Source of the DNA: a virus
Strand: one strand, 5' to 3'
Virus record (IMG/VR): IMGVR_UViG_3300007708_000003
Span: 1-64,000 of that record
DNA: 64,000 nucleotides
The stretch's first letter is position 1. Every line of letters begins with the position of its first letter. This document shows, one piece after another, positions 1-64,000 of this stretch. The notes beneath the pieces were generated by a model, which saw nothing but the letters and a program-made list of their open reading frames with translations, was not told the origin of the DNA and ran no database searches. The position numbers were made by a program, and so were the translations under genes.

Positions 1-246
1 AGTGACAGTTTATTACAATGTGCTGATGTTATGATTGCTTATAACAGACCTGCAAAGTATAATCTATCTTATTATGGACCTACCCAGTACATGATAACTC
101 CTTCTGACAAATATCTTTTAGCAGTGCATGTATTAAAGAACAGATATGGTGAAGTAGGTATTCAATGGTATAGAGCAAATTATGCTAAAATGCTTGTTGA
201 AGAAGCTGCAGAACCAAGCTGTAGAATTATTAGAAAAGTAATATAA
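1..246 (+). CDS. DnaB-like replicative helicase, C-terminal end (5' truncated by window edge)
   Basis: The frame is open from base 1 and ends at TAA 244-246, so only the last 81 residues are visible and the first ATG at 31 is internal. The visible part reads SDSLLQCADVMIAYNRP, then a segment ending in HVLKNRYGEVGIQWYRANY. This is the arrangement of the end of a RecA-fold DnaB-type helicase: an 'ADV' strand after the last core helix, then a 'KNRxGxxG' strand and a final hydrophobic strand. DnaB-type helicases unwind DNA ahead of the polymerase as hexamers. Walker motifs would lie upstream of the window. The downstream neighbours (Sak4-like ATPase, SSB-like protein, primase, polymerase) fit a replication helicase. 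The assignment is by pattern from a short tail and so is moderate; another RecA-fold ATPase is the main alternative. Confidence 0.6.
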   Translation, partial: SDSLLQCADVMIAYNRPAKYNLSYYGPTQYMITPSDKYLLAVHVLKNRYGEVGIQWYRANYAKMLVEEAAEPSCRIIRKVI

Positions 247-261
247 ATTAAATTAGTTAAG

Positions 262-924
262 ATGGCAGAACTATTAAAAAAAAAGAAACACATTAATGTA
301 ATTACAGCAGAATTTAAACCTTATTGGGAACAACTATTTGTAGACAATGGAATGGAAAATCCTCCATTTTATGCAAAGCTGTGTTACCAAGGGAGTGAAT
401 TTGAGGTTGTAGATGGTGGAAAATCTGAATGTATTAGATTTTTTGCTAATGAACTTTCAAAAAATCAGGATATCTTTGTTGAATTATTTGATTGGTATGA
501 CAAACCTTATGAAGAAGGTTACAGAAATCTATACAGATTAAAAAACAAACCTGATTGGAAAACAGCTCCTAATTTCTGTGTTGAAGTTACACTAAAAAGT
601 GATGGTACTTCTTTACCATTTACCACATATGCTGTAAGATTATCAGATTTAGAATTGATAAGCAGAAACAAACTTGAAACTGCTTATCCAGAAATAACAA
701 AATCATCAACTGCAATAAAGGAAGAACAACAATCTTTAGATTTAGATTTTCCAAAACTTGATACAGTTGATTTTGAGGAAGAACTTCCTTTTACAGAAAA
801 AGAAGATAATCACTATGCACAAATGACAATCAGAGATATCTATTGTATTGTGAATAAAGTGCCCTTATCAAATAAAAAATGGTTAAATACTTTAATTGAC
901 AAAGGTAAAAAATGGCAGAAGTAA
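262..924 (+). CDS. Hypothetical protein, replication module
   Basis: This gene encodes 220 residues that I do not recognise. It starts with a lysine run (MAELLKKKKH). The middle alternates charged and aromatic stretches. Residues about 165-185 form an acidic linker (LDLDFPKLDTVDFEEELPF), and the last 30 residues look helical and end in a basic tail. It begins 15 bases after the helicase stop and overlaps the Sak4-like gene by 13 bases, so the three are probably one transcript with coupled translation. An acidic linker joining two small domains is common in replication accessory proteins, but no catalytic motif, cysteine cluster or membrane segment is visible, so no function is assigned. Confidence 0.75.
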   Translation: MAELLKKKKHINVITAEFKPYWEQLFVDNGMENPPFYAKLCYQGSEFEVVDGGKSECIRFFANELSKNQDIFVELFDWYDKPYEEGYRNLYRLKNKPDWKTAPNFCVEVTLKSDGTSLPFTTYAVRLSDLELISRNKLETAYPEITKSSTAIKEEQQSLDLDFPKLDTVDFEEELPFTEKEDNHYAQMTIRDIYCIVNKVPLSNKKWLNTLIDKGKKWQK

Positions 925-1691
925 AAAAAGCAGCAGAGACAGTTGCAACAGGTATGGTATTACCAACTGGTATAGTACAGGCAGTTACAAAAAGTCCTAA
1001 GAATCTTGTAATCTTTAGTAAACCTAAAGTAGGTAAGACAACATTGTTGTCACAACTACCTAACAGTTTATTAATTGACTTAGAAGATGGTTCAGACTAT
1101 GTAGGAGCTGTAAAAATTAAGATTACAACTATTCAAGAATTGTTTAATCTTGAAAAAGCTATCACAGATGCTGGTAAGCCATACAAAATTATTGCTCTTG
1201 ACACAATAACTGCTTTAGAAGAATTATGTATTCCTTATGCAGAGTTCTTATATTCAAAATCTCCAATGGGAGCAAACTGGTTTACAACTGGTAAACCTAA
1301 ACATGGAAGCATCCTTAATATGGCAAATGGTGCAGGATATCCATGGTTAAGACAAGCTTTTGAAGATGTAGTAAAAAGATTTAAACTATTAGCACCACGT
1401 CTAATATTATTAGGTCACGTAAAAGATACAATGTTAGAAAAGAATGGAGGAACATTTGAAGCTCTTGACTTAAATCTAACAGGTAAGCTTAAACAATTTA
1501 CAACATCTAAATCAGATGCAATAGGATACCTTTATAGAAAAGGAAACAAAAATATCTTGAGTTTTAAGACACAAGATGAGATTTTATGTGGTGCAAGACC
1601 AGAACATCTAAGAAATAAAGAGATTGTTATCTCTGAAATTGCAGAAGATGGGACAGTAACTACACACTGGGATCAAATATTTATAGATTAA
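912..1691 (+). CDS. Sak4-like RecA-fold ATPase (AAA_24 type), recombination protein
   Basis: This 259-residue protein has a RecA-like core. The Walker A segment is SKPKVGKTT at residues 36-44, where the usual first glycine is serine. An acidic strand LIDLEDG follows, and a Walker B-like strand IIALDTITALEE comes later. Phage Sak4/AAA_24 proteins have this size and order of motifs and act in single-strand annealing or recombination, usually together with a phage SSB. The next gene here is SSB-like, which supports the pairing. The start at 912 overlaps the upstream stop (922-924). What is seen is a P-loop ATPase; the Sak4 name is inferred from length, motif pattern and context. A helicase loader would be the alternative. 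Confidence 0.72.
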   Translation: MAEVKKAAETVATGMVLPTGIVQAVTKSPKNLVIFSKPKVGKTTLLSQLPNSLLIDLEDGSDYVGAVKIKITTIQELFNLEKAITDAGKPYKIIALDTITALEELCIPYAEFLYSKSPMGANWFTTGKPKHGSILNMANGAGYPWLRQAFEDVVKRFKLLAPRLILLGHVKDTMLEKNGGTFEALDLNLTGKLKQFTTSKSDAIGYLYRKGNKNILSFKTQDEILCGARPEHLRNKEIVISEIAEDGTVTTHWDQIFID

Positions 1692-1717
1692 TTAATAACA
1701 TTTAAAAATTAGAAAAG

Positions 1718-2449
1718 ATGAGTTTTAGTTTAAACAATTATTCAGCAGCAGAGAGCAATTTTGTACAAAAGGGTTTACAACCAGGTACACATTTATGTAA
1801 AGTATTAGATTTAAAATTGGAGAGACCTCCATATGACGCAAATCAATACAATTTGATTTTTTCATTAGAAGGACCAGATTTAGGTGCAGATTTTGAAGGT
1901 TTTCCTATTAACAGATTAGATCCTTCTAAAGGTAACCATAAAGGTCAAACAAGCAATGTAAAAGCAAACCAATATGGTTTCAAAGATTGGGAATATAAAG
2001 GAAAAACAATTAGTAGAGATGAATCTATTCAAAACTTTTTAGGAACTTTCTTAAAACAAGTTAATTTGTTAGATCAGTTTCAAGGCATGGATATTAATGC
2101 AGATACTATTGAAGATCTTGTAGCAGAAATAAGAGCTTTTCTTATCAAAGGAAAGTATGAATTTTATTTTACTCTAGGTGCTCAGAAATATTATAAAGAA
2201 GGTTCTGAATATCCAAGTTATGCATTATATTTACCAAAGAAATTAGAAGGTAAGTTTGCATATGCAAATAGTGTAGAAGACGCTAAGTTTGCTCAATTTA
2301 ATGAAGCAATTCATGTATATGAGAAAAAAGTAGCTGAACCAAGTATAGGAGATACCATGAATGATTTAGCTGCAGGATTTGCTCCAGCTTCTGAAGTATT
2401 TTCAGCTCCTGTATTTGAAAATAATATAAATGATTTACAGCTTCCATAA
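1718..2449 (+). CDS. SSB-like single-stranded DNA-binding protein
   Basis: This 243-residue protein has an N-terminal part rich in beta-strand-like alternation (residues about 20-190, including HLCKVLDLKLERPPYDANQY and FLIKGKYEFYFTLGAQKYY). A low-complexity linker of Ala, Pro, Glu and Phe follows, and the protein ends in NNINDLQLP. A folded OB-like domain followed by a disordered linker and an acidic/hydrophobic tip is the usual layout of SSBs. The position directly behind a Sak4-like ATPase and before a primase fits. No classical SSB signature is recognisable, so the call depends on context and shape. A gp2.5-like or DUF669-like binding protein is equivalent in role. A terminator hairpin follows 30 bases downstream, closing this transcription unit. 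Confidence 0.5.
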   Translation: MSFSLNNYSAAESNFVQKGLQPGTHLCKVLDLKLERPPYDANQYNLIFSLEGPDLGADFEGFPINRLDPSKGNHKGQTSNVKANQYGFKDWEYKGKTISRDESIQNFLGTFLKQVNLLDQFQGMDINADTIEDLVAEIRAFLIKGKYEFYFTLGAQKYYKEGSEYPSYALYLPKKLEGKFAYANSVEDAKFAQFNEAIHVYEKKVAEPSIGDTMNDLAAGFAPASEVFSAPVFENNINDLQLP

Positions 2450-2478
2450 TTAAAAATTTGTTTTATTTTTTAAGATGA

Positions 2479-2503
2479 GGGTAGATGTAATGTCTACCCT
2501 TTT
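2479..2503 (+). terminator. Intrinsic terminator after the SSB-like gene
   Basis: A perfect 7-bp stem GGGTAGA / TCTACCC (2479-2485 with 2493-2499) has a 7-base loop and is followed at once by TTTT. It lies in the 73-base gap between the SSB-like gene and the primase gene, on the strand that would be transcribed. It should end or attenuate the helicase-Sak4-SSB transcript. Confidence 0.75.
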
Positions 2504-2522
2504 CATTTAAAACCAACAAATT

Positions 2523-3533
2523 ATGTTTAGTTTAAAGAATTTTACATGTGATGTTAAAGATATTCCAAGTGATTGGATATTTGAAACATATTTAGAATTA
2601 CCAGAAAGCTTAAAAGGTCAGCGTGTTAGATTAAACAGTGTATTTAATCCATTAGATAAAACTCCTTCTATGTATTTGTACTTTCATCCAGAAAGTAATA
2701 CGTACAAGTTTAAATGTTTTTCTACAGGTAGATCAGGTAGTGCTGTTGATTTGATGATGTACATTTGGAAAAAAGATTTTGGCAATACTGCAAGTACCCT
2801 TATAGATGATTATAGTAAATATTTAAAAGAAGGTAAGTGTATAAATAAAAAAGACTTTAGCAATGTAAAGTGGGTTATTTCTGATTATACAATTAGAGAA
2901 TGGAACTCAAATGACGCAAAGTTTTGGTTACAATTTAATATAGGCAGTGAATTATTGAATAAGTATAGAGTAGTCCCTATTGCAAGTTATACTATGTGTA
3001 AAAAAATCAATGATGATTTTACAGATGAGATATTTACTATTGCAAAAGAAAATACATATGGTTATTTTAATGAGAACAATGTCTTGTACAAGTTATACCA
3101 ACCTTTGAATATTGCTAAGAAGTTTTTAAAGTTAGAACAACATGTTCAAGGTACTGAACAATTAGAAGGTAAGAGATTTTTAATAATCACATCTTCCTTA
3201 AAAGATTGTATGGCAATCAAAAGTATTCCTGGACTAGATGTGGATGTAATAGCTCCTGATAGTGAGAATACAAAACTTCCAGACAAGTTGATTAAGAAGT
3301 TTAAACTAGAGTATGAAGCTGTTGTTACTTATATGGACAGTGACAAAGCAGGTGTTGATAGTATGCAGTACTATTTAGATAGATTTAATATACCATTTTG
3401 TTATATACCACTAGAAAAAGATTTTAGTGATATCATAAAAGTCTATGGTATTAAAAAAGCTGCTTATACTTTTATACCTATTTTAGATAAAGCAATTGCT
3501 AAATATAATATTTTAAATGAAATTATTTTGTAG
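2523..3533 (+). CDS. DnaG-like primase with TOPRIM domain
   Basis: This 336-residue protein makes RNA primers if the family call is right. The N-terminal 100 residues resemble the DnaG-type region just after the zinc finger: LNSVFNPLDKTPSMYLY, then YKFKCFSTGRSGSAVDLM. The cysteine cluster itself is missing, as only one cysteine is near. Residues about 215-310 form a TOPRIM fold, with the strand FLIITSSLKDCMAI, a middle strand VIAPDSE, and TYMDSDKAGVDS carrying the DxD metal ligands. At the first motif the usual glutamate is replaced by serine (TSSLKD), a variant I associate with phage primases of this kind. The gene stops at TAG 3531-3533, and the following GIY-YIG gene is in the same frame with no other stop between them. 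Confidence 0.78.
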   Translation: MFSLKNFTCDVKDIPSDWIFETYLELPESLKGQRVRLNSVFNPLDKTPSMYLYFHPESNTYKFKCFSTGRSGSAVDLMMYIWKKDFGNTASTLIDDYSKYLKEGKCINKKDFSNVKWVISDYTIREWNSNDAKFWLQFNIGSELLNKYRVVPIASYTMCKKINDDFTDEIFTIAKENTYGYFNENNVLYKLYQPLNIAKKFLKLEQHVQGTEQLEGKRFLIITSSLKDCMAIKSIPGLDVDVIAPDSENTKLPDKLIKKFKLEYEAVVTYMDSDKAGVDSMQYYLDRFNIPFCYIPLEKDFSDIIKVYGIKKAAYTFIPILDKAIAKYNILNEIIL

Positions 3534-3554
3534 TTTTGTTACAAATATTTTATT

Positions 3555-4013
3555 ATGAGCAATTGGATACTACCTTCATGTAAGAACAAAGTAATTACAC
3601 AAATAGAAGATCTTCCTGATTATCAGAATCTTATAGGTTTTGTTTATAAAATCACACACATTAAAACAGGTAAGTTTTATATTGGCAAAAAAAGTTTGCA
3701 GTTTACCAAAAAGACTGCAGTTACAAAAAAAGAAAAGTTAGAAACAGGCACTAGAAAAAGAGTCAAAAGAGTTTCTAAAGAATCTAACTGGTCTGATTAC
3801 TATGGTAGTTGTAAAGAACTTACTGCAGAAATTAAAGCAGAAGGAAAATTAATGTATAAAAGAGAGATCTTAGAACTATGTTGTACTAAAAAATACCTCA
3901 ACTATTGTGAGTTAGCACATCAAATTAAAGCTGATGTGCTGACCAGCAATAGTTATAATGGTAATATATTAGGAAGATATTTTCTAAGAGACATGCAAAA
4001 TTGTAAAAAATGA
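3555..4013 (+). CDS. GIY-YIG family nuclease (Seg/Hef-like)
   Basis: This 152-residue protein has a GIY-YIG-type first motif GFVYKITHIKTGKFYIGKK at about residues 27-45, with GFVY and FYIG as the two halves. The strand WSDYYGSCKEL follows, which in this family comes after a basic insertion. A C-terminal helix-rich part ends in NSYNGNILGRYF. Such small proteins in phages cut DNA and are often homing or repair nucleases. The catalytic Arg and Glu cannot be assigned with certainty. It lies in frame behind the primase, 21 bases after its TAG, and overlaps the next gene by 4 bases (ATGA). It may be a resident repair nuclease or a homing gene between replication genes. Confidence 0.7.
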   Translation: MSNWILPSCKNKVITQIEDLPDYQNLIGFVYKITHIKTGKFYIGKKSLQFTKKTAVTKKEKLETGTRKRVKRVSKESNWSDYYGSCKELTAEIKAEGKLMYKREILELCCTKKYLNYCELAHQIKADVLTSNSYNGNILGRYFLRDMQNCKK

Positions 4014-5050
4014 GAGTATTTAAAATGCCAACACAAGCAGAAATGCTACAAAAACAAGATGAGTTTTTTGACAAAAAATTTATGATGTCTTATTCAGGTT
4101 TGAATAAGTTATTGTATAGTCCTAAACTATTTTATTTGCACTATATACTAGGGCAAAAAGATGACACATCTGACAAAAACATGATTGAAGGTAAGCTTAT
4201 TCATTGCTTATTCTTAAATCCTGATGACTTTGATAAAGAGTTTGTACTAATGGCAACCAGCGTTCCTAGTGCAAATCCAAAAGAAGTATTAGAAAGACTT
4301 TTTGTTCATTATTCAGAACTTAAAGCAATGGGTGATCCTAGATATTTACTAGAGCATTTTGAACATGCTATATTAGATATTTTAGTAGATATGAACTTGT
4401 ATCAAACATTAAAGACTGATCAACAGCGTATTGATAAAATAATTACTGATGACCTTAAAAGTTATTGGGAATACATGCAGAACTGTGAAGGTAAAACTAA
4501 AGTTGATCATGCAATGTATGACAATGCTAAGGATGTGGTAGAAATCATAAAACAATCTTCACATATAATGAAAATCATGGGTTACACCAAAGATAACATT
4601 ACTGATGAAGTTGAGATGATGAATGAGATTGAGCTTGCTGCTTTTCCAGAAGGTTTACCATTTGGTTTAAGAGGTTTTATTGACAATCTTGTATTTGATC
4701 ATACTAACAAAGTGATTAGAGTAAATGATTTAAAGAAAACTAGCAAAGATCTTAATTCTTTTCAAGATACAATTGAGTATTATAGATACTGGATTCAAGC
4801 TGGAATATACTATACATTAGTAAGAAGTGTATATTTGGATACTCCAAAATATGCTGACTATGATTTTGAATTTAGATTCATTGTTATAGATCAATACATG
4901 CAAGTTGGAGCAATCAAAGTATCTGATGCTTCATTAGAATTATGGGTTAAAGATACAGGATCTAAGTTAAGTGAAGCAATATATCATTTTAAGACCAGAA
5001 ACTTTGATCTACCTTGTGCATTTTTAGTAAACAATGAACTTGTAATATGA
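4010..5050 (+). CDS. PD-(D/E)XK exonuclease (RecB/Cas4-like)
   Basis: This 346-residue protein has the elements of a RecB/Cas4-type nuclease in order. An N-terminal helix MMSYSGLNKLLYSPKLFYLHYI resembles the 'S.l.~~~~~P~~f~~~' entry motif. H65 lies in GKLIHCLFL, D225 in GFIDNLVF, and D240-x-K242 in VNDLKKT. A Q-rich helix YWIQAGIYYTL completes the active site. These enzymes trim double-stranded ends to single strands for recombination, which fits the Sak4-like and SSB-like neighbours. The ATG at 4010 overlaps the GIY-YIG stop; a second ATG six codons in is a possible alternative start. The next gene starts in the overlap ATGATGA. Confidence 0.8.
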   Translation: MRVFKMPTQAEMLQKQDEFFDKKFMMSYSGLNKLLYSPKLFYLHYILGQKDDTSDKNMIEGKLIHCLFLNPDDFDKEFVLMATSVPSANPKEVLERLFVHYSELKAMGDPRYLLEHFEHAILDILVDMNLYQTLKTDQQRIDKIITDDLKSYWEYMQNCEGKTKVDHAMYDNAKDVVEIIKQSSHIMKIMGYTKDNITDEVEMMNEIELAAFPEGLPFGLRGFIDNLVFDHTNKVIRVNDLKKTSKDLNSFQDTIEYYRYWIQAGIYYTLVRSVYLDTPKYADYDFEFRFIVIDQYMQVGAIKVSDASLELWVKDTGSKLSEAIYHFKTRNFDLPCAFLVNNELVI

Positions 5051-5598
5051 TGAATGATTTGTATCGCAAATACTTTCAAAAATCTTTTACTTTTCTGTAT
5101 CCTTTATTAGAATTTAAAAAGAAAACTAAGCACAGACCTTTTCAGACATATGTTACCTGGGAAGGTGTGCATGATGAAAGTGCTAGAAAACTTATTTGTG
5201 TGTATAAAAGAGAAAATACAGATTCATGGAGGACATTTGAAAAAGAAGAGTTAATTAATCATAGAATGTTAGATTATTGTTTACCTATTGATGCTGAAAA
5301 CATAATCTATGTTTTTGATTTTAATATTTTTAAAAATGATTATGATAACTTTATTAATGGTAAATACTCAAAAATGTCTACGCGTGCTAAACAGCTATTA
5401 ACTAATTATTATGGTATACATACACCAGAATGGGTTTTTGTGGAGTCTTATGTCTTCCCTGAAGCTTATTTTGACAAATATGCTGAGATACTAGAAATAG
5501 ATGTAAGAGAATTAAAAAAAGTTGGAGAACTTTGTGATAAACTTGATCCTGAAAAGGAAAACTGCACACTTAAACACTCAGAATTTCATTTAACTTAA
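5047..5598 (+). CDS. Hypothetical protein, replication module
   Basis: This 183-residue protein begins MMNDLYRKYFQKSFTFLYPLL. It is rich in aromatic and charged residues and has no recognisable catalytic motif, cysteine cluster or membrane span. It starts inside the stop of the PD-(D/E)XK gene, so it is probably translated by coupling. I recall similar small proteins beside replication genes of other crAss-like phages, but not a function. The amphipathic composition suggests a globular soluble protein. Confidence 0.72.
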   Translation: MMNDLYRKYFQKSFTFLYPLLEFKKKTKHRPFQTYVTWEGVHDESARKLICVYKRENTDSWRTFEKEELINHRMLDYCLPIDAENIIYVFDFNIFKNDYDNFINGKYSKMSTRAKQLLTNYYGIHTPEWVFVESYVFPEAYFDKYAEILEIDVRELKKVGELCDKLDPEKENCTLKHSEFHLT

Positions 5599-5608
5599 AA
5601 TAAAATTT

Positions 5609-5965
5609 ATGCAACAAAGCATGTTTATTTACAATACTGATTGGCATGGTAGTAAAACTTTTAGAATGCTGCCTATGGATATAAAATGCCCTTTTAATGA
5701 GGTAATTTATGATCCTGAAACTAAAGTACTAGCAATAGTTAGTAAAGAATACAAAGAAAAACCACACATGTTTCCTAAATTAACTGACAAAGGAGAACCA
5801 ATTATAAGAAAAGGAGATAGTAAAACACCTTCTTATATTGAACAACGTGTGGTTATGGATACTTATTATGAGTATTATATTGATACACCTGAAGACATTA
5901 GAGAATTTGTAGATTATTTTGCAAATAACAACAAACACCCTTCATTAAAAGTATTAGACTTGTAA
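5609..5965 (+). CDS. Hypothetical protein upstream of the DNA polymerase locus
   Basis: This 118-residue soluble protein starts MQQSMFIYNTDWHGSKTF and contains strand-like segments (EVIYDPETKVLAIVSKE, VVMDTYYEYYIDTPEDIREFV). I do not recognise it. Its TAA ends at 5965 and an ATG follows after a single base at 5967. That ATG opens a 19-codon remnant resembling the start of DNA polymerase. This suggests the gene originally lay directly in front of the polymerase gene, before the endonuclease cassette came between them. Confidence 0.7.
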   Translation: MQQSMFIYNTDWHGSKTFRMLPMDIKCPFNEVIYDPETKVLAIVSKEYKEKPHMFPKLTDKGEPIIRKGDSKTPSYIEQRVVMDTYYEYYIDTPEDIREFVDYFANNNKHPSLKVLDL

Positions 5966-5966
5966 G

Positions 5967-6026
5967 ATGAGAGATAAAAAATTCTGGGTAATGGATTATG
6001 AAACCATTATTTTTAATAATTTATAG
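5967..6026 (+). pseudogene. Remnant of a DNA polymerase B 5' end (exonuclease motif I)
   Basis: A 19-codon frame reads MRDKKFWVMDYETIIFNNL and then TAG. Its first 15 residues match the start of the intact polymerase at 6628 (MTRKKRFWVMDLETI) in the FWVMDxETI block. That block carries the DxE of 3'-5' exonuclease motif I (D10 and E12 here; D11 and E13 in the intact copy). The codons differ at many synonymous positions, so this is not a recent tandem duplication. It begins one base after the stop of the 118-residue gene, the tight spacing expected of the ancestral polymerase start. The simplest reading is that the endonuclease cassette arrived with its own copy of the polymerase beginning and left the old start behind as a fragment. 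Confidence 0.7.
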
Positions 6027-6052
6027 TTGCACAATACATTTTTATTTATTAC

Positions 6053-6070
6053 ATTGTTTATATAAACAAT
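6053..6070. promoter_or_regulatory. 18-bp perfect palindrome before the endonuclease start
   Basis: ATTGTTTAT followed by ATAAACAAT is an uninterrupted 18-bp inverted repeat that ends 7 bases before the endonuclease ATG at 6078. It could be an operator for a dimeric regulator, or a part of the insertion. As RNA it has no loop, so a hairpin would lose its central pairs. Only the palindrome itself is seen; its role is inference. Confidence 0.4.
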
Positions 6071-6077
6071 AAATGAT

Positions 6078-6635
6078 ATGAAAAAGTGTAACAAGTGTAA
6101 AGAATTAAAAACTTTAGATAATTTTACTAAAGATTTATCTAGAAAAGATGGTTTAAAGCATGTTTGTAAAACATGTGCTGATATTATGCATGCAAATTGG
6201 CTAATTAATAACAATGATAAAGCTAAAATGCATGCTGTTAACAGTTATCAAAAACGTAAAGAAGCAATTAGTCAAAGAAGAAAGGAATTAAGAACATTAA
6301 ATCCTGAAAAATACAGATTAAATGCAAAAAATACCAGAATAAAAAATTTAACTCACTATCAACAAAAAAGTCGTGAGGCTGCCTGGAAACAAGCAGGAAT
6401 CTTAGATATGACATATGATAAATATATTGAATTATTAGAAAATCAAAATAACAAATGTGCTATTTGTTTAACACATACTGATGATTTAAAAAGAAATTTA
6501 GCAGTTGATCATAATCATTCTACAGGTATAGTAAGAGGATTATTATGCGATGCTTGTAATAGAGCTATTGGATATTTAAAAGAATCAGAATCTATATTAA
6601 TTTCTGCTATAAATTATTTAAAAAAACATGACTAG
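6078..6635 (+). CDS. Endonuclease VII-type (HNH/beta-beta-alpha metal) endonuclease, probably mobile
   Basis: This 185-residue protein has two parts. The N-terminal KCNKCKELKTLDNF and later VCKTCADIMH form a four-cysteine zinc finger typical of phage homing endonucleases. Residues about 125-180 match recombination endonuclease VII: C127-x2-C130, then DHNH at 144-147, then the GLLCDACNRAIGYL block with two more cysteines. Such enzymes cleave DNA with a one-metal beta-beta-alpha site. Resident endonuclease VII resolves branched DNA, while related free-standing forms act as homing endonucleases. The cassette sits between a remnant and an intact copy of the polymerase 5' end, which favours a mobile role. 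It ends at TAG 6633-6635, overlapping the polymerase start by 8 bases. Confidence 0.82.
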   Translation: MKKCNKCKELKTLDNFTKDLSRKDGLKHVCKTCADIMHANWLINNNDKAKMHAVNSYQKRKEAISQRRKELRTLNPEKYRLNAKNTRIKNLTHYQQKSREAAWKQAGILDMTYDKYIELLENQNNKCAICLTHTDDLKRNLAVDHNHSTGIVRGLLCDACNRAIGYLKESESILISAINYLKKHD

Positions 6636-8607
6636 AAAAAAAAGATTTTGGGTTATGGATCTAGAAACAATTGTTAATTGTTTTGTAGGTTGTTTCATAG
6701 CATATGACAATAATGAAACACACACATTTGTGATCAATAGAGATAGAAATGACCTTAAAAAGTTTTTAGCATTCTTAAAAGATAACAAACAAAACAATGA
6801 TTGGCATTTAGGATATAACAATCTTGCATTTGATGCTCAAATTACTGAATTTATATTGCATTTTGAAAAAGATCTCCTTGAGTTAGACTCAGATGAGATT
6901 ACTGCTTCTATAGCACAATATGCAGCTGAAGTAATAAGAAAATCTAATGCAGGAGAGTTCTTAGACTATCCAGAATTTAAATTAAGTATCAAGTGTATTG
7001 ATGTGTTTAAGCTCAATCACTGGGATAATATGGCAAAAAGAAGTTCATTGAAATGGATACAGTATTCTATGGATTGGTATAATGTTGAGGAAATGCCTCA
7101 TCATCATACTAAACCTGTATTAGATGACAAAACATTAACATCTATAATAGAGTATTGTATCAATGATGTGAACTCAACTAAACAAATATTTGTACATAAA
7201 AATGCAAAAGGTGAAAGACCTATGGCAGCACAGATTAATCTGAGAGCTGAACTTAGTAAAACCTATGATGTTCCATTGTTTTCTGCAAGTGAACCACGTA
7301 TAAGTAAAGAAATCTTTTTATTCTTCTTGTCTAAGAAACTAGGTAAGAGTAAAAAAGATATCAGAGCAATGCGCACATTCAGAGATTATGTGAACATTAG
7401 AGATATTATTTTACCCATGGTCAATTTTGATAATCCTGAATTCAAAGGTGTACACAACTGGTTTAAGAATCTGGTTGTAGATACTAAACTGTATGATGAC
7501 AGGGATGACAAGATTAAAGGTCCTAGGTATAGAATGATGTATAAAGGTGTGCCTACAGATTTTGGTTTAGGTGGTTTACATGGATGTATCAAATCTGGTA
7601 TATATAAATCTGGTAATGGTAAGATTATCTTATCTGCAGATGTAACATCTTTTTATCCAAATCTTGCAATTAGAAATCAATGGGGTCCTGCACAATTTCC
7701 TAAAAAGGATTTTTGTGAGTTGTATGAATGGTTCTTTGAAGAGAGAAAGAAATATGACAAAAAGGACCCATTGAACTATTTGTTTAAGATTATATTAAAT
7801 TCTACATATGGTTTAAGTAAAGAGAGAAACTCTTTCTTGTATGATCCTGAACTTACTTTTAGAATTACAGTCAATGGTCAATTACAACTAGCAATGTTGT
7901 ATGAGATGATAGCTACCAGAATTCCTGGTGCACAACCTCTTATGCAAAACACAGATGGTTTAGAATTTCTGTTAGATGAACAGTATGAAGATTTATTCTT
8001 TGAAATCTGTAAAGAGTGGGAAGTCTTAACTAATCTGCAGTTAGAAACTGTAAAATATGACAAGATGATCATTGGTGATGTAAACAATTACATCGCAGTG
8101 TATGATAATGGTGAGGTAAAATGCAAAGGTAGATTTGAATTTAAAGATTTACCTTTTCACAAAAACAAATCTTTCTTAATAGTACCAAAAGCTTTGTATG
8201 CTTATTTTATAAATGGTATAGATCCTAAACAATTTATTCAAGATAATAGAAACATCTTTGATTATTGTGCAGGTGCTAAACTTAAAGGTGATTGGTTCTT
8301 TGTTGAGCGTGGAGTAGTAGAAGGAGTATTTGTAGAAAACAAACTGCAGAAACTTATCAGATATTTCATGTCAGATAAAGGCACAAAGCTTATTAAGTGT
8401 AATCCTGATGGTAGAGAGCTTCAGTTAGAAAGTTGTAAGATTCAACAAACTATATTTAACAAGGCTGAACATAAACCATGGGAAGAGTATGGTGTAAATG
8501 ATGCATACTATCTTGATAAGATATATGATGAGATACACAAAATAGAAAGATTGTCTACAGTGCTACCATCTTCTGGTAGTTATGGACAACAATTAGAATT
8601 ATTTTAA
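6628..8607 (+). CDS. Family B DNA polymerase with 3'-5' exonuclease
   Basis: This 659-residue polymerase replicates the phage genome. The exonuclease domain shows motif I D11-x-E13 (MDLETI), motif II GYNNLAFDAQ, and motif III EYCINDVNSTK. The polymerase domain shows motif A with D338 in ADVTSFYPN, motif B with K387, N391-S392 and Y394-G395 (KIILNSTYG), and motif C as NTDG at 441-444. Motif C usually reads DTDS; here the first acid is Asn while the key D443 remains. The size is at the short end for the family, nearer to organellar/viral type B enzymes. The ATG overlaps the endonuclease stop, so translation may be coupled to it. A hairpin follows the gene. Confidence 0.93.
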   Translation: MTRKKRFWVMDLETIVNCFVGCFIAYDNNETHTFVINRDRNDLKKFLAFLKDNKQNNDWHLGYNNLAFDAQITEFILHFEKDLLELDSDEITASIAQYAAEVIRKSNAGEFLDYPEFKLSIKCIDVFKLNHWDNMAKRSSLKWIQYSMDWYNVEEMPHHHTKPVLDDKTLTSIIEYCINDVNSTKQIFVHKNAKGERPMAAQINLRAELSKTYDVPLFSASEPRISKEIFLFFLSKKLGKSKKDIRAMRTFRDYVNIRDIILPMVNFDNPEFKGVHNWFKNLVVDTKLYDDRDDKIKGPRYRMMYKGVPTDFGLGGLHGCIKSGIYKSGNGKIILSADVTSFYPNLAIRNQWGPAQFPKKDFCELYEWFFEERKKYDKKDPLNYLFKIILNSTYGLSKERNSFLYDPELTFRITVNGQLQLAMLYEMIATRIPGAQPLMQNTDGLEFLLDEQYEDLFFEICKEWEVLTNLQLETVKYDKMIIGDVNNYIAVYDNGEVKCKGRFEFKDLPFHKNKSFLIVPKALYAYFINGIDPKQFIQDNRNIFDYCAGAKLKGDWFFVERGVVEGVFVENKLQKLIRYFMSDKGTKLIKCNPDGRELQLESCKIQQTIFNKAEHKPWEEYGVNDAYYLDKIYDEIHKIERLSTVLPSSGSYGQQLELF

Positions 8608-8610
8608 TTA

Positions 8611-8632
8611 GAGGGAGTGTAAAAGCTCCCTC
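8611..8632 (+). terminator. Hairpin after DNA polymerase (terminator-like)
   Basis: A perfect 7-bp stem GAGGGAG / CTCCCTC (8611-8617 with 8626-8632) encloses an 8-base loop and lies 3 bases after the polymerase stop. The following ATAATTTA is T-poor, so termination may be weak; it could also protect the 3' end. The same GAGGGAG stem recurs in the hairpin at 14682-14707. Confidence 0.55.
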
Positions 8633-8667
8633 ATAATTTATATTAACATTAAAAACAAATTAACAAA

Positions 8668-9312
8668 ATGATTATAGGTATAAATGGAAAAATAGGATCT
8701 GGTAAAGATACTGTTGGTAAAATTATTCAGTACTTAGTTGCAAATAAAAATTTACCAAAAAACATGCAATATCATTCTTTAGAAGAATTAGATAATGGGA
8801 TTGAACCTTATAGTAATTGGAAAATCAAGAAGTTTGCAGGAAAGTTGAAAACTATTGGTTCATTACTTACAGGTGTTCCTGTAAAAAAGTTTGAAAATCA
8901 AGCATTTAAAGAACAACAAATGCCTACAAGTTGGGGAATGACTTACAGAGAATTTCTTCAGAAGCTTGGTACAGAAGCAATGCGTGATGGATTACATACA
9001 AATGTATGGGTAAATGCTTTGTTTGCTGATTATAACCCTGTTGCAAAACTTAAAGGTGCAGATATATTACCTAACTGGTGTATAACAGACATGAGATTTC
9101 CTAATGAGATGGAAGCTGTTGTAGCTAGAGGTGGTATCACTATTAGAGTGGTAAGACCAGACATGAATTCTTTACAAGCTATGGTTCCAGCTCATGCTAG
9201 TGAGACAGCTCTGGATGAACACACAATGCATTATGACATCATCAATGATGGAACCATAGAAGATCTTATAGCAAAAGTGAAAGAAATTTTAGTTAAAGAA
9301 AAACTATTATGA
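8668..9312 (+). CDS. Deoxynucleoside monophosphate kinase
   Basis: This 214-residue P-loop kinase would phosphorylate dNMPs to dNDPs for phage DNA synthesis. The Walker A loop GKIGSGKDT is at residues 7-15, directly after the first strand MIIGI. The segment MTYREFLQKLGTEAMRDGLHTNVWV matches the LID/substrate region of phage dNMP kinases, and WCITDMRFPNEMEAV is the strand-loop with the 'D.RF.nE' signature of the T4 gp1-like family. The length is typical. It follows the polymerase hairpin and overlaps the HAD gene by 4 bases (ATGA). Confidence 0.88.
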   Translation: MIIGINGKIGSGKDTVGKIIQYLVANKNLPKNMQYHSLEELDNGIEPYSNWKIKKFAGKLKTIGSLLTGVPVKKFENQAFKEQQMPTSWGMTYREFLQKLGTEAMRDGLHTNVWVNALFADYNPVAKLKGADILPNWCITDMRFPNEMEAVVARGGITIRVVRPDMNSLQAMVPAHASETALDEHTMHYDIINDGTIEDLIAKVKEILVKEKLL

Positions 9313-9671
9313 AAAATTTAGTTATAAGTATTGACTTTGATGGTACTATATGTGATTTGGCATACCCTGCAGTAGGTGAATTAAAAAAAGATGCTAGTAT
9401 TTACATAAGAAAATTATATAATGAAGGTCACAAGATTATTATTAATACTTGTAGATCTGGTAGATTTGAAGGTGATGCTCAAGAATTTCTTGATAATGCT
9501 ATGATACCTTATCATTATATAAACAGTAACTTGCCATATGTAATAGAACAATTTGGTGCAGACTGTAGAAAGATATCTGCAGATGTGTACATTGATGACA
9601 AATGTCTTATGGGATTACCAGAAACATGGGAAGAAATATATAACATAGTAAATAAAAAAGCTAATGAATAG
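9309..9671 (+). CDS. HAD-superfamily hydrolase
   Basis: This 120-residue minimal HAD protein has motif I SIDFDGTICD with the nucleophile D9 and acid D11. Motif II is INTCRSGR, and the C-terminal acidic motif is VYIDDK. There is no large cap domain, as in small phage and bacterial HAD phosphatases of the BT0820 type. It could be a nucleotidase or polynucleotide 3'-phosphatase; the position between dNMP kinase and the next gene favours nucleotide or DNA-end metabolism. The stop is TAG 9669-9671, with another stop two codons later. The start overlaps the kinase stop by 4 bases. Confidence 0.82.
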   Translation: MKNLVISIDFDGTICDLAYPAVGELKKDASIYIRKLYNEGHKIIINTCRSGRFEGDAQEFLDNAMIPYHYINSNLPYVIEQFGADCRKISADVYIDDKCLMGLPETWEEIYNIVNKKANE

Positions 9672-10218
9672 CACTTATAAAAACAGATATGGTGATGTAT
9701 TTACCTTTACAAGAGATGAGAATCATGATATTCTCTGGGAAGGCAACTTTGAATATTGTAGAACTGGTATGCCTAACGACTATACAAGGGCATATGCAGC
9801 ATATCTAAAAGACAATGAACATGTTCAATCTTTGATGCCATTTCAACAATTTAAAGATGCTGTACATGAGTATGATGATGAAACACATCAGTACATTTAT
9901 GATAAGTATGTAAGGATGGTTGACTCACTGAAAGATGAGATTGATATGGTTGATCCAAGTGGTGGACCTTATATTACTAGAGGTATGTCAATGGACAGCT
10001 TTGGATTCAAGAACTATGTGGTAAAAGACTTCAAGCCTGTTGATACAGGAATCAAGATTATTACAGAGAAATGTGCTTATTGTAATCAAGCAGCTGGAAT
10101 ACATAAGATGGGATGTGAAACTAGAAAGATGACTGTTTTTCTTGATGATCAAGTTAAAGACTATTATGACCAGATGGATAAAGAAGTGCATCAGAATAGA
10201 GCAAATTTGAATGAATGA
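9664..10218 (+). CDS. Hypothetical protein with a possible cysteine metal site
   Basis: This 184-residue soluble protein, which I do not recognise, starts MNSTYKNRYGDVFTFTRDE. A late block CAYCNQAAGIHKMGCET has a C-x2-C pair followed by His and Cys, enough for a small zinc site. The last 30 residues are helical and charged. It overlaps the HAD gene by 8 bases and the radical SAM gene by 4 (ATGA), so it belongs to the same translationally linked block. Confidence 0.7.
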   Translation: MNSTYKNRYGDVFTFTRDENHDILWEGNFEYCRTGMPNDYTRAYAAYLKDNEHVQSLMPFQQFKDAVHEYDDETHQYIYDKYVRMVDSLKDEIDMVDPSGGPYITRGMSMDSFGFKNYVVKDFKPVDTGIKIITEKCAYCNQAAGIHKMGCETRKMTVFLDDQVKDYYDQMDKEVHQNRANLNE

Positions 10219-11066
10219 AAATAATAAATCAAAAAACCAGAACTCTTAAGACAAGAGATAATGGGAGAAGTAGCGACGCTGTTTCTCCCAATTTTATTTA
10301 TGGCTGTTTAGGTGGCTGTATGAAATCCTACTGTTATGTGGGTAGATTCAATACTGACAAAGTTTATCTTAATGATAACACAGGTGATATACTTTCATCT
10401 ATACTTCAATGGGCAGAACCACAGCCTATGCCTAAAATACCTAATCAGGTTGATGACAAATATTACTGTATAGATATTGGATGTAGCACTGATGTACCTT
10501 TACATAGTAAACATTACAACTGGCAAAGTGTATTTGATTTCTTCAATGTACATCCTAAGTTAAAATCAACATTTGCCACTAAGTATCCTACTAAGTTTCC
10601 AATAGACAAGTATAGCTTGACACTTGGTAAACATAGAATAAGAGTAAGTCTTATGCCTCAGAAGTATGCAAATATACTAGAACCTAATACTGATAGTATT
10701 GCTGATAGAATTGCAATGATTCCTAAGCTGCAAGAAAAGATGGAAGTACATATTAACTTTAGTCCTATCATATATCATGAAGGATGGCTTGATGAGTATA
10801 GAGATCTTTTTGAAATGCTAAAAGCTGCAGGTATAGATGTTAAGTGTGAATGTATATTTTTGACGTATAATGACACATCTTATAAAAATGCAGGTGATGA
10901 TGTAAATGTATTATGCTGGAAACCAGAAATTCAAGAATACAAAAATTCAAAATATGCAGATGACAACATTAGATATAAGCATGAACTTAAAGCAATAATG
11001 ATTGCTGAGTTTAAAACATTATATTCAGAGTATTTTGATCCTAAAAACATTAGATATATTTTTTAA
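10215..11066 (+). CDS. Spore photoproduct lyase-like radical SAM protein
   Basis: This 283-residue protein resembles spore photoproduct lyase in its layout. An N-terminal cysteine cluster FIYGCLGGCMKSYCYVGRF (C31, C35, C40) is followed by the paired segments IRVSLMPQKYANILEPNT, DSIADRIAMIPKLQ and VHINFSPIIYHEGWLDEY. Together these match the S...EP.T....RI and ..PI..hEGW..(G)Y blocks of that family. The lyase uses S-adenosylmethionine and an Fe-S cluster to reverse a UV lesion between thymines. The cluster here is CX3CX4C rather than the canonical CX3CX2C, with two extra residues before the last cysteine. Repair of phage DNA is the natural inference; another radical reaction is possible. Confidence 0.72.
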   Translation: MKIINQKTRTLKTRDNGRSSDAVSPNFIYGCLGGCMKSYCYVGRFNTDKVYLNDNTGDILSSILQWAEPQPMPKIPNQVDDKYYCIDIGCSTDVPLHSKHYNWQSVFDFFNVHPKLKSTFATKYPTKFPIDKYSLTLGKHRIRVSLMPQKYANILEPNTDSIADRIAMIPKLQEKMEVHINFSPIIYHEGWLDEYRDLFEMLKAAGIDVKCECIFLTYNDTSYKNAGDDVNVLCWKPEIQEYKNSKYADDNIRYKHELKAIMIAEFKTLYSEYFDPKNIRYIF

Positions 11067-11083
11067 CACAAAACAAAAACACA

Positions 11084-11359
11084 ATGAAAAAACAAATATT
11101 TGTAGATGGTGAATACCATTATGACTATGAAAAAAATGGTATGATACATACATTATCATTTCCTAATATAGAATATTGGAGCAGTCATATAAGAGGTGAA
11201 GTAGCTCTTGTAATAAAAGATGATGGTAATGGGTATTCAATACAAACACCATTAAAAAAAAGTGATATAGATTATGCTGAAGCAGAAAGACTTGAGATAC
11301 TTTTAAGAATTTTAAATGAAGGTCCTATATATGAAATAGGCACTAAAGAATCTCTATGA
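11084..11359 (+). CDS. Small hypothetical protein
   Basis: This 91-residue soluble protein is acidic and contains mostly strand-like segments (IFVDGEYHYDYEKNG, EVALVIKDDGNGYSI) followed by a helix (YAEAERLEILLRILNEG). No known motif is visible. It lies 17 bases after the radical SAM gene and overlaps the next small gene by 4 bases (ATGA). Confidence 0.65.
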   Translation: MKKQIFVDGEYHYDYEKNGMIHTLSFPNIEYWSSHIRGEVALVIKDDGNGYSIQTPLKKSDIDYAEAERLEILLRILNEGPIYEIGTKESL

Positions 11360-11547
11360 GAGTAATAGTAAATCTGGTGCACAAGCAAGAAGAAGATAAA
11401 GGTTGTGCGTATATATACTTATATGAAGAAGGATGTGGTGTAGAACCCCATGAACCTTTTGAAGAGTTTGATTCTTTACGCGAAGCATTGAGGCATAATA
11501 GAGGTGCAACAGTGATGAGGTATCCTGGTAAAGATGACATGTGGTAA
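11356..11547 (+). CDS. Small hypothetical protein, last gene of the left plus-strand block
   Basis: This 63-residue protein starts MRVIVNLVHKQEEDKG and ends PGKDDMW. It is acidic with one cysteine pair spaced widely, and no function is recognised. The ATGA overlap with the upstream gene and the hairpin just after its stop support it as a real gene. A longer open frame on the opposite strand across this segment is judged a shadow. Confidence 0.6.
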   Translation: MRVIVNLVHKQEEDKGCAYIYLYEEGCGVEPHEPFEEFDSLREALRHNRGATVMRYPGKDDMW

Positions 11548-11550
11548 AAT

Positions 11551-11579
11551 AGAAAAACCCCCAGGAATGGGGGTCTTTC
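11551..11579 (-). terminator. Hairpin between converging early and lysis genes
   Basis: ACCCCC / GGGGGT (11557-11562 with 11569-11574) forms a 6-bp stem with a 6-base loop. On the minus strand it is followed by TTTTTCT, a good terminator for the lysis genes. On the plus strand the tail is CTTTC, weaker but possibly active. It lies between the plus-strand stop at 11547 and the minus-strand peptidase stop at 11624. Confidence 0.7.
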
Positions 11580-11623
11580 AACAGAAGAGAGAAGAAATCA
11601 ACTAACATTAAAGAACAGTTGTT

Positions 11624-12040
11624 TTATATTTTTGCAAGTTGGAAATGCATTCCATCCTTACGTGTCCATGTACCTCCCCAATCAAAACCTGCATCTGTAA
11701 AACATTTTACAAATCCTGCAGATAATACTGGTGTTTTACCAAGACCATTCCATGCTGCATTAACATCTATGGCAATTCCCCATGAATGTAATGACATTGA
11801 AGTCAAACCTCTCATCTTTCTTATATTAAAACATCCATCCCATGTTTTTAACTCTTTTACAAACCCTGTTGCTATAAGATTTTTAAATGCTTGCGTGAGT
11901 GGCGCAACCATATCTTTGTTACAGTATAATCTTTTAGGAATAACTCCTACTTCTAATTCAGCTGGTATATCCCATAGAATCATACTAGATTCTTTAGTAG
12001 GATCACCATACTTTTTTAAACATTGTGCACTTGTTACCAT
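11624..12040 (-). CDS. M15-family peptidase, endolysin
   Basis: This 138-residue protein would cleave peptidoglycan peptides at lysis. Zinc ligands of the M15 (D-Ala-D-Ala carboxypeptidase / L-alanyl-D-glutamate peptidase) family are visible. H85 and D92 lie in SLHSWGIAIDVN, and H132 in DGMHFQL, which is the HxxxxxxD...H pattern. No signal peptide is seen, so it would need a holin for release. It is the last of three minus-strand genes (holin, membrane protein, peptidase) with gaps of only a few bases, which is the usual lysis cassette of this phage group. Confidence 0.85.
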   Translation of the reverse strand: MVTSAQCLKKYGDPTKESSMILWDIPAELEVGVIPKRLYCNKDMVAPLTQAFKNLIATGFVKELKTWDGCFNIRKMRGLTSMSLHSWGIAIDVNAAWNGLGKTPVLSAGFVKCFTDAGFDWGGTWTRKDGMHFQLAKI

Positions 12041-12046
12041 TGGTTA

Positions 12047-12670
12047 TTATTTTTTATTTAAGTTGATTTTCCAGTATGTACCAACACCAAATATCAATGT
12101 ACCATCAAAATTTATACCAACATTAGCTTGGAAGATTCTATCTTTCCTGTCTTTATATAATAATCCAGGAGTAAATGATTGTAGGGTTTTCTTGTCACCA
12201 AACAAATTACCTCCTATATACAACTGTCTTTTAGGATCTGGTTGTTTTATAATTGTAACTGTTTTAGTAATAAGAGGTATTTTATAATCTTTAATGTAAG
12301 TTCTTTTACCAAGTTTGTTTAACCAAACAGTGTCAATCACTGTTATAGTTCCAAGACTGTCTAAAGCTATTGTATCTTTGTATGTTCTTCTTGCTATGTG
12401 TTGTTTTAGCAAGTAATTGAATCTTGCTCTACACGTATCTATATTTTCACCTGGAGTGTACTCAGGACCTTCTGGTTTAACATATTGTATTTTAACAACC
12501 TTTACTTCTTTTGTAATAGTGTCGTGAGTTTCTTTCCATACTGTATCATATTTTGTTATAACAATTGGTTCCTCACTAGTTGATACAGAAGAACAAGACC
12601 TTTGCAATAAGATTACTGCAACAAGTATAGCTATAATTATGTAAGTAAAGTTAATTTTTGATTTCATCAT
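12047..12670 (-). CDS. Membrane-anchored protein of the lysis cassette (spanin-like candidate)
   Basis: This 207-residue protein has one N-terminal membrane segment (about residues 8-24, FTYIIIAILVAVILLQ). A long, mostly extended and charged exterior part follows, ending in strand-like repeats (LYIGGNLFGDKK, ANVGINFDGTLIFGVGTYW). It lies between holin and endolysin and overlaps the holin gene by 20 bases. Such a single-anchor periplasmic protein could act as an inner-membrane spanin or lysis accessory protein; no named family is certain. The late strand pattern with aromatic ends resembles a small outer-membrane-like hairpin domain. Confidence 0.6.
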   Translation of the reverse strand: MMKSKINFTYIIIAILVAVILLQRSCSSVSTSEEPIVITKYDTVWKETHDTITKEVKVVKIQYVKPEGPEYTPGENIDTCRARFNYLLKQHIARRTYKDTIALDSLGTITVIDTVWLNKLGKRTYIKDYKIPLITKTVTIIKQPDPKRQLYIGGNLFGDKKTLQSFTPGLLYKDRKDRIFQANVGINFDGTLIFGVGTYWKINLNKK

Positions 12671-13088
12671 AGTCAGTTGATACTTCTTTTGCTCTCTTAA
12701 TAAAGTTTTTTAATGTTTTCCAAATGTCAATATTTAAAGCTTTTTCTATATTTTCTTTAATTGATGTTAATTCTACAAGAATAACTGCTACACATGCTAT
12801 TTTTGTTGCAAAATAGTGAATTGATATTAACTGAAACAGTAATTCATTTAACAAAAACTTGTCAATTGGAAAGAGTGCAATTATACATATTTCATATAAA
12901 ACCATCTTACTTATGATGTTAGAAAGTTGCCTGCTTCTTATAGAACGCCATCCTTTAAGTTTTACACTTTTATAAATTCCTGTAAAAGTATCTAGTATAA
13001 CAGCAATTCCTACAGCCATCACTAATCCATTTATTGGACTAAAAAAAAGTAATAATCCTGCAATAAAGTTTGAAAAAAAAGTTTTCAT
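12651..13088 (-). CDS. Phage holin (Phage_holin_4 / TcdE-like)
   Basis: This 145-residue membrane protein has three or four hydrophobic segments: FIAGLLLFFSPINGLVMAVG, IAVILDTFTGIYKS, and the later YEICIIALFPIDKFLL and IACVAVILVEL. The DTFTGIYKS...LKGWRSIRSRQ block followed by a conserved lysine-containing helix is the signature of the TcdE/holin_4_1 family. Holins open the inner membrane so that the endolysin reaches the cell wall. I use ATG 13088 because the frame extends further only to a TTG at 13109. It is the first lysis gene; its upstream region 13110-13251 is shared with the divergent plus-strand genes. Confidence 0.8.
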   Translation of the reverse strand: MKTFFSNFIAGLLLFFSPINGLVMAVGIAVILDTFTGIYKSVKLKGWRSIRSRQLSNIISKMVLYEICIIALFPIDKFLLNELLFQLISIHYFATKIACVAVILVELTSIKENIEKALNIDIWKTLKNFIKRAKEVSTDYDEIKN

Positions 13089-13192
13089 GAAAAATATACA
13101 TATAATCAATAATAAAATAAAAACATCATGCTCCCTTCTCTATTATAATATACTAATTTTTAAACAATAATTTAAACTTTAACTATTAAAAA

Positions 13193-13223
13193 TTGCATAA
13201 TTGACAAGTTATTATCAATTTTG
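13193..13223 (+). promoter_or_regulatory. Candidate promoter in the divergent gap
   Basis: The 142-base gap 13110-13251 lies between the divergent lysis genes and the plus-strand block and holds no gene. TTG at 13193-13195 is followed 20 bases later by CAATTTTG (13216-13223). That is one mismatch from the Bacteroidota -7 element TAnnTTTG at a suitable spacing, and 28 bases separate it from the first ATG. It is only a pattern match in AT-rich DNA. Confidence 0.25.
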
Positions 13224-13251
13224 CAGTTCTCACTTTTAAAATTATAAAACC

Positions 13252-13419
13252 ATGAACACAGACCTCCTTGATGAATTGATCAACAAGATCAGTAAGATAG
13301 ACCACAAGCTTTTTTTGTTACAATGTAAAGGTTCTAATGATGAACAATTAGTTGATAAAAAAAGAGCACTTTTAAAAGAATATTTTGAACTTAAAAAACA
13401 AAAAAATGACAAAAACTGA
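13252..13419 (+). CDS. Small helical protein (55 residues)
   Basis: This frame starts MNTDLLDELINKISKIDHKL and ends LKKQKNDKN. It reads as two charged helices with heptad-like leucine/isoleucine spacing, so a short coiled coil is likely. It is the first gene after the divergent gap, and its stop overlaps the start of the DnaA-like gene by 14 bases, suggesting coupling. Homology is not recognised. Existence is supported by position and by the absence of any other gene here. Confidence 0.55.
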   Translation: MNTDLLDELINKISKIDHKLFLLQCKGSNDEQLVDKKRALLKEYFELKKQKNDKN

Positions 13420-13852
13420 TAAAATCAATTTACTTAAAGAAAGAGTTAATGCATTCTTTAAAGTAGACATAACAACAAAATCAAGAGAAAATGATGAAGT
13501 ATATGCACGAGCTGTATATTATCATATTTGTAAAATTCTTGATTCTACAATGACAACTGGAGCTATAGGAAACACTGTTAACAGAAGTCATTCTACTGTA
13601 ATATATACACTTAACAAGTTTAAAATTGCATATGAATATGATAAAAAGTTTAAACAAGTCTATGATGATTTTATAGCAGAAAATCCAGTTTATTTAAAAG
13701 AATACTTGTCAAAAAGAAGAAATACAAAAGACATAGTAAACATCATTGATTTTATATGCAGCTTAGACATTATAGAAAGAATGAATTTTATAAATGACGT
13801 AGAAAAATTAAAATTAACTTATAAACACCCAGTATATGAAGGAGTTCTATGA
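13406..13852 (+). CDS. DnaA domain IV-like DNA-binding protein
   Basis: This 148-residue protein contains the helix-turn-helix of DnaA domain IV. A basic helix EVYARAVYYHICKIL is followed by IGNTVNRSHSTVIYTLNKF. R60-S-H62-S-T-V65 corresponds to the RDHSTV signature that reads DnaA boxes, except that Asp is replaced by Ser. No AAA+ ATPase domain is present, so it can bind DNA but not assemble like DnaA. It may mark the phage origin or regulate host DnaA targets. I use ATG 13406; the frame extends 21 bases further only to a TTG. It overlaps both neighbours. Confidence 0.7.
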   Translation: MTKTDKINLLKERVNAFFKVDITTKSRENDEVYARAVYYHICKILDSTMTTGAIGNTVNRSHSTVIYTLNKFKIAYEYDKKFKQVYDDFIAENPVYLKEYLSKRRNTKDIVNIIDFICSLDIIERMNFINDVEKLKLTYKHPVYEGVL

Positions 13853-14459
13853 TTTTTTAATTAAAAATGAACTAACACCAAATGCTCACTATGTCTTATA
13901 TTGTATGGTTTATAATATACCTATTGTAGGTATACCTTATACTTTAGAACAATACAAGCTTTCATTAAATGACTATGTTAATGAACATATAGCTGAAGAC
14001 AAAACTATATTTTATACTATTACAGCAAAAGCTGCACATGTTATACATGAATCAGAGGTTTACATCTGTAACATTAAAACTGTTAAAAAAGTAAACAAAG
14101 TTGATTTTAAAGATTGGGAAGATAAAATTAAACAATACAATGAATTATTTCCTAAAGGTAAAAAAGAAGGTAGTAGCATTTCTTTTAGAACTAATCCTAA
14201 AGAGCTATATGAAAAGTTCAAATGGTTTTTTCAGGAGTATCCTGAATATGATTGGGATATGGTATTAGCAGCTACTGAAAAATATATAAAAGTATTTGAA
14301 GAGTCAAATGATTACACATACATGCAGACTTCTAAGTATTTTATCAAAAAAGATGACAAAAATAGAGTAACTACATCCACACTTTCTACACATTGTTATA
14401 ATATAGCAGAAGGAAATGATGAAGAATTGTCAACAGGAACTTATTATTTTGGACCATAA
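13836..14459 (+). CDS. Hypothetical protein, possible replication accessory factor
   Basis: This 207-residue soluble protein starts MKEFYDFLIKNELTPNAHY inside the end of the DnaA-like gene. The N-terminal 60 residues are helical (YVLYCMVYNIPI, YTLEQYKLSLNDYV), like small winged-helix domains. A linker with KVNKVDFKDWEDKIKQYNELFP follows, and then a C-terminal helical region (ELYEKFKWFF, YIKVFEESNDYTYMQTSKYFI). A winged helix plus linker plus helical tail is the layout of phage replisome organisers and helicase loaders, which with the DnaA-like neighbour hints at replication initiation. That is inference only; no motif proves it. It shares one base with the next start (TAATG). Confidence 0.65.
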   Translation: MKEFYDFLIKNELTPNAHYVLYCMVYNIPIVGIPYTLEQYKLSLNDYVNEHIAEDKTIFYTITAKAAHVIHESEVYICNIKTVKKVNKVDFKDWEDKIKQYNELFPKGKKEGSSISFRTNPKELYEKFKWFFQEYPEYDWDMVLAATEKYIKVFEESNDYTYMQTSKYFIKKDDKNRVTTSTLSTHCYNIAEGNDEELSTGTYYFGP

Positions 14460-14680
14460 TGAAAACAATTATACACGTAAATCAACATGTAATAAAAGCT
14501 AACAGGAAGAATGGGGTCAATAATCCTATTTTAACTGTTAAAACTTACAAGGATAACAAGTATGCTCATGAAGTTGAGATATTAGGTCCTAGTAAGATAG
14601 TGTATGAACCAGACAAACCACTTAGTTGTGGTGCTCATGTTTGGATTGAAACACAAAGTGAAGTTAATATTATACTATAA
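14459..14680 (+). CDS. Small conserved hypothetical protein
   Basis: This 73-residue protein starts MKTIIHVNQHVIKANRKNG, continues with a strand-rich middle (ILTVKTYKDNKYAHEVEI) and ends with SCGAHVWIETQSEV. I recall close relatives of this small family in many phages and plasmid-bearing bacteria, without a proven function. It appears all-beta with a basic N-terminal strand, compatible with nucleic-acid binding. It is the last gene of this plus-strand block and is followed by a terminator hairpin. Confidence 0.75.
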   Translation: MKTIIHVNQHVIKANRKNGVNNPILTVKTYKDNKYAHEVEILGPSKIVYEPDKPLSCGAHVWIETQSEVNIIL

Positions 14681-14681
14681 A

Positions 14682-14707
14682 AGAGGGAGCTTAATGCTCC
14701 CTTTTTT
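14682..14707. terminator. Bidirectional terminator between converging blocks
   Basis: GGGAGC (14685-14690) pairs with GCTCCC (14696-14701) around a 5-base loop, and the outer A-T pairs extend the stem. On the plus strand TTTTTT follows; on the minus strand the tail reads TCTTTTAT. It separates the plus-strand block ending at 14680 from the long minus-strand virion region, and it partly overlaps the stop of the 44-residue gene. Confidence 0.78.
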
Positions 14708-14840
14708 AATTACCTTGACCTCTATATAACTTTTTATAGTTTTTAGAAGTCTTTAAAGATGATGTTCCTTTTTTAGAATGAACACCAGGTCTTTTTACTC
14801 TTTCTCTAGGTTTAAATGTGCTTGTCTGTACTTTTGCCAT
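14706..14840 (-). CDS. Small basic crAss-type protein (44 residues)
   Basis: The frame reads MAKVQTSTFKPRERVKRPGV, then a Lys/Ser/Thr-rich stretch, and ends KNYKKLYRGQGN. About a third of the residues are Lys or Arg. I recall very similar tiny proteins conserved across crAss-like phages of Bacteroidota; their role is not known to me. The composition fits binding of nucleic acid, as a DNA-condensing or packaged peptide. It would be the last gene of the long minus-strand block. Confidence 0.75.
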   Translation of the reverse strand: MAKVQTSTFKPRERVKRPGVHSKKGTSSLKTSKNYKKLYRGQGN

Positions 14841-14857
14841 TGATCAAAAATTATATA

Positions 14858-15148
14858 TTATGTGTTACTTGTTATTGCTAAAAATTCTTGTTCAGTAAGT
14901 TTCTTTTTTACTTCTTCACGTATAAAATTTTCTAAGTCTAATTCTCCTGCTGCTTTTATTTCTTTTTCATAAAATTCAATACCTTCACCTGTAAGTTTTA
15001 CGGATTCTAAATAATCTCTATAATCTCTAGCGTCTTGGTGTTCAATAAAAGAAACCTCTGTATCATCCATGTAAACTCTAAAATTTACATTTTGATTATT
15101 AACTGTAGTTTGTACAGTTATGTATTTAATTACTGTATATGTTTTCAT
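14858..15148 (-). CDS. Small hypothetical protein
   Basis: This 96-residue protein starts MKTYTVIKYITVQTTVNNQN. A strand-rich first half is followed by acidic helices (HQDARDYRDYLESVKL, FIREEVKKKLTEQEFLA). I chose ATG 15148 because the frame reaches further upstream only to a TTG inside the kelch-like gene. It lies directly after the fibre gene and 17 bases before the basic 44-residue gene. It may be a fibre assembly factor by position, but nothing in the sequence shows this. Confidence 0.6.
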   Translation of the reverse strand: MKTYTVIKYITVQTTVNNQNVNFRVYMDDTEVSFIEHQDARDYRDYLESVKLTGEGIEFYEKEIKAAGELDLENFIREEVKKKLTEQEFLAITSNT

Positions 15149-15152
15149 AATT

Positions 15153-16598
15153 TTAATATAATAATATTCTAAATAATTCTGTATTTGCAGGTCTTTGACT
15201 ATATAGCCAAACAAGCTTATCTACTCCTGATTCTTGGTATTTTTTAATAGCCATTCTATGTCCTTGTAGTCCTGAACCATCGGGGAATATATTAGTTGTT
15301 AAAGGAGCAGTGAATCCTGTTACAACATCTAACGAAATATACCTATTAGTAACACCTAATTTATAAATAATTAAATTATTATATACTACTGCACAACTTC
15401 CAGACTGTGTATTAGTTGATGGTTCTGCAGTGCCTGATAAATTTAAAGTTGCCCACGACCCTGCTCCTGCTGTACCTCCTGCTATATCAAATCTTTCCAT
15501 TTGATTAAAAATAGCAGTACCTTTAAAACTCTAAATATATCTGCCATCTTGAATATTACTCTCATTAGCCCAATTTGCATCTCCTGTTTTGCCAATCCAA
15601 TTTGCAGAAATTCCTTGCGATGGTGCTGCTCCAGCTCTAGCCACAGTAGGCGACATTGTAGTCCACGTATTAGCAGAAATAGAATATCTATACATTGTAA
15701 TTGCATTATTACCTAATAGATAAAGAAAATCGTCATTGCCTGCAATTTCATATTGACTTGTAGCATCAGGATTAGTAGTCCAAGCACTTGAAGTTGTAAT
15801 TACTGTTGCAGTATTACTAGCAATAGTTCTTACTTGTCCTATTCCTGTTCCTGCTATAATTCTAATTTGGTAATTTGTCCATTGATTGACTGTCCAAGTC
15901 TTTGCACTATTTGTAATAGTACTTGCTCCTCCTGCTGTTGCTGTACCTGATGCAAATACATCATTACTAGGTGTAGCAATTAATCTACACTCTTGAGATG
16001 TAGTAGGCAATCCTGTAAAAGCTAAAGTAGTATACACCCCTGTTAAAGGGTCATAACTTCTAAACACTCCTGATGAAGCAGCTCCATTCCCCATAATATA
16101 AAACAATCCTGTATCAATTCTAAATGTGTCTGTATTAACAACAGCACTTGGTAAAGCTGCAAAAGTTATAGTAGAGGTTCCTCCTAAATTAATTACAACA
16201 TCTGTAATAACTCTATCTATTCCTATATTTGCCGCTGTTCCTGTTGCAAATCTTATAATTCTTCCTTTACATATTCCTGTTATAGCTGCAGTAGTTGTAA
16301 CAGTGGTTGTGCTTCCTCCTGTTGCTGTAATTGAGTTACTCCATCTAGCTAGTTCACCACAAGCTCCAACCCCAAAAGCAGAAAGAGCAGGAGAAGGTAA
16401 AGTTATACTAGAGTCTTGACTATATGTTGACAATATAGCTGTTGTTGTGCCTACTATTGTTAAAAAATAATCATATACACCCCTTTGGTCAGAGATAATG
16501 TTAGAACCTGACAAATTTGTAGTAACAGGTAATGGATTCATTTGTTGCCATTCTTTTTTATGGACACCTGCTATGTTGTTATTAATTGCTGTTGGCAT
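15153..16598 (-). CDS. Kelch-like fibre/appendage protein with an internal in-frame TAG
   Basis: The frame has 481 codon positions before TAA 15153-15155 and is interrupted once, by TAG at 15531-15533 (codon 356). Upstream of the TAG there are kelch-like units such as DDFLYLLGNNAITMYRYSI...NTWTTMSP. Downstream the same pattern resumes in the same frame: FNQMERFDIAGG...SWATLNL, then CAVVYNNLIIYKL. The TAG falls where kelch blades carry 'YxxxG' (DGRYI-TAG-SFKG), so a tyrosine codon may have mutated. The N-terminus (GVHKKEWQQMNPLP) looks like an attachment domain. Thr, Ser and Ala are very frequent, as in fibre proteins. It stands at the end of a fibre cluster. The product is a 355-residue protein unless the amber codon is suppressed. 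Confidence 0.72.
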
Positions 16599-16600
16599 AA

Positions 16601-17107
16601 TTATGTTATTTTTATATTGTTAATATTAGATTGAATTGCTAATTGATTTCCTATATTTGGAATAAGAGATGTAGCCGCTACACTTCCTATTTGTACTATA
16701 TTAGTAAGTGAATTTATAGAACTTACTGAATTTATTTGTGAATTAGTGTCTAAAATAACTCTTAACATACCACCTGTTGTACTTCTAAGTGAAGTTAATA
16801 TATTATTTATAGATTCTGTATTGGCTGCCGTATCTTGTAATGCATAATCTAAAGAAGGGTCATCATATATAAACTGTAATTCATTAGTACTTGCTTGAGC
16901 TGTTGTATCAAACTGAAGAGTAAGAATATCTGTAGTTGAATTATATGATGTGTATCCTGCTGTTGTTGATGCAGTAGAGTATATTATCAATCCATTGGTT
17001 TGATTTATAATAGCGTAAAGTCTATTTATATCAAAATATGGAATATTTGTTTTAATCTGCTTTAGAGCAGGAGTAAAAATGTAACTTGGTGTTATTATTG
17101 TTTTCAT
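16601..17107 (-). CDS. Fibre-linker or adaptor protein
   Basis: This 168-residue protein starts MKTIITPSYIFTPALKQIKT. The first 80 residues form a strand-rich domain (RLYAIINQTNGLIIYSTAS, DILTLQFDTTAQ). A long polar helix-like stretch rich in Asn, Ser and Ile follows (NTESINNILTSL, NSVSSINSLTNIVQIG), suggesting a trimeric coiled or triple-helical shaft. It lies three bases from the kelch-like gene and three bases from the large fibre gene, so the three probably form one appendage. The N-terminal domain pattern resembles base attachment domains common in fibres of Bacteroidota phages. Confidence 0.55.
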   Translation of the reverse strand: MKTIITPSYIFTPALKQIKTNIPYFDINRLYAIINQTNGLIIYSTASTTAGYTSYNSTTDILTLQFDTTAQASTNELQFIYDDPSLDYALQDTAANTESINNILTSLRSTTGGMLRVILDTNSQINSVSSINSLTNIVQIGSVAATSLIPNIGNQLAIQSNINNIKIT

Positions 17108-17110
17108 ATT

Positions 17111-20100
17111 TTATCCAAATATTAATGCGATTGCTATTGATTCTGCTTGTGTAACTCCGCCTCCTGTAGGCGCTGCAAATGTACCATCTCCACGTAAAAA
17201 TGTAGTTGTGTTATTTGGAGGTGTTGGTACTAAACCACCAACAGTTGCAGTCATTGTATTTGCAAAAAACCTGCTACTAATGTTATTAGCTATTGTATTT
17301 GGAGAAGCAAATGTTCCACTATTTGCAAACACCAAATCATCTAAGATTCTATTATTACCTACTGCTACAAAACTATTAATTAATGTTATTTCAGTAAGTA
17401 GTATAACCCTACTGTTAATTATATTAAAATCAGAGTTAAGGCAATTAATTCCTCTAAGACCTGTCGAGGTTCCTGAGTTATAATAATTACCCCACTGCAT
17501 ATTTCTTATCTTAACATTTCCAATTAAAAGAATAGCAGAATCGCAAGTAAAATTACAATAATGGTTCCTTCTTGAATAAATCATTTCAAATTCTATACTG
17601 TAAGAAACATTATCCATTACTACATTGTAAAACAATGGGTTACTTTCTATATTAAATCCACCGCCTAATTCATAGTTATTTATATTAGCACCAGGCAGTA
17701 CTATACTAGCACCATTTGTCCATATTAATCCTCCCCAAATTACATAGTCAAACCCATTATATTGTAATGTTGTGTTATAAATACTATATGAGTCATATTT
17801 TGGGTCATAAAATTCTGCAATAGCATTTTCTTCATCTATAGTACTAGTTGAAGTAGCTTTAACATAAACATAAACAGTGGATAAATTATTATAAAACTTT
17901 GTTTCTTCTACTTTATATACTTGACCTATAACAAGAGAATCTGTATTAGCTAAAGCAAGTAAGGCTGCTGAACTTATAGGTGTTAATCCTGAGAATTCAT
18001 CTTTAGGAGCTCCACCTAATCCATTTAGTGTATATGTTGGAACATTTAATATTCCTGTTCCTGAATTATATGTTGAGGCTCCACTTGCCCCTGTAGTTGT
18101 TAAAGCAGTCATTCCTGTTCCTGCCATTATACCTGATTGCTGAGTAACTGTAAGTACTACAGAAGCAGTAGATGGAGGAGGACTTCCTGCAGGTTCAAAT
18201 GAAATAAATACATTTGTATCTGCTGTACTCCATACAAATTCATAATAATCTCCTGCTATAGGATCAAGTAGAAAGTTCCAAGAAGGAAGTGTATGCCCAT
18301 CAAAGGCTCCGTGTTTTTTAGGAACTAATACAACACCTGCAGATCCAGGCACATCAACACCATTCTTTCTAAGCCATATTGTTACATCGTGTTCTGCTGC
18401 TGTTGGATTTCTAAATTGTGCTGACCATTGTATATTATATATTCCTGTATTTGCTATTGTAACTCTTGAACCACTAACTACTGTAACTCCATTAGTTAAA
18501 TCAGTTACGCCTAATAGCATTGGATAACCTGTATTAATTACAGCAGCAAATTGGTCTGTTACATCAGAAAATGCTCCATAATATCCTGCAGGTGTAGTAG
18601 CTGTATTAGTCCCCCACTTTAATCCTGTTGGTGTTGTACTATCTGCTATAAGAATTTGTGTATTTAATCCTACAGGTAATCTTGTATCAACTGTAGTATT
18701 TCTAACAAATATATCTCCTTTGGTTGTAAGAGGAGAAGTATATGTAGCTGTGTTTGTTAATGTTCCTGCACTTAAACTTAACCCTGTACCAATAGTTATT
18801 TCTTCCATAACACCTGTACCTGCTGTACTTCTACCAATAAGTTTATTAGTAGCCATAGATGTAGAAATAACAGGAGTTGTACCTCCTGAAGATGTAATAG
18901 GACTTGTTGCTGTTACAGATGTAATTCCACCAACTGAATTCATATTAGTTGAAGTCCAAGCTGTACCATTAAAAAATCTGTAAACTAAAGAACCTGTTGT
19001 ATATCCAACTCCACCTATTGTAGTTGTACCACCTACAACATAAACTATATATCCTTGATTTGTTTCAGGAACTGCATCTGTTACTGTTATTGTACCATTA
19101 GTACTATAAATGCCTGAATTTGCTGCTGTAAATGATGTTGTTTTAGCAACACTTCTATTTATAAATTTTTTAGGAACTAATTCATTTTGTCCTAAATCTT
19201 CATAAACAAGGTTTGGACTTAAATTATATTCTGCCTTACCATTTGTTTTATTAAATGTTAATGATTGGTTTAGCGTTAAATATTCAACATTATTTTTTAT
19301 AAAAACTAATTTATCAATATTTACTCCACTAAGAGCTAGACTTAATAATGCATTGTTAACATATAGACTAGTAGAATATTGATTAACATAAGTTTCAATT
19401 ATATTACCAACTAAATCTATAAGAACAGTACCATTAGTAGGAACTCCTTTAAATGAAGTAAAGTATCCAGTACATAAATACTTAGTATCATTATCTACTA
19501 ATTGAATAGAAGAAACTAAAATACCACCAGGTGGTACAATACCAGCAAATCCTGTCCCTGCTACAAATGATGTATCTATAGTACCATCTTGATTAATTTT
19601 TATAATTCCATTAGTAGGTGTTCCATTATAAGAAGTATGAGTACCAACTGCAATTATCTTATTATCAGGAGTTTTTAATAAATAATTAGCTTGATAACCT
19701 GACGGACTAAATCCTGTTGATACAAATGAAAAATCTCTATCGCCATTTGGTAATAGTTTAATGATATTTGGTATTGCAAGTCCTTTGTATGTAGTAGCGT
19801 AAGAAGTTATAAATAAAGTGTCATCTGAATTTACAGCAATAGATATAGTAGCGTTATTGAAACCTGAACCTATTATAAAAGATGAGTCTATATCTCCATT
19901 TAATAATAATTTTGCTAATCTATTTTGACTTACTCCTTTATAAGTGTTGTAAATACCTGTTACGTAAACAGCAGTTTTTGCAACATTAAAATCTAAATCT
20001 AATGTATAATCATTAAATCCAGTTCCTACATTAAAAGAAGTATCTCTACTACCATCAGTATTTAGTTTAAGTATTCTATTTGCAGAAACTGAATTATATG

Positions 20101-21082
20101 TGGTAAAAGTTCCTGAAATATATAATTTACCAAAATTATCTTCTAATAAAGAAGTACCTGCATAAGGAAAATTATTAAGTCCAGTTCCTGTAGCAAAAGA
20201 AGTGTCTATTTGACCATTAGTAAGAATTTTTACAATACCTTTACTTGCACCACCATCATAACCATTAAAATTTCCATATACATAATATCCTCCATTTTGT
20301 GCTAATTTTATAGCTACTGAATAAAGAAGATATCCTGGAGGTGAAGTGGCAGGTGTAAAAGCTTTCCCTGTAAAAAATGCATAAAGTAATTCTATTTCAT
20401 CAGCAGTTTTATTTACAGTAATTGTTTGTTGTAAACTTGGAGTAGTTATATCAGAAGTTAAAGCTATTGTACCACTTGCATCTGGTAAATTATATTTTTG
20501 TGTGGCTGTTAAATCAGTAGTTGATATACGAGCCATAATAGTACCATCCTTTGAAAGTACTGTTTGACCATCTTCATCCGCATTTGCATTTGCTCCAAAT
20601 AGGTTTACATTGTTGAAATTGTTAGTAAATCCAGCACTATCACCTAAAGCATTAACATTAATTCCTGTATTATTAACTCCAGCTCCTGTTCCCTGAAAGT
20701 TATTACCATCAACTAAATCATGGTTGTTGTCTAAAACTTGTTGCAATGTACTAGTAGGCAGTGCTGCTATATACGCTATAAGATCTGTTTGTGCTAATAT
20801 ATTACCTGTAATATTACCCCAAAGAATATTTGGTGTAATAACACTACTAATAGCATAATCTAACTTTTCAATTGCTGTAAGTACAGTATCACTTGAAGTA
20901 ATAGTACCAATAATTGGTACATAGTTATCCAAAGGTCTATCTAATACAACATCAATTTCTGTTATACCATTATATAATTTAAACCACTCACCTCTTAAAT
21001 AGAATTTTTTAAATCCTACATCTACATTTCCTGGCGTAGTGTTTAATTTTGCAAAATGTAATGGTACAATTATTTTTGACAT
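17111..21082 (-). CDS. Modular tail fibre: Delta-60 beta-propeller and C1q/TNF-like domains
   Basis: This 1323-residue protein is mosaic. The N-terminus (MSKIIVPLHFAKLNTTPGNV) looks like a virion attachment part. Residues about 285-565 contain successive 'NGxIDTSFxxGxGF' units, the Delta-60 (DUF5122) beta-propeller repeat. A Thr/Gly-rich shaft follows (about 650-820). Residues about 830-985 form a jelly-roll of the C1q/TNF type (YYGAFSDVTDQFAAV, VTIWLRKNGVDVPGS, ASVVLTVTQQSG). The C-terminal 300 residues are strand-rich and Asn-rich like a beta-helix, and end with TTTFLRGDGTFAAP, a motif common in phage fibres. Host-surface binding is the expected role. The domain mix suggests assembly by recombination. 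Confidence 0.8.
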   Translation of the reverse strand: MSKIIVPLHFAKLNTTPGNVDVGFKKFYLRGEWFKLYNGITEIDVVLDRPLDNYVPIIGTITSSDTVLTAIEKLDYAISSVITPNILWGNITGNILAQTDLIAYIAALPTSTLQQVLDNNHDLVDGNNFQGTGAGVNNTGINVNALGDSAGFTNNFNNVNLFGANANADEDGQTVLSKDGTIMARISTTDLTATQKYNLPDASGTIALTSDITTPSLQQTITVNKTADEIELLYAFFTGKAFTPATSPPGYLLYSVAIKLAQNGGYYVYGNFNGYDGGASKGIVKILTNGQIDTSFATGTGLNNFPYAGTSLLEDNFGKLYISGTFTTYNSVSANRILKLNTDGSRDTSFNVGTGFNDYTLDLDFNVAKTAVYVTGIYNTYKGVSQNRLAKLLLNGDIDSSFIIGSGFNNATISIAVNSDDTLFITSYATTYKGLAIPNIIKLLPNGDRDFSFVSTGFSPSGYQANYLLKTPDNKIIAVGTHTSYNGTPTNGIIKINQDGTIDTSFVAGTGFAGIVPPGGILVSSIQLVDNDTKYLCTGYFTSFKGVPTNGTVLIDLVGNIIETYVNQYSTSLYVNNALLSLALSGVNIDKLVFIKNNVEYLTLNQSLTFNKTNGKAEYNLSPNLVYEDLGQNELVPKKFINRSVAKTTSFTAANSGIYSTNGTITVTDAVPETNQGYIVYVVGGTTTIGGVGYTTGSLVYRFFNGTAWTSTNMNSVGGITSVTATSPITSSGGTTPVISTSMATNKLIGRSTAGTGVMEEITIGTGLSLSAGTLTNTATYTSPLTTKGDIFVRNTTVDTRLPVGLNTQILIADSTTPTGLKWGTNTATTPAGYYGAFSDVTDQFAAVINTGYPMLLGVTDLTNGVTVVSGSRVTIANTGIYNIQWSAQFRNPTAAEHDVTIWLRKNGVDVPGSAGVVLVPKKHGAFDGHTLPSWNFLLDPIAGDYYEFVWSTADTNVFISFEPAGSPPPSTASVVLTVTQQSGIMAGTGMTALTTTGASGASTYNSGTGILNVPTYTLNGLGGAPKDEFSGLTPISSAALLALANTDSLVIGQVYKVEETKFYNNLSTVYVYVKATSTSTIDEENAIAEFYDPKYDSYSIYNTTLQYNGFDYVIWGGLIWTNGASIVLPGANINNYELGGGFNIESNPLFYNVVMDNVSYSIEFEMIYSRRNHYCNFTCDSAILLIGNVKIRNMQWGNYYNSGTSTGLRGINCLNSDFNIINSRVILLTEITLINSFVAVGNNRILDDLVFANSGTFASPNTIANNISSRFFANTMTATVGGLVPTPPNNTTTFLRGDGTFAAPTGGGVTQAESIAIALIFG

Positions 21083-21115
21083 AATACAGAATGTGTTACA
21101 TTATAATATACAAAA

Positions 21116-24100
21116 TTATTGATTACGTTTAAGTATGTCTATTCTATAATTAGGATCAAACATATCTCTAAAATTTTTATATCCAGTAAGATCTACAAAA
21201 TCTTTTGCTAATTTCATATCTCCTTTTTCATATGCTCCTGATTTTCTATTGTAGTATGCTTCTTTCCATATAGCAGTGTAAAGTTCACTGTCATATTCTG
21301 GATCTGGTTCTTCACCACCTTGCATACTTAATGCCATTATAGTACTTAATGCATGAGTTGTTAATTTCTTAGCAGCTGTAAGTTCTCGCGTATATGTGGT
21401 CAAACTTGTAAAGTTTTTAATATATTCAGAAGATCCTCCTCCTAATGGGAACATTGCAGTAGTTTCACCTTTTACACCCCATAAAAGTCTTATAGCATTA
21501 CCTTCAAGAAAACCTAATTCTTCATCATCATCATCTTTACGTCTTACATATTGTGTAGCAGCCATTGAAGCAATTGTTAATATTGCCATTGCTACAGCAT
21601 CTCTTCTTGCATGAGATATACTTCTAGTATATACTTTTCCTATTGTTGCAGTATTAATAGCTTTTGTGCCTTGTTTACCAAAATTAAAAAAATACTTAGT
21701 AGTTTCTACAAATCCATATGCTTTATATACTTTTGCTAAAGCTCTCCAGTAACCTATAGTTACCTCAGCTCCCTCCCAGTTAGGTCTAAGATATCCAAAT
21801 CTATTTAAAAATTGTGGTATAATATACTTTCTATAATAGAATACTAACTTACCAATTATATTTTCTTCAAATTTAGTTTTATCCCATCCTGCATAGTTAC
21901 CTTGTGCTCTACGCATTTCTGAGTAAATTATATTTCTAAGGAACTTTTCATCTTCTTTTGTAAACTCTACATCTTTTCTTATTTGTAATAATTTATTAGC
22001 ATCTTGATAATATACTTCATGTGCACTTACTGTCATATCAGTACCATCTGCATTTTTTTTGTATACTTTATTACCAGCTGTATCAGTAGTAAATACTTTG
22101 TATTTGTAACTATCTAATACAGAATACATTACTACAATACCTATAGCTCCATCACCTTTTTCTTGCACCATATATCCAAGCTCTACAGGATTCATAAATT
22201 TACCTATAGCTCTTCTTTCTCTACTTCCAGATGCCTCATTTAAATACTTATCAAATTCTTTTTGTAAAGGGTTGAATTTTCTATATAACATAGTAGACTC
22301 ACTTACATCATTTACTTTACCCCAATCAGCAAAATAGTTTGGCATAAATGTTCCAAAAAATTGTTTTTGTGCCCACATCCAGTTTTGTTTAGAATAATGT
22401 GAACTGTCATCTATACCACCTGCAGAAAGAAAAGATTGTACATTACCAGATATGTAGTTTTTAGTCTGGTTCACAACATCAAATCCCATTCTTACAAAAC
22501 TTGTATATGCCATTACTTGTTTTACAATTTTTGTAAGCTGTCTATTTTTTTCTTCAGGATTATCAGCTTGTCCATTTACAAACTTTCTTTTTTCATATTT
22601 TAAAATCTCAATAACCTTATTGATTTCTTTAAATCTTTTATTCCAATCTACTGTAGATTTTTTGTTTGTGACAGGGTCTATATATGTAAAATCTTTTGCT
22701 TGTATTTTATTTTGAATATTTTCAGATAACATCTCAAGATATTCTATTGTCATATTAGCAACTGGTGCTGCTTCTTGCATTGCTGCTTTATAATGTGCCT
22801 CACCTGCATAACGCATTAATGCACCTATACTATCAGTAGTCTGCAATGTTAATGGTAACTGGTTAGCTCCAGAAAGTCTTATTACATCACCTAAAGCTCC
22901 ATAACTATTATCAATATAATCTTGTTGACTACCTGTAGTTCTTAATTCTTTATCTATATACGTATCCATTTGTTTACGTATACTATCTGTAATACCTAAT
23001 GTAGAAAAGTTTTCTATTGTAGATGCTGCCATTCCTGGTACTAAGTATCCTGTTCTTCTACCATCAACTTTGTTCTGTAGTTTAAAATACATATTCATAA
23101 GTTGATTGTAAAAATTAAATACTTCAGGATTATTCATCAACTGCATGTATTTAGGATTTACTGCAGGAAAAGATTGACCTGTTAATGGATCTGTTATCAT
23201 CATGTTTTCCATACCTGGTATAACAGTGTATACACCATTTACTTCTTGTATGTTTTTAGGCATAGGAATACCATCTGCAGATTTTAAAAAGTTTTTATTA
23301 TATGCACCTTCAATAAACTCAAGTTCACCTGTTGCAACTAAGTCATTTAATTCTTCTTCTGTAAAGTTATCTATTTGTTCATCTGTAAGTTGCTCACCTG
23401 TTCTGGTATCATAATACTCATCTGTTCTTAAAGTTTTAATTCTATATCTACCACCTGGTTTTTCTTCCATGTATACAGATTTCATTTCATCAGATACAGT
23501 TCTTTGATAGTTAAAACCTTTAGGTATCTTATTATCCTTAAAGTAGTTTTCATCTTCTCTAATAGATTTATAAGTTATATTGTGAAAACTTTCATACCAG
23601 TTTTTGTACTCAGCTTCACCTATATAAAATTGATTTTCATATTTTAAATAGTCAGCTTCTAACTCAGCTAATCTTTCAGGTGTTGCAGAATCTCTTTCTA
23701 ACTGATATGCAACTGATGCATTAATATAGTTAGAATACTTATTTTCTAAGTTTCTAGTTTTACTTTTAAACTGCAAGTCATAATCTTTTACTAATGACAT
23801 TGTAGACATTTTATCTAATGCCATATTTAACTCAGATAACATTTCAGCATCTTCAGGTTGCATTTTTACTCTAGGTTTACCTTCTGAATTTGTAATAGCA
23901 TTTATCTCAACTTCTATTTGATCAAGTCTTAGTATAGTATTCTCATCTAAGTTTTTAATCTTAAGCTCACCTAATACTTTATGTGGAGCTAATAAGTTTT
24001 TTCTTTCCTCAAACAAATCTTGCAATACAGGATTTTCACCATAGTATATACTTAGTATGGCGTTTCTTTCATCATATATGGTACTAAGATCTTTGTACCA

Positions 24101-27100
24101 TTGATCAGTAGGTTTTACAACAGTATTTCTGTCTAACCATTTCTGCCATTTTTCTGGATCATCAATCTCATATTTAATCTTTGCATTTTGATATGCTAAC
24201 TCATATTTATTTGTGTCTTCTTCAAACTTATATAATTGATTGAACATGTCTATATACTTTTCATAATCAGGGTTTTGCAATTTTGCTTCCTGTTTAAGCT
24301 GTCTTAATTCATACTCAATCTGTTCTAGTCTATCTAAATCTTCATCACTTAAAAACTCTTCTGATGATACATCAAGACTTGCTTTTATAATTTCAATCTC
24401 ATGATATTTCTTTTGAAGTTCATTTCTGATTTCAAATGGTAACATTTTTTGAAACTCATAAAACTTTGTTTTATATGGTAAACTTGTATTATCTACAAGC
24501 CACTGTATATTAGCTTCTGTAAATACATTTCTTTCATTTATCTTATCATAGTATTCTTTTTCAAGATCTGTAAACTCTTGTGTTCCAGGTTCTTTACTTG
24601 AAAATGCAGCTTTTAAACTTTTAATTTCTTTTTGGATTTTAGCATACTGGTTTGAGAAATCTTTATAGATTCTATCATATTCATTAGAAGTAGGTTTTAC
24701 AAAATATCTTGCAGTCTTTTCTTCTTCCTGCATTGTTTCATAGTTAAAAACTTTTGTAGTTCTTTCTTCATGCATCATTTCATTAAGCTGTTGTAAAGTA
24801 TAGTTTTTTAACAACTCACCTTTTACTTTATCAAATTGCATAATAGCAAAGTCTTCCTGTACATTTTCTACAGCAATACTTTTTACATTTTTTAAGAACA
24901 TGGTGAATGCAGCAATCATTTTATCAGAGTTACCTGCAGATGCAATAAAGTTATCTAGCATCATACCATTCATAACACCATCTGGATTCATAATATCCTG
25001 TGCTCCTATGTATATACCTGATGCAGGATCTGTAACAGCATTGATATACTTTTTTAAAGAGTCTGCGTCATAGTTAAAATTTTGTCTTCCTCTAAGAGTT
25101 AGTATTTTAAATTCTAAGTCTTCAATTTGTGTTATTAAATCTTTTTGAGGCTGTGTAAGATTTTGTTGGAAACCATCTTTGTATGTTTTACTTAACATAC
25201 TTAATGTTGCATGTTTTAGTTTACTTAAAAACCCTGCAGATTTACCATCTTTTAAATCTTGTATCTTTCTTTCAAGCATCATTATTTCTATATCAAGAGG
25301 TTCCTTAGAAAGTTCTTTTACTCTTGACATTGTTTTTTCTCCAAGTGAAGCTAGTATTTTTACATTAGATTCCAAACTTACTTCAGCAAACATAGAGTTT
25401 ATAATCTCTATATTTGTTTTTAAAGCATTCATCTTTTTTACAATCTCACTGTTTTGATCCAGTTTGTTTTCAGGATTTTGCATTGCATCTCTAACAACTT
25501 GATCTAAAAGATTTACAATTTCAGACATTGATCTTGTTCTCTTAAATACTTGAGATACAACTTCAGAATGTTTTAAAAACTCACGTGTGTTAGATATAGA
25601 TTTTCTAAATTTTAATATAGCATCTGTTGCTTCTGTTAATGCATTACTGATTTCATTACTAGTAATTTCATGCACTACAGCAAAGTTGTGCATTAAGCGA
25701 TTATCAGATACAGAATGTGGCTTATTGTAGTTTTCATAAAATCCTTCTAGTGTTTTCTTTTGTTCTTCATATACACGTATAAGAGCAGGATTCTTTTTCT
25801 TATCTCTTGCATCCTGCAGTCTAGTTTGTACATCACGTATCTGTGAGTCAAACATGTTTTTAATTGTTTGAATTACTCTTTCATCTTGTTCTACAGTAGG
25901 TAAGAAGTCAAGTATTTTTACATCTTTCTTTTCTTCTTCTTCTTGTATTTCTTGACCAGTAGGTATTTCAAACTCAACAGCATTTCTAAGCTTAGTAACC
26001 TTATTACGTAGTGTACCTAGTTTGTCATCATCCATAGAAAGAAAACCTGCTACATAACCATAGTAGTCTTCAGTATCAAACATATGTACAGCTCTTCCTA
26101 ACATTTTTTTATTATCTTTATCCATCTGATAGAATAAAGCAATAATAGAAGAGTCTCCTCCTTTTTCTAATCCAGATTGTCTAAGTATGTTTTCATACAA
26201 CATCAGCTGTAAAGACCATGTGTCATATACAGTTCTTTTATAATCACTAGCTTTTAGTATATTAATAGATGCTTTTTTGGCAACAATGTCTTCAGCTTTA
26301 GTAAGAGTAGGAAAGTTTTTATTTGTCATACTCATTAATACACGTGTTACATTATCTAATTCTAACACGCCATCAATAAGAGGATCTTTGTCACCTAAAA
26401 GATTGCTTACTTTTTTAGTTTTAAAGTCATACACTTTGAACTTACCATTTGTATCTATTGCAAGTAAGTCAATTCTACCTATGATAAAACTATCTTCAGA
26501 TCTACCTTTACCAATTACAGTAAGCTCTGGTATAATAATATGTTCTGTACCTTTTAATGCAGCTATTTTTTCAACTACATCTCTTACCATATTAAACAAT
26601 TCTTTATCAGATAAGTTTTCTAACTGAAAATAATTTTCTTTATAGAATGCAGCTAAGTCATCTTCAAACAATTTATAATCTCCAACTACATCTGTAATTC
26701 TTTTATTATCTTCATTAGCTATCTTGATCACTTTATCTGCAAAGTTATGTACAAATATTCCAAATCTTTTTGTTTTTTCAAATTGAGATGTATCACCAAC
26801 AAAGTTAGAACCAATAAGATTTGTAACAGAGTTTTTATTTACTGCTACACCTTCTTTTATACTTTTATTTAAAGCTCTTTGAAAATCTTTATTAGACTCT
26901 ATAAGTCCTTTAATTGCAGCTGTTTGCGCTTTTGTATTTACTCTAGATTTTAAAACTTCTAACATTATCTGCTCTTCTTGCATTTTTTTTAAAGTAAATG
27001 CATCATTAGATTTGCGAATTTTATCATCTTCATTTACTAAGAGTGTAGCATCTAAAAGAGATTGTGCTGTAGCAGTATCAGGTATAACATCGTTATTTAA

Positions 27101-27187
27101 AGCAACAGCAGCTCTAGCAGCTGCAGTACTTTTTAAATCTGATACTAATGCATCAAACTCAGGACCAATAGGACATGATAAACTCAT
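21116..27187 (-). CDS. Giant virion-type protein (2023 residues) with a PD-(D/E)XK nuclease domain
   Basis: The N-terminal 350 residues contain a RecB/Cas4-type nuclease site: D240 in IIGRIDLLAID, D254-F-K256 in KVYDFKTKK, and the supporting QLMLYENIL helix. The middle (about 350-1250) is almost entirely charged helices, as in long coiled coils. The C-terminal part has a single strongly hydrophobic segment (AVAMAILTIASMAATQYV, about residue 1860) followed by an acidic KDDDDEE stretch. It starts one base before the nucleotidyltransferase stop and belongs to the same block as the RNA polymerase. In known crAss-like phages such giant proteins are packaged and ejected with DNA. A nuclease domain could process DNA ends or host DNA; this is inference. 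Confidence 0.75.
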   Translation of the reverse strand: MSLSCPIGPEFDALVSDLKSTAAARAAVALNNDVIPDTATAQSLLDATLLVNEDDKIRKSNDAFTLKKMQEEQIMLEVLKSRVNTKAQTAAIKGLIESNKDFQRALNKSIKEGVAVNKNSVTNLIGSNFVGDTSQFEKTKRFGIFVHNFADKVIKIANEDNKRITDVVGDYKLFEDDLAAFYKENYFQLENLSDKELFNMVRDVVEKIAALKGTEHIIIPELTVIGKGRSEDSFIIGRIDLLAIDTNGKFKVYDFKTKKVSNLLGDKDPLIDGVLELDNVTRVLMSMTNKNFPTLTKAEDIVAKKASINILKASDYKRTVYDTWSLQLMLYENILRQSGLEKGGDSSIIALFYQMDKDNKKMLGRAVHMFDTEDYYGYVAGFLSMDDDKLGTLRNKVTKLRNAVEFEIPTGQEIQEEEEKKDVKILDFLPTVEQDERVIQTIKNMFDSQIRDVQTRLQDARDKKKNPALIRVYEEQKKTLEGFYENYNKPHSVSDNRLMHNFAVVHEITSNEISNALTEATDAILKFRKSISNTREFLKHSEVVSQVFKRTRSMSEIVNLLDQVVRDAMQNPENKLDQNSEIVKKMNALKTNIEIINSMFAEVSLESNVKILASLGEKTMSRVKELSKEPLDIEIMMLERKIQDLKDGKSAGFLSKLKHATLSMLSKTYKDGFQQNLTQPQKDLITQIEDLEFKILTLRGRQNFNYDADSLKKYINAVTDPASGIYIGAQDIMNPDGVMNGMMLDNFIASAGNSDKMIAAFTMFLKNVKSIAVENVQEDFAIMQFDKVKGELLKNYTLQQLNEMMHEERTTKVFNYETMQEEEKTARYFVKPTSNEYDRIYKDFSNQYAKIQKEIKSLKAAFSSKEPGTQEFTDLEKEYYDKINERNVFTEANIQWLVDNTSLPYKTKFYEFQKMLPFEIRNELQKKYHEIEIIKASLDVSSEEFLSDEDLDRLEQIEYELRQLKQEAKLQNPDYEKYIDMFNQLYKFEEDTNKYELAYQNAKIKYEIDDPEKWQKWLDRNTVVKPTDQWYKDLSTIYDERNAILSIYYGENPVLQDLFEERKNLLAPHKVLGELKIKNLDENTILRLDQIEVEINAITNSEGKPRVKMQPEDAEMLSELNMALDKMSTMSLVKDYDLQFKSKTRNLENKYSNYINASVAYQLERDSATPERLAELEADYLKYENQFYIGEAEYKNWYESFHNITYKSIREDENYFKDNKIPKGFNYQRTVSDEMKSVYMEEKPGGRYRIKTLRTDEYYDTRTGEQLTDEQIDNFTEEELNDLVATGELEFIEGAYNKNFLKSADGIPMPKNIQEVNGVYTVIPGMENMMITDPLTGQSFPAVNPKYMQLMNNPEVFNFYNQLMNMYFKLQNKVDGRRTGYLVPGMAASTIENFSTLGITDSIRKQMDTYIDKELRTTGSQQDYIDNSYGALGDVIRLSGANQLPLTLQTTDSIGALMRYAGEAHYKAAMQEAAPVANMTIEYLEMLSENIQNKIQAKDFTYIDPVTNKKSTVDWNKRFKEINKVIEILKYEKRKFVNGQADNPEEKNRQLTKIVKQVMAYTSFVRMGFDVVNQTKNYISGNVQSFLSAGGIDDSSHYSKQNWMWAQKQFFGTFMPNYFADWGKVNDVSESTMLYRKFNPLQKEFDKYLNEASGSRERRAIGKFMNPVELGYMVQEKGDGAIGIVVMYSVLDSYKYKVFTTDTAGNKVYKKNADGTDMTVSAHEVYYQDANKLLQIRKDVEFTKEDEKFLRNIIYSEMRRAQGNYAGWDKTKFEENIIGKLVFYYRKYIIPQFLNRFGYLRPNWEGAEVTIGYWRALAKVYKAYGFVETTKYFFNFGKQGTKAINTATIGKVYTRSISHARRDAVAMAILTIASMAATQYVRRKDDDDEELGFLEGNAIRLLWGVKGETTAMFPLGGGSSEYIKNFTSLTTYTRELTAAKKLTTHALSTIMALSMQGGEEPDPEYDSELYTAIWKEAYYNRKSGAYEKGDMKLAKDFVDLTGYKNFRDMFDPNYRIDILKRNQ

Positions 27188-27188
27188 A

Positions 27189-29123
27189 TTATAAACATTT
27201 TATTTTTTCTAAAATCTCTTGATTTGTTAGGTTTGAACCTTGCAATATACTACTTATTTCTTTAGCTTGTATACCAAATTGTTCTTTACTAAGTCTAAAT
27301 GAACTTTGTCCATATAAGTAATTTACAACTTCTGGAGTTAAATTCAAACTATTAGTATCTAATTCTAAGCTGTCTACTTGTTTAGCTTCCATAATTTCTG
27401 CACCTGGTTCAGCAAAACTAAAATATCTATAACCTTTATTTGTAAACTTAAACACATCTTTAATAAATGGATCAAAGTATATAAAATCTACAAGGTCTTT
27501 TAACCTTCCCATTTTTAACTTAGCTTCATATATACCTTTCCAAGTTTTCCAGTAGTTATCAAACTCTTCTATACTGTCTTCTGATTCTTTTGTTCTTACA
27601 AAAAAGTCTACTACTGTTCCTGTTTTTTCAATATGTTTTCCTTTTTTAAATTTACCATCTATAACACCTGAAATTGTAATTGATTCACCTTTTTTATGAT
27701 CTCTACCTACAAAAGCATTTGTTATTTTAAAAGTAGGATATAAAGCTTTAAAGTTTTTATACCATGATTGTTGTTGTATAAGTGGTAAAAGTTCTTTTCT
27801 AACAAGCTCAGGCGTTAAAGCAGTGATGTTATCATTAACAATCTTTAATATCTCTTGATAGGTAGCTTCTGTTTCATGTAGTGACATTGGTATTACAATA
27901 TCAAAATCATGAAATGCCTCATCTTCAGGTCTATATGTTTTACCATATTTTCTTGTTGCTGCAGAACCAGATAATTTAGGACCAATAGTTTTATCTTTGT
28001 TAAGATATATGTTATTTAATATATTATTCATAATAGACATGGCAACAGGATCTGAGTTGACTGATTCTTCATAATCTTTTAGAACTAACTCTTGACCTTT
28101 AGGTGTAATAATCTTATCACCTACCATTTTAAATCCTCTTGTAAACTTAACATAATCTTCTTTATATATATCATCAACCATATCTAATACAAGGTCATTT
28201 AATTTGTCTATATCATATTTCTCAAATCTTTCATTATTAAAAACTTTTTCATTAAGCCAGTTTAATATTTGATTCATCAATCTGATTAATACATTTCTTT
28301 CATATATATTTCTAAATCCTCTTTTTTCAAAGTATTCTTTTGTAACATCTTCAGACAATCTTTTTGTATTAGGTGTAACACCTAAATCATTAAATGTGAT
28401 TAATGTTTGATGTATAAACTCTACAATAGCCATCTTTTTAGCAAAAGGATTTATACCTCTTTCTAATTCATTATTAGCTTTACCCATCTCTTCTGGAGTA
28501 AGGTCCATATAATCTTGTATACTATCATCTAAGTTTTCATATTTATACTGATCATGTATAGCTTGAAATCCTGACCACTGTTCTATATTAAACCACAAGT
28601 CTTTACTTAACTTGTTTTTTCTTCCTAGCATTTCATACATGATATATGCAGCTTGTTTAGGAAGTTCTATTGTTTCTTTATTACTTGCAATAGCTACAAA
28701 CTTTTGCATAACATCTACAGCTGATACAAGACTTTGAGAATTTTTAATTTTGTTTTGAGTTTGTACTTTTAAAAATTGTTCTGCATTAAACATTATATCA
28801 AAGTTCAAAGCTTCTAAAAACTTTTTAGATGCTTCAACAGGTGTATTTTGAAATTCAGTTTGTGGTATAATTGTTACTGGCTCCTGTTTTTCAATTGACT
28901 GTTCATTATTATAATATATTTCTACAAGACTTTGAGGCACATATATATTTCTATCTAACTTACCAGTTGAAGTTTTTGAAAATGTAACAACAGTATCATT
29001 AAACTTTTTGTTTACATCTGCAGCAACTTTAGTTGCATTGACAAGTGACATGTTAAATGCATCACTTGTCATCATCTCAATCTTCTTGGTAATATTCTGT
29101 TTAATTTTTATTTTACAAGGCAT
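27189..29123 (-). CDS. Nucleotidyltransferase-fold protein in the RNA polymerase cassette
   Basis: This 644-residue protein has the pattern of a polymerase-beta-like nucleotidyltransferase. G386-S387 lies in LSGSAATRKYG, D406-F-D408 in HDFDIVIP, and a third acid, D506, in GTVVDFFVR. This GS...DxD...D arrangement binds metal and nucleotide. The first 350 residues are helical with no recognised motif (FLEALNFDIMFNAEQFL, NEKVFNNERFEKY). Members of this fold adenylylate or otherwise nucleotidylate proteins, tRNA or small molecules. Lying between the giant RNA polymerase and the nuclease-bearing protein, it may be ejected into the host to modify a target, much as other phages inject modifying enzymes. 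The substrate cannot be told from the sequence. Confidence 0.68.
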   Translation of the reverse strand: MPCKIKIKQNITKKIEMMTSDAFNMSLVNATKVAADVNKKFNDTVVTFSKTSTGKLDRNIYVPQSLVEIYYNNEQSIEKQEPVTIIPQTEFQNTPVEASKKFLEALNFDIMFNAEQFLKVQTQNKIKNSQSLVSAVDVMQKFVAIASNKETIELPKQAAYIMYEMLGRKNKLSKDLWFNIEQWSGFQAIHDQYKYENLDDSIQDYMDLTPEEMGKANNELERGINPFAKKMAIVEFIHQTLITFNDLGVTPNTKRLSEDVTKEYFEKRGFRNIYERNVLIRLMNQILNWLNEKVFNNERFEKYDIDKLNDLVLDMVDDIYKEDYVKFTRGFKMVGDKIITPKGQELVLKDYEESVNSDPVAMSIMNNILNNIYLNKDKTIGPKLSGSAATRKYGKTYRPEDEAFHDFDIVIPMSLHETEATYQEILKIVNDNITALTPELVRKELLPLIQQQSWYKNFKALYPTFKITNAFVGRDHKKGESITISGVIDGKFKKGKHIEKTGTVVDFFVRTKESEDSIEEFDNYWKTWKGIYEAKLKMGRLKDLVDFIYFDPFIKDVFKFTNKGYRYFSFAEPGAEIMEAKQVDSLELDTNSLNLTPEVVNYLYGQSSFRLSKEQFGIQAKEISSILQGSNLTNQEILEKIKCL

Positions 29124-29133
29124 GACTTTTTAT

Positions 29134-32100
29134 TTAACAGGTTTCAGATGTTCTATCTATTGAAGGTAAACCTTCAGGATTATTCATTGCAAATTTATCA
29201 CTTGCTAGTTTAAGTATTGCTATTCTATTACCATTGTTTGAATCCCACTGCATTAACTTACCAGTCTTATCAGATAGTATTTGTTGTTTTTCATTTACTA
29301 CATACTTGGTATTGTCATATGTAACTACAACAGCACGCTTTTGTAATACAGCAACATTAGCAAATATCTTATATCTATCTACACCATTTTCTTTGAAGAC
29401 TTCTTTACCATCTTTATTGATAATCTTAGATCCTCTTACAGCATATATTTGTTCTTCTTTACCTTTAGGCGTATATCTAACAAGTATTTCTTTAGGTGAT
29501 TGTGATACTATTTCAGTTAAAGGTTTAGTAACATCTTCAGCAAAAACTTCTTCTTCATATAATACATCAACATATGTCTTAATAGCATTTGTTGTTCTTC
29601 TGCCTGTAGCAATTAAGTTTCTGTAAACTTGTGTTTCTTCTTGACTTAATGTACCAGGGTTAAGAGTGTCTGAGTATGATACATTCTTTTCTAACTTAGT
29701 ATAATTAGCTTTGTAACCTTGAGTATTAATACCTGTTTCAATATTATCCATAAAGTTTTCAGCAAGTGAACTGTATGGTTTTGAAAACTCTTGCGATTCT
29801 TCAACACTTTCTAGTACAAATGTTTGATTATCTATTTTAATAAATGCAGGAAACTCATATACTAATGTTTGATAGTTATACTTTACACCAAACTTTTGTG
29901 CAATTAGCTTATTAATATCATCACTAATACCATCAGTAGATTTTCTAAAATCAAAATTAAGAATATTACTTCTTGTAGATGCTTTAAAAGTTGGTCTACC
30001 ATAATTGTTAGATAATCCAAAAGTAACACCTGAAACAACGCCATCTAAATGTAATTTGATTTCACGTCTAAGAGTATCTTCATAAGCTTCTTTTGGTGTT
30101 GCAGCTTTTAACTTCATCTTCTCTTCATTTATGAATTGTGATTCATAATTGTTTTCAAAAAAATATAATCCTGGAGCTTTTAGATTAACTATGTCTTCAG
30201 AACCAAGTATAGCAATTGTGTTAAATATATTATTCAATACTTCATATGTTCCTTCTTTGTTTTCAGCTGCAATAAAACTTTGTATTACTTGTCCAAAATC
30301 TTTTACTTCATCACCTTTAAGTTTATCTGTAAAGATATTCATGAACTTTGAAACATTTTTAATGTACACAGGATCAAGGAATTGCAAATAAGAATTAGCT
30401 TTATATAACAAACCTGTTCTTGCAAGTTCATGATAAAAAAGTTTACTCATAAATAAAGGTTCTGCAGATGATAAATATTTAGCATCATTTGCAATAGTAT
30501 TTGCAAGATCACCTGCTACTTTAGATTTAGTAGTAAGTCCTATATATGATTCAGTTATTCTTCTATTATCACTTGTTAAAGCAACATTTTTAGTTTTATA
30601 TTCACGTAAGAAAGACAAGAATTTATTGTTAGGATCTTTTTCTTTTAGCTCTGCTAATTCTTCACCTAGACCATGTGTAAACCAATATCTTGCACTAAAT
30701 GCATTTCTTAAGTTATCATCATCCATATCAAGCATTAGTTGATGCATGTCATCTGCTGCTTTTCTACTACCAGGATACTCTGTTCTAAACTTATATAAAG
30801 AAAGCATAGATGTAAGTGTATTAGCAATAATAGACTTATCTTTTAAGCTTGATTTAAATAAGTTAGTAATACTTCTAAAGTAAGGACTTCTTTCTAAGAA
30901 TATTCTACTTGCTTGTTCTTGAAGATCACTTACAATTTCATATTGTACTGACCAAAGTTTATTTTTACTAAAGATTGTGTCTACTATGTCATCTTCTAAG
31001 AATAGTTGTTTAGTTTTTAATTCTACTATGTTTCTATACATGAACTCAAAAGAATTAAAATCAGGTTTAAATGACTTAATAGTATTAATCAAAGATGCTA
31101 TCTGAGATAACTGGAATGATTGCAACCCTTGTTCTTTTATCATCTGTAACAAAATAATCTTTTGTTGCACATCTGATAAAGGTGTGATTGTTTTACCTGT
31201 TATTTCAGTAGTTACTTTTTTGTTTTTAGTAACAGTTTTTTTAATATACTGCAGAGATGAAACTTTTATACCTAGGTCTTCAAGTGACAATGTGTTATTT
31301 AACCATTTGTTTTTATCTAACTCAGATGGGTTAAACTCTAGTACAATATTTTCTTTATTGATTTTAAAATTAGTAACACCACTGTTTCTAGGTATAACAC
31401 CTTGTGCTTTTAATACATCTACAGCTGTAGGATCTGAAGCAATAAGTTTTTTAATTTCAGCATTCAGTGCTCTGTATATACTTAATGACTGAATAGCTTC
31501 ACCTCTTGTAATAGCTTTAGTTGAACTTAATACTTCTTGTGTAGCATTAATAAACTCAGGTATTCTGATCATGTTAAAAATTAAGTTGTCATCTAAACCT
31601 AATGCTGTAGCAGATAGTATAAAGTTAGAATTTGCATCATTTACACCAAGAAGAGCTGGTATTGGATCATTTCCTGCATCAGCAAACATACCAATACTGT
31701 CTCCTACTTTTTGTATAACTCTGTTACCTTTTTTATCTAAAATTCCATATGCACTATGTTCAACAAGTTCATAATCTACAGGTTCTATACTACCTTCTTT
31801 ATATATAGGAATATTATACTTAAATACAACAGCATCTTCTTTAATGTTTCTTTTACCAGGTTTAGTATAAAGATTTATAAAAGAAACTGTTTTATTCATT
31901 ACAGCAGCTTTACCTAAATTTGAACCATCAGATTGACTCATTGATTTAGATGCAATTGTAGCTGCTATAGTATGATGATCATATGGTACGTTATTAGCTG
32001 TATTATTATAATCAACACCTTGATTTGTAAGTACAGCTTTGAAACTATCTGCAGATGCTTTTTGATTTGAGTATAAGTTCTTGAATACTATCTCATTAGA

Positions 32101-35100
32101 CAGTATATCCATTGCACTTGTTAAAAGGTCATTCTGATATACAGGTCTTACTGAATATCTATACTCTGGTTTTTTGTTAAATGTGTTAAGAGATGTAGGT
32201 AAATTATATTTACTAAATACTTTTAGAGTAGCTTCTGTTTTTAACAGTGTTCTATAAAATTCAAAAGCACGTTTGCTCTTATCATATAGTTCAGTTTTTG
32301 CAGTTTTAACAGCATCTATTTCAGCTTGCTTTTCTTTAATCTCAGTAAATATAGAATGCAACTGTCTTCTAGCAACATTATTATTTTTGTTTTTGTTTAG
32401 TTTTTCTTGTAGTGCATCTATACCAGATCTTAACTCATGTTTTGCATCAAACAATGGACCATATGAATCATTATAACTTTGTATAACAGCTTTGAAATCC
32501 ATCTCAGACATTTCTAAATAGTTTTCAAAATCATCTTCTGTAAAGCCATAAAGCTTCATTAAGTTTTTAGCTGCAGTGCTCATTTTATAATCATCAGACT
32601 CTGACAACTTATCAAACTCTGATCTTATAAGTGTTCTGAGATCTTTATCTTTTAACTTGTACTGCATAAATTCTAAAAATCTACCTTGCTCTTCATTAGC
32701 ATATTGACTGTAATCTCCATATAATACAGTTTCACCTTTGAAATCTTCATAAGTATTGTACATCTGAGTGTACAAAGTATCAATATCAAAATCAGAACCT
32801 GCAAGATAGTGTGCTAATTGTGGTAATATAATAGTGTTACCATGTGCAGAGTTTACAAAATCTACAACTTTAACAACAATCATTGAACGCTTGTCCTCAG
32901 TAGGAACACGTTGACCAAAAAACTTGTTAAGTTTTTCAAGATAATATTCTTTTTCTTCTGTACTTGCAAAATATGGCATTGCTACAATAGCTTCTATAGT
33001 GTATACTTTAACACCTTCGCTGTTAATTTCTACACTTACACCAAGAGGTCTTACATGATTGTTTTCATATAGATCAGGATCAGCTTCTATTACTTCTTCT
33101 CTGATTACATTGTTGTTATCATCTACTGTAACATTGTGTCCCCATGAACTTGCATGTATAAACTTGGTCCCTGTAGATTTTTCATCAGTGGCTTTACTAT
33201 ACAATGAAAAGAAGTAGTACTCTAACATCTTTCTTATTGTACCAATGTTTTGATTTATAATAGGTTCACCTTTAGCATCTGTTTTAAATAAATCTTTAAC
33301 ACTGTCTGGTGCATTTTGTGCATCAAGGTTTTCTCTTATAATATCATATATCTGACCTACAACAAGATTATTATTCTTATCTCTTAAAAATGTTTTAGCT
33401 AAATTAAATCCAGCTTCTGCACTGTCATGCATTGCTGTTTCATATCTGTTTAATGCACTTAACAAAGCATCATACTGTAAAGACTCTTCTTTAGTAAAAT
33501 CTCTACCTATAATTTCTCTCATATGCACAATATCTGCAGGAAGTAAAAGTTTTCTTTGTATAGAAATTTTAGATTCATTTTTAACTTTAGATGTTTCTAC
33601 CTGGTTATACTTCCATTCATTGCTTACCAGCTGAGAAGCTATCTCTAAGTTTACATACTCAGAGTCTTGATTCATTTCATTATAGAAATCAATAGGAAAC
33701 ATAGTAGTAGTCTTAGATGCTGTTGGATCAACAACCTGATCAACACCATCTAACTCCATACTGTTTAATAATACATGTAATTCTTTCTTACTCTTTTTTG
33801 CTTTAAAATATTTGTGAGCTTCTTTTATAAGCCTCTGATTTAATAATGCAATATCAGATATACCAGACAGCTCATTGCTTAAACGCATGTTCTGCATTAG
33901 TATTCTGTTGCTGTATATTTCAGAATATATCTGATGCAATTCATCATATGTATTTGCAATGTATTCATCTTTTTGCTCATCAGTTAAACCAGAAGGAACA
34001 ATTAATGTACTCACATCATTTCTGTCAATATAGTCTTCTGATAATTTAAAATATACTGTTCTTGAACCTGTAGCTGTCTTCTTAGGGTTCATGATAATTT
34101 TATCTTTTTTCAGTGTATTAAACTCTCTTTCTGTTATATCTCTATAATGTTTTGCAATAAGTATATCTGTTGCTTCAGGTGAAAGTTTTCCAATAGCTTC
34201 AAAACCATCCATCTGATGCATAATTGATGAATAACTTTGTCCATCAAACACATCAAACATATATGGTTTTTTACCAAAGTTTTCTGCTAATATAGCTTTT
34301 GTTGCATTATCAGTAAATGGATCATTGTTAATTTGATCTATTGAATAATACTGACCAGCTTCTACATATTCTGGATGTAAAAATACTTGAAGTTTATTAA
34401 GTGTAGCAACTTTATGAAATCCATTTTTAAAGTTATTACCTGCAATAATAAATCTTTTGTTTCTTTTAACTAACTGTACAGCACCTTTAACATTCAATGC
34501 TTCATCAGCATCAAACATTTGATTAAACATCAAGGAGTTGTGCATGTGATTAAATACTTTGTCAAAAAGAAACCCTTCAAGATTTATAGATGTAAATGCT
34601 GAACTTGGTTTATAAGTTTTAGTAGCTTCATCATAAGTCATAATTGCTTCTTTACCAGTACCTTTACCATATAAAGAAGACAAGTCTTCTAATCTAAAAC
34701 CTAATTGTATTTGCTGATCATCTGTGATAAAATCACTTGTTATCTTTTTAGTAATGTTTACTCTACCACGATCTTGTTTAAATATACGCTCATTTGTTTC
34801 TTTATTAACACCAACAATTTCTGCAGTATCAACATATTTTATTATACCTTGTTTAGCATAATTTTCTACAGCATAGTTAAACTGATCATATGCATAATCA
34901 TCCAATGTATCTAAAAACTTTTTAGTCTTGTCATCATTATATAACTCATCAAAGTTTACCTGATTAAAAGGTACACCTTGTTTAGCACTATTAATAAGTG
35001 ATTGCTTAATACTTTTATTGTTTTGAAAATACTTAGGTAACTTACTAAAGTTATATGCTCTTAAACTGTTATCTTTTTGATCTTCTACATCCGCAGTTTT

Positions 35101-38100
35101 ATCTTCATTAAAAATAGCATTATACTCACCTCTAAGCATATTATACTTTCTACTATCATATGCTTCTTTTAATACTTTTCTTCTGGACCACTCTTTTCTT
35201 ATTCTTTCATACTCTTGTCCAATAACATTTTTAAATGTATCAGTAATCTTTAATCTACCATTTACTTTGATAATACCTTTTGAGTCTGCAAATTGCTCAT
35301 ATAATCCTGATACTAAGAAGTTAGTTGGAGATGTTTCATTCTGACCATACTGACGCATATAAGTATATATAGTGTCACCACTCTCTGTTACTATCTCATC
35401 CCTTTTTAAGAAAGAGTATATGTCAAGTAAGTGCATGTCTCTTTCTTGCAATTTATTATATGATGTTCCACTGATAGGTTTACCATCTACAAATTGTTGA
35501 GTACCACCATATAAGCTTATGTCAAAGTTTTTGATAAATGTATTTAACTTATCATAGTTTCTTTTAGCTAATTCTCTTGCAGCAGTTTGTTCTGCAGTTT
35601 CACCTTTTTTCTTTTTAAAAGCTGTTTCAGGATTAGGTATCATCAACTGAGATAACAATACATTGTCACCATAAAAAGATTCTAAAAAGTTGTTAAACTC
35701 AAAATCATCTTTTACAAAATCTACAAATCCTTCTTCTCTTAATGTTTTAACCATATAGATAAGAGGAGTATATTTTACATATCTGTATATAAGTTTACCC
35801 TCAGCATTTCTTACAACGCTTGGTAATTCTGTTGGATCATATTTTACAATATACTCAGAAGCTTTTCTAAGAATAGAATTGAATGCACCATACTCTTTTG
35901 ATGCATCATCAAATTTCTTATTTAAAACAGCAGGAGCAGGTTTTGCTTTAAGTATATCATAGACATTGTTAAAGAAACTTTTAGTCAAATATTTATCTGA
36001 CTTTATAAAGTTCTCATTTATTTCTAAATGATTTTTTACAGTTTTATTGTATATTGAAACATTTCCACCATTTTCTTTTGTTTCAATGCCTATAAGAGAT
36101 AATCTAACTAATGACTTAGGAACATTTAGTCCTACATCTTTCATTGCAGTATGCAATCTTTCAGTAAGTTCTTTTAATATTTTATCATTATATTTTTTAC
36201 CTGTATCTAATATTAATTTTTGAGTTTTGATTTCTGCTAATATATACACTAACTTTTGTATTTTATCTTGATAATCACTAGATGTATACTCATTATTATA
36301 TTTATACAAGAAGCTATCTACAATATCTTTTTTCTTTTTGTTAATGTCTTCATATAAGATTTTATCTTTTAAAGAAATCTTACCAGCTGCAATATAACTA
36401 TCACCCTGTTCATCTACTTTGTTTTCAAAAGACAAGTTAAATAACGCGTAGTTCATTGCTGTAACATGCAATACTTCAACAAACATATTATATAACTGTT
36501 TGTTTTTTGTTGCCATGTTATTACTATCCAGACCAGATGCTTTTTTAAGATTGTTGTATATGGTCATGATGTCATTACCAGCTTTTACATTACCATCATT
36601 AATCATAATCTCAGCTGCATTAAGCAACTGATCAATAATTTTATCAGGTTTAACATCACTAGTAATTTTTAACAATATTGGAAACAATGTAGCACCATCA
36701 ATAACACGTGGAAGTTTTACACCAATATACTTTTCATGTGGAGCATAGTACATGTTGATAGCTAAGAACTTCTTAATCTGATTTGGTAAAGACTCTAATG
36801 TATTCTTTTGTACAAAATTATCAAAGTCTTCAGTACCATCTTCACCTAGTTCTTCATCTGCAGTATCTTCAACATCTTTAACAACCTCTTGTTCTTGATT
36901 GGCAATGTTTTGCATTGTTTCAGCATCAACGCTTGTATCATCAGCTTCCTCTAATTCAGAAAGCAAGTTGTTCAATGTTACGTATTGTTTTTTAACAGTC
37001 TTACGTAACAAATCATTGGATACTTGACCATTAGTATTATCTAAAACATCTGTTGTTAAACTGTCAACATAGTCATTTGCTTCAGACATGAAGTTATAAT
37101 TTTCATCTCCTGTAAGGTTTATATCAAATACTTCTTTGTTTTGAAGTTTAGCTCCTAGTATAAATCTGTATTGTTTGTATAAATCATTTAACTCCTCAGT
37201 AAGTTCATCTTTACCTTCTTGAGTATTTTCTTGTGCAGTAACAATATTTATATCTAGCACATTGTCTAATAAATGTTTTGTAGCAAGATCAAATTTCTCA
37301 TCAAAAGATAACTTAGTATTGTTATTGTTTAATACTTCATACAACACCATCCCAGTCAATTGATTTGCATGGAATGAGTCAAGTGTGCTATCTTTATACT
37401 CTACTTGATTTGTAATACTATTATTGTATATAACAGGTAGTCCTGGTATTGCTAGATATTTAATATTACCTTCATCTGCAATCTCAGCAACTTGTCTGTT
37501 TGCATACTTACCACGTTGTACATTTCTAAATGTAGAATCTATTACATCAGAGTTTCTGCTAAACATTCTTAATAAGTTGCTTAACATCTTAAAGAATCTT
37601 TCCAATAATGTTTTTGGAGCATTCTCTTTAATCATATAGTTTTGGAAAGCATCAGCTAATATTTCTTCAGCTTGAAGTTCTCTTAATCTTTCTAATGACT
37701 CTGTGTAGTTTCTATCTTCAGCAAATTTATTTAATGCATCTTCAGTAAACATTTTTGCATACTTAGAATTGTTATACACAGATTCTAATAATGCTTGTCT
37801 TTCTCTTGCATTCATCAAGTATTTAAACACTCCGTGGAATGCTTCATGATATGCAGTACCTTTTGCTTTTAAAGTATCATTTAAGTATATAAACTTATCT
37901 TTTATAAAACCAAGTACAGTAGGATTGATTTCTGTTAATGCATTAATATCTTCTATATCTAAAAGATTTAATCCAAACATTGAGTATGTTCTTTGTAACC
38001 ATGCAATCTCACTTGCCCATTCTTGTTCTGACGCAGTATCAAAACCTTCACCTATATCTATAGAAAAATAGTTATGTAAACCACCTGATTTTTTAATAGG

Positions 38101-40683
38101 TTTAGGAGTCACTTTAGGTTGTTCTGCCTCAACTTTTTCTTCTTGCTTTTCAGTATCACGTTGCACTTCTTCTAAAGTAGCATTTACCTTTTCAAAATAA
38201 GGTGTACTCTTAGGAGATATGATGCTAGTCATACTTCTATTTCTGTTAGCTATTTGAATATCATTGATGCCAAAATCACTATCAAGTTGTAGACCAGTAT
38301 ATTTTTTTACTTTGCCTAACTTTAATTTTGTAATTTCATCATTGTTGTCATAATCAAAGAATATAAGATCAGGTCTAAAGTTACCATTAATGGTAAAATC
38401 TTCTCTAAACTTTTTACCAAAGTCTTCACCAAATTGCTCTGGATTTTCTAACTTTTTTACAACAGTATCTTTAATAATATCAATAAATCTTTCTTGTGCG
38501 TCTTTTATATTTTGTCCAGATAAACCTTGACCAAGAAGTTCTTTATAAATACTTTGTATTTCTTTTTCAGGTAGTGCTATATTATATTTACCTCTATTAG
38601 ATTTTATAAAATTATATCTATCATTTGTTGAGTATGGTCTTATTTCTAATACAAAATTACCTGCTGTATCTGTAGAATATTTAAAATCTAATACAGCATT
38701 TCTATCTACTGCAGAATTTCTTAATGGTATTTGATAAAAATTAAAACTAAATTGACGCATATCAGATATTCTATTATTACTTGATAACGTGGCATTTAGC
38801 ACAGAAATAAAATCAGCAAATGTTTTTTGATTATTGTTTGCTGCTTCAATAAGTATAGGTTTGTATCTACCATCAAGACTGCCATCTTTAAATGTAACAA
38901 TAAGTTTTTCTTGTCTTTGATCTGATTCTGTTAAAATACTTTTAGCATATGAATCTATAGAGTTACCTCTGTTTAATATTTCTTTAAAGTATACATTAAG
39001 AGATGTTTGTTTATTTTTAAACAAGACTCTCTCATTATTTGCTAGTACATTCTTTACATCAAATATATTTGTGTCAGCTCTTCTTAGTAATATAAAAGGA
39101 ATGTTTCTTTCTTCAGTGCTTAGTATCTCACCTTCTTCATTAATAGTAACTATTGTTAATGGTACAGATAAATTGTTATCTTCTTCAAGAACATCTGCAA
39201 GTTTTATATTATCATCAACTCTATTACTATAAGAATTGATATCATAGTACCCATGGAACAAACTACTAACATCTGTTATATTATTACTATCTAAACTTTT
39301 AAGTAACTCTTCATTTTCTAAAACAGCTTTCTTAAACATTTGAAATGTTTCATAATTGCTTTTTATCAGTTGCAGTTCATCTAATGATAAAGACTCTGTA
39401 ACAGTGGCTCCTTTTGGCATCTTTGCAAAAGTATTAGATACTAATTCTAAATTCTCTGTATTAGAAAAATCAATTTTTGTAGTTCTATTATTAGAATCTA
39501 AGAATGCATAGTTATCTAATGTGTAGATGTTAAATCTTTTACCATTGTATTCTCCTACTAAAGTAAAAGTATTCTCAGATTTTTTTGGTGAGTACAATGT
39601 AGATACAACAGCACTGCTATTTCTTTGAAGTTCAGCTACTTGCTGTGCAAATTCAAAAGTTTCATGGTTTCTATTTGCAAGTTGTGCATACTCTGGAGCA
39701 GCTACTGCAATATTTTTAAACTCTGTAATTCTTTCATCTGTAGTTTCACTAATTGGCACAGCATATATTTTAACTTGACCAACAGCATTTCTTACAGTAT
39801 TTAATCCAACATTAGTATCAATATCTACTATTGTAATGCCTGATAAAATAAGACTTTCATACAGTATAGTTTTTGCATTATCTCCAAGATTTTTTGCAAC
39901 AAGAGGTAATACTAAAAGAGGTCTTTTACTTCTAATATCTGAATCATCTACAACTTCATTTGTAGCAGTGTCTATAAAATAACCTGCTTGATTTCTGATA
40001 CTGTCAACATATCTACCATCTTTTAATTGTAATAGTACTCTATTAGATATCTCATCTCCAAATTCATATTTGTTTAAGTCTATAGAACTTAAATCAATGA
40101 ACTTTGTATCTCTTAAGTGTTTCTTTATTTTAGTATCAAATAAAGCTTTTAATGCTATCTCACTTGGACTACCTTGAATAGCTACTTCATATGCTGCAGT
40201 TATTTCATTTATAGTATCAGTTTTTACATCCTGACTTTTAAAACTGGTAGAACTTAAAAAGTTATCTATGTCAGTAAGAGCACTCATGACAGGATAACTT
40301 AATGTAGTAATAGTATCTTTTACCTTGAATAGTTTTTTAATTTCTGATAAGACATTGGCTTTTGTTATCTTTTTAACTTCAAGATCTTTGTATATGGTTT
40401 TTAATACTGTGCTAATATATTTTTTATCATCTGTATTAATAAAGTCCACTAAACTTACTATAGCATTTGCCTGACCTTTCTGTATTTCACCATTACTAGC
40501 ATCATGTAACTGATCATATATAATAGCAAGATGATGCAAAGTATTTGTTTTTGCATTATCTTTTAAGGGATTGCTTAGTATAAACTTTGCAACATTGTCA
40601 AAGTTTGAATAATATTCTGGATCTTTTTTAAGAAATTGAGAAACTAAATTTTTATACTTGTCAGTATTGCTAGTACAGTTCAT
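29134..40683 (-). CDS. Giant virion RNA polymerase (crAss-like) with zincin domain
   Basis: This 3849-residue protein carries the catalytic DFDID of crAss-like RNA polymerases at 2631-2635 (YLAGSDFDIDTLY). It is preceded by QRVPTEDKRSM...VDFV, which matches the R.PT block before the metal loop of beta'-type subunits. A later conserved block reads GMFADAGNDPIPALLGVN. An upstream zincin site H946-E-A-F-H950 lies in AYHEAFHGVF, with a likely third ligand in AEEILADAFQ. In phage phi14:2 the related protein is in the virion and transcribes early genes after ejection. The linkers are acidic (EDTADEELGEDGTED), and the remaining thousands of residues are unassigned. The length is far above the roughly 2200 residues of phi14:2 gp66, so extra domains are fused. 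Confidence 0.88.
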   Translation of the reverse strand: MNCTSNTDKYKNLVSQFLKKDPEYYSNFDNVAKFILSNPLKDNAKTNTLHHLAIIYDQLHDASNGEIQKGQANAIVSLVDFINTDDKKYISTVLKTIYKDLEVKKITKANVLSEIKKLFKVKDTITTLSYPVMSALTDIDNFLSSTSFKSQDVKTDTINEITAAYEVAIQGSPSEIALKALFDTKIKKHLRDTKFIDLSSIDLNKYEFGDEISNRVLLQLKDGRYVDSIRNQAGYFIDTATNEVVDDSDIRSKRPLLVLPLVAKNLGDNAKTILYESLILSGITIVDIDTNVGLNTVRNAVGQVKIYAVPISETTDERITEFKNIAVAAPEYAQLANRNHETFEFAQQVAELQRNSSAVVSTLYSPKKSENTFTLVGEYNGKRFNIYTLDNYAFLDSNNRTTKIDFSNTENLELVSNTFAKMPKGATVTESLSLDELQLIKSNYETFQMFKKAVLENEELLKSLDSNNITDVSSLFHGYYDINSYSNRVDDNIKLADVLEEDNNLSVPLTIVTINEEGEILSTEERNIPFILLRRADTNIFDVKNVLANNERVLFKNKQTSLNVYFKEILNRGNSIDSYAKSILTESDQRQEKLIVTFKDGSLDGRYKPILIEAANNNQKTFADFISVLNATLSSNNRISDMRQFSFNFYQIPLRNSAVDRNAVLDFKYSTDTAGNFVLEIRPYSTNDRYNFIKSNRGKYNIALPEKEIQSIYKELLGQGLSGQNIKDAQERFIDIIKDTVVKKLENPEQFGEDFGKKFREDFTINGNFRPDLIFFDYDNNDEITKLKLGKVKKYTGLQLDSDFGINDIQIANRNRSMTSIISPKSTPYFEKVNATLEEVQRDTEKQEEKVEAEQPKVTPKPIKKSGGLHNYFSIDIGEGFDTASEQEWASEIAWLQRTYSMFGLNLLDIEDINALTEINPTVLGFIKDKFIYLNDTLKAKGTAYHEAFHGVFKYLMNARERQALLESVYNNSKYAKMFTEDALNKFAEDRNYTESLERLRELQAEEILADAFQNYMIKENAPKTLLERFFKMLSNLLRMFSRNSDVIDSTFRNVQRGKYANRQVAEIADEGNIKYLAIPGLPVIYNNSITNQVEYKDSTLDSFHANQLTGMVLYEVLNNNNTKLSFDEKFDLATKHLLDNVLDINIVTAQENTQEGKDELTEELNDLYKQYRFILGAKLQNKEVFDINLTGDENYNFMSEANDYVDSLTTDVLDNTNGQVSNDLLRKTVKKQYVTLNNLLSELEEADDTSVDAETMQNIANQEQEVVKDVEDTADEELGEDGTEDFDNFVQKNTLESLPNQIKKFLAINMYYAPHEKYIGVKLPRVIDGATLFPILLKITSDVKPDKIIDQLLNAAEIMINDGNVKAGNDIMTIYNNLKKASGLDSNNMATKNKQLYNMFVEVLHVTAMNYALFNLSFENKVDEQGDSYIAAGKISLKDKILYEDINKKKKDIVDSFLYKYNNEYTSSDYQDKIQKLVYILAEIKTQKLILDTGKKYNDKILKELTERLHTAMKDVGLNVPKSLVRLSLIGIETKENGGNVSIYNKTVKNHLEINENFIKSDKYLTKSFFNNVYDILKAKPAPAVLNKKFDDASKEYGAFNSILRKASEYIVKYDPTELPSVVRNAEGKLIYRYVKYTPLIYMVKTLREEGFVDFVKDDFEFNNFLESFYGDNVLLSQLMIPNPETAFKKKKGETAEQTAARELAKRNYDKLNTFIKNFDISLYGGTQQFVDGKPISGTSYNKLQERDMHLLDIYSFLKRDEIVTESGDTIYTYMRQYGQNETSPTNFLVSGLYEQFADSKGIIKVNGRLKITDTFKNVIGQEYERIRKEWSRRKVLKEAYDSRKYNMLRGEYNAIFNEDKTADVEDQKDNSLRAYNFSKLPKYFQNNKSIKQSLINSAKQGVPFNQVNFDELYNDDKTKKFLDTLDDYAYDQFNYAVENYAKQGIIKYVDTAEIVGVNKETNERIFKQDRGRVNITKKITSDFITDDQQIQLGFRLEDLSSLYGKGTGKEAIMTYDEATKTYKPSSAFTSINLEGFLFDKVFNHMHNSLMFNQMFDADEALNVKGAVQLVKRNKRFIIAGNNFKNGFHKVATLNKLQVFLHPEYVEAGQYYSIDQINNDPFTDNATKAILAENFGKKPYMFDVFDGQSYSSIMHQMDGFEAIGKLSPEATDILIAKHYRDITEREFNTLKKDKIIMNPKKTATGSRTVYFKLSEDYIDRNDVSTLIVPSGLTDEQKDEYIANTYDELHQIYSEIYSNRILMQNMRLSNELSGISDIALLNQRLIKEAHKYFKAKKSKKELHVLLNSMELDGVDQVVDPTASKTTTMFPIDFYNEMNQDSEYVNLEIASQLVSNEWKYNQVETSKVKNESKISIQRKLLLPADIVHMREIIGRDFTKEESLQYDALLSALNRYETAMHDSAEAGFNLAKTFLRDKNNNLVVGQIYDIIRENLDAQNAPDSVKDLFKTDAKGEPIINQNIGTIRKMLEYYFFSLYSKATDEKSTGTKFIHASSWGHNVTVDDNNNVIREEVIEADPDLYENNHVRPLGVSVEINSEGVKVYTIEAIVAMPYFASTEEKEYYLEKLNKFFGQRVPTEDKRSMIVVKVVDFVNSAHGNTIILPQLAHYLAGSDFDIDTLYTQMYNTYEDFKGETVLYGDYSQYANEEQGRFLEFMQYKLKDKDLRTLIRSEFDKLSESDDYKMSTAAKNLMKLYGFTEDDFENYLEMSEMDFKAVIQSYNDSYGPLFDAKHELRSGIDALQEKLNKNKNNNVARRQLHSIFTEIKEKQAEIDAVKTAKTELYDKSKRAFEFYRTLLKTEATLKVFSKYNLPTSLNTFNKKPEYRYSVRPVYQNDLLTSAMDILSNEIVFKNLYSNQKASADSFKAVLTNQGVDYNNTANNVPYDHHTIAATIASKSMSQSDGSNLGKAAVMNKTVSFINLYTKPGKRNIKEDAVVFKYNIPIYKEGSIEPVDYELVEHSAYGILDKKGNRVIQKVGDSIGMFADAGNDPIPALLGVNDANSNFILSATALGLDDNLIFNMIRIPEFINATQEVLSSTKAITRGEAIQSLSIYRALNAEIKKLIASDPTAVDVLKAQGVIPRNSGVTNFKINKENIVLEFNPSELDKNKWLNNTLSLEDLGIKVSSLQYIKKTVTKNKKVTTEITGKTITPLSDVQQKIILLQMIKEQGLQSFQLSQIASLINTIKSFKPDFNSFEFMYRNIVELKTKQLFLEDDIVDTIFSKNKLWSVQYEIVSDLQEQASRIFLERSPYFRSITNLFKSSLKDKSIIANTLTSMLSLYKFRTEYPGSRKAADDMHQLMLDMDDDNLRNAFSARYWFTHGLGEELAELKEKDPNNKFLSFLREYKTKNVALTSDNRRITESYIGLTTKSKVAGDLANTIANDAKYLSSAEPLFMSKLFYHELARTGLLYKANSYLQFLDPVYIKNVSKFMNIFTDKLKGDEVKDFGQVIQSFIAAENKEGTYEVLNNIFNTIAILGSEDIVNLKAPGLYFFENNYESQFINEEKMKLKAATPKEAYEDTLRREIKLHLDGVVSGVTFGLSNNYGRPTFKASTRSNILNFDFRKSTDGISDDINKLIAQKFGVKYNYQTLVYEFPAFIKIDNQTFVLESVEESQEFSKPYSSLAENFMDNIETGINTQGYKANYTKLEKNVSYSDTLNPGTLSQEETQVYRNLIATGRRTTNAIKTYVDVLYEEEVFAEDVTKPLTEIVSQSPKEILVRYTPKGKEEQIYAVRGSKIINKDGKEVFKENGVDRYKIFANVAVLQKRAVVVTYDNTKYVVNEKQQILSDKTGKLMQWDSNNGNRIAILKLASDKFAMNNPEGLPSIDRTSETC

Positions 40684-40708
40684 AGTGATTGAAGTGTTTA
40701 TTTATAGA

Positions 40709-43700
40709 TTAGCATCCAGGCTCGTCATGAATGTCATTGATTTCATCAAGTAATGACTGATCACCCTTCTCTACAAATTTACTACTTTTTTTGGAAATAT
40801 CACTCTTTGCTTGATTGTAATCTTCTAAAATAGATTGAATATCATTGTTTTGTATTTCTGTTGGTGCTGTTTCATCTACTGTAATCTTAGCATCTTCTTC
40901 TACTTCAGTTACATCACTCATGTTAAAAAAGTCTTCAAAATCAACAGCGTCTTCTTCATCAAACTCATCTGTTACAACAGCTAATACATTCTTACGCATT
41001 TCTTCTACTGAATCTTTTACAGATGGTATTCTTGAAAACATGCTTAGTAATTCAATAGTACCATTTACTTCTTTATTATATTTATCCATAGCTTCAATAG
41101 CTCTAGACATAAAAGCATTTATTAAATCTTCATCTTCAGTATTCAGATAATCTTTTACAAACTCTCTGTTTTCTTTTTGTATTTCAATTTTGCGTTCTAA
41201 TTGATCTCCAAATATACTATCAAAGTCTACAGCTCCAGACATATCATCTGCCATCTCTGTGTAGTCTTCATCTTTTTTAAGTTTGTTATCTTGTTCTTTC
41301 TGAAACTTAACTTCCTCTTCTTTTTGAATATCCATTTTTCTTTGAACAGGAACTTTATTCATTAAATCTTGTTCTTCAGAAGTAAATTTATTAATAGTTT
41401 TACCATTAGGTTTAACCATCTCTCTTACAAGTTCTTCAGCTTTCTGCATATCTACTGCAGGTTCTACAGGTTTACTTTCTAAAGCTTTATATTTAGTATT
41501 AATTTTATTTATTGCTTCTTCTCTTGTATATCCAAGTATTTTATCTTTTCTATTTTTTAAATCATCTTTAGTAATTTCTTCTGAAACAAATGCTCCTGCC
41601 CAAATTCCTCCATATCTATTAGGAGATAATTGATGTAAATTAGAAATTTCTTTTTCCTTTTCAGTTTCTATATTAGAAACAATAGGAGCTACTTGTGATG
41701 GAGCTGTACTAGCAGGTTGATTAGGTTGACTGTTTACATCAGTAGATGTATTACTGTCTTGTGCTTTAGCTTTATCTAATAATACTTTAAGAGTTAATTC
41801 TTCTGCACCTTTTTTAAATATGGTAGCATTGATTTTATCTACTTCAGCTTGATACTGATCTTTACTAATCTCTTGTTTACCAAATCTTGTTTTAAGAGCT
41901 TTGTATGCAGGATTAAATTCTCTAACCATCTCTAAGGTTTTTATCTTAGATGCGTCAGACATAGATAAAAATTCCTGCACCATTGACTCAGGAGAAATAA
42001 CTTCAACAGATTTTGCTTCTGTATCTTCTTCATCATCTTCAATAACAGGAGTTTTTATAGTTGATGGATCTGGAATATTTTGTACAGTAGTTTCACTAGG
42101 TAGATTGTCAATTTCTGCTTTTAATGTTTCTGCTGCCTCAACACTAAGAGGTTCTTCATTTACTACATCACCTGTAGCAATATCAACAACATCTGCTGTA
42201 CCATCTTCATTTTGTACAACATTAACTTTAGGAGCATATCCTATTATACCTAACTCTTGAATTTTATAATCTATTTGTTCTTTGTATATAGGATCTTCAT
42301 ACAACTTTGCCTCATTAGGTAATAACTCAGTATTATTCATTATCTTTTCAGCAATAATTAATAGTCTGTAGTCATCTAATGATTTCTTTTCTTGTATGTC
42401 ATTCATCTCACCTTCAGTAATGTCTTCATTGTATTGCTGAGGTGTATATTGTTTTATTGCTTTATGTACTTCTAATGATATAATTTTCTCAATCTCATTA
42501 ACATATTTCTTAGCATCTTTATATGCTTCTATTCCTATCTTAGGATCTGTGATAATAATGTTTAATGCAATGTATGCGTCAGATTCTTTTACTCTATCAA
42601 ATATCTGTTGGTATATTTCATTTGCAATTTTAAAATGTTCAACAGGATCTGCAGATACATTTGATGCAATGCCACTACTAACTTTAACAACAGCTTCTTC
42701 TAGATTAGATATTAATGACTCTAAGTTATATTTAAATAAACCTGCCTCTGATCTTTTAACCATAGACATAAATTTATCAGGATCAGATAATACTTCTACA
42801 GCTCTTAAATAGTCTTTAGAATCTTTATCTAATCTAATGTAATCTACAATTTTTTCAAAGCTATCATTAAGAGCACTTTGACCTAACTCTGAATCTAAAC
42901 CTGCTTGTGAATTTTTAAGATTAATAATCTCTCTAAATAATTTAGATATCTTTTTGTTTTTAATATCCCATGTTTTAACTGGTGTCCAAAGTTTTTTACC
43001 ATCTGCATTTTCAACTCTTTGTTTTTTGTTTTGCTCAATACCTGCAAAAACAAAATCTGTATGTTCTACAACACCTGTTACTTCACTACGTTGTTTCCAA
43101 AGTTTTGCCCATTCATTTAATAAGTCAAGTTCTTTCTTAGTACTTTTTAATTGCTTTTCAGTTTGCTTTTTAACATCACCTGTAAGATTACCTTCTTCAA
43201 GTGTAGTGTTAAGTTGTTTTATTTGAGACATCACTGTATCAATTTCATTTGATAAAAATGATGGGTTACTCAATACACGCATTGCATAATCAGAAGACAT
43301 AGAAAGACCAGGAATAGCTGATAAATCTGCAGTAACACCTTTCAACCTTTCAGCTGTCATGTCTGCTTTAATAGCATTCATTGCAATAATAGATATAGCT
43401 TCTTCTTGTGCAGCTCTTGTATGATTTGCAATAGTTCTGTCTATAGTTCCTTCTTGGTATGCTTGAGGATCAACTAATTTATTTTTTACACCTCTTTTCA
43501 TATCTTCAATGATATTAGTGTATTTTTGTAAATCACTTGCTACTTTTTCTGCATACTCTTGTGGAGTATTATAATTTGTATCTGCAATATCTATATTAAA
43601 TTCTTTTTGGAATGCTTCAGCAGTATAATCCTGCCCCATATCTCTAATAGCACTTACAAAACCCTTAATAGTATTTGTTCTATATGCAGCCATAGTTGCT

Positions 43701-45802
43701 GCAAGAAGTGCATTATTCTTAGAATTTTGAAATTCATATTGTAATCCTTTTGCTGCTGCTTCAGCCATTTCAGCAGAACTAATAGTTTGTGCATTAAAAT
43801 TAACAACTTTATTTGAAAAAGCATTTGGACCACCTGATTCAAAAACAGAATTAACCATTCTTATATCAGCTTGCAATCTTTCTTTTGCTTGAACAATAGG
43901 GTTTTGATTTGGATTATCTTTATACTTGTTATTATAATATTGCTCTTGTGTTTTTTGTACAACATTATTTAATACCTTACTTGGTCCTTTAACCATCATA
44001 CCTGTCAATGCACCAGTAAGAAAAGTTTTTAAACCTTGCTTAGACCACTGATCTTTAAATCCTTGACCAAAGTAATCTGACAAAGTATATTTTAAATTGT
44101 TACCATATTTATCTACATAGTAATTTTTCCATGCATTACCTGATGCTTCTTGGTATATCTCTTGCGCACCTTCTGCAATTTCAAAAGATAATGTGTTTCT
44201 TAAAAAAGATTTACCTAGCATCTTGCCAGCTTCTTTAGTACCAAACTCTGATCTTACTTGACCTAATATACCAAAGGTTCCAAAGAAACCACTCTTGTCA
44301 AATATTTTAAATGCACCTTTTTTACGAACAGCAGCAATTGTATTGTTTGCCATTGTTTCTTCTATTGCTTGTAATGCTTTATTTGCTGGTACAAATTTAT
44401 TAAACAAGTTTCCAAACTGTAACTTGTTGGTTGCTAATAAGATAGCAGTGTTTGTATCATAGTTAGATGAACTTGCTTGTACAGCATAGTCACGCATTTT
44501 ATTAAATTCTGTAGCATCTGGTAATTCACCTTCATGTGTACTTTGATAATTTTTTACCATCATGTCAAGTGAATCTCCATAAGAAGATACTGATTCAAAC
44601 ATTGCTTCTGACATAGACATGTTTAACTCTTGTGCTACACGTCTAAAGCCTTGCACTGCCATTCCTGTAAGTTCTGCTCCGCCTGCACCTGCTCTAAAAG
44701 CAACTACACCTTTTTCACCAAAGTTTACAGCTGTACCAAGAAGTGGTGTACCTCTTAATATATTTTCTGCAAACTCACCTACACTTTTTGATTTGGCTAC
44801 ATTTAATATATTATTACTAAATATTCTTGTATAAGAATTAAAAGTCTCTCTTGCTGTAGCAGAAGGTATTCTTCTAAATGAACCTGCAATTTCAGCTTCT
44901 GTAGCTTCTCTTACTATAGGTTTTATTACATCAACAGATTTATCAGCTAATGATAAACCACTTCCAAATCTTGTAAAAAGATTTCTTTTTGCTGCAAGTT
45001 CTACACCTTCTTTAGCTGCAGTCTTTAATCCTAATTTACTTAATGCTCTTGCACCTGTAGCACCAAAACTTCCAACACCTCCACCACCTGTAAGACCTGT
45101 TATTAAAACATCAGCTACTAACTCAGTACCTATAGCTGCAATAGTACCATATGTAAAACCAACATTACCTAAAAATTCAGAGAAAAACTTTTTATTAAAT
45201 ATTCCATCTTCATCTTCTTCTGGTACAAATACATAGTTTTGACTTGCATTCTTTTGATCTAAATAGTATTGACTTATTAACTCACTTTCAGATGGTTTTA
45301 CTAAATCCCAATCACCTTCAGATATTGCATCAAACATTTTACCATAGTCAGAAAACCAGGATGTATATGTATTACCTGCATTATATAACATGCTATCAAA
45401 TCCTTTAGCTAATGCAGAACCCCATGTTTCATTTTCAATGGCTTGCTTAGTATTACTTTCATAAAAGTTAGGATTAAACTCTAAAGGATTATAACCTTTT
45501 TGTTCTTTAAATTTATCTACATATTCTGGATTAACAGACTTAACAGCACTACCTAAATAGTTTTCTGCTGTCATAGGTGTAGGAGCAGACATCTTATCTA
45601 AGAAATCTGTATTACTTTTTTGTAATTGTAAATTTAAAGCAGCTGCTCCTTTTTTAGTTGGATCAATAGCACCATCTGCCTGCATATCATCTGCAGGTAT
45701 ATCACCTGTAACAACAGCTTGAGTTTCAACTATAGAAGGGTCATCAGATACTAAATTATTAAAAACATTATCTGTATCAGTAAAATTAAAAATATCACTC
45801 AT
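40709..45802 (-). CDS. Large virion protein (1697 residues), possible ejection protein
   Basis: The N-terminal 100 residues are acidic and disordered (MSDIFNFTDTDNVFNNLV). Residues about 200-280 contain hydrophobic, glycine-rich segments (TYGTIAAIGTELVADVLITGL, then GGGGVGSFGATGARAL) that could cross or disturb a membrane. More such segments follow up to residue 600. The rest is helical, then an acidic low-complexity tail with many Glu and Lys repeats. There is no enzyme motif. It sits directly before the RNA polymerase in the transcription order, with 25 bases between them, like structural or ejected proteins of crAss-like phages. The hydrophobic part may help form the DNA and protein ejection channel. 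Function is inferred from context only. Confidence 0.6.
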   Translation of the reverse strand: MSDIFNFTDTDNVFNNLVSDDPSIVETQAVVTGDIPADDMQADGAIDPTKKGAAALNLQLQKSNTDFLDKMSAPTPMTAENYLGSAVKSVNPEYVDKFKEQKGYNPLEFNPNFYESNTKQAIENETWGSALAKGFDSMLYNAGNTYTSWFSDYGKMFDAISEGDWDLVKPSESELISQYYLDQKNASQNYVFVPEEDEDGIFNKKFFSEFLGNVGFTYGTIAAIGTELVADVLITGLTGGGGVGSFGATGARALSKLGLKTAAKEGVELAAKRNLFTRFGSGLSLADKSVDVIKPIVREATEAEIAGSFRRIPSATARETFNSYTRIFSNNILNVAKSKSVGEFAENILRGTPLLGTAVNFGEKGVVAFRAGAGGAELTGMAVQGFRRVAQELNMSMSEAMFESVSSYGDSLDMMVKNYQSTHEGELPDATEFNKMRDYAVQASSSNYDTNTAILLATNKLQFGNLFNKFVPANKALQAIEETMANNTIAAVRKKGAFKIFDKSGFFGTFGILGQVRSEFGTKEAGKMLGKSFLRNTLSFEIAEGAQEIYQEASGNAWKNYYVDKYGNNLKYTLSDYFGQGFKDQWSKQGLKTFLTGALTGMMVKGPSKVLNNVVQKTQEQYYNNKYKDNPNQNPIVQAKERLQADIRMVNSVFESGGPNAFSNKVVNFNAQTISSAEMAEAAAKGLQYEFQNSKNNALLAATMAAYRTNTIKGFVSAIRDMGQDYTAEAFQKEFNIDIADTNYNTPQEYAEKVASDLQKYTNIIEDMKRGVKNKLVDPQAYQEGTIDRTIANHTRAAQEEAISIIAMNAIKADMTAERLKGVTADLSAIPGLSMSSDYAMRVLSNPSFLSNEIDTVMSQIKQLNTTLEEGNLTGDVKKQTEKQLKSTKKELDLLNEWAKLWKQRSEVTGVVEHTDFVFAGIEQNKKQRVENADGKKLWTPVKTWDIKNKKISKLFREIINLKNSQAGLDSELGQSALNDSFEKIVDYIRLDKDSKDYLRAVEVLSDPDKFMSMVKRSEAGLFKYNLESLISNLEEAVVKVSSGIASNVSADPVEHFKIANEIYQQIFDRVKESDAYIALNIIITDPKIGIEAYKDAKKYVNEIEKIISLEVHKAIKQYTPQQYNEDITEGEMNDIQEKKSLDDYRLLIIAEKIMNNTELLPNEAKLYEDPIYKEQIDYKIQELGIIGYAPKVNVVQNEDGTADVVDIATGDVVNEEPLSVEAAETLKAEIDNLPSETTVQNIPDPSTIKTPVIEDDEEDTEAKSVEVISPESMVQEFLSMSDASKIKTLEMVREFNPAYKALKTRFGKQEISKDQYQAEVDKINATIFKKGAEELTLKVLLDKAKAQDSNTSTDVNSQPNQPASTAPSQVAPIVSNIETEKEKEISNLHQLSPNRYGGIWAGAFVSEEITKDDLKNRKDKILGYTREEAINKINTKYKALESKPVEPAVDMQKAEELVREMVKPNGKTINKFTSEEQDLMNKVPVQRKMDIQKEEEVKFQKEQDNKLKKDEDYTEMADDMSGAVDFDSIFGDQLERKIEIQKENREFVKDYLNTEDEDLINAFMSRAIEAMDKYNKEVNGTIELLSMFSRIPSVKDSVEEMRKNVLAVVTDEFDEEDAVDFEDFFNMSDVTEVEEDAKITVDETAPTEIQNNDIQSILEDYNQAKSDISKKSSKFVEKGDQSLLDEINDIHDEPGC

Positions 45803-45805
45803 GTT

Positions 45806-48415
45806 TTAATATTTTATTTGTTGTGCAGATGAGCTTTTTAAATAGGTAGCATTTGCATTTTGTATCATTGCAAGATATTGAGAAAAATCCATACTTATGC
45901 CATTTTCAATTTCTAATAGTTTTGATTTATCATCAATGCTCATTGGTATAAATCTTCCAGGACTGTTATTCCATGTATTATTAAAATGATTCTTTTTACC
46001 TATTGTAACATATACACCAGGCTTACCATCAACATCGTTTGTTCTTTGGATGTCATATTTGTATCCAAACTTCTCCATGTATGCAGGAGAACTAATGCTG
46101 CCATTAGGATTTTTATACAAGTCAACAGCTATACCTAATGATCTATTACTTATTGTATTTGCCATTATACCTGATTTTAATCTTTCAGATGGTATTGCAG
46201 ATGCTTCATCATATGTCATTGTGAAAGTAACAGGACCTGACACACCAGATTTTTTGGTTTCACCTGCAGCAAGATTAGGTTTTAATGTAAAATTAACAGT
46301 TTTATCTACAGGGTTAAATGTTACTGTAGCATAGTCAGAAAATATTTTTCCTAGTTGTTCTTTTGACATTGTTGCAAGTCTTTCTGTAACACCTTGATTA
46401 TCAGACTTTGATCTTATAACATTCATGATTTCAGAATCAGATAGCTTATTAAAAGTATATTGTGTACTTGTAACAGCACCATTTTGAAATTGATTTGCTA
46501 CTGTTGTAGATATAAATTTCTTAGCATCCTCACTAGCATTTGTAAAATCATATATAGGTTTACCTGCTGATGTTCTACCTGTTACTTTTACACCTTTAAA
46601 TGTTGGATTAATATATCCATTGTTACCAGGTGATACAATGTCAGCTATGTTATTATATGACTCTTCAAGAGTTTTATCAGTTGCTAATAATGTTCTTAAG
46701 TTAGATTGTATTTCTTGAAAAGGTTTTGAGTTAAGTATGTTACCTGCTTTAATGTGATCATCTATAATATGAGAAGATGCTTTACCTATTGCACCTATTG
46801 AGATTTTCTTTAACAAACTTTGTGCAGATGTTGGATCATTAGGATTAAACTTAGCATCTTCAATTTCAAAGGTTTTAAACATACTATTTAAGTTCTTGCG
46901 ATCTTCTTCATTAAATGTTGCTTTTTCATTTTTAGTAACATTTCTTAGTTTGTTAATTGTGTTAGTCATTTTATTGAACGTAGCAGCATCATACACCATA
47001 CTTAGTATACCTCCTGCACCATAAGTATTATCCATAATACCTTCAGTAACTCTTTCTTTGCTTGCTTGTAAACTAGATATTGCTGGTAAATCAGTGCCTC
47101 CTACTTGACCTATATAGTTAGTAGTAGGTAGTTTTCCATCAGCAGTAAGTTTTAACATTGCAAGTTTACGATTCTCATCATCATTGTACATTTGATATTT
47201 AAACTTTCTTTCATTTAAATCTAATGTTCTACTAAACTGTGATTCAGATTGTGCCATTCTCCACTTGGTAAGTTGAACTTCATCAGCTTTCATTTCAACT
47301 TTTGCAGTTACTCCAGCTTGATTAACTGCCCATTCAGATGCAGCATTATGTTTATATTTATCAGCAATAATGTTACCCATGTTTGATAAAACATATTCTA
47401 CACCTTTAGTACTTAAATTAGATAAGTCTGTTTTAGATTTTGCAAGTTCATTTACATAGTTATTTCTTTCTGCAACAAGTTTATCATATGCAGGTTTGTT
47501 AACTATCTTACCACCATTTTTACCAGCAACTTGATGAAAGACATTCAATCGTAAATCATAATCTTTTATTTTTTCATCAGACTGTTGACCTCTTATAGTA
47601 GCTTCATTAATAAGTGACTTTGTCATATCAGTAGCCATAAGTTGTGTAGCTTCAGTTCTTGATATGTTTCTTTGTGTCATTAAATTATTTACAGTTGACT
47701 CAGATTGAACTTTACCAACTTGATTAAAGTATCTATCATACTTTTTACCCATAGTAGTTACTGCCCAGTTAGTAAAAGGATCTACAGCTATCTTACCATT
47801 TTTAAATGTTTTTAAATAACCATCACCCATTGCTTGTGTAATTTCTATATCAAGTCCTATTTCTTTTGCAGCTTTATTTAATAGGTCAGCAGGATTTTCA
47901 TAAGGTACAAACTCTCCAGGTTGTACTTGCATAATACTACCATCACCACGTTTAGCAGTTTTTAATTTTTGTGCTTGTTGTTGTATATCTAATTCTGAAT
48001 ACTCATTGTACATATTACGCACATCAGCATCAAAACTATTTTTCACAGAATCTAATCTGGATGCAGCTTCTTGATTTTGTCTTGTTACAGACATGTCATA
48101 TAATATCTCCTTATCATTTACAATAGGATCAAGTATACTCATTGCTTGAGCAACATTAGATTGATTAGATAAATCTAAACCTGCAGTAGCTTTTAGATTG
48201 TCTTGTATTTTTTTAAAGATGTCTTGTCTAGTTTTTTGATTCTCACTATTTGTTAATGCAGAATTTAAAGCAGAACTTGCAAGAGTTTTAAATGCATTAA
48301 AACCCTTATCATATCTTGCTTGTCTTTGACCCATGGCTGTACTTAAAAAAGCAAAGTCTGGAGTATAAAGTTCTTGATCAAAAGTATCTGTTACGCCTTG
48401 TACAAAAGTAGCCAT
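45806..48415 (-). CDS. Virion/cargo-type protein (869 residues)
   Basis: The N-terminus reads MATFVQGVTDTFDQELYTPD, then a helical region with LTNSENQKTRQDIFKKIQDNL and repeated Ala/Gln-rich helices. The second half mixes helices with strand-rich blocks (YVTIGKKNHFNNTWNNSPGR). No catalytic motif is visible. The pattern of a 'Y..G...L...LTN..N' helical start is one I associate with internal virion proteins of this phage group. It starts 15 bases after the stop of the 1238-residue gene and ends 3 bases from the 1697-residue gene, so these are one operon. Structural or ejected cargo is the likely role; exact assignment needs structural comparison. Confidence 0.6.
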   Translation of the reverse strand: MATFVQGVTDTFDQELYTPDFAFLSTAMGQRQARYDKGFNAFKTLASSALNSALTNSENQKTRQDIFKKIQDNLKATAGLDLSNQSNVAQAMSILDPIVNDKEILYDMSVTRQNQEAASRLDSVKNSFDADVRNMYNEYSELDIQQQAQKLKTAKRGDGSIMQVQPGEFVPYENPADLLNKAAKEIGLDIEITQAMGDGYLKTFKNGKIAVDPFTNWAVTTMGKKYDRYFNQVGKVQSESTVNNLMTQRNISRTEATQLMATDMTKSLINEATIRGQQSDEKIKDYDLRLNVFHQVAGKNGGKIVNKPAYDKLVAERNNYVNELAKSKTDLSNLSTKGVEYVLSNMGNIIADKYKHNAASEWAVNQAGVTAKVEMKADEVQLTKWRMAQSESQFSRTLDLNERKFKYQMYNDDENRKLAMLKLTADGKLPTTNYIGQVGGTDLPAISSLQASKERVTEGIMDNTYGAGGILSMVYDAATFNKMTNTINKLRNVTKNEKATFNEEDRKNLNSMFKTFEIEDAKFNPNDPTSAQSLLKKISIGAIGKASSHIIDDHIKAGNILNSKPFQEIQSNLRTLLATDKTLEESYNNIADIVSPGNNGYINPTFKGVKVTGRTSAGKPIYDFTNASEDAKKFISTTVANQFQNGAVTSTQYTFNKLSDSEIMNVIRSKSDNQGVTERLATMSKEQLGKIFSDYATVTFNPVDKTVNFTLKPNLAAGETKKSGVSGPVTFTMTYDEASAIPSERLKSGIMANTISNRSLGIAVDLYKNPNGSISSPAYMEKFGYKYDIQRTNDVDGKPGVYVTIGKKNHFNNTWNNSPGRFIPMSIDDKSKLLEIENGISMDFSQYLAMIQNANATYLKSSSAQQIKY

Positions 48416-48430
48416 GTATTTATTTTTTTA

Positions 48431-51400
48431 TTAAAACATATTACCTAATCCTTCAGCCATAGCTTGTCCAGGATTGTATGGATCATATGTATTATTTCTA
48501 GATTTTTTAGCCATAATTATTTTACTTGCAAGAGAATATGCTTGGTCTTTACTCAAACCATTTTCTATACCTTTATTTGTAAAAGCAGATATTTGTTTCC
48601 AGTCATCATCATCCCAATCATCAGCATATCCTTTATTACCTTTAGCACTTGCTGCAGCTGTTAATGGATTTATGTAAGTATCAACTCCAAAAGGATTTCT
48701 ACCTTCACCTGAATATCCAATATCACCATATACTCTATCAATACCAACTTGAGGGAACATATCTTCTAGAATATTACCTTTAAATGCATTACCCCATCCT
48801 TGATTAAATGCTTTTGTCATTCCTAACATTTTAGCATTTTCAGCATTAACACGTTGTTGACCATAAATAGCATTCTCTTGATTAAATTTTGATCTAAGTT
48901 CTGCGTTTGCTAGTGCTTCTTGATTAGCTACACCAGAACCATAACGTGATGCCTCATTAGATATACCAACATTAGCATTAGAGTATTTACCTTGTGTGTC
49001 AGTTACTTTATCTATTGCTTGCCCTTGTACACCAAGTCCTGCTCCAAATGCAACATTACCTGCCATTGTATTTGCAGCTTGGTTACTTAACATATTACCT
49101 GTAGATTGTATTTTAGCAATCTCACCTTCAGGACTTAATAAGTTATAAGGACCTGTTTGAAAATCAACTTGTTGTAGTGTAGGTGGAAAATTACCTATTT
49201 TTCTACCAAAAGCATTTGCAAGATTTAATACATCAGGTGTAAACCATCCTCTTGTTTTATTTACAATAGAAGGAGTTATAGTTTTTTCCTGTACATCCAC
49301 AGTTGTATTTATTGAAGCAGGAGTTGTTGTTTGTGCAACTTGTGCAGGAGCTTTTTTAAATTTTTTAAGAGTAAAAACATCTTGTCCTGGTACATATGCA
49401 TCTTCTTGAGTAACATCAACTTGAGGTCCAAAACCTGCAGCAACAGAATATTCATTTGCTTTATCAACTAAATATTTAGAAGCAGGTCCTTCTTGACCTT
49501 TTTGACTAATAAAATCTTTTCTCCATGCCTCAACACCTTTACCTGATGGTCCATTGTATTGTTCTAACTCATCTTTCCAATTATTAATAGTCTCATCTAA
49601 ACCTTGTTTTCCTACAGGAAATTGTTTGCTTTCATAATACCCTGATTCAGGATTCCAAGTAAAACCAGTTTTAGATGTTTGCTCAGGTATATAACTTACA
49701 TTAGGTGCATATTTATTGCCTATAATTTCATAGCCTGCAGCTGCTGCTTTATCTAAAAGTTCTTTATCTCTTACATTGTATGTAGTACCTGCTTTATATG
49801 GTGTACCAACAGGCTTACCTTGTGCATCATAATTTTGATACATACCTGTAGCAGAATTAAATCTTGGTGTACCACCTACTTGCATTTTATATATTGAACC
49901 ACCATATGCTTTTTGTTCTTCACCAGAAGTATCAATTATAAAAGGTGATAAAGATGTATCTGTTTTTAAAGAAGAAGTTTGTTTTTTTACTACAGAAGCA
50001 GGTTTTGATTCAGCAGGTTTTGGTTTACCAACCTCTTTACTTTTTACTTGTTCATCAACTCCCATACTATTTGTTGTAGTTGAATCATTTCCTGTAACAG
50101 TCCACTCACCTGTTGTAGGTGTACCACCAGGATTGATATCTGCTGCTTCAGGATATTTAGTTAAGTTTTTAGCAAATCCTGCATCAAACTTTTCTTTTAA
50201 CTCATCTAATCTTAATTCTTCTACTTGTCCTGTAGTTAAGTTTTTAGCACGTATCTTTTCATTATACAAATCAGAAGGAACACCTAAAAATCTTTCAGGT
50301 GCTAATAATGGATTATTTTCACCAACACCATATTGTGTATCAATTACTTTAAACCTACCATTTGGTAATTCTAATATATCATTTTGATCTATTGCAATAT
50401 TGTTATCTCTAGAACCATAGTATCTTGTAGGTTGAGAAGTTGGTACAGTTGAAAAGTTATAAGCTCTATTATTATCAGCTGTCCACCATGAACTTGCTGT
50501 TCTACCATGTTTTCTAAGTACAGGTGCATTACCTGTTTCAGGATCTAATTTTCTTAATGCTTTAAACTCATCAAAAGTTAAATAATACTTTTTATTTTTA
50601 TTATCATAATCAGTAGTTCCTTGTGGACTAAAATAAATACCTTGAGGATCATTTAACCAGTTAGGCAACCAGTCACCTGTAGATGACATTTCTATATCAC
50701 TTACTTTAATAGGTTGACCATTTACATAATATACATCTCCTATTTTAGGAATAGCACTTAATTTTTGTTGTCTTATAACAACTTCATCTAATGGTATAGT
50801 ACCTGGTGCTGTGTACATAGTGTCTTCTGAAAAGTTCCAATTTGGTTCAGCTTTAGTTGTTGCTGTTTTATCTTTAGCAGTTTCTGCACTTTCTTTATCA
50901 GTAGGTATAATAGTAGGTATTGGTGGGATAGGTAAAGGAACACCAAATTGTGCTTTAGGTAATTGTGTACCACCATAACGTCTAGTTAGTGTATGATCAT
51001 ATTGGTTTAGCAATTCTTTAGAAGCAGGTAAATTTATATAGTTACCTTGTGCATCTTTAGTACCTTGTCTATCTATATTATTTGCAGAATAAACTTCTGG
51101 TACATTAAAACCTTTATTTTGATTTTGTTTATAATATTTCATAGCAGTTGCTAATCTTTCATCTGCAGTATATTTTGTTTTATTAGATGTTACACTATTA
51201 TAATTATCATCATTTATTTCTGTTAATATGTCATAATCATTTTTGTTCATCAAAGTGTGTTGTCCTTTACTATCACCATCACCTCTCCAGTTATTATTTT
51301 CTATTGAATATCTATATTCAGCAGGTGTTTGAAAGTTTGGAACTTGTCTATTTAAGTTTGTATCAAAATGAGTTTCTCCAGGTTTAATTACATTTTTAAA

Positions 51401-52147
51401 AAATGGATCAGATAAATCAGCATCTGAATTATTTTGTAAATATGTTGCTGCATATGTATCTTTTACCTCACCTTTAGTTTGATACTTAGTAAGACCACCA
51501 TATCTTGCTTGAGGTTGTCCTTGTTGTTCTTCTTCTTGTTGTTCAGCAGAACCACCACCCATCATGCCTTCCATAACAGATTCTGCAATAGCAGGTACAC
51601 CATCAGGAAATCCTTTCATTGATTCTTGTACAAGTGCAAGCATTCCTAATTTTTTAAGATTGCTGTCTAACATTACTTGTGCTGTTTCTTTAGAGTACTT
51701 ATCTTTAGTATCATCTTTAAGAATAGCCATGTAATCATTTACTTGATATTTCTTTGCTATTTCTGCAGGAGTATAACCTTTTTTATTAGCAGACATACCA
51801 AACATTTTAAGAATCTCAGGATCTTTAATTTTAAGTTTATCTGTATCAGAAAATATAAAGGAACCTTCAGGTACATTAAGAGGAACTCCACCTTTAGAGT
51901 GACGTTTACCTACAATAGTTTGATGCTCTAAAAATCCATCATTGTTTGTATCACCTATAATAGTTTCTCCACCTTCAGCTTCAATGTTAGCTTTATCACG
52001 TGGTACTGCACTTATAGTATTCTTTACATCACTTTGTACTTGAGTATCTGGTTTTAAAAATAAAGTGTTTCTATCAACTAAACTATAATCTAATTGTTGA
52101 CCAGTTTTTGCTCTATTGGGTACTGACTTAATCTTGATATTGTACAT
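48431..52147 (-). CDS. crAss-type cargo protein with GGKRHSKGG block and YGG motifs (1238 residues)
   Basis: Residues about 55-150 contain a block I recognise from crAss-like virion proteins: GGETIIGDTNNDGF, then IVGKRHSKGGVPLNVPEG, FIFSDTDKLKIKDPEIL and KKGYTPAEIAKKY. The rest is a set of strand-rich blocks joined by Gly/Gln/Thr-rich linkers. Three linkers carry a short 'YGG' signature: ARYGGLTKYQTKG near residue 215, RRYGGTQLPKAQFG near 390, and KAYGGSIYKMQVGG near 750. The same signature recurs in the two neighbouring genes. No enzyme motif is found. Packaging in the head as cargo is the likely role by analogy with known crAss-like virions. Confidence 0.68.
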   Translation of the reverse strand: MYNIKIKSVPNRAKTGQQLDYSLVDRNTLFLKPDTQVQSDVKNTISAVPRDKANIEAEGGETIIGDTNNDGFLEHQTIVGKRHSKGGVPLNVPEGSFIFSDTDKLKIKDPEILKMFGMSANKKGYTPAEIAKKYQVNDYMAILKDDTKDKYSKETAQVMLDSNLKKLGMLALVQESMKGFPDGVPAIAESVMEGMMGGGSAEQQEEEQQGQPQARYGGLTKYQTKGEVKDTYAATYLQNNSDADLSDPFFKNVIKPGETHFDTNLNRQVPNFQTPAEYRYSIENNNWRGDGDSKGQHTLMNKNDYDILTEINDDNYNSVTSNKTKYTADERLATAMKYYKQNQNKGFNVPEVYSANNIDRQGTKDAQGNYINLPASKELLNQYDHTLTRRYGGTQLPKAQFGVPLPIPPIPTIIPTDKESAETAKDKTATTKAEPNWNFSEDTMYTAPGTIPLDEVVIRQQKLSAIPKIGDVYYVNGQPIKVSDIEMSSTGDWLPNWLNDPQGIYFSPQGTTDYDNKNKKYYLTFDEFKALRKLDPETGNAPVLRKHGRTASSWWTADNNRAYNFSTVPTSQPTRYYGSRDNNIAIDQNDILELPNGRFKVIDTQYGVGENNPLLAPERFLGVPSDLYNEKIRAKNLTTGQVEELRLDELKEKFDAGFAKNLTKYPEAADINPGGTPTTGEWTVTGNDSTTTNSMGVDEQVKSKEVGKPKPAESKPASVVKKQTSSLKTDTSLSPFIIDTSGEEQKAYGGSIYKMQVGGTPRFNSATGMYQNYDAQGKPVGTPYKAGTTYNVRDKELLDKAAAAGYEIIGNKYAPNVSYIPEQTSKTGFTWNPESGYYESKQFPVGKQGLDETINNWKDELEQYNGPSGKGVEAWRKDFISQKGQEGPASKYLVDKANEYSVAAGFGPQVDVTQEDAYVPGQDVFTLKKFKKAPAQVAQTTTPASINTTVDVQEKTITPSIVNKTRGWFTPDVLNLANAFGRKIGNFPPTLQQVDFQTGPYNLLSPEGEIAKIQSTGNMLSNQAANTMAGNVAFGAGLGVQGQAIDKVTDTQGKYSNANVGISNEASRYGSGVANQEALANAELRSKFNQENAIYGQQRVNAENAKMLGMTKAFNQGWGNAFKGNILEDMFPQVGIDRVYGDIGYSGEGRNPFGVDTYINPLTAAASAKGNKGYADDWDDDDWKQISAFTNKGIENGLSKDQAYSLASKIIMAKKSRNNTYDPYNPGQAMAEGLGNMF

Positions 52148-52199
52148 AAACTTCTAAAGTTTAAAGGTTTGATATTAAACATCTTACATTTAGAAGATA

Positions 52200-52222
52200 C
52201 AAATATAAGTTGTTTTTTCCAA
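52200..52222 (-). promoter_or_regulatory. Candidate internal promoter before the 1238-residue cargo gene
   Basis: The 82-base gap 52148-52229 holds no gene. On the minus strand it contains TATATTTG (52200-52207), an exact TAnnTTTG -7 element, with TTG 12 bases upstream. The spacing is shorter than the usual 17-23, so a host-type promoter is uncertain. The same TTG-N12-nAnnTTTG spacing also occurs at 13201-13223. Confidence 0.25.
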
Positions 52223-52229
52223 TTATATA

Positions 52230-54296
52230 TTATAAAAATTCAATTTCTGCTCCATCACGTAAGAGCTGTAGTAACTGTTCATGTGATACTTTGTATTGTC
52301 CACCTGCAGCAAAATTCATTTGACCTCCTGCTTTAGCAATAACATTTCCTCTAGTACCATAATCTTGTATTGCAGTATATCTATTAGGAATATAATCATT
52401 ACCACCACCTTGAACATTTGGTGTATATATACCTGTAGTATTTACAGGATTATATACCATACTTGCTTCACGTTGTTGATTAACTTGTGCTTTACTCATT
52501 GCTTTTGGACCACGTTCTCCTAATGAATTATTGAAAATTGATAAACCTAATAATGCATTATTAGCCATTTGTCTACCTGATACATTGTTAACAGTTTTTT
52601 TATTTACTTTTTTATTATATGTTTCAGGAGAATTTTGAGGAAATGCATATCCATCATACATACCTTTTTTATTTGCTACTTGCTCATCTGTAAGAGATAT
52701 AGTATTTTGTCCTGCTGCACCTAAAGCTTGTTGATCATTATATGATTTTATACTAGCTGCAGTTGGTGCATTTGGATCATTACGATCATATCTAGTATTA
52801 TCAGCTCCACCATATCCTTCTTGTCCTACACCCATTCCTTCTACAAAACCAGGAGTTGAATAAACACTTGTATATCTATCACGTATAGGTTGTCCATTAG
52901 TATATCCTCTTGTATCTGCAAAGTTAGCAGTCTGTCCAAATCTAGGTTGTTGTAAACCATAAGGATCATTAAAATCAAATCCTGGAGGTATACCTACTTG
53001 TGCTAATGGTAATCCACCATATTCCATATTAGCAATAATTTTTTCTTGTACATAATCTGGTAATGCTTTAAATCCTGGATTATTAATTCCTCCACCTTCA
53101 GCTTTCATATCATATGGAACACCTTTCCAACTTTGCATTTGTTGTTCTTGTTGTGATAAATCTTCAAATCTTTGAGGACCAACTCTTGGAGATGAAGTCA
53201 TTGGATTTATATTTGACGTTACATTACCTGTAACACTATATGATGTAGCAGGTTTATTTTTTTTACCAAACACAGCATTTGCTGCACCTTTGTATCCTTG
53301 AAAAGCACCAGCTAACCCACTTGCTAAACTTGCTATACCAGCTATTTGTTTTAATGGTTTAATATTAGTAGCTGCCATAGCTGCTGCAGGCATACTTAAC
53401 ATATTAATATCTGTCATTGCATTATTAAATGCATCTTGTGGTAAGAAATCAGCATAATATTTTTTATCAGCATATATACCACCATAAGGATATTTAGCAA
53501 TACCTCCATATTTCATTCCTTGTTGAGCAGGTTCTTCCATACCTTGCTCTTGCATTTGCTCTTGTGGAACTTCTTGTTCTTGTCCACCACCCATTTGTTG
53601 CATTACTTCTTGAACTACTGGAACTACTTGTTCTTGAGGCATACCAAGTTGTACAAATATTTCTACAATCATTTGTGGATCTATTTGTAATTGTAATAAC
53701 TGAGCTATAACTTCTTGAGGTTGAGCACCTTGCTGTAGCATTTGTTGTATTTGCTGAATCAGCTGTTCTATATCACCACCTTGTTGTTGTGGAGCTTGTT
53801 GCATTTGAGATGGATCACCACCCATTTGCATAGCAGGTTGTTGAGATACAGTCTGAACTTGTTTTACAATTTCTTGCATAGCTGCTTGTTGTTGCTCAGG
53901 TTTCATTTGTTGTAATTGCCCCATAAGTTCTTGATAAACTTTATTTGGATCTTCACCTGATTGTTGTGCAACCATTTGTGCATATGTTTGAATCATCTGC
54001 ATCATTTGTTGATTACCTTGATCACCTTGTGCAACACCACCTTCTTGTTTAGCAAAGTTTTTAGCAAAGTTTGCTTTCTTTACCATAGTAGAAGAATAGT
54101 CATCTTTGTTTGCTAATATATGTGAAGCAGCTTCTTGTACTCCCATGTTCATGCGAGTTGCTTGAGCTTTAAAAGTTCCTTTTTTAGATGGATCAATATG
54201 TATACCGCCACCTGCTGCATATTCATATACATCATGAATAGTTGCTGGTACATAACCATTCATAAATTCCATTTGTGCTTTTGTGAGTCTATCCAT
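52230..54296 (-). CDS. Gln-rich cargo-type virion protein with YGG motifs (688 residues)
   Basis: The N-terminus has the crAss-type block GGIHIDPSKKGTFKAQATRM and then KKANFAKNFAKQ. Residues about 90-260 are extremely rich in Gln and Met (many QQM and QEQ runs), a flexible or coiled-coil tract. The rest has a hydrophobic Ala-rich stretch (PAAAMAATNIKPLKQIAGIA) and many Asn/Tyr-rich loops. The motif MKYGGIAKYPYGG is near residue 267 and MEYGGLPLAQVG near 428. The end reads AGGQMNFAAGGQYKVSHEQL and then an acidic hydrophobic tail, a pattern that often closes crAss structural proteins. It is likely packaged in the virion; no enzymatic site is seen. Confidence 0.65.
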   Translation of the reverse strand: MDRLTKAQMEFMNGYVPATIHDVYEYAAGGGIHIDPSKKGTFKAQATRMNMGVQEAASHILANKDDYSSTMVKKANFAKNFAKQEGGVAQGDQGNQQMMQMIQTYAQMVAQQSGEDPNKVYQELMGQLQQMKPEQQQAAMQEIVKQVQTVSQQPAMQMGGDPSQMQQAPQQQGGDIEQLIQQIQQMLQQGAQPQEVIAQLLQLQIDPQMIVEIFVQLGMPQEQVVPVVQEVMQQMGGGQEQEVPQEQMQEQGMEEPAQQGMKYGGIAKYPYGGIYADKKYYADFLPQDAFNNAMTDINMLSMPAAAMAATNIKPLKQIAGIASLASGLAGAFQGYKGAANAVFGKKNKPATSYSVTGNVTSNINPMTSSPRVGPQRFEDLSQQEQQMQSWKGVPYDMKAEGGGINNPGFKALPDYVQEKIIANMEYGGLPLAQVGIPPGFDFNDPYGLQQPRFGQTANFADTRGYTNGQPIRDRYTSVYSTPGFVEGMGVGQEGYGGADNTRYDRNDPNAPTAASIKSYNDQQALGAAGQNTISLTDEQVANKKGMYDGYAFPQNSPETYNKKVNKKTVNNVSGRQMANNALLGLSIFNNSLGERGPKAMSKAQVNQQREASMVYNPVNTTGIYTPNVQGGGNDYIPNRYTAIQDYGTRGNVIAKAGGQMNFAAGGQYKVSHEQLLQLLRDGAEIEFL

Positions 54297-54355
54297 AATT
54301 GTAAGTTTTTGATACTAGTATCATTATAATTTAGTGATTTTTATTGAGATATGCA

Positions 54356-57300
54356 TTATGAACTAAGCCAACTTAGTGCTTTCTTTTGTTTTCCTACAGT
54401 GCCACCTTGTTTTTCTTTTGATAATCCAACTGCTGTTGCACCTGTTGCTAATCCAACTGGTAATATTGCAGGAAGTTTATTAAAAGCATCTGATAAGAAT
54501 TTTAAAGTTTGTGGTGAATCATTAGCAAAATCAAATATTCTATGATATGATTGTTCAGTATAAGGATTTTTATAAGGTTGAGTTTTAAAATGTTTCATTG
54601 CATCAAAAACTTTTTTAGGAGTAATTGGCTCATAAATATCTTTTATCAATCCTCTTTCTAACATCGCTCTTCTTGCTTCTGCTAAAAATGATGATGGCTC
54701 TTTTGATGGTATACCATGTTTACTTTTTCTAAAATAGTTATATGCTTTATTTGTTTTTTCTGAAAAGTCTTTTAATAAATTTTGTGAGTTATTAAAGTAT
54801 TTTCTAAGCATATCATCTAATGCAGTATTTCTACTGTTTTGCAAAGCATGATTTATTTCATGGTCATAAACAGGCATACCTTCTGCATACTCTCTACCAA
54901 TAGCAATTTCACCTGGCATTTCAACACCATAGAATTCTTTTGCAAAAATATTATTTCTTAATTCTGCAGGTGAGTTAGCTTTAGATAAATCAATAACACT
55001 ATCTGAAAAATTGCTTGATCCTAGACCTGGTCTAAAGAATGCATTGTTTCTAGGTATTCCAAATTTTTGAGGTGTTAATGCAGAATTTAATTTTTTTGCT
55101 TCAAGATAATTTGCATTAAAGTTTCCTTGTAAAGCTGTTTGATATAATTCTGATATTCTTGTTTGTGCATTACTGATAGCTTTGTTTTCTAAATCTACCA
55201 TTCCTGGAAAATCTCTTTTTAACATTTCAGCTTCTTGTGCAACTAATCTATTAAATCCTTCAGGAGATTCAAGTTGAGTTATCTTTTTTAATAATTCTTT
55301 ATCTAGATTTTCAGCACCAATAGTTATTAATTTTTTATTTCTATTTTTAAAAGTTGCTGCAAGATCTTTTATAGGATTAGCATAATCAATTGCAGCATTT
55401 TCAACTTTACTTGTAGCAGATAATCCTTTACCTATAGTTTTAGCAGCAGGTCCAGCAATAGGTGCTATTTCTAAAATATCCATACCTAAAGAACCTGCAT
55501 TACTCCAACTAGGATTTTTATACATCTCTGCAGCATCAGGTCCAACATTAGCCAAACCATGTCCTGCAAATCCTGCTGTAATAGCATTACCAACAGTTGC
55601 TCCAGGAACAGCTGCCATACCAGGTAGTTGAGTTGCTAATGCACCTGTAATATATGGTGCAGCTGCAGCACCTGCTGCTTCTAAACCAAGAAGACCTAAT
55701 CCTCCAGTAGCTATAACACCTGGTGCATACCATAAAGGATTTTTATATACTTCATCCCATTGATCTCTAACTACTGCTTTTCTACGTTTTGTATTTACTT
55801 CATTGATAATATCTTGTTGCCATTCAGGTAATTTTTCAATTTGTGCATCTTGAGATTTAGTTGTAAATCCTTGAGGTGCATGTAAATCATCAAATATTCT
55901 GCTTCCTATAAACTGATCTTTTTTACTTAATCCCTTTACAGGTTTCTTTAAAGGAAAAGTTCCTCCTGTTGTAGGATCAAAACCAAACTTACCTGAATCA
56001 ATTTGTTTATTAATCCAATCATCTGCTCTAACATCGCCTGTAAAAGAAATTCTGTTACCACCTTTAGTAGTAGATGTTATGTATCCTTCAGGAGTTAAAG
56101 TATTACCTAACCATTTTTTTACAGGACCTGCATTTTGATATTTGGTAAGACCTCCATCTTCATATTGTATAGAGTTTAATTGAGGTTTTATATAATCAAT
56201 AATAGGATCTATAGTGTTTTTATTTAACCATTTTACATTGCGTTTAGCACCTTCACTTCCATTAGCAATATAACCTGCAGCAGCTAAAGGACCTGCATAA
56301 CTTGCATATTTTTCAACTAATGATTGAACATGAGGTAATTGTGTTGCAAGTTGAAATTTACCATCTATTAATTTTTGTTTATCTACTTTTACATATCTTG
56401 TTGAAAAAGGTAGTCTTCTATTAAAAGAAAGTCCTGGGTCTGTTAATGGTATATCTACATTATTATCTATCATTCTATATACTGTTCCATTCCTTGTACT
56501 ACCCATGTCTACTTCTTTTATTTTAGAACCTATAACATTAGGATTCATAGTTGCTTCAAAAACACCACTGTATGCTTCATCAGGAGCACCTGTTGCTGCC
56601 CAGTTACCTTCACTGATGATTTGATCTCTACCCATAGAAAATTTTCCACTTCCTTTTGGACTTAATGCTTGTCTATCAATAACATCTTGTAGTGAGTTTC
56701 CAAATTTTCTAAAACCTATTGCTGGAGAATTAGAATTCATAGGGTTAATTCCTTTTTTAACAAGTGGTCCACTTGAATTAAAAAGTTGTGATTCACCAGG
56801 ATAACCATATAGTTCTCCTTTTGATGATATTTTTTTTCCATATCCAGGAAGCCAGTTCAAAGGACTTAATGAATTCCAACCACCAGCATTATTTCCCATA
56901 ACTATAGCTTGTGGTTGTAAGTTCATTGGAACAACATCATCAATAATTTTTACAGGATTGGGAAATCTTTGTGTAGCTAATGCTTCTCTTAACTCAGGAG
57001 CTATACTTGTTGGTATATTTTTTAATTTAGAAAGAGCTTGTGCTTTTGTTAATCTACCTAATGATGTTAAATTACCTGCTCCAATTAAATTTGTAGGATC
57101 AGTTATAGCATTAACAGCAAACGCTCCATAAGGATTTTGTATATCCATTGCTTCAGAAGGTCTTTGCATTTCTCCTGTTAAACCTTTCATCATTGCTAAT
57201 TGTGGAAAACTTGTTATAGCAGAAATAGGTGTACCAATAATAGCACCTAATACTCCAGCATCTTTATTTTCTTCAACAATCTTATCTCTATACTTTTCTA

Positions 57301-57925
57301 AGAATCCTCTTTTATAATTATTTTGAATTGAAACCTCGTCTAACATACCTCCTTGTAATGTTACAGGAGATGTTACACCTTGTTCTGTTACTACTTGTCC
57401 AGCATTATATGCTCTTTCATATTCAGGTGTTCCCCAGTCTACTATATTACCAGTAGTAGTATAATATTTACCTCCACCTACTTGATATTTTTTATCAGCA
57501 TACATCATACCTGCTCCACCCATTTGCATAATTTTATTTTCAGCACCACATTTGTGACATGTTGAAACATCATTACCACCATCAGCAGCTTTCCAACTCC
57601 AACCACAATTAGAACATGTAATAGTTTTATTAAGTAAACCACCATACTTTGCAACACGTGTTTCAGTAACTTGACTACCAGGAAATTGATACTCTTGTCC
57701 AGGTTGCATGTACTGTTTATTTCCGTACTCATCCATACCTATAAGAGGTGTACTTACACCTTTCATAGTAATAGAAGTAGGTTGTCCTGGCTGTCCTTGT
57801 ATAAGATTAAAAGGATTATTTTTATAGGGAGAGTTATCTTTATATCCTTGTTTAGATATATCATCCTGCAACTTTTGATTTTGTGCAGAAATAAATTTCA
57901 TCAAAGTTTCTCTATGTCTATTCAT
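54356..57925 (-). CDS. Virion-type protein with zinc ribbon and zincin metallopeptidase (1189 residues)
   Basis: A zinc ribbon lies at residues 104-126: C104-x2-C107 in TCSNCGWSWK and C123-x2-C126 in STCHKCGAE. YGG-type linkers flank it (AKYGGLLNK, MQMGGAGMMYADKKYQVGGG) and recur near 590 (EDGGLTKYQNAG). Residues about 690-810 are hydrophobic and alanine/glycine-rich (GLGLLGLEAAGAAAAPYITG), a possible membrane-active part. The C-terminal domain holds H1022-E-I-N-H1026 in YDHEINHALQNS, a zincin active site, with a likely later ligand in FLAEARRAML. Such a peptidase could process virion proteins or act after ejection. It shares one base with the upstream gene (TAATG). Confidence 0.72.
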   Translation of the reverse strand: MNRHRETLMKFISAQNQKLQDDISKQGYKDNSPYKNNPFNLIQGQPGQPTSITMKGVSTPLIGMDEYGNKQYMQPGQEYQFPGSQVTETRVAKYGGLLNKTITCSNCGWSWKAADGGNDVSTCHKCGAENKIMQMGGAGMMYADKKYQVGGGKYYTTTGNIVDWGTPEYERAYNAGQVVTEQGVTSPVTLQGGMLDEVSIQNNYKRGFLEKYRDKIVEENKDAGVLGAIIGTPISAITSFPQLAMMKGLTGEMQRPSEAMDIQNPYGAFAVNAITDPTNLIGAGNLTSLGRLTKAQALSKLKNIPTSIAPELREALATQRFPNPVKIIDDVVPMNLQPQAIVMGNNAGGWNSLSPLNWLPGYGKKISSKGELYGYPGESQLFNSSGPLVKKGINPMNSNSPAIGFRKFGNSLQDVIDRQALSPKGSGKFSMGRDQIISEGNWAATGAPDEAYSGVFEATMNPNVIGSKIKEVDMGSTRNGTVYRMIDNNVDIPLTDPGLSFNRRLPFSTRYVKVDKQKLIDGKFQLATQLPHVQSLVEKYASYAGPLAAAGYIANGSEGAKRNVKWLNKNTIDPIIDYIKPQLNSIQYEDGGLTKYQNAGPVKKWLGNTLTPEGYITSTTKGGNRISFTGDVRADDWINKQIDSGKFGFDPTTGGTFPLKKPVKGLSKKDQFIGSRIFDDLHAPQGFTTKSQDAQIEKLPEWQQDIINEVNTKRRKAVVRDQWDEVYKNPLWYAPGVIATGGLGLLGLEAAGAAAAPYITGALATQLPGMAAVPGATVGNAITAGFAGHGLANVGPDAAEMYKNPSWSNAGSLGMDILEIAPIAGPAAKTIGKGLSATSKVENAAIDYANPIKDLAATFKNRNKKLITIGAENLDKELLKKITQLESPEGFNRLVAQEAEMLKRDFPGMVDLENKAISNAQTRISELYQTALQGNFNANYLEAKKLNSALTPQKFGIPRNNAFFRPGLGSSNFSDSVIDLSKANSPAELRNNIFAKEFYGVEMPGEIAIGREYAEGMPVYDHEINHALQNSRNTALDDMLRKYFNNSQNLLKDFSEKTNKAYNYFRKSKHGIPSKEPSSFLAEARRAMLERGLIKDIYEPITPKKVFDAMKHFKTQPYKNPYTEQSYHRIFDFANDSPQTLKFLSDAFNKLPAILPVGLATGATAVGLSKEKQGGTVGKQKKALSWLSS

Positions 57926-60141
57926 TACTTAGGACTATTAAGCATTTTACTATTAACAAGTTTTAACAACATCTTCTTATCACCACTCTGTGTTTTTCTA
58001 AGAATTATTTTATTACCAAAATGTCTAAACTTTTTATGTTCAGTAGCTGGTTTAAATACATCTACATATGCAGGATTAATAGTTTTATGATAACCATCAG
58101 GTGCTGTAATAAACATTGGTACTATTGGATTAGTACTTGGAAACTCATGTCTATCTTTAGTTATATCATAAAAGTTATTAAATCTATATTTGTTTTCTTC
58201 TTTTGATGCAAGTATCTGTGTATTTACTGGACCAACAATTGGATATTGTAATGGTTGTAATGGATTGTTTTTATCTTTTACAGTTAATGATAAAAGAGGT
58301 GATACTTGTTCAGAGTTATATATGATAGCTCTATTAAAATTTTCATCTAATATATGAAACATATCTTTACCATCATTATAATATTTATATGCTTCCATAT
58401 AATATTCAATACTTCTTAAAGTAGTAATTTGATTAGGTGTTACAATATTATACTCAACTTCCCAACCATAATCTTTACTACGATCAGCATCATTAATATT
58501 ATAATAATTTGTAAAGCTATCAAATCTTTCATTATGTTTCCAAAAAGTATTACCTTTTATTGTTAAAAAATGACTGTATGAAGGTATCATAAATGAAGGA
58601 TGCCAATCATGAAAGCTTATCCACATTTTATTTTTAGGATCATAACTAACAGTCCATTCTATTTTTTCAAAATAGTTAGGATCATCTAAACTAATAGGTG
58701 TGTAAGTTGGAATTATAACAGGATTAACTGATATTATATTTACACATTCACCATCTACTATATTTTCAATAGAACATAAAGCAGGGGCAGGTATTGAACA
58801 TACACAATTTGAACTTGTTCCTGAAGGTGGTGATACTGTACAAGGTGAAGCACAATCAACTGTTGTAGGTACTGTTACTAAACAACTACATTGATTAGTA
58901 TTAACAAGAGTACATCCTGGAGGACAACTATATGAATTAGTAGTAGAACATACTGCTGGAGTTCCTGGTAATGCTAATATATCAGCATATACTTGATTAG
59001 CAATAGTTACTCCATTAGCATTATTTACAATAGAAACTGGAGAAGTTCCCGCATTTCTTATATCAGTATAATATTGACTCTGTCCTGTTGCACCTCCCCA
59101 TCCTGAACCACCAATGGTTCCATCAGTTACTGTAAATATATTTAATGCAGAATAATTATTTTTTAAACATTGTGCAGCATTTACTGCATTACGCATTGCA
59201 GTATAATTAGTATATGAACTAGGATAACCTGGAGTTCCAAAGTTAGCATTATTATTTGATGTACATGAACCAAAAAATGAAGGTGAAGGAGCTGAAGCAT
59301 AATAATCTGGCGAATCAGTTAATACAATGATGATTTTTCTCACATTTGTTCTTACTGGAACAAGATTACCACTATTAACAACGTTGTCATTTATATAGAG
59401 TGGATTCATTGCTTCTAACATTTTTTTAGCAATAGAATTTCCCACATTAATTTGACAGGTAGGTGTATTAAAATTAATACTTTGAAAATATCCTGAAGCT
59501 CCACCAGGTTGACCACTAAAAGTACCTGTTCCTGAAAGTAATCGAACAGTTGTAGTACTTGTAGAAAATGATGAACTCATAACTGCTAATCTAATATTTC
59601 CTGAATCTAAACCTGGAGTTAAGTTAGCTATAAGTTGATCATAAAAAGCTTGTCTACGACTTACATCATAACAAGGACTTACTAGTAATACTATATCAGC
59701 TCTACATGCTTCAGTTGAGGTAACTGCTGCAGGACTTGTTGTTGTAGCACTACATATTCCAGGAGTATTTCCTGAACCTGGAGTATATGTATATCCAACA
59801 GGACACATTGGTATACTAGTAGGTGCAGGAACACATGGAGGATTTGATAAAGGATTATATGTAAATCCTTCTGTGCATGCAGGTGTTACTATTGTTTTTT
59901 CACATTTGTTTGTTGTAGGGTTGTATACAAAACCATTTGCTTCATCACATGTTACTTCATTGCATTCAAAAGTTGTAGCAGTTTGAATTGTTCTACAAAT
60001 CCAAGTACCATTTTCAAGTTCAACAAGTTCTCCTGAACATGGTACTGATGATACTGACTCTACACAATTACAAATTACTTGTTCTCCAGCTGTAGATTCT
60101 GTGCATATTTTTGTTGGTGTGCTGGTGCATATACAAGCCAT
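57925..60141 (-). CDS. Stabilisation/muzzle-like tail protein, C-terminal part with vWA-like domain
   Basis: This 738-residue protein has three parts. The N-terminal 140 residues are Cys-rich (MACICTSTPTKICTES), with repeats of 'CxxGFTYNP...C' type. Residues about 148-390 have the strand-helix order of a von Willebrand A domain: DIVLLVSPCYD, RKIIIVLTDSPDYY, ALNIFTVTDGTIGG. The DxSxS metal site is degenerate, reading SPCYD. The C-terminal 250 residues contain EWTVSYDPKNKMWISFHDW and IKGNTFWKHNERFDSF, the conserved block that ends crAss-type stabilisation proteins. It lies in the same frame as the upstream partner, separated by three TAA codons in a row. Together the two look like one ancestral tail protein divided in two. 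Confidence 0.72.
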   Translation of the reverse strand: MACICTSTPTKICTESTAGEQVICNCVESVSSVPCSGELVELENGTWICRTIQTATTFECNEVTCDEANGFVYNPTTNKCEKTIVTPACTEGFTYNPLSNPPCVPAPTSIPMCPVGYTYTPGSGNTPGICSATTTSPAAVTSTEACRADIVLLVSPCYDVSRRQAFYDQLIANLTPGLDSGNIRLAVMSSSFSTSTTTVRLLSGTGTFSGQPGGASGYFQSINFNTPTCQINVGNSIAKKMLEAMNPLYINDNVVNSGNLVPVRTNVRKIIIVLTDSPDYYASAPSPSFFGSCTSNNNANFGTPGYPSSYTNYTAMRNAVNAAQCLKNNYSALNIFTVTDGTIGGSGWGGATGQSQYYTDIRNAGTSPVSIVNNANGVTIANQVYADILALPGTPAVCSTTNSYSCPPGCTLVNTNQCSCLVTVPTTVDCASPCTVSPPSGTSSNCVCSIPAPALCSIENIVDGECVNIISVNPVIIPTYTPISLDDPNYFEKIEWTVSYDPKNKMWISFHDWHPSFMIPSYSHFLTIKGNTFWKHNERFDSFTNYYNINDADRSKDYGWEVEYNIVTPNQITTLRSIEYYMEAYKYYNDGKDMFHILDENFNRAIIYNSEQVSPLLSLTVKDKNNPLQPLQYPIVGPVNTQILASKEENKYRFNNFYDITKDRHEFPSTNPIVPMFITAPDGYHKTINPAYVDVFKPATEHKKFRHFGNKIILRKTQSGDKKMLLKLVNSKMLNSPK

Positions 60142-60159
60142 AGATTTATTTTTTTATTA

Positions 60160-63100
60160 TTAACAAGATGCTATATCATTAAAGTTTGTTATTGCAGTTA
60201 CAACTCCTGCTACAACAGTTATTACAACTCTATTTGGTGGTATAATACCTGGAGAAGTACCTGGAATACCTTCAACACTATCACCTACAAAATTACCATT
60301 CATTCCAGTATCTATAAGACTATTGGCAGGATGATACACTATAGAACCAACAGCTATATCTCCTATTAATCCACGCCCAAGACCTTCTCTATTTGCATTA
60401 TAAGTATTACATGTAATATTTGGTGCATTTAGATATGAACATTTTGCAAATTGTAAACTACCTTGTGTAAAGTTGGTCAATGTTGAACCACATTCTACTT
60501 TAGCTTTATTCCAAAAAGTAAATAAAATAATTGTTATAGCTGGATCACATGCAGGATTTTCAGTAGTCATTTTTTCACAATTACCTGTTTCTGGATTATA
60601 AGTATAAGTTGGATCAGCACATAACGCAGTATCAAAATTTCTTGTACAAACTCCATCAACTAAAATATAATTATCAGGACAATCTCCACAATTACACGCA
60701 TCATAAAAACCAAAGTTAGGATCATATCCTACACAATCAAGTGGTTTGTAATCTTTTTTAGTTATATATAATAATTCATATTGTGCATCATATATTGCTT
60801 GAACAGCAACACCTGCAACAGGATTGTCATATTCTGTAAAATTAGGAAATGCTTGTAATAAAGGAGAAGGTAAGTTTTGAAGAAACCAGTTTTTCATTCC
60901 TGATTTAGATATTTCATTCATACCTTCTGCACCATACTGTATTACTTTACCAGCTTTTTGTGATACAAAGAATAAACCATAAGGTGTATTTAGTGTAGCT
61001 CTATTTGATATACTAGCTCCATACTCAATAACATCTTCTGCATTTACAAGAGATTGTATATTATTAGCAAATAATCCACCATCACCAATTGTAATCTTAG
61101 TACCACCAGTATCTGTTTTAAGTGTATCAACACCCACAAATTGTGAAGGACTAAAATCTTCATATAAGATTAAAGCACCACTAGAGTTTACTGATTTTAT
61201 ATTTGTTACTATTCCTTCAAAGGTATAATAGTTAAGAGGTAAGAAGTTTCTCCAGTTGTCTCTTTTAAGTCCATCTTGTTGTTGTAATGAATAGATACCT
61301 CTGTATGGAAAGTATTCATAACATGTTTCGTACAACACTGGGTCATAGTCTGCTGGTAAGAGTAATCCCCAAGATATGAAATTGTTGTAGAGTTTTGCTG
61401 TGCTAAGTGATAAATCATATTTATAAAATACTGGTTTAGTTATTAAATCTGATCTAAACATTGTTTGAAGATCATTAAAAGTGTTTCCATATACATCATA
61501 GAATTTCTCATAATCATTTTCACCATAGTCTCTATATGCCATATTTAATTCTGATTCAGCAAAGAAGTCTTTTACTCCATTGTTAAATAAATATATCCAT
61601 GAATTGTTAACTGAAAAACTTACACCTTGTGTACTACCATACCAATTAAATTTACTACTAGGTGTACTTATATTAAAATATATCCAACCTACGTTAAATC
61701 CAAAATCTTCATACACATCATAGTCTTCAAAATTTGCCCAATACGTTGCTTCAGGTCCATTAAAATAATTTTGATAATTAAACTGTGTACCATCAGGTTC
61801 ATTTATTAACCATGTGTTAAAAAAGAAATATGGATTTTTATCAGTATATCTATTGATATAAACATCACCTCCAAATATTGGTAATGTAACATGTGTAGTA
61901 TTTAATTCTGGTGGAGTAAAATATATACATGAATCAGTTGGTATTTGCACAATAGAACTTAATTGTCCATATTGATTTTCATAATCAAGTTTTAAAGCTC
62001 CATAGTATGAAGCTATATTAGTATTTTTAATATCAAAAGGACTATTTGTGGTAACATGAACTTTTGAAAAATCTGTATTAGTACCTGTTATATCTGGTAA
62101 TGTAGTATTATTAGTTAAATTAAGACAAACATATTTACCTCTAAATAAATTGTTTATTCTATAAGTTGCATTAAAATCTTGAACACCTGTTCCTATATAT
62201 TTAACCCCACTTGGTGCAAGTGTTCTATTAAATGAGGGTTGTACTCCAACTGGTACATTTGTATTTTTAACATTTCCATGACTGTTATAAAATCCATGAC
62301 TATTATATTGCAACACATAATTTTTATAAGGAATCATTTTCCTAAATATTTCAATCATTTGTGCTGTTGCTTCATAGAAATAAAATGCACCTGAAATTAC
62401 TGTAGCAACTGTAGATGCTATAGCAGCTATTGTTGAAAATGAACTAAGTCCAGTAGTAAGCGCGTTTGTAGTACCTTGTGCCAGATAAGTAACAAGATTG
62501 GCAGCAGCAGATCCTGCACTACCTTCAGTACTCATTCCAACACTGTCGTCAAAATTTGCTTGAGGTAAATGTAAAGTTCTTGCTTCAACACCAACACCAT
62601 AAAGAGCACCCCAAGTTGTTTGCCAAGCTCTTGTTTGTCCACTATTACTTGTACTAGTACTTGTTTTACCCATTATAGATAATAAAGCTATTCCTAATCC
62701 TACTATAGAGGAAAAAGTAAAAGCAAGATCAGTTATAACTTTAAATTTAGGATGTTTATATGGAAACTCATATGCTCCAGTAGCAACACCGTATTGTTCT
62801 TTATATATTCTAGTATATACACCTCTACCTAAATAAGGTTTAACAAATGCTGTTTCAGGTGAATTAAAAGAAAAATAATTTCTTACTGGTGTTATACCAG
62901 AACTTAAAAAAGGATCAGGGCGTAAATCATTATAAGGATAGTTTTGAATAAGTCCTTTTCTATTACCAGCAGTAGAACCAGGTATATTATACTCAAGCAT
63001 GTTATTAAACAAACCTTTAGCAACAATTGTTCTATTACCTTCTCTTGAACCTCTTAATATTTCATATCCTGCAATATCTATAAGAGGATTACCTTGGTTA

Positions 63101-64000
63101 TCTATTGGATGTAATATGTTACTAAACTGAACACCAAGTATATTTATAAAATTACCTGTTGTGTCATGTATGTGTATAGTTTCATTTGAAGGCATCTTAT
63201 GATGTCTTATAGGCGTATTGCATAAATTTCCCCAAATCTCTGGATGATTGTTAGGGTATAATTGACTAGATTCCCAATAAGCCATATTACCTTTTGCAAT
63301 TATAACACCACCATCAGGTAATGTACCAGAAAATGCTCCTGTTGTAGAAGTATCATACGTCTGCCATACTTTAGTTTTGCCAGGTAATAGATCTGGATTA
63401 CTTGCTGATAATATTGTAAGGTCAGAAGATATTGATGTTCTACCAGGAATATGATAAGATGCAGATTTTGCACCTGTTTTATATACCCATCTAATAAAAA
63501 ATGAATATACTTCATCACGCATGTATCCTGTTTTATTACCACCTTTCCAGTAATAATCTGCAGGATATTTTACAGCAACCCATTCTGTTTTTATTCTATT
63601 TGCAAAAGGTTGATAATTAAAATAAGGTTGTGTTGTTACACTTGTTCTTATAAGATAGTTATTAAGAGAAAACATCTTTTTACTTTTCTCATATATTTGT
63701 GATCTTAAAGGAATTAATGATAATGGTATTGTTTCTAAACTTGCTAAATACTGATCTAAATGTACTTTAGTTTGTGAAATGTCATAGTTACCAACTTTTT
63801 TTGCAACAGTTTGATTTGCAATAACTGATACAATAACTAATTCATACTCTTCAAAATTAGTATCTAATCCTGTTATATTTATATCAAGTGAACCACCAAA
63901 AGAAGAATGATCCCATAGTGCTTGTGGAGTTGAAGGAGTAGTGTAATCTGTTAACCTTATACCATTATTTGAATATGCTATAACTGCTTGATAACTACCA
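60160..64000 (-). CDS. Stabilisation/muzzle-like tail protein, N-terminal part (start lies beyond window)
   Basis: The frame ends at TAA 60160-60162 and stays open to position 63999. The ATG at 63675 is therefore internal and at least 108 further residues precede it (GSYQAVIAYSNNG, then FGGSLDINITGLDTN and DISQTKVHLDQYLASLETI). The visible part has about 1279 residues, mostly strands with many Tyr, Asn and Phe. A hydrophobic, alanine-rich stretch lies near residue 410 (counted from the internal ATG). A late block reads YELLYITKKDYKPLDCV, which in crAss-like stabilisation proteins precedes the Cys-rich region seen here (NCGDCPDNYILVDGVC). The long N-terminal part would form the tail stalk; the rest of the gene is outside the window. 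Confidence 0.7.
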   Translation of the reverse strand, partial: GSYQAVIAYSNNGIRLTDYTTPSTPQALWDHSSFGGSLDINITGLDTNFEEYELVIVSVIANQTVAKKVGNYDISQTKVHLDQYLASLETIPLSLIPLRSQIYEKSKKMFSLNNYLIRTSVTTQPYFNYQPFANRIKTEWVAVKYPADYYWKGGNKTGYMRDEVYSFFIRWVYKTGAKSASYHIPGRTSISSDLTILSASNPDLLPGKTKVWQTYDTSTTGAFSGTLPDGGVIIAKGNMAYWESSQLYPNNHPEIWGNLCNTPIRHHKMPSNETIHIHDTTGNFINILGVQFSNILHPIDNQGNPLIDIAGYEILRGSREGNRTIVAKGLFNNMLEYNIPGSTAGNRKGLIQNYPYNDLRPDPFLSSGITPVRNYFSFNSPETAFVKPYLGRGVYTRIYKEQYGVATGAYEFPYKHPKFKVITDLAFTFSSIVGLGIALLSIMGKTSTSTSNSGQTRAWQTTWGALYGVGVEARTLHLPQANFDDSVGMSTEGSAGSAAANLVTYLAQGTTNALTTGLSSFSTIAAIASTVATVISGAFYFYEATAQMIEIFRKMIPYKNYVLQYNSHGFYNSHGNVKNTNVPVGVQPSFNRTLAPSGVKYIGTGVQDFNATYRINNLFRGKYVCLNLTNNTTLPDITGTNTDFSKVHVTTNSPFDIKNTNIASYYGALKLDYENQYGQLSSIVQIPTDSCIYFTPPELNTTHVTLPIFGGDVYINRYTDKNPYFFFNTWLINEPDGTQFNYQNYFNGPEATYWANFEDYDVYEDFGFNVGWIYFNISTPSSKFNWYGSTQGVSFSVNNSWIYLFNNGVKDFFAESELNMAYRDYGENDYEKFYDVYGNTFNDLQTMFRSDLITKPVFYKYDLSLSTAKLYNNFISWGLLLPADYDPVLYETCYEYFPYRGIYSLQQQDGLKRDNWRNFLPLNYYTFEGIVTNIKSVNSSGALILYEDFSPSQFVGVDTLKTDTGGTKITIGDGGLFANNIQSLVNAEDVIEYGASISNRATLNTPYGLFFVSQKAGKVIQYGAEGMNEISKSGMKNWFLQNLPSPLLQAFPNFTEYDNPVAGVAVQAIYDAQYELLYITKKDYKPLDCVGYDPNFGFYDACNCGDCPDNYILVDGVCTRNFDTALCADPTYTYNPETGNCEKMTTENPACDPAITIILFTFWNKAKVECGSTLTNFTQGSLQFAKCSYLNAPNITCNTYNANREGLGRGLIGDIAVGSIVYHPANSLIDTGMNGNFVGDSVEGIPGTSPGIIPPNRVVITVVAGVVTAITNFNDIASC

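Follow-up and report, generated by a model that had tools for sequence, protein, structure and literature searches.

A Putative Nucleotidyltransferase Flanked by the Virion RNA Polymerase and a Nuclease-Bearing Protein, and a Possible Cysteine-Coupled Cargo Train in crAss-Like Phages

The DNA analysed here (the window) comprises positions 1 to 64,000 of the IMG/VR virus record IMGVR_UViG_3300007708_000003, which is 98,360 bases long. The gene under study, P0001, was located by an open reading frame check at 27189-29123 on the minus strand (644 aa), and its start is unambiguous because the ATG lies only two codons past a stop. An earlier reading made without database searches (the sequence-only reading) had described a 644-residue minus-strand protein flanked by an RNA polymerase (RNAP) protein and a nuclease-bearing protein, with G386-S387, D406, D408, and D506 as its proposed active site; the reading frame, its setting, and each of these residue positions were recovered in the translation. 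The features of the block are as follows.

21116-27187, minus strand: P0003, 2,023 aa, the last putatively coupled protein, with a PD-(D/E)XK domain (Pfam match, cysteine count)
26411-26788, minus strand: PD-(D/E)XK nuclease match in P0003 (Pfam PF12705, PDDEXK_1, E=2.2e-6)
27173-27175, minus strand: Cys5, the sole cysteine of P0003 (cysteine count)
27189-29123, minus strand: P0001, with a domain of nucleotidyltransferase type at residues ~336-585, third of the four putatively coupled cargo proteins (open reading frame; 13-row alignment)
27195-27197, minus strand: Cys643 of P0001 (penultimate residue), candidate coupler toward the nuclease protein (cysteine count; conserved in locus L001)
27486-27521, minus strand: K535...R540-x-K542-D543-x-x-D546 helix motif, like the AbiEii-type K...RDxxD (invariant residues; AbiEii alignment)
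27606-27608, minus strand: D506, the third acid (invariant in the 13-row alignment)
27900-27908, minus strand: D406-F407-D408 (DxD), with the invariant H405 just before it (both acids invariant in the 13-row alignment)
27963-27968, minus strand: G386-S387, motif I (invariant in the 13-row alignment)
28875-29123, minus strand: residues 1-83 of P0001, N-terminal module (phmmer against the last cargo protein of L104 and L030)
29115-29117, minus strand: Cys3 of P0001, candidate coupler toward the RNAP protein (one of just two cysteines in 644 aa)
29134-40683, minus strand: P0002, 3,849-aa virion RNA polymerase with a zincin motif, the second putatively coupled protein (DFDID, HEAFH; tblastn to phi14:2 g066)
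29137-29139, minus strand: Cys3849, final residue of P0002 (cysteine count)
32779-32793, minus strand: DFDID catalytic motif of the RNAP, P0002 (motif reading)
40675-40677, minus strand: Cys3 of P0002 (cysteine count)
40709-45802, minus strand: P0004, 1,697 aa, the first putatively coupled protein, occupying the place of crAss001 gp47 and phi14:2 g067 (position, cysteine pattern)
40712-40714, minus strand: Cys1697, final residue and sole cysteine of P0004 (cysteine count)

The hallmark of Crassvirales, a virion RNAP with a DFDxD motif and giant neighbours in a single block, is present in the window. P0002 carries the crAss-like RNAP motif GSDFDID (D2631) together with a zincin-type HEAFH (residue 946); in tblastn its RNAP core was 25% identical to phi14:2 g066, annotated "Catalytic RNA polymerase subunit", and identity to short stretches of other Crassvirales RNAPs rose to about 47%. 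The C-terminal part of P0003 is common to the last proteins of cr116 and Lbo-JY46. The aligned RNAP core of the window was at most 24% identical to those of the 65 other genomes in our RNAP tree, and therefore the genome is, judging by its sequence, a deep lineage within Crassvirales.

Direct searches yielded one copy of P0001 at 90% identity (L001). Across L001 1-600 the N-terminal part is unlike that of P0001, and the open reading frame runs off the contig start. A fusion of RNAP and P0001 in this nearest relative was considered; the contig begins inside the frame, and the searches found no RNAP match in the 88-kb record. Eighty RNAP-bearing loci were gathered from IMG/VR, and when 50 of their records were searched with a profile of the P0001 domain, four matched (E 1.5e-62 to 2.3e-6). 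An additional viral scan with the domain returned 15 loci, already known copies included. Single-sequence searches with P0001 found no match in Pfam, PHROGs, or PDB, and a scan of GTDB contigs with P0001 was equally negative, as was tblastn of P0001 and of its relatives' domains against 50,697 phage records. Identity with DUF7277 was proposed by a weak match on L109 and was discarded as unsupported.

The domain of P0001 was aligned with those of 12 further, mostly remote relatives (24-90% identity to P0001). G386, S387, D406, D408, and D506 were invariant in all 13 rows, and so were 17 more residues (R391, G394, R398, E402, H405, K443, F508, W528, I531, A534, K535, R540, K542, D543, D546, F550, and P552). 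Thus, the motifs on which the sequence-only reading depended, GS, DxD, and D506, persist in close homologues and throughout the alignment. Since the proposed catalytic residues are kept in rows as low as 24% identity, the motif is no coincidence, and P0001 likely has a catalytically intact site of nucleotidyltransferase type. The nucleotidyltransferase fold claimed for the protein stood up in part: the sign of the polymerase-beta superfamily, G[GS] followed by DxD, is present (G386 S387, D406 D408) and the motif residues including D506 are invariant, but the fold itself was not confirmed. AlphaFold2 predictions of P0001 and of its domain from an input of two sequences had a pLDDT of 34-37, a fold search with this low-confidence model gave zero matches at E<=0.001, and the family profile matched no curated nucleotidyltransferase family in Pfam, NCBIfam, or PDB. 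D506 sits in a hydrophobic VVDFF stretch, which the same low-confidence model places in a strand. We infer that P0001 is a polymerase-beta-like nucleotidyltransferase, fold included.

One of the nearest known likenesses is with AbiEii/AbiGii-type nucleotidyltransferases (PF08843), which share with the P0001 family the pattern G[GS]-x-A-L-R...R-x-x-E-D/H-D-x-D and the helix motif K...[RK]D-x-x-D. P0001 differs from them in having GS rather than GGT, a histidine ahead of DxD, and its third acid at D506, and a significant profile match between the two families is absent; nor did the PF08843 profile find a match in this genome. In hhalign the P0001 profile and AbiEii came into register at G[GS]...DxD with a score of 22.1 but a probability of only 1.3%, and the comparison set consisted of six AbiEii-type plasmid proteins fetched by a motif-like query, which possibly favours such an alignment. 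All of 200 column-shuffled controls against AbiEii scored below this value (maximum 18.9). Together these comparisons weakly suggest that P0001 is related to AbiEii-type enzymes.

The four proteins P0004, P0002, P0001, and P0003 (1,697, 3,849, 644, and 2,023 aa) contain six cysteines in 8,213 residues. We found that one cysteine lies on every end that faces a neighbour, and that none lies at the N-end of P0004 or the C-end of P0003. Six cysteines placed at random would fall into the 30 end positions with p of about 1e-15, a pattern noticed post hoc in the window and therefore retested on other genomes. Cysteine-rich proteins are encoded beside the cysteine-poor cargo block both in the window (57925-60141, 30 cysteines in 738 aa) and in L003 (4486-11482, 42 cysteines in 986 aa).

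Nearly all crAss-like phages examined share the pattern. In reference phages the same rule was found: the first protein has a cysteine at its C-end, inner ones have one at both ends, and the last has one at its N-end. The sole cysteine of phi14:2 g067 is Cys1797 (its last residue), g066 has Cys3 and Cys2179, and g065 has Cys3. In crAss001, gp47 has only Cys2339 at -3, gp50 has Cys5, Cys2404 at -9, and one internal, and gp49 has only Cys5. The rule is obeyed by Suoliviridae, Intestiviridae, Crevaviridae, Flavobacterium phage Fpv1, and Leptolyngbya phage Lbo-JY46, and the exceptions are crAss002 and cr116. The annotated RNAP start of crAss002 is without an N-end cysteine; a 170-base intergenic stretch precedes this gene (L019 12454-12660), so that the start may be misannotated or the exception true. 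cr116 encodes one additional protein of 833 aa whose C-end bears a cysteine (L006, cr116_1, 14940-17441); its RNAP block is rearranged across strands, and a train of such proteins may branch there or have alternative first members. Lbo-JY46 (L007) is a cyanophage outside the Crassvirales assignment, with which the terminal-cysteine pair and the C-terminal part of the last protein are held in common. In crAss001, DAC15, and cr106 the gp47-like partner is encoded on the opposite strand, the codon of its C-end cysteine being kilobases away from the RNAP start codon, and the facing ends still both bear cysteines.

For the IMG/VR loci, which were made non-redundant before counting and whose gene starts were first-ATG calls, both cysteines were present at 54 of the 57 complete junctions between the RNAP and its downstream neighbour. 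Junction exceptions were inspected individually: in L058 and L063 the RNAP gene is interrupted or another open reading frame comes next, L077 is apparently split, and in L029 the C-end cysteine lies 32 residues inside. The frames concerned in L058 (15240-16961) and L063 (12564-16049) begin MSKNIEVEG and MNKHIEAEG, have two cysteines 7 apart, and are possibly an inserted element. At junctions upstream of the RNAP both cysteines were found in 25 of 53, neither in 26, and one in 2. Nearly all of the upstream cases with neither were long fused RNAP proteins of 3,188 to 5,642 aa, and one, L094, was 1,653 aa. Thus, the upstream pair is present if the upstream protein is separate and absent if it is fused. 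Other adjacent giant pairs upstream had the cysteine pair in none of 24. Over all adjacent giant pairs, both cysteines were seen in 82, a single one in 1 + 5, and neither in 59 (Fisher p 6e-34, relatedness being ignored).

The comparison of split and fused proteins covered the 66 genomes that show the N-end of the RNAP: an N-end cysteine was present in 36 of 37 scored as split and in 1 of 29 scored as fused. Both discordant rows were scoring artefacts, L094 (near-twin of the fused L090) being cut by what looks like a frameshift and L017 having a gp47-like gene on the opposite strand. On the RNAP tree this label changes about 6-8 times; supported independent pairs gave three agreements and no disagreement (p 0.25), too few for the tree test to be significant by itself. 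Among the RNAP and flanking giant reading frames, 183 of 239 cysteines were no more than 8 residues from a terminus, at positions that vary from 2 to 7 or from -1 to -7, and both cysteine codons were used. The background in frames of 250-900 aa from the same loci, a rough set that includes some shorter chain members, was 10/73 for N-end and 16/120 for C-end cysteines. In L037 a 113-aa protein (19347-19688), encoded roughly 6 kb downstream from the RNAP gene, has cysteines near both ends and the next protein starts MSC; the 113-aa protein is perhaps a very small carriage.

In every locus with neighbours visible, the nucleotidyltransferase domain lay between the RNAP core and the block's final protein, in three architectures. 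It is a free protein with cysteines at both ends in the window, L064 (1,167 aa), L120 (689 aa), and L124 (574 aa); it lies in the N-terminal part of the last protein, with a cysteine at the N-end only, in L114, L116, L117, L119, and L121; and it makes up the C-terminus of the RNAP chain, with a cysteine at the C-end only, in L125 and L128. The domain therefore follows the cysteine rule, as free copies have both couplers and fused copies lose the one on the fused side. Supported tree branches force at least two changes of architecture, and the architectures serve as separate tests of the rule. The nucleotidyltransferase protein of L064 (14047-17550) appears, by eye, to have a second, degenerate domain of this type at its C-end. 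A phmmer search showed residues 1-83 of P0001 to share homology with the beginning of the last cargo protein of both L104 and L030 (domain E-values 2.8e-14 and 3.5e-12). For this reason P0001 is best seen as an enzyme domain that was probably joined to the N-end that the last protein had ancestrally, and that later split off from the remainder.

The blocks of phi14:2 (g067, g066, g065) and crAss001 (gp47, gp50, gp49) agree with that of the window in gene block, RNAP motif, and terminal-cysteine pattern, but they lack a nucleotidyltransferase carriage, whereas the window has this fourth protein between the RNAP and the last protein. The annotations of the phi14:2 block derive from virion MS/MS, and gp47, gp49, and gp50 were detected in crAss001 virions, whose LC-MS/MS was run both non-reduced and reduced (PMC10172136). 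Because the terminal-cysteine pattern of P0001 matches that of these virion proteins detected by mass spectrometry, and because its relatives form fusions with either the virion RNAP or the final cargo protein, there is strong indirect support for P0001 being packaged as virion cargo, a point that the sequence-only reading had kept conditional. Two other kinds of cargo invite comparison. The RNAP of the window resembles the N4 virion RNA polymerase (gp50), a giant ejected RNAP with almost no cysteine; N4 gp50, gp51, and gp52 have zero cysteines and hence no terminal couplers, unlike the proteins of the window. Polyvalent proteins of phages and conjugative elements, like the window cargo, are giant, multidomain, and thought to be packaged and injected (PMC5512222). 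They include pol-beta nucleotidyltransferases, which the survey gives for conjugative elements only, and metallopeptidases, and nucleotidyltransferases occur in conflict systems as well (PMC5512222).

Phages move several megadaltons of folded enzyme through a narrow tail channel, in order and in fixed proportion. Crassvirus cargo must pass a channel of less than 50 angstroms partly unfolded, and the cargo protein gp45 is thought to exit N-end first, in an ejection model called hypothetical by its authors (PMC10172136). We propose, with a probability of roughly 0.6, that P0001 is a nucleotidyltransferase cargo enzyme in a disulfide-joined ejected train, released in the cytoplasm and modifying a host macromolecule. 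P0001 would be carried between the virion RNAP and the nuclease-bearing protein in a head-to-tail train, in which disulfides between the C-end of one protein and the N-end of the next would form in the virion or during passage. The train would exit as a single thread in the order P0004, RNAP, P0001, P0003, with P0001 entering after the RNAP. As each N-end would trail the preceding C-end, order and equal numbers would follow, and the scarcity of other cysteines would prevent wrong pairing. The reducing cytoplasm would then break the disulfides and free the units, and P0001 would attach a nucleotide to a tRNA or protein of the host as infection begins. Such a train would be extendable, with new enzymes added as extra carriages. 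The general form of this proposal, in which crAss-like phages eject RNAP, nuclease, protease, and sometimes nucleotidyltransferase as one cysteine-hooked, redox-released thread, is in our judgement slightly more probable than not. The reading frame, the conserved active-site residues, the constant position in the RNAP block, and the cysteine pattern with its dependence on whether genes are split were observed; we infer that the cysteines form disulfides, in what order the proteins are ejected, how they are released, and what the enzyme acts on. A host tRNA or protein as the target is a first guess, made because AbiEii-type and other conflict-related nucleotidyltransferases serve as an analogy, which we take from general knowledge and a weak motif comparison.

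The main rival to a host target is an accessory role with the virion RNAP: the nucleotidyltransferase might tail, prime, or process phage transcripts, or modify the RNAP itself. The domain always adjoins the RNAP, to whose C-end it is fused in L125 and L128, and no member away from the block was seen among the matches of the viral scan. However, 46 of the 50 RNAP-bearing records were without a match, so the domain is not needed for transcription, and we regard this role as credible but unlikely. As for the coupling, the terminal cysteines might act, for instance, through a jointly bound metal ion or non-covalent docking instead of a disulfide. The bacterial cytosol, the site of both synthesis and delivery, is reducing, which fits such coupling. 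Against it, a typical metal site needs more than a single cysteine from each end, and a cysteine that wanders between 2 and 7 or between -1 and -7 suits a flexible disulfide over a docked site. The crAss001 virion, moreover, contains disulfides, namely in tail and portal-vertex proteins (PMC10172136), and coupling of this kind is thus rather improbable. Bayfield et al. mention no disulfide for gp47, gp49, or gp50, and in the literature consulted, which was largely open-access, we found no mention of terminal cysteines or disulfides of crassvirus cargo; priority is thus not claimed.

A third alternative concerns the enzyme, whose nucleotidyltransferase-like domain might be catalytically dead and serve as structural cargo only. 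The apparent degenerate copy in L064 indicates that decay happens in the P0001 family, but none of the acids, of GS, or of the basic residues that accompany them varies across the 13 divergent rows of P0001 and its relatives, which makes a dead domain very unlikely. Least probable of all is that the cysteines, although they appear where a protein is split, do nothing in the protein and are left over from, or signal, gene splitting or junction translation, because no signal at a DNA junction explains the matching ends of crAss001, DAC15, and cr106, encoded on opposite strands and kilobases apart, and because other adjacent upstream pairs lack the cysteines (0/24), while both codons and varied positions are used in proteins otherwise almost cysteine-free. 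Inteins as their source were rejected, as the cysteines lie elsewhere than at residue 1 and the match extends to partners encoded on opposite strands.

Phages already available, and possibly mass-spectrometry data already recorded, allow the disulfide-joined train to be put to the test. If it is true, cysteine coupling would give ordered delivery, equal copy number, and automatic release in very abundant gut phages, and cargo proteins would be recognisable from sequence alone. The nucleotidyltransferase would then enter the host cell as one of the earliest phage enzymes.
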